NCBI GenBank assembly: GCA_032158125.1
Contig: JASKOT010000017.1
Span: forward strand, 124,001 to 188,000
Length of the DNA: 64,000 bases
Direction of reading: 5' to 3'
Source of the DNA: Papiliotrema nemorosa
Taxonomy: Eukaryota; Basidiomycota; Tremellomycetes; Tremellales; Rhynchogastremaceae
Part shown: piece by piece, positions 1 to 64,000 of the stretch
Numbering within the stretch: the stretch's first letter is position 1
Layout: each line of letters opens with the position of its first letter
Position numbers and translations under genes: made by a program
Notes under the pieces: generated by a model
The model's database searches: none
Seen by the model: only the letters and a program-made list of their open reading frames with translations
Told to the model about the DNA's origin: nothing

Positions 1-575
1 GGATCTATGTCCATGAGGACATTTACGACAAATACGCCGAGGCCCTGGTTGCCAAGGTCAAGGAGTTCAAGACGGGTCCAGGTTTCGACGAGGGTGTCAC
101 CCACGGTCCTCTTATCCACGCTCGACAACAAGCCAAAGTGCAGGAACACGTCGATGATGCGGTGTCAAAGGGCGCAAAGGTCTTGGTCGGAGGTAAAAAG
201 GGCAAGGGAACAATCTACGAGCCTACAGTCCTCTCCAATGTGCCCAACGACTGCCTTTTGACAGGAGAGGAGACGTTTGGACCTCTTGCGGCTTTGATCA
301 AGTTCAGCACAGAGGAGGAAGTCATCAAACTCGCCAACAATAGCGAGGTCGGCCTGGCGGGTTACTTCTTCTCTCAGGACTCGGACAGAATCTGGAGAGT
401 CGCAGATGCCTTGGAGACGGGTATGGTCGGTGCCAACACTGGTGCCATTTCTCAAGCTGTCATTCCATTCGGAGGCATCAAAGAGTCGGGCTACGGAAAG
501 GAAGGAGGTCACCAGGGAACAGAAGAGTATCTAGTGACCAAGCTTATTGCGCTCGGATCTAGAATCAAGCAATAA
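1..575 (+). CDS. UGA2: Succinate-semialdehyde dehydrogenase, C-terminal part (5' truncated by window)
   Basis: The reading frame is already open at base 3 and runs without intron to a TAA at 573-575, giving about 190 C-terminal residues of an NAD(P)-dependent aldehyde dehydrogenase. Visible family motifs are EETFGPLAALIKF and, near the C-terminus, PFGGIKESGYGKEGG, the pattern of the succinate-semialdehyde dehydrogenase branch. That enzyme oxidises succinate semialdehyde to succinate in the GABA shunt. The catalytic Cys and Glu and most of the cofactor fold lie before the window, so activity cannot be judged. Assignment to SSADH rather than another ALDH rests on the overall look of the C-terminus and is likely but not certain. 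Confidence 0.82.
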   Translation, partial: IYVHEDIYDKYAEALVAKVKEFKTGPGFDEGVTHGPLIHARQQAKVQEHVDDAVSKGAKVLVGGKKGKGTIYEPTVLSNVPNDCLLTGEETFGPLAALIKFSTEEEVIKLANNSEVGLAGYFFSQDSDRIWRVADALETGMVGANTGAISQAVIPFGGIKESGYGKEGGHQGTEEYLVTKLIALGSRIKQ

Positions 576-795
576 GTGTAATATGCAAGTGATGAGAAGC
601 CTCAACAAGATCTCCAAATCCATTTCGCCTCGGTCAGCTTCACTCTGATCCGCACGCAAAACCTCTGCCGCAGCGGTAGGATGCAAAAGGTGGAGCGGAT
701 GTTGACTTGTCCGTGTTCTGCGCCATTTCAAGCTACTGCAATCCATCTTCAATGGTGAGATGCATGCAGTTTGTCGTGCTGTATGTTCGGCTCGT

Positions 796-3368
796 CTATA
801 CATCATGCGTGATCTTCGCCTCGAAATGTAACGTCCAGCTGGACAGAAGCTTTCTTCGGTTGACCTGTTCACCCGTCAGGCTATGACGTTAGCGCGATCA
901 TTACAAGGCTCGAGTGTGACTTACGTGAGACCGTAAGTCAGCGGCGCAATGAAGAGCCAAGAGGCGATAACAATCGCCAGCACCACCAACACACCTCCCC
1001 AAGCGGCTCGGCTCAATTTGGCTCTGACAGCCGGTCTGAGTCGAGTTCTCACTCCCGCAATGGAGACTGGGTAATTTACCGTTTCAATGAGGATGAAATT
1101 GAGGACAGCGCCAGCGACAAGAGCCGAAGCGAGGTGAGCTGGAAGGTAGTGGTGCAGGAACTTTTGTCGGGTCATGAGGTAGAATGGGAAGTAGTGGAAT
1201 GCCCATGCACCCAGGAAGAATCCAGTGTTTCGGTACATTCGGTTTCGGATACCTGTCATCAGCTGCGTCTTTGCAACCACGCACCATCTTCAATAGGGTC
1301 AAGTCCTCGTCGTCGGGCTAGCATATCCGCACCGAGGATACCGATGAAGACCGAGACCGCAATTGCGCATACCCACCATCCGAGCAAGTTGCCGATCATG
1401 TAGATCTGTTGGTTCGTCTCTGAGTCTGTCCAGAAAGAAACGCCGCTCAAGCAGAATGGCCATTCTACCGGGTCCGAAGCATATGGATGGCTCGCAGTGA
1501 GACCCGCGTTATGTTGCAACATCAAAATTTGCAACTCGACAAACTTCTTGATGAAGCTTCTGCTCTTTGTCTGTTTTGGCTCGACATGGACGGTTCGGTT
1601 TCTGAAGTCGTTGCCTGATCCATCGGCGATGATGTCGTCGACGAACCAGAAGGTGGTCCGATCAAGAGTATTCTTGTTGCCGTTCACCTCCTGCTGGCCG
1701 TGGGCCCATGTTGGCAAAGGCTTGGGGTGAGTCCAAAGCAATACTCGAGTCGGCATATGCATGAGCTTGAAGTGGCCGGAAAGGGATTTCCACGCTTCTC
1801 CTTCGTGAGCATCATTGATCTGAAGTTGGAAAAGAGTGTCGTTTCGCCTTGTCTCATCTTCTGGGTTGGCAGTAGTGAACTCCTGATTGGTTGGCATGAG
1901 GGGTGAAGCCACGTCGTGTGTCAGGAGGACGGTGTTGGTGTTGACATGCAAGAGCTGGATCACATCGTTGTGTCGAACAACTCGACCTCGACCAGTATCC
2001 GGGATTGGTCTGGTTGGTAACACCTGCCAATTGTTGTTGGTATCGTTGTGCGGGTAACAAGTGACTTGTTGACCTAGACCTCAGCGCAAACCTTACCCTA
2101 CGACTCACCTTGAGAGCTAATTCGTCCGTCATCATATCGCAAGGGGTAGAATTCTGGGTGGGAATGCAAGAACTGCTTGGTATCTTTGTGTTTGATTGTG
2201 ACCGTGTCATAGTATCGGATTTCTATGGTCAGCCCTGTCGGCACAAAGGCTTACCTTGAGAGTTGAGCAAAAGCTCGTTCCCTTGCAGTGTCTCCTGGAA
2301 GGCGGGGCTCATGAAAGAGTCTCCAGGTCCAGAGTATTTCAAGATCTTAAAGTGAACCCAGAAGAAGGAGAGGTAGATGAGGAAAGGCCAGATGATCAAG
2401 CCGATGACCCGATAGACGAAATGTCTGTACACGTATTGCTGTTTGTGAGCTCGAGACGTATGGAGCACGCACAATTGGGTGACCTCGCTTGATATCCATG
2501 ATGCCCCACAGATCCCAGAGCACTGCCGCACCGACCGACATGAAGGTGAACAATCCAACCATCTTGCATCCCAGCGTGCACGCGAGCGAGGCACCAGTCG
2601 CCAAGAGCCAAAACCACCACTGCCGGGAGAACTCGCGGTAACGTTGCTGGTGGAACTTGACGTAGGTGAAGAGCGATAACGCCATGAAGAGGACGAGAGC
2701 CGCATCAAGCAATATCAGTCGAGTTTGGGTAATATGGCCATTATCTACAGTCAGCGTGATCAAAGCTGGCAACTCACCGAACAAGATCAAGGCCGCCGAG
2801 AAGGCCGCGATAGCCACGGGGTACCCCGACTCTCGCATGATAGCATACACGAGAGGAACGGTGATACTTCCGAGTATAGCGCAGAAGCTTCTCATTCCGA
2901 TATACGGCACATTGGCGTTGGTATAGTTGTCTCCGATTTGATCGAATCCGAACGAACCATCAAAACCAACCCACCAACCCGCCAGAGCGTTCAACATCTT
3001 GGCCAAAGGCGGATGAACGTCGAAATAGTACTCTCGTCGGATGTAGTGGCCTGCAAACGCTCCGAAATGGACTTCATCGAAGACGACTTGATCAGGATGC
3101 GAGATCCGCCAGAACCGAACGATGAAGGCGAGCCCGGTGAGGAGCAGTGCTGCGGCATACGAAGACAGATGTTCTTGGTGCACTGAGGGTGTGTGCAAGG
3201 GGGGAATAGGAGACCGACGCTGAGATCAGTACTATTCGAGATCACGACAGAGTCGCTGTGGTGCTCAAGACCCACCTTGTGCTCGTCGTCGGACACGGAC
3301 CGCTGAATGGCCTGCGGCAGGTCGGTAGCTTCAGACCTGTCGGTCCTCCTCTTTCTAGCTAGAGACAT
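796..3368 (-). CDS. PMT4: Dolichyl-phosphate-mannose protein O-mannosyltransferase, PMT4/POMT1 class
   Basis: Multi-pass ER membrane GT39 enzyme that transfers mannose from Dol-P-Man to Ser/Thr of secretory proteins. The ATG is at 3366-3368; a short soluble N-terminus is followed by TM1 and the PMT signature VFDEVHFGAFA...YYFDVHPPLAKML, then NGHITQTRLILLD, MIR-domain text (THDVASPLMPTNQEFTT, typical of the Pmt4/POMT1 branch) and C-terminal helices with HYLPAHLAS. At least six exons. The reading frame meets a TAA at 921-923, but it lies in a perfect GTAAGT donor; splicing to the exon ending at 796-798 adds LTGEQVNRRKLL... and restores the usual Pmt4 tail. Two introns are only 32 nt (1253-1284) and 33 nt (2745-2777). 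Class assignment is by motif memory, not by a tree. Confidence 0.87.
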
Positions 3369-3678
3369 CTCGAGTGATTACACGCTGTATCTCTCGTGTG
3401 TATCGCCTGAGCTTGAAAGGTATAGCTCGGTGCAGTCGCAAGCAAAGGAGTATGATCAGAGAGTAGTATACGTGGAGAGGTCTCGAGACGCGCAATGGGC
3501 TGTCATGGGTGGGGTCACGTGATCACTCTGTCACTCGCCACGAGATTTTGATTTTTGACCAGGTCCACATCCCAACATCCTGCTCGATCCACACCTCGAG
3601 AGCATATAGGACACCCCACGTCGAGAAATAGTTGAAGTTTGGGGCCCTGAACGGAGCTGCTAGCACGACCTCGTCACA

Positions 3679-6294
3679 ATGAGTGGTCATCACCACCGAG
3701 CATCGCTCAAACAGGTCCGTCTCTACTTCGACCACCCAACGCAGCTACTGAGTGCCAGTCCAACAAATCTTTCAAATCGAAACATGCTTCTAAGGGGTCT
3801 CTGAAGGCTGCTGCAAAAGGCATGTACTACTTATCGCGCCTAGTCTGCTATGCTCATGAATAGGCAAACCTGCATCGACCACTTCGGCACACTCCAAGAA
3901 GGTCACCGCGGCGTCCAAGAAGGCTCGACTGAACGCCAATGCTCAGAAGCGAGATCTGAAACGCAAAGCCGTCCAACACGATGTCAAGTTTTTCTCCACA
4001 TCCTCTGGCGGATCCGCCGTGCCTCGTATCATCAGTGTCGTACCCCTCATTGGCTCCGTATCGACCAGGCGGTTCTTGGTTGACCTCTTACCGACGCTCG
4101 GCCTACTAGAGGAAGAGCTGGGAGAAGCACTGAAAGGCGTCCAAGAGGTCGGATCATACTTGTTCCGAGCGCCTAGGTTCAAGACGACAGTGCAGATCAA
4201 CCTTTTACCTCCGCTGTCGACTTATGCGACACTCGATGCTGCGCTGGTTAGCGACTACATAGTGCTCTTGCTGAGTAGTACGGATGAGGTACAGCTCGAA
4301 GGCGAGTCCGTTCTGAGGTGTCTTCAAAGTCAAGCGGGTGGAGTGGAAATCGTTCCATGTGTTCAGGTTAGTCTCGACGGATTGCAAAGCTTACCTTAGG
4401 CCCCCTTGGACAACCCAATCACCCCATCGACCAAGAACCTCATTCACAAATCCCTACTCTCCTTCACTCGATACTTCTACCCCTCAGTGAGCAAGATATA
4501 CTCTGCCGACAGTCCTACAGAAGCAGCTTTGCTGGCTCGAGCTGTATGTGAAGCCGTCCCCGGCGGATCTAGGGACGATGCTCGAGCATACATTGTGGCT
4601 GAAGGAAGCGGATCCGTCCGGTGGATCCCTACATCAGATGAGAAGGGTACATTAGAAGTGGTGGGAACAGTACGAGGCGGGTCATTGAGTGCGAACCGGT
4701 TGGTGCATATCCCGGGACACGGCGACTTCCAGGTCGACTCGATTTTACCTGCACCCTCCTTGGCGAGGTCGCACAAGATGGCTATGGACATGTCAGAGCC
4801 ACTCTCGACCCCTGGAGAGGGAGCAGATGATTTGACGGCCACAAATATACCAGATACTATGAACAACGAGCAGACGTGGCCTACCGAGGAGGAGATGGCG
4901 GATGCGCCTGCTGCCGGTCCAAGCGAATACAAGCCGACAAAACGAGTACCCAAAGGCACCAGCGCGTATCAAGCTGCGTGGATCTTTGACGACGATGACG
5001 AGGAGGACGAGGAGGAAGACGATGATGATGACATGGATGAGGAAGACGAAGAACTCGGTGAAGACGATGACGAGGAAGCCGACGAGACGGAGGAGATTGA
5101 GCTGGACTCAAGACGGGGAGAAACTCATCGCGATCTGGATCCGGAGCAAGAGGAGCGGGAATATGCAGAGTACCTCAAAGCCAGGGAAAAGGCCGCAGAC
5201 GAGGATCAGAGGTTCCCAGATGAGATCGACACGCCACGTCATATCGCTGCCAGGACGAGATTCCAGAGGTATCGAGGTTTGAAGAGCTTCAGGACATCTC
5301 CTTGGGACCCATATGAGAACCTCCCCTTGGACTACGGAAAGATTTTCCAGTTTGAGAACTTTGGTGCGACAGGAAGGAGGATCGAGAGGGAAGCCAAGCT
5401 GGACGGCGTCAAGGTGAGTCAGGCAGAGCGAACTTGTGACTGACGCTGATCATAGGCTGGCACACGAGTGGTACTGGTCATTAAGGATGTTCCGAGGGCC
5501 GTCATGGGACGAGACGAGAGGCTGCCCTTCATTGTGCACGGCCTGCTGCAACACGAGCACAAACAATCAGTCTTGCACTTTGTTGTCCAGAGGAACACAG
5601 AGTACGATGAGCCTGTCAAGGCCAAGGTGCGTTCCTTTTCCAAGTTCCGAGTACAGATGGGTATACTGATGCCCCAGGACCCACTGGTACTGTGCGTCGG
5701 ACCTCGACGATATGCCATCCGACCCTTGTTCTCTCAGCACGTTCGAGGCGGAGGCAAGGGTGTGAACAATGTCCACAAATCGGAAAAGTACCTCCGATCA
5801 GGAGCTGCCACCGTCCTTACCACCTTTGGTCCCGTCTGCTTCGGCAAGGCTCCATGTATCCTACTCAAGGATGCTTCCCTGCCGCATTTGGTCGCTATGG
5901 GATCTTCGCTGCCGCCTGACCCAACACGAATCATCGCCAAGCGGATCGTTCTAACTGGTCACCCTCTCAAGATCCACAAGAAGACGGCCACTATCCGGTA
6001 CATGTTCTTTGAGAGGGAGGATGTCGACTGGTTCAGGTCGGTTGAGCTGCATACAAAGTACGGTCGAGTCGGTCATATCTCGGAAGCGCTTGGAACACAC
6101 GGGTATTTCAAGGCTCATTTCGATGGGCCTATCGGACAGATGGATACCATCTGCATGAGTCTGTACAAAAGACAGTTCCCAAAGGTGAGTCAGGTGGTCC
6201 TTTCCATGGCTGACAACAGTGGTCGGAAGATTTCGCCCCAAGCAGATCTATCGCCGAAGTCAGCGAGGACAAGGACGAGATGGACGTCGAATAG
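3679..6294 (+). CDS. TSR1: 40S ribosome biogenesis factor Tsr1
   Basis: Starts ATG AGT GGT CAT at 3679 ([12 protein letters not shown], then [13 protein letters not shown], the conserved Tsr1 N-terminus) and ends with the TAG at 6292-6294 after a small last exon encoding [14 protein letters not shown]. Tsr1 is a GTPase-like but catalytically inert factor related to Bms1 that sits on pre-40S particles during cytoplasmic maturation. An AARP2CN-like region is followed by a long acidic Asp/Glu tract at about 4987-5090 and a C-terminal Bms1/Tsr1 domain ([24 protein letters not shown] and KRIVLTGHP... are recognisable segments). At least five introns. The second one (3820-3863) appears to use a GC-AG pair, since only that choice joins AAAKG to KPASTTS in frame. 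Confidence 0.9.
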
Positions 6295-6794
6295 TGCATT
6301 ACAACGATTATTTATGGACGCGCTACTTTTGTTTTCTGATCTACCACTTCAATGTCGTGGTGGTTGCGATCAGGAAAACCGAGTCATCCTTTCGTTCAAA
6401 GGAAACATCGACTATCAAAGGAACCGCTAACCCGCTTCTGACACACTGACTAAACCTGTCGCTTCCTTTCGACGGTGTCTGATGTCCTTTGTGAATCATC
6501 AGCTTCCAGGGGTAATGGATGTAGATGGATGATGAAAAGGGCAATCTGACCTTAAGCCGCCTTCGAGCTCAGCTAATCTTGATCAAAAGTCCCCTTGTTC
6601 TCTCACCTCAACTTGACCACGCTCTTTGATCTAGATTGCGGTGCAAGTCAGGAACTTGCACCTGGCTCGACCTGACACTCTTTCCGACGTAGTAACTCTT
6701 AGCATACTCTCGCTCTCAGCCAAAATCATATTGAGGGAACGACGACAGACTTGAAGGGGTGACCTGACGCGCCGTTCGAGGCCATTACGCCGCG
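6295..6794. other. Intergenic, TSR1 3' end to membrane-protein gene
   Basis: About 500 bases between two genes on the same strand. It must hold the TSR1 polyadenylation region and the promoter of the next gene. I see no ORF, repeat or RNA gene worth naming. Confidence 0.5.
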
Positions 6795-9020
6795 ATGTGT
6801 TCCCTCACTCCGTCAGTGACACTGTACGGAACGACGCAAGTCCCAACCGTGCGCACCATCACCCATTCTTCCCTAGCCACGGTACTCGGCGAACCAGTCA
6901 TCAGTCTCCTCACTATTCAAACTACCGAATGTGACAACTTCGGTCTCAACTGCGGACCGCAATTCAAGACTAGTTTGGTCACCGTCACTCCAAGCGTAAC
7001 AACAACGGTTTTCTCTGTAGAGACAAAGACGATATTGGCGACAAATGTGATTCCTCAACAGACGTTGTACTATCCCTGTACATTCGCCCCGACTTCCGAG
7101 ACTAAGAAACACGGTGGAGAAGCTGCTAAGGAAACAGAAGGGAATGTTGACGGGGCGTCGACTTTCGATGGCGTGTTCTCTCAGACACCGGCACCTACCT
7201 CCTCCACAACGACCACCTCTTCAGCTACGACGACTTCGGTGTCGTCCTCTCCCTCGGCGATGATATCGTCTTTGTCGTCTTCGGGCACGGGGACTCTGCC
7301 CGCATCATCAGGTCTGGGACAATCCTTCTATGCACCGTCTTCCTCGGCCACGGGCAGCGGAAGCTCGTCATTCGCTTCTGCACAAACGGGTATTGCAGAC
7401 TCATCTCACAACTCTACCTCGAAATCATCCCATGGTCCCGCCATCGCTGGAGGCATTGCTGGTGGAGTAGTGGCCCTCTTACTCTTGTGTATAATCGCCA
7501 CCTATTGTCGCCGAACCAGAGCGAGACGAGACGACCAAGTCAGTTCCAGTACCGACAATTACTGGGAACGTCGTTTCCGAGCCTTGGAAGCCGAAGCCGA
7601 TGGCACTATCCTGGAGTCGAAAGAGGTAGGATCTCCAGATTCAGAGTCTCCTCCCGAACAGCCAACGGGTGGATTGGGCAAGAAACTACGCTTGACGCTG
7701 GACTTACAGTCAAAGGGCATGTCAAACAGACCCGCCTCGACATTATCAATGATCTCGGCATTCTTTGCGAAACCCCAACCGGCTCCATTCCAAGCTAGAT
7801 CGAGTCGAGGACCGCTCAATTTCTCTCGACCGGGATTTGGGAATAGACGGAGAGCCTCCAAGGTGTCAGGGGTTTCGGGTGGAAAGAGTGCAAAGAGTAA
7901 AAGGGGTTCTATGGCGCCGAGCGGCAAATCAGTGGCGACTTGGCTGAACTTCGGTGGGAGTCAAAGGGGTTCCCCGGAGGTGAAGACGAGAGATTTCGGC
8001 AAGGACGGAGAAGAGGATGGTGAAGGCGAGAGAAAAGCTATGGAGTGGATCCGACCGGGTGACGAGACTCATGAAGATCGACGAAAGCGAGGAAGGAATG
8101 TGCCACTGGAACGGGTACTCAACGCTGCCGATAATGGTGGATATCCAACACCGAGGCGGTGGAGCGGACAGCATGCTAGGGCTCAGTCTCCAGTGGTCGC
8201 TTCTACAGCGTACTCGCAGACTGCTACGAGAGGGGCGTCACCAGCCACACCGAGTCTGCTCCCGACCCATAATCCGACAGCAGAAGCCCCACCCCTCGGT
8301 CGTCAATTGACACCTCCAAAAGCCGTCCATAAACCCAACATAAAGACCAAGATATCTCAGTCCTCCCTAGCTCCATCGACCAGCTCGCTTTGCACGATAG
8401 TATCATCGGAGCCATCAATCTCGGCCTCACGTCCCGCCACTCGACAAATGATCGCTCCACCCATACCGTCGATCGACATGGACACCGTTCCACCCTCTGC
8501 ATGGACCAACATCAAGCCGACTCTACGCTCGTACTCCACCACGCGAGAGACCAAAGGCAAGACGATCCCTTCGTTGCACTTGAGCAGGGAGGCAATTACA
8601 CCGAGCCTATGGATCGACGAAGATCTTTACGACCAATTTCAACGGAGCGAAGGTAACATGTTATATCGCCAACCTTCGGAACACCTCCAACAGTCACACT
8701 TTTCCCCCGATTCTTCTATACCCACCGAGTCAGCTGTGATGTCGATCGCAGACGACCCTTATGGAGGTATCGCACCGACAGAAGCAGATGACAGTCGGAC
8801 GACCAGCGGTCTCAATTCCGCTTCGACATTGGCTACCGCTGGAGGATCGATAGATGAGGCCCCGACAGCTTGGGTTAGTAGAGCGGAAAGGGGAGAGAGA
8901 AGCGCGGTCACTCCCCAATTGCCGATCATGACGTTGGGCGATGACAGTAGGTTAGGCATCGATTGGTCCGGGGAGAGAGAAGAGAGGATGGTCAGTATAT
9001 ACCAGCCTGAGAGACGTTGA
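6795..9020 (+). CDS. Unidentified single-pass membrane protein with Ser/Thr-rich ectodomain
   Basis: An intron-free 741-codon frame. Residues 1-100 are rich in TVT repeats with a few Cys (CDNFGLNC, YYPC); residues about 115-213 form a Ser/Thr-rich, probably O-glycosylated stalk; residues about 214-238 (IAGGIAGGVVALLLLCIIATYC) are one transmembrane helix followed by the basic stop-transfer RRTRARR; the remaining 500 residues are a low-complexity, basic and Ser-rich tail. This layout resembles Mid2/Wsc-type wall sensors and other fungal membrane proteins with an alpha-TM segment, but no family is recognised. There is no N-terminal signal peptide from the ATG at 6795, so either the start lies in an unseen upstream exon or the TM segment acts as signal anchor. 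The absence of introns in 2.2 kb is unusual here. Confidence 0.7.
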   Translation: MCSLTPSVTLYGTTQVPTVRTITHSSLATVLGEPVISLLTIQTTECDNFGLNCGPQFKTSLVTVTPSVTTTVFSVETKTILATNVIPQQTLYYPCTFAPTSETKKHGGEAAKETEGNVDGASTFDGVFSQTPAPTSSTTTTSSATTTSVSSSPSAMISSLSSSGTGTLPASSGLGQSFYAPSSSATGSGSSSFASAQTGIADSSHNSTSKSSHGPAIAGGIAGGVVALLLLCIIATYCRRTRARRDDQVSSSTDNYWERRFRALEAEADGTILESKEVGSPDSESPPEQPTGGLGKKLRLTLDLQSKGMSNRPASTLSMISAFFAKPQPAPFQARSSRGPLNFSRPGFGNRRRASKVSGVSGGKSAKSKRGSMAPSGKSVATWLNFGGSQRGSPEVKTRDFGKDGEEDGEGERKAMEWIRPGDETHEDRRKRGRNVPLERVLNAADNGGYPTPRRWSGQHARAQSPVVASTAYSQTATRGASPATPSLLPTHNPTAEAPPLGRQLTPPKAVHKPNIKTKISQSSLAPSTSSLCTIVSSEPSISASRPATRQMIAPPIPSIDMDTVPPSAWTNIKPTLRSYSTTRETKGKTIPSLHLSREAITPSLWIDEDLYDQFQRSEGNMLYRQPSEHLQQSHFSPDSSIPTESAVMSIADDPYGGIAPTEADDSRTTSGLNSASTLATAGGSIDEAPTAWVSRAERGERSAVTPQLPIMTLGDDSRLGIDWSGEREERMVSIYQPERR

Positions 9021-9630
9021 AGGCCCATTGTTCAAGACCAAGAGGAAGACGAGCGGTTTCATAGTATATGTGATCAAAATAATGCCGGTTGATGTCACTG
9101 GAGTCGAGCAGACAAAGCGGGACTTCGGGCTCGCTCCATGCAACTTCGGGTCTGCGCAGGGATCTATACAAGTAGAAAGGTCCTCTTTCGATTGGGAAGT
9201 AGCCTCCTACTGCAAATGGGAGAGCAGCAGTCAGGACCTGTAGTGGAAAACTCTGCGGGTTGATGGTCAAAAGTCAACATGCCATCGCGCGATTTCTGCT
9301 TCATCACTCATCGTTTAGCCTCCTCGACACCTTCGATGCATTGCCGCTGTGGACGCGTTCCGAGCCGATATCGTGCGGCCTAAGGATAAAGATCGGAGCC
9401 TTCGACCTCTACAAGCGTCAAGGATGAGCACGATGAGTGGATACGGGGCATGGCTGATCGATTCTGAAAGGATCACGTTGTCAACAAAGGATCCTCCTGA
9501 CTGACAAAATACGCGCTCTCACTCTAACGTCCAGATACAGACCCCCTCCAGACCTCTCTTCCATCTCTCAGCACAGCTCTCGAATAGCAAGTTATCTCTT
9601 CACCAGCATTCCAGGAAGGGGACCGGCGCG
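9021..9630. other. Intergenic, upstream of TOR-like kinase
   Basis: About 610 bases with short unsupported frames on both strands only. I looked for upstream exons carrying the missing HEAT-repeat part of the TOR-like kinase and saw none. Confidence 0.4.
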
Positions 9631-12600
9631 ATGTCGCTCAATCGCCCACATCACATTCTACACCGCATGGTGCCTCTCATTTGTCAGGCGATGACGACTC
9701 GCCCATATGACGAGGCAGTATGGGTAGAAGGCCTGACTATGCTTTGCGATCCCAAATTACACCGATCAATGTCATTGACATATTCGATCTGGCTCGCGCT
9801 CCTTCTTCGCGCGTTGGAAAGTTCCCGACCTCCAGCGGTGATCCTTGCGGCATTGAGGCTTTTGGGGGAGATGAAGAAGACTCTGGAACCTATGAAGAGC
9901 TGTCTGCTGAAACCCTTGACTGCACTGGTGAAATTGGATGAGCTGGACGCGGAGATTGGTGAAGAATTGAAAGCGACCATAGGGAAGCTGGGTTTAACAA
10001 TTCCCGGAATGCTCAAGAAGCCATTTGATACCCTTAGCGTGAGTCTGGTTCCACATTCTAGGCTGAGAGATAGGTCACGGGAATGTCGACACATAGCACA
10101 CCTCTTCCACCTGTGACTCCCCTTCCACCGACTGCACCCGATCCGAGAAAACAGCCTCTTCTCGCCGAGATCCTCCATCGAAACTTGCCCTCTGCACCCC
10201 GAAGTGTAAGACACGCTTGGAATCAGACCTTGCTTTCGATGCCGCACGATAATGCTGCTGTTTGGCTGCACAACTTGTTTCAGGCTACTTTGGAGGCTAG
10301 CGCAGTCAACGAGGTGGTGATTACCTCTCGAGTAGGTTTTCTAGGATAATTATCGGGAATTTCAATGACGTCTAGCTTGGACCACTCGTTCACGGAGAGC
10401 TCTTCCAGACTGCCTTTCTCAAGTGCTATTCCCAGGTGTCGGAGGACGGCCAGTTCAAGGTCAGCGACACGGTGTAAGTGTGATTTCGCTGAGACGCAGG
10501 ATTCGGTCGATGCGGCACTGGTTCGCCTACTATCGGACAGCTCAGTCTCGCGAGACATCCTCACTGTCTTTCTTGATCTTGTCGCCTTCTTCAACAAGGA
10601 AAAGAAGCACTTCCCACATGCTGTTCTAGATGCAGCAAAGCGATGCGCATTGACCAAGTTCAAGGGGGAATTACATCAGAGCGTACCTGGTATCGTGCTT
10701 TGGTATGCAGAACAGCAGTACCCCGAGGCGATGTCAAGCAATACCAAGCCAGATTATCTGAACGATCTGGTCGAGATCAATATCAGGTAGACTGCGCCTT
10801 GGCGCTCGCGACTGACAGCAGGATCGGGGGAGCAGGGTATGACTCCGCCTGGAGCTCGTTGCTGTGGTTGAGAGACGACTTTGGGGTGCATCCAAATCCG
10901 ATGTGGTTGACTCAACTGAGCCATTGGGATACTGCCATCAAGAGACAGGATTATCTGGACGGAAATGAGGGAGTCAAGACCTTTGAATCATTCAACACAA
11001 GGATGATTTGCTGTAAGATTTGAGAATGGATGAGAGCTCATGACAGACCATGCGACTGGTCAATTTGAGAATGGCTATAACATGGCGCAGAATCTGTTCG
11101 AAAGTCTAACAGATCATGAACGTCGTAAGACAGCACACTGGATGACGGCTGCTGCGTGGCATATGGGTGATTTTGATACGATGGCTGATTACGTCGCGTT
11201 TCACCCGAAAGGAACATCCAAATCACTCTACAAGGCGATCATCGATGTCCATTCAGGAGACTACGCTAGTGCTTTCTCTCATATCGCCAAAGCGCAATCG
11301 CTCTCTTATGATGAGCTGCAAACACAGCTCAGCGTCGGACCATCTATTGCCATCAAGACTTTGGCCAAAACGGAAGTCTTGATCGAGTTGGAGGAAGTAA
11401 TCAAGTTCAAGACTCAACCAGATTTACGAGACCATATTCTCAAGCTATGGCGACAGCGCTTCAAGAGGAGTCACGCGGACGCCAATAGCTGGATGAAGAG
11501 GTTACAAGTTTGGACTCTTGCTTGTCCGGCCACCACTATCGAGCTGCAGAATTGTTTCCTTGATTGTGCGAAGCTTTGCGAGAGTTCAGGAATGAACGCT
11601 GCTGCTAGGAGGATCATAGAATGGGTCACCCCTGAAGTCCATCCCCCAGTGAGTCATGGGGCCATACCGGACACCCTACTGAGCTTGCCAGGGATGCAAA
11701 GTCGAATATACACAGCTCCGCTTCGAGTGAGTGATGTCGTATTCGCTATAGGTCAGGGCATTGACGGCAAGCTGGAAAGATGCGATCGAGTCGGGGAACT
11801 CGAAACACCTCCACGCTATACTTGACCGACTCGACGAGCACGTCTCGACCTACCTCGACCACCTCAACATCAATCGACCACTGTTCGAAGCGGAAGGACT
11901 CGGTCTTCGACCTTTGCGGATCAAGCAAGAGTTAGGTCCGAAACTCACGCAGATTCTCGCTAGGCGATATTATCGTTTGGCCCAATGGACCGAGATCCTC
12001 CAGGGAGACTATTGGCTAAGAGACCCTGACAGCGAAGTGTACCGTTACTACTCGTTGTCTTACAAATTGGATGATCTATGGTATAATGGAGCATACTCGC
12101 TCTCACAAGCCGCTATGAATGTGTTCGAGACGAATGGGTACTCTCGAAGTGACCCGGTTGCAGTGAACAACTACGGTGAGTCTCTTGTCATTTCGTCTGG
12201 CCTCGACTGACGCGCAGTGGTCCCTGCGATCCGAGGCTTGTTCCAATCGGTCCGATCGCGTGAGACACCTGAAAAGATGATCAAAGCACTGCTTCGTCTC
12301 GTCACACTATGGTTCCGATATGGCGAAAGCGAGGCAGTCTTGATTGAAGTCGAACAGCAACTGACCGAAACACCCATATCGGCATGGTTGATGGCTATCC
12401 CTCAACTAATCGCACGTCTCGGCACACGTCATAAAGAGCTGCAAGGGCTACTCATCAATCTTCTCAAGAATATCTCCTCGCAGTATCCCCACGCTGTGAT
12501 CTGGCCTTTACTCACCGCGAGCCAAACGAGAAAACCTGAACATGAAGATGCCGCAAGAGTGATTATGGACTTTATATGTACCATGCCTGACGGTACGAAG

Positions 12601-14864
12601 TTGGTGCATCAAGCACAGCTGGTCGGGAGAGAGTTGATCAGGACGAGTATAAGTTGGATGGAAAAATGGAGGAACATTATTGATAAATGTCTGCCTAGAC
12701 AAGAATTGATGGAGATTGCATGGCATGAGGTGCCGATCATGTGGGAGGATGAGATTTACTATTTAGGTGTGAGTATCGTATTGACCACAGTACATATACA
12801 AGCTAACGTTCAGCTGCCAGAAACTCCAGATGAGGAACAGTTTGTCCAACAGTACGGATCGGCCATCAAATCGATATACAAGACTTTATGCAAGTACAGA
12901 GCCACCCAACAGCTTAATCTAGTCAATACGGCTTATGCGGATCTGTACAAGCTTCACGGAGAGCTGGAGACTCAGCTTAATGGGTGGAAATTGCCTGGAT
13001 CGAAATTACAGCTGGCCAACACTGCTCCAAGACTGTTGTCCTTACGAGACTGTCTTTTGACTGTACCGGGTAAGTCCATGCTATGCCTGGTATCATCTGA
13101 AGTCTTATCACTAGGTCAATACGATCACAATATCAAGCTGGATGATCAGTCTTTCATCGCCTCTTTCCATCCAGTAATCGATATCCTGTCGTCGAAACAA
13201 TTCCCCAGAAAGCTGGTCATCTCGTCTTACGAAGACGACTTCACCTTCCTGCTCAAAGGTAAGAATCCTCCTTCGTTATTGCACTGCTAACGAGTAGGAA
13301 ACGAAGATCTACGGGGAGATGAAAGAATTATGCAATTGTTTACGCTTATCAATACTCTGCTCAATCATGAATCCGAAGCGTTTGGGCGCAATTTACATCT
13401 TCTTCCTTACGAGGTCATACCCCTTTCACCGAGTGCCGGACTCATCGGATGGGTGACGAATACTCAACAGTAGGTGTGACGTTACTTATGGCCTTGCTTG
13501 TGCTGACTGCAGGTTACAAGCGATGATATCGGCCAATAGAGAACGGAACAAGGAGCAGAACTTGATGCAGAAAGAGCTCGCATCGTTGCTTGGCGTGAGC
13601 TATAACTTTCTCACGAAAGGACTAGCTGACAAGACCAGTACGACCCAGAAACCTTTGATCCTCGACATGATAAGCCTCGACTAGACCCACCGGCCGAGAT
13701 GGACAAGTATGATAAGCTGCCCATCGACGTCAAGGTCAAGCGACTAGAGGCGGCGCTGTCTCACTCGAAGCAGAGTAAGTGATGTGTAGTAGGGGGTACG
13801 CCGTATGTTGGTTGACGGACAGACGATCTGAGAGATGTCTTGTGGCAGAGAAGTCCCTCGGCAGATGTATGGATCAGACGACGAACCAATTTTGCCCGAA
13901 CGCTCGGTGTAGGCAGTGAGTCTGACTCTGCCTTACAAATATTCTTCGGCTGATGAACAGGTTTTGTTGGGCATGTCATTGGACTGGGTGATCGACATGG
14001 TAGTAATATCCTGGTAGATCAGCTAACGTGGGGTGCACTGCATATCGACTTTGGCGACGTACGTGCTGACGTTCTGAGATGTGAAGTTGTCCAGTGCGCT
14101 AATGGCCAGCTATTTGGAGCAGCTCAAGATCGCACGGTCCTCCCTGAAAAAGTCCCATTCAGACTCACGAGAATGATGACCAACTCTTTCGAACTTGCCT
14201 GTTCTGCAGGACACCACGTCCCAGGTTCAAGAGGGAGCTACAAACAAGCTAGTATCGTCACCATGGGTGTGTTACGGGACAGTCGGTCGAGTCTCCTCGC
14301 GATGCTCGAGGCGTTTCTATACGATCCTCTTCTCTCTTGGACTGTGAGTGGCCTTCCAAGACTTGCCTTCAAGACCTTGAAGTTTCGGTTATACTTGAGA
14401 CTTTTACTCATGGTCAGACCGCATCGAGTCCGAGTGGTTCCGCACCCGCCACATCTGTCAAAGGTCGACCTTCGTCTACTGAAACCTCTCAAACACTGGT
14501 GACCCCCCAAGCGCCCCGTACGGTCCATCCTCATGCTGTACCTCAAAGTGTAGCTCCTGCCAAAATGAACTACAACTCTTCGACAGATGACGGAGACGTG
14601 TATGATCAAATTGAGAATTCTCTCATAGATGGGTACCTACTCGCTGATAGCTACATGGCCAAAGCAAGTGGACAAGGGATGACTAATCGGAAAGCTCTGC
14701 ATGTCTTGGCGCAAATAGAGAGAAAGTTGTCGGGGTATCAAGGAGATTCACCAGATGCTCAACCTGTAGAAGTCAAGAAACAGGTACAGGAGCTCATAGA
14801 AGAAGCTACGGATATCCGGAATTTGGCTCAAGGATACGTGTTGGGTTGGATGCCTCATTGGTAA
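9631..14864 (+). CDS. TOR-like PI3K-related protein kinase, short and divergent
   Basis: Many-exon gene coding for roughly 1,500 residues against about 2,400 for fungal Tor. Order: a short alpha-solenoid N-terminus; a FAT domain (for example HWMTAAAWHMGDFDTMADY at about 11140); an FRB-position segment (EIAWHEVPIMWEDEIYYL); a PI3K-type kinase with SSKQFPRKLVI, FLLKGNEDLRGDERIMQLF, VIPLSPSAGLIGWV, catalytic loop GLGDRHGSN and HIDFGD; and a FATC end ...YVLGWMPHW, close to the Tor ending GWCPFW. All catalytic residues are present, so it is probably active. The FRB region lacks about 25 residues and its Trp equivalent is Tyr. Cryptococcus species are reported to carry a second, TOR-like kinase (TLK1) beside TOR1; this may be its ortholog, but I could not test that. 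Start chosen at the ATG at 9631. Confidence 0.83.
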
Positions 14865-15137
14865 GGCTAGCCCGGAAGGGAATGGCGGGTCTTGACTGCC
14901 TGGGTACTGTACCTGTATGTGTACTCCATTGACATACGTTTTTGTAAGTTGTATGAGGAGTCAACATATGCATCAATGACGAGATCGCGTATTGTTTAAC
15001 AGAGGCGCCGCGCCATTGTGCTAGATACATGCATCCGCAAAGAGCACCACGGCTTGTAAGAGTATCGTTGTCATCATTTTCATAACTCATGATTACTAAG
15101 TACCGTTCAGTCATATCTATCTCACAACGACTGCACC

Positions 15138-18100
15138 TCACTTCGCCTCTGCCAGAGCACTCAGACTCTGCATACTACCCATCATCGCCTCTCTCGTTTT
15201 TGTCGCTTGCGCCATGGCGTTTTTGGCCTGTTGCGCGGAGATCATACTGCCTCCTCCAGATTTAGGAGCGATGAACGGATGCAGTAAAAGCTCGGCGGCC
15301 GTGGGGCGAGCATTGTGATCAATCTCGAATGTCCTCTTTAAAAAGTCTGCTGCTTCTGGCGAGATGTCGCTCGGAGTGACAGGTTTGGCCATCGACCCAA
15401 TCTGAATGTCAGCTTGTTGGCATTGGCTTGAACCTCCAAGCTGACCCTGAAAATGGCCTGCATCTGAGTCAACTCGGCCCATGGGTGAGTTCCAGTCAAC
15501 ATTTCCACAACCAAACATCCGACACTCCATATATCCGCTTTAGACGTATAGCTAGTCTGTTTGACGATTTCAGGCGCCATCCAGAACACCGAGCCTTGAA
15601 GAGACGGTCGATTGGCTTTCATACCAGTCATCAAATCTGTCATCAGTACAAGCCTCCTCAAACCGTACTCACTATTCTCGACCTTCTTGGAGATACCAAA
15701 ATCTGAAATCTTGATACCTCCCTTGTTGTCGACCAAGATGTTGGCACCTTTGATATCTCGATGTATGATCTCCCTCTCGTGCAGATAATTGAGACCGGTC
15801 AAGATCTGCCGAACAAAGTTTCGTACCAATGCCTCTTCGAAAGCCCCATAGTTGTTGAGCAATGCTGCGACTGATCCACCTGGGACGTATTCCAGGAAAA
15901 TGTTGAGATGACTGCCGTCCGCGGCAGAGTCTGGCAGTCAGGCCTATCTTTCATCGTCGTTATGTGCCACCCACCGAGGTACTGCACAATATTGTCATGT
16001 TGAAGCTCTTTCAATAGCTCGATCTCACGCTCCAGCGCATCGACCATACTCTTCTTTCTTTCCTCGTTCCTCGCCGAGCCAGTCGGCAGTTCGACCTGCT
16101 TGACAGCCATAAGTAGCCCTGACTGGGCATCCATCCCTAGGAAAACCGATCCGAAGGATCCAGCACCAATCAAAGCACCTTTGATCCACTTGATGATCCT
16201 CGCTAGAAGATCAGCTCCGTCGTACCGAACCACCTACATCCAGTCGAGGTGATAGCCTTGCCGTGTTCGTCTTCCTCGGTATCGCTATCTTCCTCACTAT
16301 CGTCATCCTCATCTTCAGTGGATTCCTCTTCTTCGCTCGATAGGTCCTCTTCATCCGCTTCACTACCCTCCTCCTGCTCATTCTGAGGGACCACTCCCGG
16401 ATCAACCATAGGAGGAACGTCCACCAGCTCTTCATCACTACTCTCGTCAAACGTAATTGTGCTCGCACGTCGCTGTTCCACCGTAGCTGTAATCTCGTCC
16501 ACGGTGAGCATACTTGCCGTATCGCTTCGATCCCTGTTCCTTCGCAGCTGACTGAGCATCGACACGCGAGACTTGTTCGAGCTCGTCGACCCTCGCCGAG
16601 CATGCATGATCGACCTGGGTCGGGGCTTGGGTACAGGAGTAGGCGAGTATGCACCCAGCGAGTCCGATAACGACTCTCCCGACGGTTCAAAGGGGGGCAA
16701 GAGCGGCGCAGATTCACCATCGATGACCGGTTTGAAAGTCTTGCCATCATTAGACACTGACACTCGCGGCACATCCGTCTCGATCTCCTCCATGATGACC
16801 TCTGGAGGAGGCGAGCCCACACTCGTAGGCTTGATCGACCGTCTCCTAGGGGGAGAAGCAATAGAGCGTCTGTCGGTATCGAATGAACCCCTCTTCTCGC
16901 TTGGCGCAACGGACAATCTCTTGCTGGATGCTGAAGACGACTTCATCATGCTGTGCCTGCTCTTCTCTAGCTCTTTTCGTTTCGCTGTAGGGAAGTATTC
17001 TCCCAAATGACTTGTGATCAACTCGCTCGGTGGTCGATGACCCAAAAAGTTATAGAATGGCTTGCGTGCCTTGATACCGAGGAAAGAACCGGAAGACGGC
17101 GATCGAGCAGTCGAAGGAGAAGGGGGAGCGTCAGGCATAGGAACACCTAGACCAGACATGATGGAGACTGTACTCGCTCGATTCATCTTCTTGCTTCGAC
17201 CCGCTCGACTGGGAGTCAAAAGACTATCATCTCCGGGTGTCGGAGCCTGATATCCCAGTCGTGGTCCGGTCATATACGAAGGAGAGGTAGGCGACATGGG
17301 CGGCGGAGGTGTTTCCCCAAAGAAGACTTCCATGTTCTTGCGATGCTGCGGCTTGGTTTTGCGCTTCAAGGTCAGACCTTTATCTCGAACGGCACTTCCA
17401 TCACGATGTGCCAGGCAGATACCGAGCAAGCTCGCCTCTGATAGCGGTTTGGCTGCAATCAGCACAGGTCAAGCCCAGATACATACCGTTTGGTTCCGGC
17501 TCAGAGTCCGCATACACTCCCCACCCATCGACTTCCAATCGGTCTCCATCCTCGTCGCTCTCTCCATCTGTACTGACACTGGCACCAGTGTTCCATTTTC
17601 CAAACTTCTTAAGTGCCCTCTCTAGCACCTCGACGCCACTCGTCAAGGCAGAAACGTTGACAGAACGGGTCGAACCATCTTCGTAATTGATAAACTTGAC
17701 GACTTGACGTCTGATGTCCTCCAAGGGCAGCTGCGACTGTAAGGGCGTCTCTTTTCTTGATCGCGTGTCTGACGCAGAGGATTTGGAGGTGAGCATACCG
17801 CTCGATCCGACGACATAGCCACCTGTGGGATTACGCCGATGTGACGAAGACCCATTCGAGCTTACAGATTCGTCCCTGGGTGTGTTGGCTGCAAAAGGAT
17901 GCACAGGTCCGCCCGAGGTATTTGGTCGACCGACCAACTGCGCAAACTTCGCTTTGACGGGACTAATCTGCTTTGTAGGTGTTCCTAGGGAGTTTTGTTT
18001 TCGATGTTCTCCTCTGATAGCGTTGAGAGACCGAGCAGGAGCCGGGTTGGGAGGGAGACCACGATTATCGGTATTGCGTTGCTGAGTGATGGCGCTTGCG

Positions 18101-19050
18101 TACTCTGCTGCGGAAGAATGGCTCGGTGCTGCAGCAGGAGCAGGAGGCAGTGGGCGATCGACAAAATTGGTGGGATCGTTGATGGGACTGGGCGACCGTC
18201 TTGGCTCTTGTCTTGAGGGAGCCCGCAGAGTGGAATTGCTCCTGGTCAGTCCTGGCACCGGGTTGGCGGGTGTGACGGTCGCGCTCGATGATGATGAATG
18301 GGTGATCCTAGGTCGGGGAGTAAGCGACTGAGCTGGTACCTTTTGATATGCCTGAGGCAGCGATCTAGAGCCCGCATGCGGCTGAAGGTCTAGAGGCGGA
18401 GGTCGGGTGGAGTTGAGCCGTCGGGAACCTTTGTCAGGAGGAGCGGTGAAGCTCGAGCTTGAACCAGCCCCCACTCGAACATCCGGTGATCTAGGTCCCA
18501 GATCGTGATCCAACGACGAGGCCCCGTTCAGTCGTAATTCGATCCGAGGCATAGAGGTAGGGAGCTGCCTTGCTGCTCGCTTACGTAGATCCTTGATCCC
18601 GCCCAGTAGCTTGACCCGCTCCCCTACCTTTGCTACACCCATCTCCTTGAGATGCGCCATCTCCAGGTCCAGAATGACCTTTCCATCGATATCGTGTTGC
18701 TGGAACGCAGGAGCATAGTGCCCACATCGATGCAGAGCAAGAAACGAAGCTATCTCTGCGTTGCCCCATGATCTGAGGTAGGTCGAGAAGGGTGTACGAG
18801 CTGGAGGCTGGAGTAAAGGAGGGGTAGGTGGTCGAGGATGATGGATGGCTAGAGAGGTCGTTGATCTCGCTTCTACGGGCAATGCGGCGGCGTATGGGTG
18901 AGTCGAGGCGTACCTCGGGACGGCAGCTTGAGCGTTGAAAAAGTGAGGAGAGGTGGGAGTGGTATTTTGACTCGAAGCTGAAGAGGTAGGCGAGTGAGAT
19001 GGTATATTGGTCGTCGAGTTGGACGGCTGATGCCGGAGTGCAGCTGCCAT
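15138..19050 (-). CDS. STE11: Ste11 MAP kinase kinase kinase of the pheromone pathway
   Basis: Acts between the PAK kinase and the MAPKK in mating signalling. From the ATG at 19048-19050: a Ser/Pro-rich N-terminus, a SAM domain at about residues 94-157 ([39 protein letters not shown]), a Ste11-type Ras-binding-like domain at about 430-485 ([18 protein letters not shown]), a long Ser- and acid-rich linker, and a C-terminal kinase with [14 protein letters not shown]-type Lys in [26 protein letters not shown] and an APE-equivalent MAPEI. It ends with TGA at 15138-15140. Several short introns interrupt the kinase part. Its place beside ETF1 matches the mating-type gene content of Cryptococcus. 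One exact pheromone response element lies about 180 bp upstream. Confidence 0.93.
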
Positions 19051-19559
19051 ATTCTCGCTGTGAGAGGTCGTTATGTCGTCGTAAAGTGGGTCATTGGACT
19101 ACACGGAGCAGACAAGATGTGCTCGCTTGTTGTCGTCTCTTGTGAAGAGATGTTGGAGGGAAGACCGACTGAGAGACCATCGCAAGCCAAGGGGGGGTGG
19201 AGAGAGTCAGGAACGGGTCTTCATTCCTTCATTGTTCTTGCTCGTGGCGTTGAACAACAACTGCCCCTCAGCCTCGACATCGTTTCAGGTATGCACAACC
19301 GGAGCAGACTATTCCAGTGCACCGAGATAGGCAAGAGGCAGAGCATGAGCATATTGCGTGCAGGCCGATTCCGGCCACGAACGGCGTTGATGAGATCCCC
19401 CAGACCAACAGCTTAAAGTGACAATGCCTATGCATAGTGTGAACTCATCTGAACTAGCGCATATCACGTCTCGTCTCACCTATCCTCACACCGTCTCAAA
19501 CGCGTGTAACCCCCTTCCACTCGCACTTACGCGTTGAACATGTCATCCATCCTGTACCA
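19051..19559. other. STE11 promoter / ETF1 3' region
   Basis: About 510 bases between the STE11 start and the ETF1 stop, both on the minus strand. It contains one exact pheromone response element (19229-19237) and no supported gene. Confidence 0.55.
19229..19237 (+). promoter_or_regulatory. Pheromone response element (YYATTGTTC) upstream of STE11
   Basis: TCATTGTTC matches the YYATTGTTC element reported as the Mat2 HMG-box binding site of Cryptococcus. It is about 180 bp upstream of the STE11 ATG, in reverse orientation to the gene. One 9-base match in 500 bases is weak alone but fits the matches at the pheromone and STE3/STE12 promoters. Confidence 0.5.
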
Positions 19560-20881
19560 TTATGCCTTGGCAGCTTCAATCTTCTTCGCCAACTCTGGAA
19601 CAGTTTCGAAAAGATCAGCGACCAGTCCAGCGTCAGCGACTTGGAAGATGGGTGCGTCGGGATCCTTGTTGATGGCGACAATGAGTTTCGACTCTTTCAT
19701 TCCTGCCAAGTGTTGAATGGCTCCAGAGATACCAACAGCAACGTAGAGTTCGGGCGCAACGACCTGGACATCAGCCGACTAGCCGTACTCTACCCAGGCG
19801 ATGCTCTCACTTTTCCTGTTTGACCGACTTGCAAAGAATTGTCTGCGTAACCGGCATCGACAGCTGCTCTTGACGCCCCAACGGCTGTGGGTCAGCCAGG
19901 AGGTGCATATGACAACTCACCAGCTCCGAGGGCATCAGCAAGAGGGTCCAGCACCTTCTCAAAGTTCTCCTGACTTTTCAATGCTCGACCACCAGAGACG
20001 ACTCTCGGGGCAGAAGACAAGTCCGGTCGACTCGAAACTGTCAACTCTTCACTGACAAACTTTGTCGAGCCTACCGCATTAGTGGAAGCTCATCGCACAG
20101 ACTCACCCTCTGAAGACACTGCTGGCACTTCTTCCACGCTGGCCGACCCTGAGCCAACAGCGGCCTTGTCGAAAGAGGTCGTTCGGACAGTGATGATTTT
20201 GATCTTGTCTTTATCACTCGATTTGACTTTGAGGATGGCGTTTCCAGCGTAGATTGGACGAGTGAATTCGCTGCCACCAGCATCGAGCGCGATGATATCG
20301 GCGATCTTGCATTAGCAAGGGTGTCAAAAACGGTGAAAGCTCACCATAGACGAGTCGAGAGCACCAGCCAGACGAGGAAAGACGTTCTTGCCCACCGCTG
20401 TGTGGGCAGCAAAAATGTGAGTTATCGACTTCTCGGGTAAGAATTTGGCGAGGAATGGCGTGACGTCTTGTCGTTAGCATTGGTGGACGAGATCGACCCA
20501 CTTTCAGCGATAGCATTGGCATAAGAATCGTCGGCTGCTGTGTAGATCTTTGACAAGCCCTCAATCCTGATCATCAGCCATGTCCGACCGGAGCAAAGTG
20601 GGAGTCGCTCACTTTTTGACCTCCTCCAGGACGCCATCGACATCGGCCTTGGAACCAATCACGATACCTGCGGCCTACTCGTCAGCCGTGCATTGATATA
20701 GCAAGAAAAAGCTCACATCTCCATCCAGCTTCTTTGCAGCCGTGACGGCGCTCAAACTGCTATCGTTCAATTTCCCTCCCTTGTGTTCCAGGAAAACAAG
20801 AGACGACGCGTCTCGTCTCGACAGAGCAAACAGCCGCCTTGCAGGTGCTGTGGATCGGAGTGCAGAGCGAAGGGGGAGCAT
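19560..20881 (-). CDS. ETF1: Electron transfer flavoprotein alpha subunit, mitochondrial
   Basis: ETF-alpha carries FAD and passes electrons from mitochondrial acyl-CoA dehydrogenases to ETF-ubiquinone oxidoreductase. The start chosen is the ATG at 20879-20881 ([20 protein letters not shown]), a basic presequence without acid residues, then [19 protein letters not shown], typical of the ETF-alpha N-domain. The last exons give the FAD domain segments [37 protein letters not shown] and [11 protein letters not shown], ending KIEAAKA at the TAA at 19560-19562. At least six short introns. An ETF1 gene is a known passenger in the Cryptococcus mating-type locus; here it is next to STE11 and divergent from RPN6. 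Confidence 0.9.
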
Positions 20882-21329
20882 GTTGATGTATGGACAGTGA
20901 CAAGATCCGGGGAGGAGGAGAATGAATTGCAAGAGATGCCCCAGTCACTGATTCCGATTTCCGGTCGGCTGAACGAGATTACCGAGAGAGAGAGGGTGAG
21001 CTCACTGCCGCCGCCACTCACTCGGCGCTTACAACGTGGGCGATGAATACTATCGTATATGCAGATCAATGTGCGATTCCCAGTTCATACATGGACGGAG
21101 CTTCTAGTCTAAGCCTGGACTGCATGCACCTGAACGATGCATACAATACGAGGTGAGATGATGGTACCGACCCGGCTATGCCCCCCCCTTGTGTACATTT
21201 TATTTCCGATGTGATTCTTTTCCCATTTTATCCCATGTTGCATTACGCGTCTTGGCCGCTTCATCATCGCTCACTCTCTGTCCACTTGAGCACTATACCC
21301 CATCCCAGACTCAATCCTTATCATTCACC
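20882..21329. other. Divergent promoter region between ETF1 and RPN6
   Basis: About 450 bases between two divergently transcribed genes. Short frames here are not supported. No pheromone response element seen. Confidence 0.5.
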
Positions 21330-23038
21330 ATGGCAGGCATACCGTCGACGAGCTCATCGCAGCTGGATGAAGCAGGGAAGTATTCCACTTCAGAGCCGGC
21401 GAAAGCAGAGGAGATATATCGGCAAATACTGAGCTCGAAAGCTGGTTTGTTGGACACCTTAACACCGCTGGAGCTTTATTGATAGACAGCCGACGACGAT
21501 GGACTGAGAGATCAGGAAACGGCTCTAGTGAAGCTTGGAGCTCTATATAGGGATCACGAGTGAGCTATTTGACCTTTGGGTGGTACTTCCAGCTGACAAC
21601 GCAGCAAGTCGAAAGAGCTCGCCCAACTGGTGACCGACTCTAGGACGTTCATGTCGCAAATTGCCAAAGCCAAGACCGCCAAACTCAGTGAGCTCATGAA
21701 GGAAGGTCCTTGATTCAGAGCTCATATCAGTCCGTACCTTGATAGACTATTTCCCACCTTCAGCTCGAGAGTTGCAAATGCAGGTGACAAACGATAATAT
21801 AACCTGGGCGAGGGAAGAGAAGCGGGTCTTCCTGAGGCAGAGCTTGGAGATCAAGCTGGTCGGACTGTGAGCTGACTGAATCCTTTTGGCATCCTCAGCT
21901 GATCAACCAGGCAAATCGACGCGGAGAACTATAGACAAGCTCTGACAATGACTGAGACACTGTTGAAAGAGTTGAAACAACTCGATGACAAGATCATCTT
22001 GACCGAGGTCTTCCTGCTGGAATCTAGGGCTTCTCACGCCATTCAGAACCTTCCAAGGGCAAAGGTCAGCTTTGCCTTTCCTCTTATTTAGCACAAGCTG
22101 ATAAATCAGGCATCCTTGACTTCCGCTCGAACCACCGCAAATTCCGTCTACTGCCCTCCTTTACTTCAAGCTCAACTTGATCTTCAGGCTGGAGCTGTAC
22201 ATGCCGATGAGAAAGACTACAAGACGGCGTATTCGTACTTCTTCGAGGCGTTCGAGGGGCTTGGACAGTATGACGACAAGGATCCGAGAGCCCTGCGAGC
22301 GTTGAAGTACATGATGTTGTGCAAGATTATGATGGGTCTGGTGAGCTGCTCTCCAAGGAGGAATCCAATCAAGCTCACTCCGATAGCCTGATGACGTACC
22401 ACCACTGTTATTGATGAAGAGCGCGGTGGCACATGCCGGAAAGGATCTCGATGCGATGAAAGCGACAGCGACTGCATTGAAGGAGAGGAGCCTGGAGCTG
22501 TTCAAGGGGGCGTTGAAGGAGTACCATGAGCGTGAGTTTGCAACTTGACTCACTACTCTCGATCGACTGATGGTAGAATTGCAATTGGATCCTTTGATCC
22601 GGACTCACTTGTCATCACTGTACGACACGCTGCTGGAACAAAACTTGATTCGAGTGGTCGAGCCGTACTCGTCCGTCGAGCTATCATGGATCGCATCAGA
22701 AGTCGGACAATCATTACAGGTTGTAGAGGAGAAGTATGTGTAGAACACTTGATGCGGGACGCTGAACTGACAAACAGATTGAGTCAAATGATCCTTGATC
22801 AGGTCTTCTTCGGTGTATTGAACGAGAGCGAGGGAACGTTGGAGGTGTACGACGAGCCGGTCGAGGATGTGAGCTGGGACAATCTCTGCAACGTGCGAGC
22901 TAATTCCTAGCCATTACATACCACTGCATTGGATACCATCAAACAGGTCGGAGATGTCGTCAAGAGCTTGTACGACAAGGTGAGCGGTCAATCGTGTCTC
23001 GATAGGGCTTGACTGACTGTTAGGCTTCTGGAGTATGA
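21330..23038 (+). CDS. RPN6: 26S proteasome regulatory subunit Rpn6 (PSMD11)
   Basis: Lid subunit that clamps the 20S core and the base of the 26S proteasome. It starts [18 protein letters not shown] at 21330. After eight or more short introns the joined exons read through the TPR-like solenoid ([25 protein letters not shown]-like [36 protein letters not shown]) into a C-terminal PCI domain ([28 protein letters not shown] split by introns, then [27 protein letters not shown]). The final exon after an intron ending at 23023 codes ASGV then TGA at 23036-23038. Length fits the family (about 420 residues). A routine essential gene trapped between mating genes. Confidence 0.93.
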
Positions 23039-23294
23039 TTATAGTCCGAATGACAAAAACTGTGCACGAGAAGTAGATACACTAGCATGATGACAATGCA
23101 ACGACCTGATAATTGCATCTTCGTAGCAGCGACCAAGAAAGGCGACAAAATCGTGCATAAATCGTCAAGGTCATCAAGCGTTAAGATATCCGATCGTCCG
23201 TAAATCAAGCTCAAAGCTGAAGGTTTACTAATAAGATCGCCTCCTCACCCCCGTCGTCACCCTCTCTTTCTTCCTCCGCTTCCTGTCCATCTGC

Positions 23295-26200
23295 TTACTC
23301 TGCACCTAAAACGTAGACAATCTCGGTAGGGCGGACGAATAGCGCTCGAGGATTCTCAAAGCCCGCATGTGCGAAATCGACAAATGGACTTGCGCTCCTC
23401 TTGCTCCCGCCGTGGATGATCGCGTCGGATACTGTCAATCCTCCATTTCCAAAACGCCTTCTACGCAAAGAATCACGAATGATCTCGACTTTCCGTTGAC
23501 GTGCTAGTCGCGCTTCATCCTGCTCATCGTCCATTGGCGGAGAGAGGTGGAAATAGTGTATGCCATCTTGGGCTCCCGAGGCCAACGTGTCGATACCTAA
23601 TCGATCTAGGTCGTCCACCTCCAATCCGACCCATGCGCCCCGAGACTGCATATCAGCTCGGACTCACGAAAAGAGGTAGACGGATAACTGACATTGGCGA
23701 GGTGCCCTATGTACTTGATGGCAGCTTTGAACCTCGCTCGTTTGCTGGCCAAAGAGACAATACACGGCACACCGATATTCAACTCCACACCTTTACCCTT
23801 GAACCTCTCGACATCAGGGGGAAGGGTGAACGATTCCTTGGGAAATGGTGTTTGCACTTCGGCCCTTCGTGGCGGATCAAATGCGGAAGCAGGATGATGA
23901 GGATGTAATCGAGACATTGAACTGGTGTTCGATCGCGTGCTTGACGTGCTAACCTTTCGTGTCGGTCGAGGCATTGCAATCGAAACAGGAGGGAGTTTGG
24001 TGGGCGACGGCGCGGTCAATCGGGGCAATGCGAGGTCTGACCCATCGGATCCCTCACGTAAAATGGTTGGCTCAGGATGAGACAAAAGGTGGGAGCCAGA
24101 AGGAGTCCTTGCTTCGTTCGTGTCATCAGTAGACGATGAAGGGGATCGTACACTCTGCTTTGTCCGTGCTAGAGGCGGAACAGCAGACACAGGGGGATTT
24201 TGAGGGAAGGCGAGGGATCTGCCCCCGATTCGGGTTTTCACCGGTGCGGGGACGGCAGTAGTCGCAGAAGCGAGTTTCGAAGATGCCGCGCGAGTACGTG
24301 TAGTCGACACGACAGATTTGGCGGGTGAGGTGGGCTTTGAAGAAGGGGAGGCTTTGGAGGTCGAGGTCGAGGACGAGATTACAGCAGCATTGCGAGAGGG
24401 TGTAGAAGGTGTCTTAGGTACTGGTTTGGTTGTTGTTGCCGCCCTGCTAGCAACAGAAGGAGCTGTACTCATGGCCGAAGCTGTCCTGTTTCTGATTGAC
24501 GGGGCAATTGAGGGTGCTTTACTGGCTGCGCTGGAAGCTGCGGTAGATGAAGCTCCAGGCGTCTCTTTGGTCAAAGTTGTCGAAGATGAAGGCAAAGGTG
24601 GGGATTTCGTTCCGGTCGGTGTCTTTCCACCCAGGGTGGATACACGACTTCGTACCGAAGTCGTGGTGGATGCACTGACTGTCCGTGATCTCGCATCAGG
24701 AGGGACAGGCGCCTCGAGCCGATTGACCCTTTCGCGAACCGATGTCATACCTGTGCTCACAGTGCGAGCGCTCGGGACGGGCGGTTTGGGGACGGGAGGT
24801 TCCACTCTCGGCCCCACCGGCTTCCTGACCGATGCCGTGGTGGAAGCAGAAGCCGTGCGTAGCCTGCTAGGTCCAGCAGAAGAACTTGTGGATGCGGTTG
24901 TAGGGAGAGATGGTTTTGGACTAGCTTTGTTGATAGTGGATGAGGCGGGAGGCGCGACGGACCTTGCGGTCCGTGTCGTCTTCACACTGGTGAGTGAGGG
25001 AGAAGGAGATGATTTGCCGCTTCGCACAGGGGCCTCGGGTATAGGACGCGTGGGTTTGGACGGCTGGGTGAGCAAAGGCCTGGGTGGGCCAGACATGGAT
25101 CTAGGCGTGAGAGTTTGAATCGTCTTTGTTGTCTTGGCTGAGGGAGTCGGGCTGCTGGTTCCGGTTGGGCGAGGCCTTCGACTTGGGCCAATGGATACCG
25201 TGGAACTTTGACGTGCTGCAGTTGGACTCCGAGCCCTGGGAGCATTCGAGGCAGGTTGTGGCTGCTTTGGCCGAAGGGCAGACCGTGACGAGCTAGCGAC
25301 CGAATTGGCGGAAGCAGAACTACTCAGGCGCAGCCTCTTGAGACCCGTCGCATCAGGAGGAGTACGGGACCGATCTGGCGGTCGAGACGAGGAGGCGACT
25401 CTTGATGGACTGGCTCCAGATGTACTTCCAGCCGCGACACGAGTGGTGTGTTTTGGAACGGCAGGCTTCGGTGAGGGTTTTGACGGTGCAGCTGAAATCC
25501 GAGACTTCGTCGGGGTGGAAGGCAGAGCAGCTAAAAGATCCTCGACGGATACTTCGATTTCTGCTTGTCAGTGCCAGAGATTGGCCTTACACACCGTCTG
25601 AGATCTCCTTCAGCGCCCAGTTCTCCACGCCGTCAAACCCGCCAGCGTCTCTCACTTGCATCCATCTTCTTCGAATATGCCCAATTACCCCATCTTTGAT
25701 CACCTCAATCTGCTGCCGACTTCTGCCTCTTCCGGGCAATGCCATTTCCTGGGTTATCGGATCAACTTTGAGCAGTATTGAGGACACCAAAATTTGGTAT
25801 ATCCTTGGTGCTTCGGTACAGCCTTTGGAGGTACTGATTGCTTCGAGGAGTTCTCGACCGATATCGTCTAAAAATTCGGTATTGAACCCCTTTCCATACA
25901 GCACATCCCACAACTCCGCGCCTTGAGCGACCTGCGCAAATTGCTCGACCAGTACGCTCCTCACGGCGAGCTGTATCACCTCGACCATTGACTCCAGTGT
26001 AGCTACCCATACGCTCGCTTCGCGGCCTTTTGTGCGCAGAGCAGTCTCCATGCGAGTCTTGACCATTGCGATCGACCGAATTGTCGCGACCACATTGCCT
26101 GCTTGAAAAGTCCCAACGACATGCCTGACCAGATCGTTACGTTGCGCTTCGTCGGCGGTAGCTGTGTCTCTGCCCCAGCTGTCTGCCCACGCTTCGACGA

Positions 26201-27516
26201 GATACCTTCTGGCTAGGGTCAACAGTCCGACTGCGCCTACGTCGCTCGAAATGGCAAACCTCCATACTCTGGCTGCCCGAAATGGGCACCGCTTGCAACT
26301 ACATTTTGATCGATCGAGACCATGACAGAAGTCCCAGACGATCCTCGCCTCCACCTCGCCGACCAAGGCATCCAATTGAAGGTAAGTCGCAGCTCGATGT
26401 ATCTGAAATGCGGTAGTGAGGTCAAATGACCGGTTGGAGAAATCCAGATGACCCGCGTACATCCATCCCAGACAGAAATGCAATGCTGCAGGGGTGAAAG
26501 GCGGAGTCGGTAGGTGTATGTCGTCCAGAGAGTGAGATTGGAATGAGGAATGATTCAAGAGTAGACTGGCAAAGTAGGGTGATCTCGAGACGAGGACAAA
26601 CTTGTGAGCTGTGAAACTGGCTGTGCTGGATAGAGAATCTGTCGATTCGTCCGAATCGTCAGACACATCATTGTCGGTCGAGGGGTTGTCGAGGTGAATC
26701 TTGACGTCCGCGTACAACTTTGATCTCCACATATAGGTCAAATCTTGACCTAGTTTGTCCCTCCTTTCGTGTATATCACCACGACGTCCGAGAGAATCAC
26801 GTATACTTTCTCCTAGACCCAAATCATCCTCTGCAGAGATCCACTCGACGACATCGCCGAACCCCTCTCCCGTGTAGAGCCATTCCAATTGGGCTTGGAA
26901 CATCTCGGGCGTATCACCATGTGTCAAGCGCAAGACGGGATCAATCGGCGCACGGATCGTCCCTTCCGACAGGTAGGTATCCACAGAGAGGGAACTTTGT
27001 CGACCTGGAAGTGGAGACAATCGGGGATAAGAAGAAGGAGGAGAATTAGGTCTAGTCGGGTAGAGGGAAGGGAGAAAGTGGGGCTGTGGTGAACTGAGCG
27101 CTGTAGGTGATCTAGAGAACGGTTTCGAGATAAAGTATCGATCCTTGAACGCCTCTGAGCCTGGTCAGTATCCTCTCTTGCAGCTGTGTATCGTGACCTT
27201 ACTCGGGGCTCGAGCATATATGACGGCTAAAGGTAAGCAGAGGTCAAAGACCCATGGCCCAACACTCACCTTTATGACCCCATACCCGATCTCCGCCCTC
27301 TTCACTCTCCCAACTGACATCCCCAAACCGCTCTTTCGCATGCTCAAACAAGCTCCTCAGATCCCTCGCCCATCCTTCCGTTGATATCTCCACTCTGCGC
27401 TCGACGGTTTCAAACTCATAGGCGCCTTGGTAGGATCTAACGTCCAAATCGAACAAACGACCATTGGATCTAGTAAGTGTACTTCCATTCTGACGTATCA
27501 GTCGATCGAGGTCCAT
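23295..27516 (-). CDS. BTB-domain protein with C-terminal CAP-Gly-like domain
   Basis: One gene joined from several open blocks. It starts MDLDRLIRQNGSTLTR (ATG at 27514-27516). The first third has BTB/POZ text: a degenerate copy (HGDTPEMFQAQLEWLYTG) and a clearer one (LYADVKIHL, FTAHKFVLVSRSPYFASLLL, LHFCLGWMYAGHLDF), then an alpha-helical region with a Cys cluster (CSCKRCPF). A 31-nt intron (25564-25594) leads from ALKEISD to AEIEVSVEDLL, then about 550 residues of Ser/Thr/Pro/Arg-rich linker with repeated VRSRVSTL-like units. The end is CAP-Gly-like: ARFKAAIKYIGHLANV, then RGAWVGLEVDDLD and QDGIHYFHL. The Ser/Arg-rich linker next to CAP-Gly suggests microtubule binding, as in CLIP/Bik1 proteins (inference). 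No named ortholog is recognised. Confidence 0.78.
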
Positions 27517-28002
27517 TGTACGTTGTCGCTGATATCATTTGGGTCGCTCTCTGTAAGAGGGATTGGCAGTGTGTAGGTGAGTTGGGATATGGGTCGATGT
27601 ACAGAGTCGATGAATGGCTTTCAAGATGATCGTCGACGAAACACGCGCTCAGGGCGCGTCCCGAATACGAAACAACAAGCAAACATCCTACCCACTTGCT
27701 CCAAACCAAGTCTTGCCGGAGCTATGCATGCAGATAGATCACAACAGTCTGCCAAAGACAAGCGAGCTTTGAGGTGTGGCCATATCTCCATGACACAGAT
27801 CCGAACTCGTGTCATGGGAGTTTCATCACCAAGAAGACCCCTTTTCCTCATCTGGCGGGTGAGATCACCTGGTTGAGATGTCGACTCCCAGGACGTGTCC
27901 TATAGCTCGCCCATATACCATTATTCATCTGATAAAGACTGATGATTCGTACAAGTCCAAGATATCCTCAAGTTCCTACCGCTCATCCGCACATCCACCA
28001 TC
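27517..28002. other. Intergenic, NDC80 3' end to BTB/CAP-Gly promoter
   Basis: About 490 bases upstream of the BTB/CAP-Gly gene. Small frames exist on both strands but none shows conserved protein character. Confidence 0.45.
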
Positions 28003-30253
28003 TAGTGCGATTCCGCAAACGACCTCAGTCCCTTTAAGCAATTCGAAGTGTGTTCCTTGGCTCGGATGATAGTTTCGACGTGCCGACTCACTTCTGCCGT
28101 CATTGACTCTTGCAGCTTTGTCGTCTTGTGTCGGAGCTCATCATACCTTTCCGTCAGCTAGCACCCTGAAGACGAGAATTGACCCACTGGAATCTGACTT
28201 CTGCCAAGGCGTCTTGCTCCTTGTATGATTTTTGCTCATTGTCCTCCATGCAGATTGCCACTTCATTCTCTATCCTCCTGTTCATCTCATTTTCCGAAGC
28301 CGTCGCTTTCTGCAGTGCCTGAAGTATCAGCTCTGACATCCGTAACATGTTTTGCAAACTCACCAGCCTCGCTTCCTCTGCCTTCTCGGATAGAACACTC
28401 AATTTGGCTTGACGAACTGCTGCCTCGTCCTTCATCCCTTCCACCTCTTGTATCTTCTTGTCCAGCTCGTTGTCCATAGCAATCTTCTGTACTCCTAGTT
28501 CAGTCGCCTCTGAAAGGAATTTCTCGCCGAATGCCTGTAACGCGGGTTTGATCTTTTCTTGCAGTCGTTTACCATCATTCGTCAAGATGCTAAGATCCTC
28601 CACTCCAAGATCCAAATCGACATTATAGTCCACTCCATCAGGCCCAACAGCTGACGTTCCGTCCGCAGGCATGGTCCCGATCTGTTGGGCCAGAGCATTA
28701 TATTCCGTGACGAGCGACTCGAATCGGTCCATCGACTTTGTAACCTGCAGCTCCTGGTCATACGCCATTTGATTCGCTTCGGCAATTTTGACCCTCAATT
28801 CGTCCAAGTTGCGCGTCAAAGACTCTCGCTCGTGGTTCATACGTTGAACCTCATCTGGCGAGAGGTTTTGCGCCGCGACAGCTTCTTCCGTCCTGGCCAG
28901 CTCCGCGCGGGCGGCTTGTATCTGAGCATCAAAGTCGGCAGTCTTGGTGCGGAAGCGGTCGATAGCGACTCGCAGCTTTTCAGCTTTCTGTTGGTATTGA
29001 CCCAAGAATGCGATAAACTTGGTCTGATCGCCGACGAGCTGAATGTATTCCTCTTCAAGTCGGCGCAACGGGGGCTATAGTTAGCAAACGCCAAAGTTTG
29101 CTTGTCTCACCTCTGTCACTTGAAGCTGCTTGAGTTCCGCTTCTCGTTTCTGGACTTCGAGTGCAAGCTCCTCTCCTTCCTGCAGGGATGCCTGCGCGAG
29201 TCGGTCTGTAATCAGCTTGGCCCGATAGTCTGTTGGGAAAATTCGCTCACCGTACATCGCCTCAAACTCCATGTCAGTCTCTACCCAGGACCCCTCCTCT
29301 ACTCCCTGATACCAAAGCGAATACGTCTTGACCGCGTAGCCCCAGAACAGTCTATCCTCAAAGTGCACATGATCAAACGGTAGCTCCTCTGCGGTCTGCA
29401 ACAACGGATCCGCTATGACCTCTGGGTCCGTCCATCTATCGTGCGCCTGTCTATTAGCTTCGTCACTTGAAGCGTCCCGAATCTGCCAACCTACCTTGTT
29501 CAACTCGACCAACCAGTTCAGCATGGGGAGAAGGATGACCCAATGGTTCGGTGCACCCGGACTTCCTAGAGCTGTCTGTCTAATACCCTCCATGACTGGA
29601 TACTTCAAATCCTTGAGGATATTCAACGCGTCGTCTTCCCATTTCTTGCCTGCCCAAGAGGAAGCATCCGCAAAATCCTGCACGAGGAATTTGAATATAG
29701 TCTGAAATTCCTTGGTAGTAGGCGAGATGAGGCATTTGCCAGTGATGGGGAGAGGACATCGGGCGTTGTTGAGGTACTCTTGGATGTTATGTTGACATGA
29801 CTGTTGGAAGTTTCGGTCTCGAACGGGTCGGATTTCTCGTTGAAGAGAAGCACCGAATGATGTTGCCGGGGCCATGGAGGGTCGAGCTGTCACTGGGTAT
29901 GCTGAGCTACGCCTCATGCTCCTATAATTGTCAGCCCAACAGCTACAAGCTATGATGGTCTGTCCTGCTCACCCTCCCATTGCCTTGGATTGGGGCGTTC
30001 GACCAAACATCCCACCATCTCCTCGCGTCCCGCTTTGTCCCAGCGTTGACCTCCTTAGCTGCTCTTGAGAGCTAGAATGGCTTAGCATGGGCGGCGCGGG
30101 CGGCATGACGGAAAGTCGGTGAGCAGCCTGAGGTATCATAGACGGTCGACCGAGACCTTTGGGTTTCTTGATGGCGGATGGAGGAGGGTGCGAGGAGGAT
30201 GGAAGGGCATTTCCCAACGGCCCCTCGGCAACGAGAGCCCCTCGGGTGGCCAT
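28003..30253 (-). CDS. NDC80: Kinetochore protein Ndc80 (Hec1)
   Basis: Outer kinetochore protein that binds microtubules through an N-terminal calponin-homology domain and assembles through a long coiled coil with Nuf2, Spc24 and Spc25. The ATG is at 30251-30253 (MATRGALVAEGPLG); a basic Ser/Pro-rich tail is followed by the CH domain (DRNFQQSCQHNIQEYLNN, TTKEFQTIFKFLVQDF, WVILLPMLNWLVELNK) and heptad-rich coil. A frame ends at 28154, but the coil continues: a weak-donor intron after DALAE joins LTERYDELRHKTTKLQ and runs to the TAG at 28003-28005 (ending RSFAESH), which matches the Ndc80 C-terminus. That last junction is inferred from conservation. Confidence 0.9.
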
Positions 30254-30468
30254 AATGGAGGCTTGTTTCAAGCTTCAGCACTATAGTATTACTGTCGAGT
30301 CTGAGTCGGCACGATGCTATGCAGCAGCGATGGATGCAGTGATGAGGATAGCGTCGAGTAGAATGTGCAAGATTACCAGAAACCCCCTTTTGTTTACATT
30401 GTTGCAAAGACGCGTCGAGGTCAAAAATTACCCAAATGGGACAAAAAGAAATCAATCTGAGGATTCCT

Positions 30469-32175
30469 CTATTTCATGACCTCTTCCAGCACACTCTTGA
30501 CCTCTTGCAGGTCACGCTCACTCAGACCAGTCCGCCAGTTGCTCACTGCCAGTCGGATAGCTCCTACACCTCTCCACTTGGTCCCCGTGACATATATTCT
30601 CCTAGTGTTGTTGATCGCTTCCGTCAACGCGCCAGATGAACCTTCAGTATTCGGCGGGAATCTGGACGTCGTTGATCCTCTAAAGAGGACAGTGTTGAGT
30701 GGGACAATGCCTTCTGTACCTGGAGGAGAAGGGTTGAGAAGCTCATAGTGGGGCGAATCCGAGATGTACTGCGCGACTTGTCGGGCATAATCGATGTTAC
30801 GGCGAATGATATCGCTATATCCCTCTTTACCGAGACTGAGCAGACTTGCAAACAGTGGGAGAGCGCGGAATCGACGAGAGTTCTCGATGTTGCAGTAAAG
30901 AGGGTTGGGCACTTGGTTGTGTGACAATTGACCTGGAACAATCCCTTGTCCAGCCTGGGTCGAGGCGGACGAGGAGAGGTATGCTGGTGCAGTAGCTGGA
31001 GCGAAGACATTGGCCAACGCAGCAGCATGTCGAGTGAAGAAGAGGCCGCAATCATACGGCACCTATCAGTCAGTGCAAAACAACGCTCCCACCTACGTTC
31101 AGCCACTTATGAGCTATGATCAGCTAATTCCATGCCTCTAGAAGGAGACTCACCGTCGAGTGTCAGACTGTCTGCCATCTCCATTCCCCTGGTCAGATGC
31201 CGCAGTTCCGGCACCAATGCTGCGAAGCCGCCGAAAGCTTTTCTTCAGTCGGTATCCCGAGCTATAGAGATGTAACTCACCAGCATCGATATGTAGCCAT
31301 GCTCCGTGTTCTCTGCACAAAGAGGCGACCTGATTCAATCCACGCCCGAGTCCACCGGTGTTGACTTCGCCCAATCCATAGTTCACGATAACCCCTCGTC
31401 CCACTTTTCTCTCCTCCTGCAGTCTCGTTCGCAGAGCTTCGAGGTCGAAGGCGAGCTCATCGTCTGACGCCGCCGGCATGGCATGCACGACTCGAGGTCC
31501 TGCTCCGATACCCACAAGCCCGGCCGATTTTGTGACGGAGAAATGGGGGTATAGTGAGAGGATGATTATTGGCGGCGATGGCAGAGTCGGGCTGACAGGT
31601 GGACCATCCTGAGAGTAAGAATAGCCTACAGGAAGATGGGGTGAGGTCGAGTACAGATAATCTCTTGCGCAAGCTAGAGTCAGCAATCTCTCATTGAGCG
31701 TAGACCTACCCATCCCGAGCACGTTGGAAGCTGTAGCACCGGTAGTGATCGTTCGGCCAGGATAATTCTCCCTAGGTATTTCAAGCAGATCAAGAACAAG
31801 CTCCAGGGTTCTCGCTTCTATCGCGGTGGAAGCTGTAGCTCCTGGCAGAGTCATCTGAACATTCTCGTCGTAACTCGTAGCCAACATATCCGCAATTTGA
31901 GCTGCAGGTGTAACGCCGCCGGTGACAAAGCCATAGTACCTCGGTCCAGGCTGGCCAGGTAGACATCCCGGAAGAACCTCATCAAGGAGGTATGCTGTGG
32001 CCCCGGCTGTCCCCAGTCCCTTCTCGGGCAAGTTCACCGGGAGAGATGCGACTGTTTTGGCGATTTGATCTACGGGCGGTAGGGTGTCCAGCGAGTCTAG
32101 CGCATTGTACCTCTCGAGAATGTGGTCTGCGACTTTTTTGAAGGTCACCTCGAAGTCTTGCCCGTGCGTAGCCAT
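30469..32175 (-). CDS. PLP-dependent group II amino-acid decarboxylase family protein
   Basis: About 490 residues, starting MATHGQDFEVTF (ATG at 32173-32175) and ending ...VLEEVMK at 30469. Fold-type I PLP enzyme: PRYYGFVTGGVTPAAQIADML, TTGATASNVLGM (phosphate cradle), VNYGLGEVNTGG, AWLHIDAG followed by an intron and the PLP-lysine motif, which splices to LTLDAHKWLNVPYDCG from three exons near 31070-31160. The family decarboxylates aromatic or acidic amino acids; the substrate cannot be read from the sequence. The motif LNVPYDCG is typical of the aromatic-amino-acid/diaminobutyrate decarboxylase group. Divergent from the Munc13-like gene. Confidence 0.85.
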
Positions 32176-32518
32176 TGTTTGGGGATGAAGTAGAGGTTGA
32201 TGGCATCAACTGCATGGTGCTGCATGGATGAGATTCGAGTCGTGCGGCGCATTACTTGATAGCCGAGGTTTACGGAGACCCTCGGTGATCTCTTGCGCGC
32301 CTATCTCTTTCTGGTATTATATGGGGGGGGGGGTTTACAATAGGCTTGCGTCCGCTTCATGACGCTCAAACCAGGCGATGAATAACAAATATCGACCGTG
32401 ACAACAATCCTGGAAGCTTGTATTATTGACACGATACAGCTACGGCTTTTAAGAATAGTATGATATAGGACGGATCATCACGAGCAATTGGTTCGAAGGC
32501 TCAGAAGTGCGATCGATC
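32176..32518. other. Divergent promoter with 11-base G run
   Basis: About 340 bases between the decarboxylase and the Munc13-like gene. It includes an uninterrupted run of 11 G at 32323-32333. No gene seen. Confidence 0.5.
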
Positions 32519-35500
32519 ATGTCGGGAGGTGACTGTTTCGAGTACGTCCACCGTATATGAACTAAGCGGTGTTCAAGCCGCATTTGTCAAGGTCAAACGC
32601 TGATCGTCTAGGTATACATTGCGTGTAGCGTACGCAGATTGCCATCTTCTAGTCACCATAAACTCACGTGCAGCTGCCTACAGGTCGTCACGGAGCAACG
32701 GACCAGACAACCGCCTCCGCCTCCTACACCTATCGCTGGTCCATCTTCAACCGGGCTTCAGACTCCAGGACATCAACCTAGAAAGTCATTACACGATGCG
32801 GGGAGTTCATTTCGGGCTTTCGATCTGTCGTCACTTATCGGGAGGGATTCGAGCAAATCGCCTAAATACCCGGAGAAGCTGTTGAAAGTGCTCGAATTGA
32901 CTTTGCAGCGTATAGCCATGGGTCAAGAGCCAAAGTGAGCTCGACAGCATTCCTGTGACTCTAGCTGATTGGCAGATACTCGGACCAGAGGTTTCGGCGG
33001 ACAATCGCATCATTCTGGAATTCACCTTGGGGAGAAAAGCAGTTTCAAAAGCAAATGAGGGAATCGAGAAAGATTGAGGATCTGATCTTACCATTCGTCA
33101 CTTCAGCCACGAAATCTCTACAGAAAGACGCAGAGATGCAAGACGGCGCATGGAAGTTTGAGCTCAACACCCAAATCGCCCTCTTTCTCGACTTGCTGGC
33201 TGATTCGCTCTACTCGGTCGGACCGTCAAGTGAGCTCGTAGGGCGTTTGGAGAATTATCGACAGCGCTTACGCGAACCTGCGCCAGCTCTTACACCGGGA
33301 ATAGTTAGTGAGAGGAATAGTTTGTATGGATCGGAGAGGGGTCATGGGGGAGACGCAGAGAGTGTACTGAGCCAACGGAGTCGATCAGAGGGCTTGAAGG
33401 GGAAAGAAACGGAAGAGGTCGCTCAGCTGTTTGGGCTGTCAGATGAAGCGCTACAGGCCAAGCTGAAAGAGCTGCAGCCGATAGTCACAGAACAGGTTAG
33501 TCATTGCCTGCTTCAAGATGAATCTTGGAGCATGAACATATGCTGATGTTCAGGCGGCACTGGAGGATCTCAAAACTTGCCTCAAGGTACTCAATACCGA
33601 TTCACCCGTACCCTACGGTCCCCATGACTTCTCGGATCCCGCTCAATGGACGGCATATCGAGCGAGCGAGGTATCGACACTATCCCAAATGATGCTGCTC
33701 ATGATGCAATCTAACACCTCTCTGGTCCAGTCATCGGATCGCGATCGAACTTCCAACGGCGGCGACCTATCCTCTCGCGTTGACTCACTACGCTTAGATG
33801 CACCCGCCACCACTTTCACCTTCGTCCCGCCAGATCCCAAGGCTACATATAGGGAGCTCTTGGCGAGGTGTTTAGACTGGGACCTGGAGGTTCTGAGTAC
33901 GCTGCCGGAGGACGAGGATGTTAGTCTAGGCGTCTTGTCGCAGGAGCACATGACGTTGTTGCGCGAATGTGCGGTCAGATGGAGGTTGCCCGCGAGGTTT
34001 CATGCGTGGACATTTTTGGATGCGATAGTAGAACGGCTAGAACAGGGCAATGTCCCCCCTGCCTGTGTCCACGAGGCGACGGCAATGGTCGCCAAGGCGT
34101 CAACCGAAGTTTCGGTTGACTCTTGGGCGTCATCAGATGTGAGAAACATAATGTCCGGTGACTCCCTACTGATTTCATAGCGGACGGGTCTCGAAATGGC
34201 TCTCGCGCGGCGCGATGCTTGCTTCCTGGCGGCCGTGGACCAGGCATTGGCTTATGGGAAAGGGGGTTACCATTCGCCCGATTTTTTGGAGGCTGTCACG
34301 GACTGGCTGGTGCTTGGGACGCCAGATGTTTCCGGCGGGCATCTGTCCAGGATAGCGGAAAACATCGTCTCTCGTATACGGTCACAAGCTTTCGAGAGCT
34401 ATGTCTCAGAAGCAGGAGACCAGCTTGATCGCGAAGGCAGTAGAACGAAAGCCTTCGCAATGGGCATGGCGACTTGGATTGAAAAGGAGGCCAAGAAGCT
34501 CAACAAGAGGTTTGGGGACCCGATAGCAGAGTGAGTGTCGCACTGTACGTGCACGGGGGAGAGTTGACGTCTCAGCAAAATTGATCTGGTCCCGCTTGTC
34601 GTAACGCAGCAGCTCTCCCTGTGGTTCCGAGATCTCGAAGACTCGATGGCTCAACCTGGACCTGGCGCCCCGGAGGACGATGTGGAGGAAGCTTTCGAAC
34701 TGTATAGAAAAGCTCAAAAGGTCATTCAGCTCGGCAACGCTTTTGCCTCGTGGGTTGAAGATGCCGCTTTCTAGCTACGGCTGATACACAGTGAACCGAT
34801 ACATTTCTCCTTGTCACCTGTGTTTGAGGGTATTGTGAATGCTTGGTTGAATCAGACTGCGAAAAAGACGAGGCAATGGTCCGATCAGGTGAGCAATTTG
34901 ATTTGTACGAGTCACTTTGCTGAATCTCAGGCTCTTGCCGTGGACAACGTGAGCTATCTGCATCTGGACACCACGATGACTGATTACAGTTCGAACCGAC
35001 ATCCGAGAATGGCCCATCATCCTCTGTGACCGATTTGTTCACATCCTTCCGCAGTGCCAGCGACTTCATCATGGAGCTAGACTGGCCAGATGAGCAGCAA
35101 TTGGCTCATTTTGCTACTCGTCTCGCCAAGGTCCGTTGAAACGATCCCCGCTGCGTACTCAATTAATTGGCAGATCTTTGCGCTCTCGATACATGATTAC
35201 TGTAACAAGATGGAGCAGCTTTTCGCTGAGGACATGCGCAAAGATGAGGCTGTGCAACCTGCTCAGACTGCTGCAAAGCAGAAAGCCTGGGTCGAGAAGG
35301 CAAAGTCAACGTTGGCAAGTCTCCAGGGCGAGCGCAAGATTCAAGCGTTCTTCAACTTTACTCCCGCTGTGAGTGACATCACTTGTGGATGGCTGTCGGC
35401 TAACTTCGCAGTCCTGCGTAAAGCTGAACAACATCGAGGCTGCACGTCAGCAATTAGATAAGCTGTATCAAGAGATGCGAGTGGACGACCTAGCAGCACA

Positions 35501-37040
35501 TGATCCGGTCGAACCTCCACCCCCGCCCGAGCATCAAATTTACCTTTTCTCCGTCAAGATCGTTTTGGCGGAGGGTATCGGTCTTGATGGGGTGAGTAAG
35601 CTTCCCGACTCCTTCGTCATTTTGTCCGACGAACACGGCAATCGTTACGCCAAGACACGGACGATATACGATGATGCAGATCCGAGATGGGACGAGACAG
35701 TGGATATACCTGTTCGAGGCCAAGCCTGGTTCATGGCAACTATACGGCATCGCACGCTGGCAGGGAAACATGACCTGTTAGGACGAGCATATCTCAAGCT
35801 GGACCCCAATCAATTCCAGGATTTGATATCGAGAGATGTTCTGTTACCTCTTGATTCGAACGGTCACCTTCTATTGCGGATCAGCATGGAGGGAGAAAGG
35901 GACGACATTCAGTTCCACTTTGGAAGAGCCTTCAGGTGGCTAAAACGGACCGAATCCGACATGATACGGACATTTGTCGACAAGGTGGGTAACAGACCGC
36001 TGATCTATGCTGATGGCAGATGACACCCGTTCTGCGCCACACTTTGTCCCGAGCATCGCTCAAATCTGTTCTCAAACCAAGTGGGAATCTGGCAGCTTCG
36101 CTCGATTACAACGAGGCACTAGGCAAAATCTCTGCCGCGTACCGTTCTGTCGATTATAATGAAGCTTTCGGGAAGATCACCGCTGCGTACAAGTCGGCCA
36201 TGGGTACCCCAGAGTACTCTATTCCTCTGCCGCCCGGGGAAGAGAGGCCTCTGCCACCTGCACCAGCCGATTCTTCCGCTCCCAGTTCGGCCACTGCGCG
36301 CCGGAAACCGCCTACTGACGCTGAGATCGAAGCGGCGATCCATCCTTTGTTCGATTATCTCGACGCGAACAACCACACCCTCGCATCCACGCTGTCGCGT
36401 GACGCCATGCAGTCTGTCATGGCCAAATTGTGGAAACAAATCTTGATGACCATTGAATCCCTCATCGTCCCCCCTCTTTCGGACAAACCGTCGCATATGC
36501 GGGCGTTATCGGATGGCGAGCTGGACATTGCGCTCAAGTGGTTGAAATTTTTACGCGATTTCTTCTACGTTGGCGGAGATGAGAGTGGGGTGCCTTTAAG
36601 CGTGTTACAGAATGCCAAGTTTAACGAGATTTTGAGCGTACGGATCTATTACGACTGGAAGACGGACGATCTTATGGAGGTGAGCATTTTTCGAAATTTG
36701 TGCAATGCTCGAGTGCTGATCAGAAGGAATGTATTAGAGGATTTCAGACGACGTTGAAGTATAGAGCTACGCGGACCGCCAAGTCGATGATGTCTCAACG
36801 GAATTTGGGCACGATACGAGCTAGAAAGACCGCAAAGAAGGCTGGACCTGCAGGAGCTGGGAACACCGAAATGATCATGCGCATCCTACGTATGAGGTGA
36901 GTCGTCAATGACATCGCAGAGTATTTGCTGACGTCTCCAGGCAAGGGACGCAAGAGTTCTTAGCCCAGCAGATCCAAACGATTTCCATGATTAAATTGGA
37001 GAACCCGAAGAAGGGGCGGAGTATTATCGCCCGCCGATAA
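32519..37040 (+). CDS. Munc13/UNC13-like protein with C2 domain (fungal DUF810 type)
   Basis: Large protein of about 1,300 residues in ten or more exons, from ATG at 32519 (MSGGDCFEY, exon 1 only 23 nt, then TLRVAYAD) to TAA at 37038-37040 (...GRSIIARR). N-terminal helical MUN/MHD1 part (LLKVLELTLQRIAMGQEPK, LALARRDACFLAAVDQALAYG), a C2 domain at about 35540-35890 (YLFSVKIVLAEGIGL, DSFVILSDEHGNRYAKT, DPRWDETVDIPV) and an MHD2-like C-terminus (LFDYLDANNHTLASTL, ALKWLKFLRDFFYVGGD). Relatives such as fission yeast Ync13 support vesicle fusion during cytokinesis and wall building. Two Asp of the usual C2 calcium loops seem present, but calcium binding is not certain. Confidence 0.85.
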
Positions 37041-37528
37041 GTGGGGCGTTTGGGCTGGACTATCCAGCTTGACGATACGATTGTTATAGTATGTACCAAG
37101 ACGATAGATGGTCGATTTTGTATCTCTAGAAGCTGCAATGTGATGCCATGGAAGGATAGAAGCCCTGTGGTAATGAGACAAAAGAAGGGGATGAATGACT
37201 TTTGACGCGTCGACGTGAACGGCGGGCACAATCACCCACCCATCCCCCCTTTGGACCCTCCCCTTGCATCTCCTCATCCTTCCCGATCAATCAATCCCTT
37301 CATCTCCATTGTGTCTGTATCATTCGTATCCTATACCTTGTTTACCTCTTTCGTTGGCGAGAAGTCTCGTCGGAACACCCTTTGGACGAAGCCCGACATT
37401 GACACGAAGTCCATCACGCGACAGACTCCACCACTACCTTACCTCGTGATATAAGCGACATCAGCGTGACCTCCCCCATTCTAGGCATACAGTACTGGTG
37501 ACCTCGAACAGTCTCCCCCCCGCCCAAT
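37041..37528. other. STE20 promoter region
   Basis: About 490 bases with C-rich stretches near the start codon. I found no exact pheromone response element here, unlike the promoters of STE11, STE3/STE12 and the pheromone gene. Confidence 0.45.
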
Positions 37529-39974
37529 ATGGCATACAACAGCATTTCCTCTCTAACCCCATCACGTCCTGCCCCTACTCCACCTCTACGCCCAGGGGGT
37601 TCCAACACCGGTGTGAGATCAGCCTCAAGCAGCTCGTCCCCTAGAGGTCCAGGCGGTCAAGGCTCGGCTATATCGTCCACGTCTTACAATTCTTCATTCC
37701 CCATCATCAACGCCTCTTCAGCTCTTGGACCTCGACCTGTCTCTGTTAAAAACACGGTAGTGAGGACAGGCCCTGCTAGTGTGAAAGAAGAAGGGCTTCG
37801 AAGCTTCTTGTGGAGTAAAAGATGGTTGGTACTCGGTGCTACCGACCTCCAAATTTTCAAGAACGAGGTGGGTCATTCAAATTGAACCTCATTCAAATGA
37901 ATCTCACTGTGTAGCAATCGAGCTCGGCGAGTTACACGTGTCCGCTGGCAGAAGTGGTGGATGTCCAAAGGGTGGACCTCAAGCCGTTCTGTATAGAACT
38001 GGAGATCAAGGAGAAACTCTTATACTTCGCTTTCAGAAGCGATGAGGAGGTCTATGGATGGATGGAGGATATATACTCCAGGTCGCCCCTGATGGGTGTG
38101 TCTCAACCTACCAACTTTGTACACCAGGTACATGTAGGCTTTGACCCCATCTCGGGTGGATTCACGGTGAGTCAAGTGCTCGGTCTGCGACTGTGCTGAC
38201 GAGAAGGGTCTGCCACCGCAATGGAGCAAGCTGCTCACCTCTTCTGCTATCACCAAGGAAGAAGCAGCTCGGCATCCGGAAGCAGTCCTGGATGTGCTTC
38301 AATTCTACACTCAGCAACAAATGGGCCAAGGAGGCGGTGATTATCAACCGGCTCCCATCCCGACATTACCGGCTCAGGGGCGGACGACTAGTGCTTCGGC
38401 GACTCGGTTCGAGGGTGTCGGTCTTGCAGGTCAACCTTCGCACATGAAAGAGAGGGAGAGGGAGCAACAAATTCTGCGCGAGAGGGAGAAGGAGCAAGAA
38501 CGGGCAAGGGAGAGAGAACGGGAGAGAGAACGTGAAAGAGAAGCGGAGAAGGCTAGAGAGAGGGAGAGGGCGAATGTGGGTCCACCTGCATCGATGCCGT
38601 TGAGCGCGGGCGCTGATGGTGATAGGCTGCAGACAGGTCAAGGCAGCTCGTGGCGGAACGCAAAGCACCTCCTCCTCCTAGACCACCTGGACCTTCTGCT
38701 CCTGCTCCGAGAACCGAGCCAAAGTCGACGCCCAAGCCGGAGCCGGCCGCACCGCCAGCTGCGAAACCGGCAGCATCGACGGCTCGGGCGACGGAACGCA
38801 GGATCAGCACGATGAACGAGGTGCAGATCATGGACAAGTTGCGCACTGTCGTCAGTCCAGAGGATCCGTCACGCCTGTATTCCAAGATCAAAAAGGTTGG
38901 ACAAGGGTGAGTTAACGACTTGTGCTTATGAGATACTCTGACACGCAGTGCTTCTGGTCTAGTCTTTGTAGCAAAGACACTGGCCACGGGCAAAAAGGTC
39001 GCCATCAAGCAGATGGATCTGGCTGCACAACCTAGAAAAGAATTGATTGTGAATGAAATCATCGTCATGAAAGAGTCGCAACATCCGAATGTCGTCAACT
39101 TCCTCGAGGCTTTCTTATTACGCAATTCAGAGCTGTGGGTCGTGATGGAGTATATGGAGGGAGGAGCATTGACAGATGTGATCGAGAACAACAAGCTAGC
39201 GGAGGATCAAATAGCGTCCATCTGCCTCGAGGTGAGTTTTGCATAAGCTCCAAATTCGGTGCTGACGAGCAGACCTGTCGAGGTCTGCAACATTTGCATT
39301 CTAGGTCCATTATCCATCGAGACATCAAATCGGATAATCTGCTCATGAACACTGCAGGAGAGATCAAAATCAGTGCGTTCATCGCGATATATAAAGACTT
39401 TACGGCTGATCTCTCTAGCCGACTTTGGGTTCAGCGCCAAGCTCACTGACCAAAAGTCAAAACGTGCGACAATGGTCGGTACACCCTACTGGATGGCGCC
39501 CGAGGTCGTCAAACAGAAAGAATACGGAGCCAAAGTCGACATTTGGTCTCTCGGTATCATGGCTATCGAAATGATCGAAAACGAACCTCCTTATCTCGAT
39601 GAAGAACCCTTGAAGGCATTGTATCTCATTGCGACCAACGGAACACCTACACTCAAATCGCCAGAAAAGCTGAGTCAGGATCTCAAACACTTCTTGAGCG
39701 TGTGTCTGTGTGTGGACGTTGCGTTCAGAGCGACTTCGACGGAACTGTTGAAGGTGAGTAGCATGCGACTAGTCTCGTTTCCCTCTCCTCCACCTGTGTC
39801 CTCTTCTGGCCGCATTGGTCACGTGCCTATACTATGGAATTTAGGTACCCCCGCAAAACTCGCCTTGAGACCAAATCAGAAGGACCAGAACGCTGACAAT
39901 TTCAGCACGAATTCCTGCAGACCGCTTGTCCAGTGGCTCAATTGGCCCCCTTGCTCGCTTTCAAGCAAGCGTAG
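37529..39974 (+). CDS. STE20: PAK-family kinase with PH and CRIB domains (Ste20/Cla4 type)
   Basis: Cdc42-activated kinase that links the pheromone receptor G protein to Ste11 and polarity. ATG at 37529. Ser/Pro-rich N-terminus; PH domain from about residue 87 ([22 protein letters not shown], continued after an intron); CRIB motif [24 protein letters not shown]; a highly charged Arg/Glu repeat tract at about 38445-38575; a Pro-rich linker; then the kinase ([50 protein letters not shown]). The frame change in the linker fits an intron of about 70 nt (near 38575-38645). The last exon, after the intron ending at 39904, gives [17 protein letters not shown] and stops at 39972-39974. PH plus CRIB is the Cla4 layout, which is also that of the mating-type-linked STE20 in this class; synteny favours STE20. 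Confidence 0.88.
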
Positions 39975-42900
39975 AGAAGGTCCTCCTGGAATCTTGGACC
40001 GTTCTCGCCCAATTATGGGTACCCGTCATCATCGGATCTCCCGCATGCGGATGCAGTCATTATCAATGGTTGCCACCCACCTCGATACCTAGCAATGTTA
40101 CACCTACTGTATGCATCGAGTGTTGTCCCGGCATTCACATGGTATACTCCTATCAGCAGGACAGCCGGGAAATCTTGGCGCGTGGTCAGGGCCTGGCTGA
40201 GATGGGCTTCGGATCTGGGCTACTAGACAGAGCTGAAATAGGTCAGACGTTGGGGTCCCCCGATCCGGGGTAGTTTCCGAGGTGAAGTCGTGCTGATGGA
40301 GCTTGACCACCACTCAACAAGCTGAACGGAGGTGGATCCGACAAATCGGATCGAAACGAAATGAAGGGACTGCTCCTAAGACATGAGACCTAGGGGCTGC
40401 CCTCGCTACAACAGCAACACGAGAACAGCTCAAACTCCCCGTTTCGCAATAATCGGCTGACTCGATGTGAAAGATGGAACAACTCCTTGACCCACTTAGA
40501 CGCCATGATGACCGCGAATATAATCGCGAGCGTGGTGTGAAGACAGGGAATCACTAGAGGCTTCTTGAAAGGCAGAGGCTGACGCCAGAGGAAATGACAG
40601 CGGAGTTTTGTGCGTCACAGCTCGGCCTTGAGTGTCAATTGTGAGATCTGGCCGGTGGGTGAGAGGAGCTCGAGGCACGCTGATGCAAGAGAGAGAGTAG
40701 CCACTTAGTCCCGACGAAGCGCGTCCGTCCAGAACTTCAGTCCTTTTCAAGGAGATGAGAAGGTCCCCGGGTCGGGACGACGGAGGCTCGTCTCGCCGGA
40801 GACGTGGTCGGATCGGACGAGTCCTCCTCGAGTGACCGAATCCTGAAGGGCTGAGGCGACCATTGATGACGGTGCAGAATGAGACAGCCACTGGCATTGG
40901 ACAGCTATTTCATACAGAATTCGAGTATCTGCATCGAGGAATAAGAGCAGGATCTTGCGATCAGTACTCTTATGGCTCCATATAGACGGCAGAAACACGT
41001 CTCGATCATCAGCTGAAAGAGCCTCTCATTGGGACGCACAACGCCCCTACAGGTCGAGAAATCTAACGGCAGTGCCGTGATCGTCGCCCGCGTAGTGATG
41101 AAGACGACAAGGGCACATGGGAATCCGGAATATATCATCTCCTGGCAGATACGGGAGATTTGTCCCTGTGGTTGGGACACATGGCACATGTGAGCCAAGG
41201 CGCAAAGATGACGAAATCCAAGCGGGCCCAATTTGACTGCTCAAATACAAGGGTAATATCATTGACCCGAGTCGGATCCACAATTCTGTAACTCGAAGCA
41301 ACATTAATTAGGATCAAAAGAATTCCAGCTTTTGCCCAGGGTGCAGCCAGCAGGTAAACATGTATCGGCTGAGGAAGCTGTCCGAACAGACAATACCTCC
41401 AGCGTAGCCGTTATCTCCCTCGCCAAAAGTCCAATGATTCTGCGCCCAGAGCCTTCTCATTCACCTCAGAAACGACGACGTACCTGAGCAAGAAGGAGGC
41501 TATGGTCAAGTTGGGATGGGCATCTCTATACCTCAATTTTGAGCTGCTGCCACGGGAACAGGAATGATGAGCACCGGATGCCGCTGTGTACAGTCTAACG
41601 GGACTATCTGCCACTTTCGTCACTCTAGACCGACCGTCGTTTCATCTCTCGAATGGTCTGCGCCTAGATTGTATCAAACTCAAGCATTGCCTGAATGATT
41701 TATGCTGATCCGCGCGCTGATTTCCGCACCACACCAGTCCAGGTGGAGGGTCTCTGTTTTGGGAAGCCCCAGCTATTCGAAGTGTACGACAAACAGAGCG
41801 TTATTCGACAGTAAGCAGGGCTACAGAGATAGATAGAGGATACCATGTGCACATCCAATAGCATCCTCGCTACCACCAGAAGCTGTTTTGAGAATGGAGG
41901 AGTCAAGGGCACAAGATGCACTCACGCTGGATTCATCACTGGGTAACAGGTGACTGCTGATGACGCACTTTTGAGATCGTCCACCTTGACCTGCCATCCT
42001 TCAACTTGTCGCAGCAAACAGCACGACTACAATCCCAATCTTCTGTCAGAGTAGCCGACCGTGGGCGTCGAAACGCTCACCGTCAACTCTCGGTCGACTC
42101 CTGTACTTGATGGTATCTGAATGGTTACTTGATGCCCAGATCTGAAAATAGCTCACTATGCAGGTGTGGACCCAACTTCCATACCTTCACACTGTCGACT
42201 ATAGAAGACTTCTGACCGATCCGACCAGCTTTTTATGTTAGTCTAGAATATGGAGTTCGAAGCGGTACACGTATCCCGACGAAGGAAAGTGATTTAACGC
42301 TCTGACGCAACAACTCTCATCAATCTCCTTGTCGAACACCTTGGCCTCGCTGCTCCCAACTTCCCCGCTTGCGATATGTTCGAACTATTGCAATACTTCC
42401 ATTGTAAAGGACAGCTTTGATAGGATTGTATTCAGCAGGAGTGAGGGGTACTGCTATCAGCTCCCCTCGACTGACACGTTTGACTTCTTAGAGTGCTTTC
42501 AGCGAACGATACTCTCCCCTCAAGCGTGGGTCAATCCAGTGTCGCATCGTGTGTTCGACTCATGTATATTCCACCAGTCTAAGAAGGCTCACCGTTTGAC
42601 GCTTCGATACTCGCATGGAATGTTCTTGTCAGCTAGGCTTGGATGCGAGGATTAGCAGGAAGTCCATCAGGCTCAAGACCATGGCGACCAGAATTGCAGT
42701 TCACCAGGTCGTCTGCATCGGAACCGGGGCGAGGGCTTCGATTGGTTGACTAGAAGCCAAATCGGCGTCAAGCGGTGATCCTTTCTTCGGCAGCTCGACC
42801 ACCACATCGCACATTGACAAGGTCTGGTTCTCCTGCTGTAGCAAAAAACTGCGACTTCAATGGTCGGTCTCAATGGGCGGCCGCCATGAGTTGTGAATCC

Positions 42901-43212
42901 AGAATGGGTTACTCAAAGACACTTCGTTGCATGACGTGTACGCCATTGCAGCGGTAGAGATTGTATAATGAAGACGTTCAACTCCCATGTTGATATAGTA
43001 CTCGTACTCTAAGCTACGACCACAATCCCAGACTCGAGGAGCTTTTCACACCCACCTCACACGGATATGCAGGTACAGATATACATGAGATACACTGTCT
43101 AACGGAACCCTAAAACCTGAATTCCTCTTCCAACGTTATACTGTACAGATCAAGCAAACCAAGGGCTACCAGCGAGACATGTCGACAAGCACACTGATCC
43201 CCGTTCATAGAC
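39975..43212. other. 3.2 kb without recognisable genes
   Basis: Only short frames on both strands, none with clear protein-family features, good splice chains or continuous codon structure. No tandem repeat, terminal inverted repeat or transposase text was seen. This is by far the longest gene-free stretch in the window and lies between STE20 and the damaged STE3. It may be eroded mating-type sequence; a fast-evolving gene or RNA cannot be excluded. Confidence 0.5.
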
Positions 43213-44430
43213 TCAGAGCACGTGTCGATCGACGTGGACCGATACGGCGAGACCGGACTTGCGCATATCATGCTCTGCAGAAGGCACGATGGACATGCCC
43301 TCGAATCCTCGCTCAATGTCGACATCCTTGGCAGAGCTGGTGTCGCGCCAGTCGAATCCTGCCGGTCTGGCGATGGCTGTTCCAAGCTTGGGCACAAGTT
43401 GCGGTGATCTGCATGGTCAGCTGGTGCATGTATGATCGGTGTGGTGATCGAATCACTTACGATTGAACACGAGGTCTGACCTTGTCACGTATGACTTCGT
43501 ACCATTGACCATATCCTCGAATAGCATCGTCGGTAACGCCAAACAGGATGAAGAAGACGAATGCGAGTAATGGAGAAATCCAGAAGAGTAACACCGAGAG
43601 TGTGGTGAACCCAGCATCGGTAAAGTAGAGATCAAAAGAAGGTTCGTTGATCTCTCGCACGAATCCCCAATGACTGTAGACGCTCTTGATTCCAGGCCAA
43701 TCAATCAAGTTTCGACATTTGTAGACGAGAACAGCGATGTGTAGTGGCATGCCCAATACCAGATCGGCGCTGGCCATAGCCATCAGTCGGAAGTACTGCC
43801 CTGTACTCAGTCCACTCTGTGAGCTCTTGAGCAAGGTTCTGAATTGAAGTCGACGGGCCAAGAAGTATCGGATCGCAATGCCTGGGATCAGCTTGATACG
43901 AAACTCCTCGGGGTATCAGTCGACACACTTCCGTAGATCATCGAGATGACACCCAAGATCACTGGCCAGATATAGACGAGGAAGATGGACGGTAAGACAG
44001 GCAGAAGCGCAATCGTACATCCACTACCTTCGACCACAAGGAAGCGTTGTTCTTGCGGGATGTATGACAACGCCATGATGAGAATCGGAGCTCCGACACA
44101 TAAGCCAATGTCGATGCCCAAAGATATTCTATTCTGTCGCTGACTATGGATACAGAACGCGAGGCGGCAATTGATGCGAGTCGACGATTGATACAGAGAC
44201 TACAAGCGGACAACGCGGTCGCGAGAGCCACAGTGATCTTTGTCTTGTTTCGGAGCCATGTACACCCCTTTGGCATGTGTTTAGGCCAACTATATCGCTC
44301 ACAGGGTTGTCGTTTGTGCTGCTTCCTCCCAACAGAGAATGCTGTTATCTGAAATACATCTCCCTTCGCGTACATATAGTTCCATTGTCCTTTCTGGCCC
44401 AGCCGTCAGGGGGTTGAGAGACAAATGCTA
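43213..44430 (-). pseudogene. Damaged STE3-like pheromone receptor (second receptor lineage)
   Basis: The 3' two thirds read as a normal Ste3 GPCR in three exons: LGIDIGLCVGAPILIMALSY, YIWPVILGVISMIYG|SIAIRYFLARRLQFRTLL, LFWISPLLAFVFFILFG, and after an intron a cytoplasmic tail ending SVHVDRHVL at the TGA at 43213. Upstream, the TM3 region (ALSACSLCINRRLASIAAS) is in a different frame; the shift falls at about 44134-44146, where the intact paralog has no intron. Further upstream TM1-TM2 cannot be read: only shards such as PPDGWARKDNGTI (for PxxHWRARNxxT) and W....TKI remain, and the WCD motif is lost. The promoter has no pheromone response element. It is clearly divergent from the intact STE3 at 52811-54102. 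A sequencing error could explain the shift but not the lost TM1-TM2. Confidence 0.68.
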
Positions 44431-44785
44431 TCATATCTGAATGACATTCTGCTCGCGGTGCGACGGTCACACAACACAACACAGTACTCGTACTATCGTC
44501 TTCCACGCGAAGGAGTGTATGGGTTTTCACACAATCTAGCATTGCTTGACCAGGCCTATCGTCAGTACAGTCGAAGGCTCAAGGCCTCAGCGAGATGCAA
44601 GCCTCTGTTGATCTCACTTGCCATCTCACCTCACCTGATAATACGATACTCGACCATGGGGAGCGAAAATGACATCGTATGCATGTATGCATGGGTGACT
44701 GTCATGAATACGTGTCAAGAGGATGATTGACGAGCATCCGACCCTTGAGTCACTTCGTCATCTCTCACAGCGATGGAAGGGGAGG
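44431..44785. other. Intergenic, upstream of damaged STE3 and 3' of DBP10
   Basis: About 350 bases. No gene, and no YYATTGTTC element, which one would expect in front of an active receptor gene here. Confidence 0.4.
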
Positions 44786-47316
44786 TCATGTCCTCCTTCC
44801 CGATCGCATCGCATTAGGACCCCGCCCATTCTTACTTTGTTTCTGTTCATCGTCAGTGTCCACAAACTCACAAACTTGGAGAAAGCCTACCTTTGCAGCG
44901 ACCTGTCGATCTCGCATCATCTGCGACGATGTCTTCAGCTCATTGCGAGCTGATTTTGTAGTCGATGACCGAGGGCGCACAGGTGCGGTCGCCTTGTGAC
45001 CATGCTTGTGTTTGGTCTGATTTGGGCCGTCCGCCCGAGCACCCGTCTCGCGTTCATTGGATACGGTCTTTGCTCCTCGCCTTCCTTTACGCCATTCATC
45101 GTACCTACCGCTCTTGTAGCTGGCGGGTAGTAATGCACCGCTCTCACTTCGGATGAGTTTCTTGTTGTCAGACCCGACTTCATCCTTGACCATTCGTTTC
45201 TTCTTTCGATCCCATTTCAGCTGACTGGGACGATTTGCTCGAGCTGCGGCACCCTCGTCTTGGGTCATGTCATATGTGACCTGACCAAGCTGTTCGACAA
45301 AATTGGGATTCTTCATGGAATAACTAGGGGTTAAATCAAAGCGGCAGGAGAAGATCGAAAGCGCTCACCCTTCGTCGTCGACTGCATTGGATCGCGTGTG
45401 GTCGATGTAATGAGCCTCATCTCGGAAGCTGCTAACAGGACGCTGTCTGGTGAGATTTGGGGCCAGGACGATTAGGATAGTCACTGACCTTGAGGGTCCG
45501 GGAGGGGCGCGGAACGTCTTCCGACTCCAGTGATTCCGGTTGCTCTGCCTTGGCGGCTCGATTTGCAACCAGCTTGCGCCGTGCGGTCATTAAATCCGCA
45601 TTGCCCCCTTGTCCTCTGTTGCCCATTTCTAGAACTGTCTCCGACGGCGTAAAAGCACTGATCTTGGCGAGCAAGTCGAGCCTTTGTGAATCCGATGTAC
45701 TGCCATACGCGGCAAAGGAAGGATGAGGCGGCAAGACATCTGCCCCTCCTCGGGCCTCCTTGGCTTGCTTGTGGGAACGAGATGCAGCTTTGGGTCGTGA
45801 CCGCTCATACATGGCTCGACCTCGGTGCATGACCGCTCGAAGGGTGGGGAGCTCTTGAGAAAGCTCATCGAGTCCAGCAATTGTCTCGACCTTTTGATCC
45901 AGAGCCGTTTGTGGTATCGACCAGAAGCGACCTGATTCTGCATTGGAAACATCTAGGCGCAAAAAGGTCTCGAGCTCGATGAGGTATGGCAGATCCTCCC
46001 GCGTGACAAACGACCAAGCGGTACCTTTGCGACCCGCCCTGGCCGTCCTCCCGACTCGATGAACGAAATTCTTCACACCAGCAGGAAAGTCAAAGTTGAT
46101 GACGTTGTCCATGATTGGGATGTCGATACCACGAGCTGCGACGTCTGTCACGACCAAGAGATCGGCGTACCCATTCCGGAATCCGTTCAGTTGTTGCTGA
46201 CGTGCGACTTGATCGAGTGATCCGTAGATGTGATTAACGCGATAACCTGCTGCAAGAAGGAGAGGCTGGAGGTATTCGACATGATGTTTGGTCGAGACAA
46301 AAATGATCGCCTGATTGGTAGACTTTTCTGCGTGATTAACCGGGATGGCAAGAACAGATTCGAGCACGGCGAGAAGAGCGGCATCTTTCGTGTCGGCTTT
46401 GGCCTGAAAAAAGCAGAGCTGTAGATCTTCACTGATCTTTTGCTCCGCGTCGAGACGATGCAGGAGGGGATTAGTCAGACCGGCCTTGGCGAATTCGGCA
46501 ACAGCGGAAGGTAGAGTTGCTGAAAACAGGAGATTCTGACGGTTCGATGGCAGTCGATGCAGGATCTCGTGCAACTGAACTTCGAAACCCATCTCGAATA
46601 ATCTGCAGCTTAGCACAGCGGTCAATAGACTACTCACCTATCTGCCTCGTCATAGATGACCATCTCGACGCTTCTCAGATCGTAGCTCATCTCGACTAGG
46701 AGATGTAGCAATCGTCCTGGCGTAGCTATGATTCTGTTGAGTAAGCAGTGAGATGTGGATGTAGCTTACACATCCGGAGCGCTTGAAAGGGCCTCGAATT
46801 GCGCATCCAAAGAATCTCCGCCCATGATCAAAGTCCATTTGAGCCCGGAACCTTCTCCTTCCTTGCTCAGTCCTCGACCGAGGTCCTTGCCCACCTTGAG
46901 GATCTGGGATGCGAGCTCACGAGTTGGACAGAGGATGATGGCTTTCGGTCCCGGCGCTGGCGTTCCACGACTGCTCAACCTCTGCAACAGCGGAACGATA
47001 TATGCGAGTGTCTTGCCGGAACCCGTTCGAGCCATCCCCAAGACATCTCGAGGGGGAGTGGATAGAGTGGACGGCAAAGTTGTACGCTGTATAGGTGTAG
47101 GAGTCTTGAAGCCTCGCAGTGTTAGAGCTCGAGTGAGGGCTGGCGAGACGCCTAATAATGTGAGCTGCCAAAGATCACCTCGCACTCACCCAGGCCCGCC
47201 CAAGACCCCCCTCCTGAAGGTTTCTGCTTGCCTTTTGTGGCAGTTTTACTCGACGAGGGTGCTGAAGATGGACCTGGAGCTGAATCTGCCCATGACGGAA
47301 TCGCGATTGTTGCCAT
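44786..47316 (-). CDS. DBP10: ATP-dependent RNA helicase Dbp10 (DDX54)
   Basis: DEAD-box helicase for 60S subunit assembly in the nucleolus. ATG at 47314-47316 ([15 protein letters not shown]). Q motif [16 protein letters not shown], motif I ARTGSGKT, motif II YDEADR split by an intron at about 46630, SAT in [11 protein letters not shown], motif [16 protein letters not shown] and [11 protein letters not shown], motif [12 protein letters not shown]. The C-terminus carries the DBP10CT region ([21 protein letters not shown]) and a basic tail ([13 protein letters not shown]) ending in SGRRT at the TGA at 44786. It lies between the two receptor genes and is divergent from REI1, so two ribosome assembly genes share a 170 bp promoter. 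Confidence 0.94.
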
Positions 47317-47488
47317 AGCGAGATCGTAATGCCTGAGCCAGAATACTGTCGTACTGAATGGGGTTGTCAAAATCGCGGGGACAGTCGAGAAGTCTCACGT
47401 GACTTGAACATTTCGTCGACACCACTCGTTTGCTTTATAGTAGTTCATCTCACCTTTCAACAACATCCCCCATCGAACGACTTTCATC

Positions 47489-48908
47489 ATGTTCACCTGT
47501 ATATCGTGTCGTGTCGCCTTCGAAAATGCTGCCGAGCAGAGAAATCACTTTGCGACCGATTGGCACAGATATAACATGAAGCGTAGAGTCGCAAATTTGC
47601 CCCCCGTGCCGGCTACAGCTTTCAACGAGAAGGTCATTGAGAGAAGGGAACAGAATGCGGTCAGAATTGATCCACGGGATCTTTTCTGTGTATCTTGCAG
47701 GTAGGTATTGATGGAAGATGTAATTGTCGCTGATGTGTGATAGCAAATCCTTCTCCACCGACAATGCTTATCAATCACACCTACAATCAAAGAAACATCG
47801 AGAACGACAGGCGGCCCAACAAAAAGTAGAACAGGGTCGATCAGAGGGTGACGTCGATCAGCATACCTCTGCAGGACCTTCCCAAGCAGGACCGACATCA
47901 ACATCAGTCATAGAAGACCTCGACGAAGCCGAAGACTCGGCAGAAGATGACGACGAAGGGATTGACGAGCGTCTCGCAGCTGCTCGTCGCCGCATTCGAC
48001 CATCTGATTGCCTCTTCTGCCCTCTATCATCCGTTTCAATCGACGACAATGTACTGCATATGGCGAAGAAACACAGCTTTTTCATCCCTGATCAGGATAT
48101 CCTCATCGACCTTCCTGGGCTTTTGTCGTATCTCGGCGAGAAGATAGTTCTGGGCAACTTGTGCATCTTCTGTCCAAATGGGGGCAGAGAATTCTCAGAC
48201 ACGCGAGCGGTTCGGAAACACATGATCGACAAGTATCACTGCAAGCTGGCGTATGAGACGGATGAGGATAGGGCGGAAATCGCCGACTTCTACGACTTTA
48301 CTGGCAACGTGGGTACCGATTCTGACTGGGAAGAAGTAGACGGAGGGAACAGCGAGGATGGAGAGAATGGACAGGATGACATCATCGACGCTGTAAGTCA
48401 AAGGTCTCCAATAGAATGAGCCTTGGTAACAATTAGGAACCATCGATGGTTACATTGGCACCAGATGGACTCTCATTGATGCTGCCCTCGGGTCGTACGC
48501 TCGGTCATCGCTCACTGAAAGTCTACTATAGCCAACACCTGCGACCGTCAAATCTCTCGAACAAGGATGATGCTCGATTGGCAAAAGTCAAACAAGTCCG
48601 CGATCGACTTGCCGATCCCACTCTAGCTCTTGTACCTGTCGCAGGAGGTCAGGGTGGATATGGCAAAGGTCTCCAAGTGATGAAAGCGCGAAACGCGGGT
48701 GAAGCCAAATGGGCCAGGAAACAAGCTGGTTCATACAAGGATGTCCGAGTGCGAGAAGCCTTCAAGACGCGTGTTGGATATGTGCATAACAATCAAAAAC
48801 GTGCGTATAATTGGAAGATGAAGAACCCTAGCTGATTGACAGACTTCCGAGATCCTTTACGTATGTCTAAACGTGGTGAATGTCTGATTCTGACCTGTAG
48901 TGCAATAA
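47489..48908 (+). CDS. REI1: Cytoplasmic 60S maturation factor Rei1 (ZNF622)
   Basis: C2H2 zinc-finger protein that helps remove Arx1 from cytoplasmic pre-60S particles and probes the exit tunnel. ATG at 47489. Finger 1 CISCRVAFENAAEQRNHF with the conserved DWHRYNMKRRVANLPP, finger 2 CVSC|SKSFSTDNAYQSHL across an intron, acid linker, then CLFCPLSSVSIDDNVLHM, FCPNGGREFSDTRAVRKHM and the C-terminal LPSGRTLGHRSLKVYYSQ. Two further introns place the last codons as KHFRDPLLQ, the family's typical C-terminus, with TAA at 48906-48908. Confidence 0.94.
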
Positions 48909-49349
48909 TGCAGCATCGACATTTGTGGCTGCGATGCCCGGCCTTCCTTCGAGAGCCTTTAGGCAGTATTTTGCGGGGTGCGCTCGATCTACTTGGTGCC
49001 ACTGTTCGTTCCGCGATTGTCCTTAGTATGCCTCATTGCTGGTAGTGCATGTAGAAGTGAATCGCTGTTCCGTGCTCATTCATTGTTGGCGTTTGGTCTG
49101 CGTCTCGAATTTTTCATCAGCCGGACTGCATTGCTCAGGAATGCATGTCAAACATTAGCAACTGAGTTGGCATCCAAAACACATCATCGCAAGCTGTACT
49201 ATCAACGGGTATCATGACTTTGCTCTTTCCTCCAGAATTTACTCGTCGAACCGGTGGCAAGCTCGCGACGCGTCATATCTGCCTCGATCATTTTGACTAC
49301 ACTTCTTTCCTTGAAATCAGCGTCAAAGAATCGCTTGCGCCTCAATCTC
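48909..49349. other. Intergenic, REI1 to UBP6
   Basis: About 440 bases on the same strand as both neighbours. No gene or regulatory motif recognised; frames here are short. Confidence 0.45.
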
Positions 49350-51634
49350 ATGTCGTCAATCAATGGTGAGTGCCCAGCTATGCATTCTGATTGACGCCAT
49401 AGTGCAGGCGCGCCACGCGGGCAAAACTTACACCGTGCAGGCGGATGCAACTGCCACAGGTATTGCGTTGAAGCAATCGATATATGAAGTCACTGGGGTA
49501 CCGACTGGCATGTGATCACACACAGCGCCGAAGCCGAGCTAAATCTGCCAGATCGGATGAAGGTGATGATCTCTGGAGCAATGCTCAAAGTATGCCGAGC
49601 AGCGAGTGAAATCGCTCAACGCTGAATCCCAGGATCAAGCCGCACTGGAGAGTTTTAAGTTGAAGGAAGTAAGCATTCATGGCGGGACTCGATGTCGTGT
49701 CATGCTGACCATCTAGGGACAAGTATTGACCGTATGTGAACTTTCGCGACAGGATGCTCAATACAGGTCATTGGCACTGCTGGTCCTCTGCCGTCCGCTC
49801 CCCTCAAGCAAACCGTATTCGGTAAGACTCTGGCCGCGTATACGGACGGAACCTGAGCAATAGTGGAAGACCTCGATCCAAGTCACGTCGATCTCATGGT
49901 GAGGCTGTCTGTCGAGCGAATATTGACCGGCCAGTCAGGAGATCCCGCCGGGCTTGTCAATCTCGGCCAGACTTGCTATCTCAATTCTTGTCTGCAGGTT
50001 TTGAGAGGCATACCGCAACTGAATACTGCCTTAGAATCGCGAGTATTTGTCTCTCGGCGCAATGATAAGCTTACATGCCAGCTATCAGCCATCCGGACAC
50101 ACGGCAGAGAGTAGTCTGACGAGATCACTCAAGGATCTCTTTGGAAGCATGAGCAAATCAACGGGCCCTGTGGCCCCATTCCTTCTTCTGAGCAGCCTGC
50201 GGTCTCTTTCGCCTCAGTTTGCAGAGCAAGACAGACAAGGAGGTTTTGCTCAACAGGGTAGGTTTCTCGTGAACCTCCACACTGATCCGTAGATGCCGAT
50301 GAAGCTTGGACTCAGCTCATCTCCGCGCTCAGAGGAACCTTGCCTGGAAGGGGGGAATCGACCTCCATCGAGGAACTGATGCACATCACCTTCCAGAAGA
50401 CGTAGGTTCGGGAGTCAGGACAAGCTTTTCCCGGGCTGAGCCACAGTCTACGATGCATCGAAAACCCAGAAGAGGATTCCACAAACAGCTCTGAGAACTC
50501 TTTAAAATTAGAGTGCAACATTACAGTGAACACGAACTTTCTGTTATCCGGCATACTCGATGTGAGTATGATGCTCGCGTTGAGCACTGACGAAAAGAAT
50601 CTTGACCAACAAGTCGAAAAATATAGCCCTACATTGGGTCGATCCGCGATTTACGATCAGTAAGCCGCGCAGATATGCATTGTAGGCTGAGATCAGGAAA
50701 ACACGTATTACTCGATTACCCGAGTATTTGACTGTCCACATGGTAAGCCCGTGGATATCTTTGTGCTCATAGCAGGTGCGGTTCTATTGGAGACGTGACA
50801 TACAGTAGCAGCACATACCCTCGTACACGCGCAATCTCTAATGATGCAGGAAGAAAGCCAAGATCATGAGGAAAGTGAAATTCCCTTTGCAGCTGGACCT
50901 CATGGATCTTGTGAGTCGCATCAAAACCTGCGCACTAATGTTCGAGGTCAGCGACGAGGTTCGAAACCGTCTTCAGCCGATCAATGCTGCGGCTCGCCAG
51001 ATGCTAAGCGACCGAGATGATCGGGCGAAGATGAACAAGCGAAATCACATGACTGGGGTCACTCAGTCAATCGATAACGAACTTGACAGGAGAAAAGAGG
51101 AAGATTCGGCGATTAGAAGACTATCAGCGGAAAAAGGTTGTTCGGACATGGGCAACAATCCGACCGCCATCTACGAGCTCTGCGGTAAGTCCTTCCGCGG
51201 ACTGGGTAGCTCATTCCTAGCCATGATCACGCACAAAGGCGCAACTGCAGACTCAGGTATGTACATGTCATCGCTGGGCTGAGATCGCAGGTCATTATAT
51301 TGGGTGGACCAAAAAGACGGATCCGCTGGCGGCAAGTGGAGAAGAGGAGTGGTACAAATTTGACGGTAAGGCGGATCGCACTCTAAATTACGGAACCCTG
51401 TTGATTACAGATGACAAAGTATCCACGGTCAAAGCGTCAGTACAGTTTAGTATGTGACTGATCCTCAGTGACAAAATAACAAGCATGGATGGCGGTGAGT
51501 TTGCCGGTCATTGCGGTTACCGGCACTGACGAGTAGGAGGAGAGGATTCCGTAGCTTACCTTTTGCTGTATCGGTAAGTATCCGATCTTCTCCCGCATGG
51601 TGCATTGCCGACGATAAGGGCCTCGGTATCATAA
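49350..51634 (+). CDS. UBP6: Proteasome-associated deubiquitinase Ubp6 (USP14)
   Basis: Cysteine protease that binds the proteasome through an N-terminal ubiquitin-like domain and trims ubiquitin chains. Broken into about a dozen small exons. Exon 1 MSSIN (ATG 49350) splices to VQARHAGKTYTVQADATATG, the UBL, then DRMKVMISGAMLK and VIGTAGPLPSAPLKQTVFVEDLD. USP domain: Cys box GLVNLGQTCYLNSCLQVLR, FAQQ|DADEAWTQLISAL, QQVEKYSPTLGRSA, RLPEYLTVHM|VRFYWRRDI, KKAKIMRKVKFPLQL, and His box DSGHYIGWTKK, YLLLYR. The TAG at 50403-50405 lies in a 45-nt intron (50402-50446), not a real stop. The first intron after the UBL start (49508-49551) appears to be GC-AG. It ends RASVS at 51632-51634. Confidence 0.88.
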
Positions 51635-51652
51635 TGTTTGAAGGCCTTAGAT

Positions 51653-52017
51653 GAACAATAAGGCCAATGCATGCATTTCGGTGTTCCTCAAAGGTTTTTT
51701 TTTTGTACGAGTTCTGAAACACGGGGGTGACTCGCTCTTTTGTTCTTCCAAGATGCGCCATTTCTTTTCCCGCCCCTTTCTTCACCACCCGTCTGGTCTT
51801 ATTGTTCTTTTACCATATCTGACGGCGTGGTTTTTGTTCAGGCGACACAAATGACACGGGAACGCCATCATTCATTTCTAAGCGCGCGAACAATAGCGTG
51901 CTTTGAGAGCTTATTGTCGAACAGCTTCAAATCCTTATTGTTCATGCGTGGAAGTTGTTTCTGTCGTGTCCTGGTCTCTTTTTGTTCTTTTTGTTCTACG
52001 GAAGGGGCTTATTGTTC
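51653..52017. promoter_or_regulatory. Cluster of pheromone response elements in pheromone promoter
   Basis: Five exact matches to YYATTGTTC within 365 bases: 51653-51661 (-), 51799-51807 (+), 51888-51896 (-), 51935-51943 (+) and 52009-52017 (+). Near matches TTTTTGTTC occur at 51831, 51979 and 51988, TTATTGTCG at 51911 and CTATTGTTA at 52032. In Cryptococcus this element is bound by the HMG-box factor Mat2 and drives pheromone-induced genes. The cluster ends about 160 bp before the pheromone ATG. Confidence 0.8.
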
Positions 52018-52077
52018 AGTGTCGATATCCTCTATTGTTACTTGCCGAATGTGTGCCGCAATACTGACCTGGAGAGG

Positions 52078-52085
52078 TATATAAG
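52078..52085 (+). promoter_or_regulatory. TATA box of pheromone gene
   Basis: TATATAAG, 90 bases before the ATG at 52176, followed by a pyrimidine/A-rich leader with CAACCTCACC-type sequence. It fits a strongly inducible core promoter. Confidence 0.65.
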
Positions 52086-52175
52086 GCTTCCATTTGCGTC
52101 GAGTATTCCTCACCCAACTACTTCCAACTCAACCTCACCTTTACAACCAAACCCAACCCTTTTCAAACCTCTACA

Positions 52176-52421
52176 ATGGTCTCTGCCGCCTACATCGCTG
52201 CCTCTGCCCCTGGTCAGACCGACGAGTACGTCAACCCCTTGTTCATCAAGCCCTCCATCGGTTGCGTCATCTCCAACAACGAGACCACCGTGGACGAATA
52301 CGTCAACCCTCTCTTCATCAAGCCCTCCATCGGCTGCGTTATCTCGAAGAGCGAGGCTCCTGTTGAGGAGTACGTCAACCCTCTCTTCATCAAACCCTCC
52401 ATCGGCTGTGTTATCGCTTAA
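52176..52421 (+). CDS. Lipopeptide mating pheromone precursor with three tandem units
   Basis: An 81-residue precursor: a short leader (MVSAAYIAASAPGQT) followed by three 18-residue units with the core EYVNPLFIKPSIGCVI, ending in S, S and A. Units start at residues 16, 40 and 64 (period 24) and are separated by NNETTV and KSEAPV. The protein ends in CVIA, a canonical CaaX box for farnesylation, -AIA cleavage and carboxymethylation; the two inner units end CVIS and would need cleavage after them before prenylation. Small size, CaaX end, leader, the response-element cluster upstream and the STE3 gene next to it identify it as a mating pheromone gene. Multi-unit precursors are known for rhodotorucine in Rhodosporidium; Cryptococcus MF genes carry one unit. 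Ser/Thr-free of introns in the coding part. Confidence 0.93.
   Translation: MVSAAYIAASAPGQTDEYVNPLFIKPSIGCVISNNETTVDEYVNPLFIKPSIGCVISKSEAPVEEYVNPLFIKPSIGCVIA
52221..52418 (+). repeat. Three 54-base pheromone repeat units, 72-base period
   Basis: Units at 52221-52274, 52293-52346 and 52365-52418. Units 1 and 2 differ at 7 bases, all synonymous. Units 2 and 3 differ by synonymous changes plus Asp to Glu at the first residue and Ser to Ala at the last. The core peptide is identical in all three. Confidence 0.95.
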
Positions 52422-52426
52422 AGTTG

Positions 52427-52469
52427 GTGAGTGCTCTCCCTGCCTGTTATTCTCATCCTCACTTGCCAG
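52427..52469 (+). other. Likely 3' UTR intron of the pheromone gene
   Basis: Five bases after the TAA, GTGAGT begins a 43-nt segment that ends TTGCCAG with a pyrimidine-rich 3' part. Size and signals match the coding introns of the window, so the transcript is probably spliced just after the stop codon. Confidence 0.6.
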
Positions 52470-52810
52470 TCGCACCCGGCGTATGTCAGGACCTGATTTG
52501 TAAATAGGTTAGACAACGATGCATATATTTAGTACACATTGTCATGACGTTGACCGCAGATCAGCATGAAACAAACATGGCGAGGTTGCGTCTCCTCATA
52601 GCTCAGATGCGATAAGTACAGAAATCATCCTCCATGATGAAGTGAGATGCTATGTCTTGTCATTACCAGTATGCGGCGCCGCGGGCGGCCGAATATCTCA
52701 GACAGCAGCGCTTATTGAGTGTTGATTCAGCGAACATTGCAAGAGCATAAGTACATGGCATCGATCAAGGACAGCGGATGAACACTTGACAGCTCACAAA
52801 TCCTCTCAAA
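52470..52810. other. Intergenic, between convergent pheromone and STE3 genes
   Basis: About 340 bases holding the two 3' regions. A GC-rich block at about 52674-52690 (GGCGCCGCGGGCGGCC) stands out. No gene seen. Confidence 0.45.
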
Positions 52811-54102
52811 TCAGACTACTGAACGCTCTATGGTTATGGGAATGCCACGATCCCGATGCCAAACTCCTGTGGGACTGCCGCTCTCTGACGCAAACTCCTC
52901 TTTATCATCGAAAGCCAATGTACCCAAGGCGTTTTCTTCGTCAAACGGTCGTCCTGAGGCCGACACCATCTTTGATCCCAAACTTGGCACGGAAGGAGGT
53001 GGAGTTACCGGACGCCTATCCATCAGCTTGGTTAGGCTTCAGAGCGTCGTACTTACGCGATCTTCCGTCTCGAACCTAAACACGCGAAAAAGCCGATGAA
53101 CTTGCTCCATACGGCGACGTATTCGGTGATAGCTTCTTCTCCCAAGCCAAAGAATACGAAGAAGACCAACGCGTATAATGGTGACGCATACAGCGCAATC
53201 ACATTGACGAAATTCGTCGATTGGGACTGTTGACCGTCTGGAAATTGGGATACGGTGCCGAAGTCAAGATGCACCTCCTTAAAGCTGCCGTACGGCCTGA
53301 TTTGCGAGTCAAGAGTGACAACAATCAATCCGATCAGATCGTTGGTAAGGAGAATGACGATCTCGGCTACGGCGAGAGCAATGAGACGCAGATATCGACT
53401 CACGCTCAATCCTGTGTGCGATGAAGCTAGGATTGCGCGGAATTGTAGACGACGAACGAGGAACCACCGAACTGCGAGGGCTGAGATGGCAATCAGCGAT
53501 ATGTTCTACGATGATTGAGGAGTGAGAAGACGCCACTCACCCGAATAGACCAAGACAGCTATCGAGATGACAATAGGCACGAGTAATTTGACGGCTATTC
53601 CAGGCCATGTGATAAAAGGTGGTACCGCACACCCGATGCTTTCGACGATATCGTAGCGATGACCTTGAACGACGTAGAGCAAGGGAAGCATTAAGGGTGG
53701 AAAGACGAGGCACATCACGCCTTCGATCCACATCCTTCGAGTCCGCTCAGAAGCCGTGATGACGGTCCGTCTAGTGGAGGCGACTTGCTCTAAACGTCGC
53801 ATTTGGGCGAGACTGCAGATCGGCACCGCGTAACCCATGAGCTGGATGATCCTTCCACCTGAGCATCAGCCTCTATCGTCTGATCCGCTGAATAACATAC
53901 TGATGTCGCACCATACAGGCGCAACGTCGGCAAAGTTGTCGGCCCAAATGAGAGAGTTAATGAAGAGGACAGCATTGCTAAGAGCGATCCAAAAGATCAA
54001 GGATAATGTGGCTACATTGCGAGCGCGCCAATGCCAAGGCGATGGGAGTAGCACGATGAAAAATCCGAGTAGGGTCCAGATTGGATAGTCGGGATGTTGC
54101 AT
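52811..54102 (-). CDS. STE3: Pheromone receptor Ste3 (intact)
   Basis: Seven-helix GPCR for lipopeptide pheromone. ATG at 54100-54102: MQHPDYPIWTLLGFFIVLL, then PSPWHWRARNVATLSL and the family WCDI motif (APVWCDIS). An intron joins GRIIQLMGYAVPICSLAQM (TM3), LVFPPLMLPLLYVVQGHRYD (TM4), WPGIAVKLLVPIVISIAVLVYSG (TM5), RRLQFRAILASSHTGLSVSRYLRL (third cytoplasmic loop) and TM6-7. A TAA in a GTAAGT donor after SRRKIA is spliced out; the last exon codes the tail RPVTPPPSVPSLGSK... ending IPITIERSVV with TGA at 52811. All helices and usual receptor motifs are present. Its promoter, shared with STE12, carries response elements. Confidence 0.93.
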
Positions 54103-54187
54103 GTCTTCGCAGATGGGAAGGTCAAAAGTGGGAATTGAGAAAGCATTATAATTACTCGTTCCATCTTATAAGTGTGCATGTCCGAGC

Positions 54188-54301
54188 GAACAATACCGTC
54201 CAGAATCCAAAATGAAGCGTGAACAATACAGACCAATGCTACGAACAATAGAGCATTGTGAAGGTTGACACGTGGCGCAGGGCCAAGAGGCGTTATTGTT
54301 C
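54188..54301. promoter_or_regulatory. Pheromone response elements between STE3 and STE12
   Basis: Two exact YYATTGTTC matches, 54243-54251 (-) and 54293-54301 (+), and two near matches GTATTGTTC on the minus strand at 54188-54196 and 54221-54229, all in the 396-base shared promoter of divergent STE3 and STE12. Both genes are therefore likely pheromone-induced. Confidence 0.7.
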
Positions 54302-54498
54302 CAAACCACGCGCCTACCGAAATAGGCGTCAGATACCGCTGGTTTCATGCGTGGGTTCGTTTCAGGCTCTCTGTTTCGCGTTGTTCGTTCCTCATCATAA
54401 AACACCGGGAGCTTCACGTTCCAGATTTGCCATATCAAAGTGCTTCTCGACGAGCCCGAGCTCCAGGTGCTTAGAGACACCATCGGTAGAGCGTGGAC

Positions 54499-57085
54499 AT
54501 GTCTACATATACGCACTTCACGGATGCAGATGGGAGGTCCATCGATACTGGCAGTCTCGTCACCAATGCGATATCCAGCGATAGGTGAGCAGACAATTTT
54601 CACTTCAATCGGTGATCATTTTGGTCTATTATTCGGCTAACGAGTATAGTGTCTCTATCCTGGATCAACTTCAGCTTTTTCCTCTACCTATCCCACCCGC
54701 TGTAACCCCTCGCCCCATCACCGCCGATGAACGGGCCCGCATAGACACCCTCGGAGAGCTTCAGTTCGTGAGTTCATCCTGGCTTTCGCGACCCTATCAG
54801 CTGCTCTGTGTCTTCCTGGTCGAGTCTGGATCGCTACCTATTCGAAAGACTGCGCGGGATGCATGACCTGATGGACGCGTCTGGAAGCACGACTTACACA
54901 TTGGATCCACCTCGCTCTTTAAGGTTCACGGGTGATGCTGATCTTGACCAGTTCCTCGCCACTGCTCCAACGCGATGGAACCAAGCCGAGACAGTGGTAC
55001 GTCCCCATGGCAGAGCGCATCGGTATATGCTGATCATCCGAAGCCGAGCACGAATCTTACCAAGTTTCAATTACCCAATGGGGAATATGTCTCTTGTGTA
55101 TTGTGGAACGGTCTGTACCACATCACCGGCACAGACATTGGTGCGTGACTGCATGATGACATATCCCTCGCTGATGATCAGTAAGAGCACTAGCATTCCG
55201 TTTCGAGGCATTTGGTAGACCGGTCAAAGCGACCAAGAAGTGGGAAGAAGGGGTGTTTTCGGATCTGAGGAATCTCAAGCCCGGTCTTGATGCCAGTCTT
55301 GAAGAACCCAAGTGAGCCTCTGCTTCGTCGATTGAACTCATATTGACTCCAGATCCCCTCTTCTCGATTTCTTGTTCAGGAATGGCTGCATCAGGACACA
55401 AAAGAAGGTACGCTTGACTTTTTGAACTTGACGAGATGCTGACATGTGTAGCAAAAAGTTTTCTATTGGTACGCATCCTCGACCATCGAGTCCCCACTAA
55501 AGACCAGGTTCTCCGTACCACACGACCGATTGTTCCTTGATGCTTTGGAAAGAGATCTAAAGAGGGAAAAAGCTATGCAGACACCCACCACAGAAGTGGT
55601 CGGAGAGCCTGCTCGCAGTTTCAGGTGAGTTGATCGGCTTTGTCTGCTCGCTGATGTCAGATATGATCCCCGTCGAAGTCTGTTCGAACAATTTGCCGGT
55701 CAAAATCCCGGACTGACCCAAACACTCCTCGTATGCCTCAACTCCACCAGTGTTGCCGATCTAACCTCCCAGACGCCCGGTTTCGATTATGGCTCCATGG
55801 ATCCGTCTACAGCCAGACCCAGTCCGGCGCCAGAATCGTCTCACAGTGGATTCGGCTTTGCTCCGCCTATGCACAGCGAGGCTGCCGTATCGGACCCCGG
55901 CATCGGTCGTCCGTATGCTGTTTCACCGGCTCCTCCCAACAACTTGAGTTTTCAGCGAACTCTTTTCGAGGGTAGTCCAGCATACAAAAAGCGTCGCATG
56001 CGGCCTCGCGAAGGGACATCGCCGTCTGTCATTGACGAGCATGGTATTCGACGAGGAAGTCCAGCTGGTCGATCGCTCACTGCGGAGATGCGAAGCGGTA
56101 CACATTCACCCCGAGCATCACATGCCGCGCTGCGTAAAGTTTCAGGTGAGTCGTCGGATCAAACCAGCGAAAGACGAAACACTGATAACGCGTTTCAGGT
56201 AACAGCGATCGAGAATTTAGCCCCTCTGTCAAACGAGAACGTGACGAGTCGATGGGACCAGATTTCGAGATTCGTGCTGGAGAGAAAATGTTTGTATGCG
56301 CTTTTGAATCTTGTCGTCGACCGTTCAAGCGATTGGAACATCTCAGACGCCACGTCAGGACACATACGCAAGAAAAACCATTCACATGCGGTAAATGTTC
56401 TAGGTCCTTCGCTCGACAGGATAACCTCACCCAGCATCTGCGCACACATGATCGAGATGAACTAGCCAACAATGGTTCCCTAGCGATAGGCACACCCCCT
56501 CCACGTGAAGGCATCGATTATCATGTGGTCACAGCGGGTCCCGGTGTCGAGGTAGCACCATATCGATGGCCTTCTGCAAGTCCTGCCCCTGGCAGCGAAG
56601 TGTAAGTGATCAACTCTATATTTACTGACATTAGTCAAATGCATCAACAACCTTATAGAGTCATGGGTAGCATGCCACCTCCTTCATTACCCTACGGCTC
56701 TCGACATTCCACCGCTCCGCCCGAGTGGTCAGCCATAACACCCGACCCATCCATGTCGACTGGCCAAGATGGCGCATATCACGACTACAACGGTATGCGA
56801 CGATTCCGATCCGTGACTCCTAGTGCAGTCTACAACCCTGTCATGCAGCCGCCTCCACCAGGCTGGGGTCAAGCACCGGAACCGGCTCCCATGGTGCCAT
56901 ATCAGTTTGCGTACTGGAGACCTCCTTCCGACTTGCCATATGTCATGCCGCCTCAGCCGGGATCGGCGGTGGGTTCAGTACAGCAAAGCCCGATTGTCAG
57001 CGCCGGATACGACATGAGTGCTGGAACACCTATATCGTACGGTGATCCTGCAACAGAATCATACCCCACGCCTTCTGCCGATTAA
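54499..57085 (+). CDS. STE12: Ste12-type transcription factor with homeodomain-like STE domain and C2H2 fingers
   Basis: Terminal factor of the pheromone MAPK pathway. The start chosen is the ATG at 54499 ([16 protein letters not shown]...); exon 1 splices in phase to [17 protein letters not shown] 184-nt intron (54768-54951) separates GELQF from [13 protein letters not shown]. The STE DNA-binding domain follows across several exons ([82 protein letters not shown]). Then a Ser/Pro-rich middle with [10 protein letters not shown], two C2H2 fingers ([19 protein letters not shown] and [21 protein letters not shown]) and a Pro-rich tail to the TAA at 57085. STE domain plus C2H2 fingers is the basidiomycete Ste12 layout. 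Confidence 0.92.
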
Positions 57086-57722
57086 CGGAAAAGACTCGCC
57101 TACCGCCGATCGACATTTTGTCGATCCGCGATCCATCCAACACCTTGTGTTTCACGCCGCGACGGGTCACACTCGGCACCTGTCGTCCTTGCCTCGACTT
57201 TGGATCAACACTATGATCCTGTAGAAAAACGCGCTCAACACTGTATACCCGGACCGTTAGATTCCGATCAATCTTCTCCGCCTATATATTGTTATAGCAT
57301 GCTCCTCGATTCGAGCTGCGAGATACCCTTGTTCTATTTGTATACCATTTTTCTTGATTCCCCTTTGTTTGGACGTAGACTCTGACTCCCCCGTGATATA
57401 TCGGTTATTTTATATTTCTCTAGCCTTGACTTTGACGACATGCGACACGATGTTCTCTGCATACATTCTGCTCCCTCGTCCATCCTTCACAGAGGTTATT
57501 AGTAGGCACAGAGAATGTGTGATCATATAGATACATCGTTAAATAGAACTTACATCCACGTAGATCGTACGCCCCCCATGTCTGGCATACCACTGATGAA
57601 GCAAGCACGCCTCCCAGCCGTTCCTGAGTTCATGAAGACACTCAAGCGACCGCTCGTCATCCCATACAACCGCCCGCCCTTGAGGCGTCACCGTCTAGAG
57701 TAAGACCTTGATTCCGAGCCTC
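57086..57722. other. Intergenic, convergent STE12 and SR-protein 3' ends
   Basis: About 640 bases, AT-richer than the coding DNA around it. It holds two 3' regions; no supported gene. Confidence 0.45.
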
Positions 57723-58954
57723 TCATTCATCACGACCCGAACCGTTTCTATCCGATTCGCCATTTCGTTCAGCCTCGTATCGATCATCGTCCCCAAATCT
57801 GTCCGCTCGTCGATCATCACCCCCATCTCGGTCATCCCTCTTTGGCGAGTGACTTCGTCTCCTCTCATCGTAATCTCGTCGAGGAGGAGATGCTTCTCGA
57901 GCGTAAAGTCGTCGTGGTGGAGAGGCATCTCGATCTGGTCGTCTAGAAGGCGATCTGTCTCGGGCATATGATCGAGCTGGAGATGGACTTCGATGTCTAG
58001 GTGGATTCCGTCGGCCGTCGTCTGGTCGGCGTCCTCTTTGATCGTCTGCTCGTCCTCGATTGTCTCTTGGCGCTCTCTCACCGGGTACGCCACTGCGGTT
58101 GGAAATGAATAGGTCAGAGTCGATGGCGATCAGGTGTGAGGGAGGATTCGGGAGAGCGAAAGAAGGGACAATCGAGATCAGCGAGGAGACTCTGGGCCGA
58201 ATCAAAACAGCTCACCCGTCATGTCGCCATAAAGCACTAGGGGGTCGTTTTGCCCATTGCACGGCGATCCTTCTCCCATCGATCGCTCGTCCGTGCCTAT
58301 ACAGATCAGCCAATTCTCATGAGAGCACTACGCGACATCGCTTACATGTCGTAATAGGCATCTTCCGCGTCGTCTTCTCGTCGGAACTCGATGAAGGCGA
58401 ATGCTGATACCACGTGAGCAACGACTCGGCGTAAATCCTATCGGAATGGAGGAATCTCGGAAAGTATTGATAAAGAATGCGAATAGATGATGATGTGACG
58501 ATTCGGGACCCGACTGACTCGTTTTCGAGTGATACCGGCCACCACTAGCTGGTTCGAAGTGGTACTCCCGCTGAGTCTTGATGTCATGACAAGCTCAAGG
58601 ACAAGACGTAGCTGCGATAGAATGGGTAGGACAGATCGAGAATTTGCGTTGAAGGCAACAGAAGGAGGATTGATGATGAATGTCAGGTGAAGGAGCCAGA
58701 CTTACGGGTCGCTTGCGACGACTTGAGAGCCGGAATGTCACAACGCACAAGACGGCCGTATCTCTCAAACTCGTACGCCAAGTCTCGAGCTCGAAGATAG
58801 GGCGAGAAACCCGTGACGTGAAGCACACTGCACGATCAGCAATAGTAGCCACGCGTTTCACTTACGTTCGGTTCGTCTGGGAATGCAAGTAGAAAGAATA
58901 AACCGTATCAGCTGTTTGTCTTGACACGGACAAGAAACTCACCGTGGTCACCAT
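57723..58954 (-). CDS. SR-type RNA-binding protein (one RRM plus RS-rich tail)
   Basis: Exons joined by frame: MVTT (ATG 58952-58954), DEPN, then the [37 protein letters not shown], with RNP1 in the form [18 protein letters not shown], and [26 protein letters not shown]. An intron ending at about 58100 leads into a tail of Arg/Asp/Ser repeats ([39 protein letters not shown]) ending GSGRDE at 57723. Such proteins bind exonic enhancers and recruit the spliceosome in the nucleus. Close relatives are the SRSF group and fission yeast Srp1/Srp2; I do not assign an ortholog. The intron-dense genome gives it obvious work. Confidence 0.85.
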
Positions 58955-60138
58955 GTTGAGCTAGTGTAGGAAGACCCCCTTGGTTGGATAAAAGTAAGAG
59001 AGCTCGAGCCCGTTTCTGCGAGATTCCAACAGTGACGACAGCAAGCCGAAATCTCGTCGGTCATCGCCGCTGACACATTGGGTGGCAAGACGGAACATTC
59101 GAATGTCACGTGATGAAATGGGTGAGGCGTTTAATCGGAGATGCATAAGCCCAAGTTTCGGGTGGCGACAAATCCGGATGAGGTAATAGCGGCTCGGGGG
59201 GAGATTCCGGTCGATCGCTTGGTCAAAGGGACATCAACAAAAAAAGAGACGGGCATCCCATCTCCGTCGGTAAAAGTGTAACAACTGTGACCTCCATGGC
59301 CGAGTGATAACAAAAGGGGATTTCTCTGATAGGGTGAGAAAGCGATGGCATACGACTGCCCAGGTAGAGATCTGGGTCTGCATAGGTGCGCGATCGCATG
59401 CATGGTGGCTGAAAGGTAGAGGGTTTTAGCGGGAAAGGAGGTTGCAAAGGGGGATGTCCAACGACGGGGGTCGTACGAGAATGACCGAGACCGAAGCCGT
59501 ACCACTGTTGATGCATTTTTCGCGGGCCAGCTCGTTCCATACCACTTCACGACTCGTCGATTGCACTCTGTTCTGCGTCTGGATCATCCATTATTCAGCG
59601 ACACCGAGTCAGAAAAGCCCATATCGCAGCAAAGCGACATCTTCATCCTCGAATTATCGGCGCAGCAGATTAGACCATCTCGGGATTCCCTTGGATTTTT
59701 CGTCATAATAGGCCAAACCTTGATCAGTCCACCTTCTCAGCTCGCCTCATACACCTTCCACACCTCCCACACCTCTCTATGCACCCCACACTACACATCA
59801 TGCACTCCGACACCGGATCATAGCAAATAGAGTCGAACTCGGTCCTGGTTGAGCGCATCAAGGACGGTCAGAATTGAAATCCTTGTTGATTTGGGGCGTG
59901 TTTCGAAATAGGACCGCTCTCGGTCAAGGAGGTCCCAAACCCGCTCCAACAAGGTCTCATTCGACCTTGACCTCGAGCATACCATTCAGCCCATCTCGAA
60001 CAGTCAAAGGAACTTCACACGAGACGCGAATTCCACCCAACAGCCCATCTCATCAGCTCTGCGAGTTGAGAATCCCCCGCGCCCTTCCCATCATTCTTCT
60101 CATCACGTCCGCAGGTCGCGTCGTGATACACCTCTGCG
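58955..60138. other. 1.2 kb intergenic between divergent genes
   Basis: Long for this window. A 139-codon minus-strand frame (59131-59550) and shorter plus-strand frames exist but show no family features and no supporting splice chain. A T/C-rich stretch lies near 59720-59800. It may be a long leader or promoter of the downstream gene. Confidence 0.45.
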
Positions 60139-62769
60139 ATGCCCTTCTTTCCCAATTTTGCAGAGCTCAAAGGCTTAGCAAACACGCTCAACCCTCTCAA
60201 CGTCTTTGCTGAGCCCGACGGCATCGACAAGACACCAAAGGCCTCTCCTACCGTTGCCGTCTCGGCCAACTCGGGCATCGCGAGTACTGGGACAGCCATC
60301 GCTGGCCCAGGTCCTTCGACTCAGGCAGCCTCGGCACATACGCGTACAGCTACTCTTGACATCCCTTCGTCGGCATCTCGACCTATCCGACCGTCGCTCA
60401 AGAATGGCACAACGTCATCGTCTTCTTCATCATTTGATGAAGACGCCGGGAGAAGGAGGAGCTCTGGGGCGAGCGTGGTCATCGTTGACCCCATTGATGA
60501 TGATGCACGCGAAAAGAGGAGGGGAATGATGCGAGACGAGAGCACCATCAGGCGTAAGCCCCGACCCTTGAGTGTTGGACCGGGTTCGTTTGTAAGTGAA
60601 GGGAGGAAACGCAGAAAAGCCCCTCTTGATGTGAGTAAACGTGCAATGTATAGGGCATGACTGATGATCAGACCTACATCATCGTCAAACCACCTCCTAC
60701 CTCTGCAAAGAATCCGCTCAACCTCCAAATCCAACTCGTCGTCAAGGACACCAAAGCACGAGAGAGATCCGTATCTGGCGTCTCTGTTCGAACCGCCTCA
60801 ACTGGCACAGATATCACCTCTCTATCCGCGCCAGTCACCCCTGCCACTCCAACCATTGGCCTTCCTCCCACCGACGGCTCCTTGCAAGCAGGCCAATCAG
60901 AATCATCCGCAACGACCAAACTTCGATCGGAAAGCCCATTACCGCTCTCCAGCGAAGATGCAGATCCGACTCGAGACGTCGGAGCGGCCTTGCAGAGGTC
61001 TAGCTCTCTCAAATCCGAGCTGTCCTCAGCTACAAGTGGGAGCACATTCAGTGGAGGCGCAAGAAAGAGAGTTGAGCCCATGTTCAACTTGGCTGTGCAC
61101 AATGTCATGCAGCCGACTGTTGTCACCGACGCTGCTACCGACGTGAAGGTGGCCAAGGTGGGTCTTGTATCTTGCTCTGCGTCCTGCCGCTGACAATCAG
61201 TTTCTCAAGCGAACAGTTGATGTTGCTGGGGTCGGTGTCCTCGAGCCAGCAGAAGTCTGGCTTCCGCCTTCCAACGCACCCTCATCTGCGAATCTCGCTA
61301 CGCACAGCTCCAACGAAGAATCGCGCCCTTCTCGATCCCGTCCAGTCTCGACAGTGTCGCTCACAGTACCTCTGTCGCCTACTGCTACTCGGGGCTCCGA
61401 AGCTGGTTCAAATATTCGAAACAGTATCGACATGTCTCTCAAGCGCACCAGCCTCGATTTGAAAAACTTCCGAAACGAGGTCGGCCAAGATGGTGCAGCC
61501 AAAAAGTTTTTCGGGAAAATGTTCAAGAAGAAGGCACCTATTGAGGCTCAACCGAGTACTGTGCCTCGAAGATCACTCAGTGTCGCTGCAAGACGATCAC
61601 CATCCCCGTCAGCTGCCAGCAATAACAACGATGGGCCTAATGTTGTGGTAAAGCCGCCAACGGCGACTCATCCCGCAACAGGTTTCGATATCGTCCATTC
61701 GCATGGGCATGCAACCTTCGGCACGGCTCCAGTGATCGTTCATCGCCGATCATCGGGTACGATTGTCACTGCCGAGGGCGCCGTGACAGGGTTAACTGCT
61801 TCGGGACCGAACCCTTCGCCTAGCTTGAATTCTTCTCCCTCTCATTGTTTAGGCTTGAGTAATGCCACTGCCTTGCCAATGCTCCCGTCTTCTCGCCCAG
61901 TCGGCTACACATGGTCGGTCAAGAAGTGGGCAAAGAAGAACTCGGAAGGATGGGCCGGGCATATGATTGCTGCTGCCGCCGCCGGACTAGAGTTGGTCAA
62001 CGGTGGTTTCAATGGCGAGGGTGAGGACGAAGTGATATTTGAGTGGGTCAAGCTACGAGTACCCTCCACTGCGGTCGGCTCTAGCATCATGCGACAATAC
62101 TCGAACACGGGAGCCATTACTGCCGTCACTGGCAACAAGGCGTTGAAAGGTCGCAAGCCCAGATCTCGTCAGGCTTCTATTCGAGGCGACTCTCCACCTT
62201 CGGACGCTGCAGCCAAAACCAGTCTTGCTGTCAACACGAATGAGGTCACTCCGTTATCTTTACCTCCTTCACCGAACCCAAGCATAGGTATCGACCCCCG
62301 ACCCCAGCCTGTTCGACGACTTTCTGCTACTATATCCCCCGTACGACGTAGCGTGTCTTCGCCACCATCAATCGCTCCCTCGGACGAGCATGACACCTCC
62401 TCTGTTCACACGACCGACATGACAGCAGAGGAGGATTCTGATCCCGAGGATAGCGAGACCCCTTGGACTTGCTCGGTCTGGGTGAAAAAGACGGGTCAAC
62501 GACAACTACTCGGCACGCTCACACCAGCGCCTCATCATCCCAAAGTCATCGCCGCGCTCAAGATCCCTCGATCGCTTGATAGCGTCTCGCTGACCGAGTC
62601 CAAGCCGTCCTCGACGCCTGCCCTGGCAGCAATGGCCGCACGGGTAAAGGAGGAGGTCTGCCTGACTGAAGAGAACCTCAAGGACGTAGTATGCGTTACC
62701 GCCATGTGGCTCGTCGCCAGAGAAGAGTTTGGCGGTCTGGGACGGAAGAAGAGACATTCAAAGGTGTGA
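60139..62769 (+). CDS. Unidentified large Ser/Pro-rich protein
   Basis: Three exons: MPFFPNFAELKGLANTLNPLNVF..., an intron near 60630-60670, QTYIIVKPPPTSAKNPLNLQIQLVVKDTK..., an intron near 61160-61200, then FLKRTVDVAGVGVLEPAEVWLP... to the TGA at 62769, about 850 residues. Mostly disordered Ser/Thr/Pro-rich sequence. Conserved-looking ordered blocks are the basic RNEVGQDGAAKKFFGKMFKKKAP, the YTWSVKKWAKKNSEGW... VIFEWVKLRVPS segment, and the C-terminal WTCSVWVKKTGQRQLLGTLTPAPHHPKVIAALKIP followed by an alpha-helical end. No known domain is recognised. The paired W-VKK blocks may be a fungal-specific fold. Cytoplasmic or nuclear, since no signal peptide or TM helix is seen. Confidence 0.75.
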
Positions 62770-63070
62770 CCGATTGATTACCGCTTGACGGGACATGAGG
62801 ACCTGCGCTTTCCAGAGCTCGGGTCTCCAGTTGCCCGACAACTCCAAACCCCTCTTACTTGTTTTATGACCCTGCACTATATTACATATATATCACGATG
62901 AATGAACCTTGATGCCCATACATTTGCCCAATATTGCAAGTCAATTGTGCTCACATCAGTCTAGGCTTGTGTCGTAAGATGTTTGAGGCGGCTATTTTAC
63001 ATCAAACGATGCCCCAAAGTCCAAAGTGGAGGTGGTCCCATTTCGACGACTCTTCTTCATACCGCCCGAA
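62770..63070. other. Intergenic, 3' end of unidentified gene to PAN6
   Basis: About 300 bases with an AT-rich block (TATTACATATATATC, about 62878-62894) just after the upstream gene. No gene seen. Confidence 0.5.
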
Positions 63071-64000
63071 ATGCCTTCCTTTCGTATACAAAGCATACCC
63101 AACACCCTCAAGAGGAGTTTGTCTAGTTCGAGAACAATGTCGGACACGAGTAGGATACCTGTCCTGTCGAGCTTGAAAGAACTCCGAGAATGGCGTAGGG
63201 ATAAACGGGATAGAAAGTTGGAAGTAGGGGTAGTCCCGACTGTACGTTGACCGAATCCGCTGTTCACCACACCATCCGCTTACTAACTTTTAGATGGGTG
63301 CGCTGCATCAGGGTCATCTAGATCTAGGTAAAATGTCATGAGCCTTATACGAATGGACCTGGACTTATAGACAGTCAAGAGGTCACTGTCGAAACACCCC
63401 TTCACGGTTATGACACTCTTTGTCAACCCCATGCAAGTGAGCTTCCCCTTCTTCCAACCTCGATCCGATCGTCATCGGGACATCTAGTTGATTATAGTTT
63501 GCACCGACTGAGGATCTGTCGAAATACCCGCGAACGCTACAACGGGACTTGGAGCTCCTATCCACCCTCCTCCCCTCATCTTCCTCCCTTCTACCGTCTT
63601 CGCCTCGAGCTGAGACGAGTACAAGTTCAACGCGGATTGCCGACTCTTCGACTGAGCATAATCAAATGGAAGAGTGCCCATTGGTCGTCTTTGCCCCTCC
63701 GAATGACGAGATGTACCCTCTCCGAGGTGAACTGCAGGATCTGGCAAATCATCGAGGGGTAGGTGTGGAAATGAGAGGATGGGGAGACGTCATGGAGGGT
63801 AGCTCTCGGCGTGAGTCTCTTCCACTTTGACTGTACAACGATATTGAACTTCAGCCCAATTCTTCAAAGGCGTCGCTACTGTGTGTACGAAGCTTTTCAA
63901 TGCGGTCGAGGTGAGTGAACCCTTAAAGAAGATAGGGTATGACTGATATAGTAGCCTGATCATGCGTATTTCGGTCAGAAAGATATACAGCAGGGTCTTT
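63071..64000 (+). CDS. PAN6: Pantothenate synthetase, N-terminal part (3' truncated by window)
   Basis: Ligates pantoate and beta-alanine with ATP in vitamin B5 and CoA synthesis. The start chosen is the ATG at 63071 (MPSFRIQSIPNTLKRSL), a basic leader that could target mitochondria; a second ATG gives MSDTSRIPVLSSLKELREW. Exons then give the nucleotide-binding motif VGVVPT|MGALHQGHLDL, VKRSLSKHPFTVMTLFVNPMQ|FAPTEDLSKYPRTLQRDLELL, a longer-than-usual insert (about 63560-63680), PPNDEMYP and, after another intron, PQFFKGVATVCTKLFNAVE and PDHAYFGQKD at the window edge. Introns of about 40-60 nt. Identity is clear from the motifs; the C-terminal half is outside. Confidence 0.9.

Follow-up and report, generated by a model that had tools for sequence, protein, structure and literature searches.

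In the red yeasts, each precursor of rhodotorucine A carries identical farnesyl-pheromone peptides in tandem, with CaaX-like spacers between them (PMC3068285, PMC3236058), and only synonymous changes are reported for RHA2.A1 (PMC3236058). Repetition of another kind is described for the h-type precursor HPP1 of the ascomycete Trichoderma reesei, which contains three (LI)GC(TS)VM copies, the last one forming the CaaX, and two Kex2 sites (PMC3068285). Among the Tremellomycetes, the pheromone precursors of C. heveanensis have 39 residues (PMC2873909) and that of Cystofilobasidium capitatum has 41 (PMC8545103). The precursors of C. neoformans, C. gattii and T. mesenterica end in CVIA, and the mature Tremella pheromone, tremerogen a-13, opens with a Glu described as conserved among the pheromones of Cryptococcus (PMC2873909). 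Kwoniella has one pheromone gene per P/R locus, and in Cryptococcus pheromone dosage is raised with up to four genes (PMC12510652). A sequence-only reading made before this analysis had described Cryptococcus-type MF genes as single-unit, which agrees with the 39- and 41-residue precursors and with the one gene per Kwoniella locus; unit number is not discussed in the available text of those reports. An MF gene has also been reported in P. flavescens, with no description of units in the text available; the same paper names CAUG01000363.1 as the P/R contig of that species (PMC4374795).

Here we analysed a window of 64,000 nucleotides (the whole stretch of DNA under study) from Papiliotrema nemorosa, which contains an MF gene with three units. 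Judged from sequence, this gene most likely encodes a single-copy lipopeptide pheromone precursor in the P/R locus, and three identical farnesyl peptides would be cut from its one 81-residue chain.

The MF gene and its repeated units

The coordinates, strand, frame, 81 codons and three cores at a 24-residue period given by the sequence-only reading were reproduced exactly on translation (Table 1). The core EYVNPLFIKPSIGCVI occurs three times without any change, starting at residues 17, 41 and 65, and is followed by Ser, Ser and Ala. Each of the three peptide copies is thus followed by a CaaX stretch and, as had been noted earlier, only the last of these is C-terminal: CVIA ends the protein and both CVIS are internal. 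All three units open with Glu, and the residue before it is Asp, Asp or Glu. Tandem Repeats Finder detected the array independently (period 72, 2.7 copies, 85% matches). There is no dibasic pair, and hence no Kex2 site, in the 81 residues, and no obvious cleavage site, dibasic or other, was found after the internal CVIS. C-ending codons make up 64% of the gene versus 30-31% in two neighbouring frames, which suggests high expression.

Table 1. Features of the window, by position; the neighbouring genes are listed last.
Feature	Position	Strand	Remarks
MF pheromone precursor gene	52176..52421	+	81 codons then TAA, no intron; from translation
MF leader, MVSAAYIAASAPGQTD	52176..52223	+	16 residues
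MF unit 1, EYVNPLFIKPSIG-CVIS	52224..52274	+	
MF spacer 1, NNETTVD	52275..52295	+	after Ser of CVIS
MF unit 2, EYVNPLFIKPSIG-CVIS	52296..52346	+	
MF spacer 2, KSEAPVE	52347..52367	+	after Ser of CVIS
MF unit 3, EYVNPLFIKPSIG-CVIA	52368..52418	+	true C-terminal CaaX
Five TATTGTTC upstream of MF	51653..52017		51653-, 51800+, 51888-, 51936+, 52010+; 166-523 bases before ATG
Intact STE3 pheromone receptor	52811..54102	-	382 residues; introns 53859-53900, 53481-53540, 53016-53056
Four TATTGTTC upstream of intact STE3	54188..54301		54188-, 54221-, 54243-, 54294+; 93-199 bases before start codon
Broken STE3, another class	43457..44282	-	first ~55 residues missing, frame changes
STE12	54585..57085	+	STE domain 55056-55422, in-frame C2H2 fingers 56189-56605; ends approximate
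REI1/ZNF622-like C2H2 protein	47724..48835	+	ends approximate
DEAD-box helicase, DBP10 position	44786..47185	-	ends approximate
STE20-type PAK kinase	37915..40092	+	PBD and kinase domains; ends approximate
BTB protein (-), NDC80 (-), PLP decarboxylase (-), C2/weak-MUN protein (+)	25587..36757		
STE11-type kinase	15138..19098	-	SAM, weak Ras-binding and kinase domains; ends approximate

Within the 48-base core, units 1 and 2 differ at six positions, units 1 and 3 at seven and units 2 and 3 at three, and every difference is silent. Comparing the 17 codons of EYVNPLFIKPSIGCVIS (51 bases) between units 1 and 2 gives 7 differences, again all silent. The earlier count of 7 silent differences in 54 bases was right as to number and kind, and its 54 bases are reached only by including the preceding Asp codon. 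If six changes fell at random, the probability of all being silent would be 4e-5, 1.7e-4 or 2.1e-4 with transition weights of 1, 2 and 4, respectively; the figure for the three differences that separate units 2 and 3 is 0.010 to 0.019, a result that is weaker alone. The 8-residue spacers SNNETTVD and SKSEAPVE, by comparison, show 9 differences in 24 bases and 5 in 8 residues. Because the units differ only silently and the spacers have diverged, the array is not an assembly duplicate. The same contrast between core and spacer argues for selection on the peptide, internal CVI included, and for drift of the spacers, and it supports the earlier proposal that selection keeps the peptide constant. 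The conservation of the internal units could in part be an effect of codon choice or of recent duplication (units 2 and 3 differ at 3 sites).

No homologue of the whole precursor was found among 540 candidate proteins at E <= 10, and a protein search with the last 42 residues found none either. Short pheromone genes are often unannotated. A Pfam match to Imm72 (E 0.051; 14.2 bits, with the cut-off at 25) was rejected as chance. In the 19,186,542-base assembly (68 contigs), the precursor matched only itself. Nine frames in the window end in a CaaX; the eight other than MF lack a repeated unit, and at least four of them (18652, 23845, 12429 and 55123) are antisense to larger frames. Our genome-wide scan covered CVIA ends in unspliced frames, and among 11 CVIA sites MF was the one pheromone-like gene. 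Of the remaining ten, two are followed by TGG rather than a stop codon, six lie in frames that contain no Met, one ends a frame of about 200 residues and one a frame of 9 residues.

The P/R locus, its receptors and a promoter octamer

MF had been placed by the sequence-only reading in a Cryptococcus-type STE11/STE12/STE20 region, and all three genes were recognised around it. The same P/R neighbour genes are named in Kwoniella (PMC12510652), and the B locus described in Naematelia sinensis has them too (PMC13085929). On this gene content, MF sits in the Tremellales P/R mating-type locus, in synteny with Kwoniella and Naematelia. Stops within STE12 suggested a broken gene; this was ruled out, as the stops coincide with positions read as introns. 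The MUN match of the C2 protein is weak and below the cut-off. A divergent homeodomain pair lies on a separate contig (C36:25500-33500), with one of its two domains below the Pfam cut-off, and since it is on another contig, linkage between P/R and HD is not established.

Removal of three GT-AG introns gives an intact STE3 of 382 residues, which is convergent with MF, the two stop codons being 389 bases apart. This adjoining receptor, absent from the sequence-only reading, adds support to its proposal that MF encodes a lipopeptide mating pheromone precursor. Among the 120 listed of 341 matches (E <= 0.001), the best is STE3 of Papiliotrema flavescens, with 58% identity over the whole length; a metagenomic fragment in the same 120 is 63% identical over 64% of the query. 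When a tree was built from the C-terminal part of 26 rows, with no alpha/A1 receptor identified in the set as a contrast, the intact STE3 grouped with P. flavescens, the metagenomic fragment and Naematelia (support 86/87, below the firm-support mark). A wider Tremellomycete group with Cryptococcus, Kwoniella and Tremella receptors had support of 88/91, also below that mark. The group includes the a/A2 receptors of K. pini and K. dendrophila (PMC12510652); the C. depauperatus receptor, in the same group, is also termed a/A2. As some members of its tree group are called a/A2, the intact STE3 is probably the a/A2 allele.

About 8 kb from MF lies a second, broken STE3, which shares 34% identity with the intact receptor along 126 residues. 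A search between 42701 and 44900 with eleven relatives as queries did not recover its first ~55 residues at E <= 1, and an intron would have no room between two adjacent pieces, which overlap in different frames. In the tree it falls outside the Tremellomycete group, but on a very long branch that makes this position unsure. In N. sinensis the two STE3 alleles share 35.10% identity (PMC13085929), and a relic of the opposite STE3 allele is reported in K. ovata and K. endophytica (PMC12510652). Given the similarly low identity between the N. sinensis alleles, we read the broken gene as a probable relic of the allele of the opposite mating type. The presence of two STE3 genes raised primary homothallism, as described in Phaffia with two P/R pairs (PMC4915694); this was ruled out, since one of the two is broken and no second pheromone gene was found in the window. 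A third, divergent STE3-like receptor lies on another contig (C4:345000-351000), away from the P/R locus. It may be a non-MAT receptor of the Cpr2 kind.

The octamer TATTGTTC (GAACAATA) occurs nine times on both strands of the window versus about 2 expected, and all nine copies are upstream of MF (five) or of the intact STE3 (four). Other octamers in these two upstream stretches have at most five sites each. The probability of nine copies all falling there is 5e-13 after correction for all octamers, for an octamer and stretches that were chosen post hoc. A TATATAA is also found upstream of MF, at 52078. From its distribution, we regard TATTGTTC as a candidate pheromone response element. It contains an ACAAT core, of the kind bound by HMG-box factors, and the assembly has eight matches to HMG-box genes. 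In Cryptococcus, the HMG factor Mat2 is a mating regulator; no Mat2 binding site was found in the available text of that report (PMC2869318).

We also looked at the octamer outside the window. It was not found in the 700 bases before the ten other CVIA sites, nor in 6 kb around the third STE3-like gene. Genome-wide there are seven close pairs of TATTGTTC versus one for the reversed control. Two of these pairs are upstream of STE3; a scan of 20 frames at the other five showed no recognisable mating gene, which argues against taking every pair for a mating element. The 8-kb homeodomain region on C36 holds four copies, one of them between the two divergent genes. Four copies also accompany an 834-residue frame with no Pfam match (1220-3721, minus strand, within C16:237400-243400), three inside the frame and one upstream.

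Proposed maturation of the three units

We infer that units 1 and 2 are matured as well as unit 3. Each unit would give a mature peptide running from the conserved Glu to the Cys, EYVNPLFIKPSIGC, farnesylated and carboxymethylated. Unit 3 could follow the usual route, in which it is farnesylated, loses VIA, is methylated and cut before Glu, and leaves the cell through a Ste6-type transporter. The other two would first need a free C-terminal CaaX. This could be provided by an endoprotease that cuts after the internal CVIS, a cleavage that the sequence-only reading had proposed to precede prenylation, or MF could be consumed from its C-terminus, and the short piece of spacer left at the end after each release would be trimmed to CVIS. 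Kex2 does not serve as the general cutter, given that the chain contains no dibasic pair. The retention of VIS after both internal Cys suggests that the internal CaaX ends are used. Three units would give more pheromone per transcript, and the expected target of the EYVNPLFIKPSIGC pheromone is the STE3 receptor of cells of the other mating type.

The absence of an obvious site after the internal CVIS, dibasic or other, would fit a precursor in which only the C-terminal unit is matured, the two units before it being a conserved pro-region or left over from duplication. Unit 3 alone has a C-terminal CaaX, and the three-motif HPP1 of Trichoderma is functional after removal of its Kex2 sites (PMC3068285). 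However, unused units should drift, yet none of the 16 core residues has changed (with 6-7 silent differences) versus 5 of 8 in the spacers, and VIS has been retained behind the internal Cys. We consider maturation of the last unit alone unlikely for these reasons.

The broken STE3 in the locus raises the thought that MF is likewise the relic of a former mating system, and this yeast is not known to have a sexual cycle. This appears very improbable, because the MF frame is intact with silent divergence only, the neighbouring STE3 is intact, STE12 reads through its introns and the promoter octamers have been kept. Less credible still is a protein that is not a pheromone at all, either a Kex2-processed repeat protein or some other small prenylated protein that is here by chance. 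Repeats in a short protein would be compatible with it, as would the failure to find a sequence homologue among pheromones. It is contradicted by the CaaX end, by the lack of any dibasic pair, and by a position adjoining STE3 with a promoter octamer in common. A precursor of three farnesyl peptides is the reading we prefer.

Comparison with known pheromone precursors

In the mating-locus literature available to us, supplementary pheromone lists (e.g. PMC6730849) aside, we found no multi-unit precursor in Tremellomycetes. Two Tremellomycete mating-locus surveys screened with M-X(15-60)-CaaX-stop (PMC9210288, PMC6730849). In MF the sole Met precedes the CaaX Cys by 76 residues, and the exact PMC6730849 pattern does not match MF. 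Since such a pattern cannot match it, the absence of an MF-like gene from both surveys says little, and MF reveals a blind spot of these screens. The tandem layout is an established architecture, here in a lineage for which the literature, as far as available, does not report it, and a putative separate origin of this layout, as suggested by the sequence-only reading, is plausible. A fuller version, to which we would give slightly less than an even chance, is that this is a second origin in Basidiomycota, inside Tremellales; that an endoprotease or stepwise C-terminal trimming exposes each CVIS for three rounds of farnesylation; and that it was overlooked partly through 15-60-residue screens. 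If true, Tremellales (Agaricomycotina) would become one of the few fungal groups with multi-unit precursors of prenylated pheromones, and there would be another way to high pheromone dosage, through multiplied units in one gene versus the multiple genes of Cryptococcus (PMC12510652). MF also raises the biochemical question of how an internal CaaX turns into a farnesyltransferase substrate.

Like the rhodotorucine A (RHA) precursors, MF contains several identical peptides, each with a CaaX-like stretch; the likeness is one of architecture, and we do not claim membership. RHA belongs to Rhodosporidium and Sporidiobolus, in another subphylum (Pucciniomycotina), and the spacers of MF are instead acidic stretches of 7-8 residues. 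We take the rhodotorucine A peptide itself to be unrelated to that of MF. With HPP1, MF shares three motif copies of which the last forms the CaaX. However, the h-type (LI)GC(TS)VM motif is absent from MF, which has IGCVIS, IGCVIS and IGCVIA in its place, and HPP1 has a short motif and two Kex2 sites whereas MF repeats a whole peptide exactly and has no such site. MF also does not belong to the Kex2-processed class, in which repeats are split by dibasic sites. The MF precursors of Cryptococcus, Kwoniella and Tremella resemble it in their CVIA end, their conserved Glu start and a P/R locus with STE3, STE12, STE20, DBP10, REI1 and NDC80. Unlike Cryptococcus, where several genes serve dosage, the P. 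nemorosa locus has three units in one gene.
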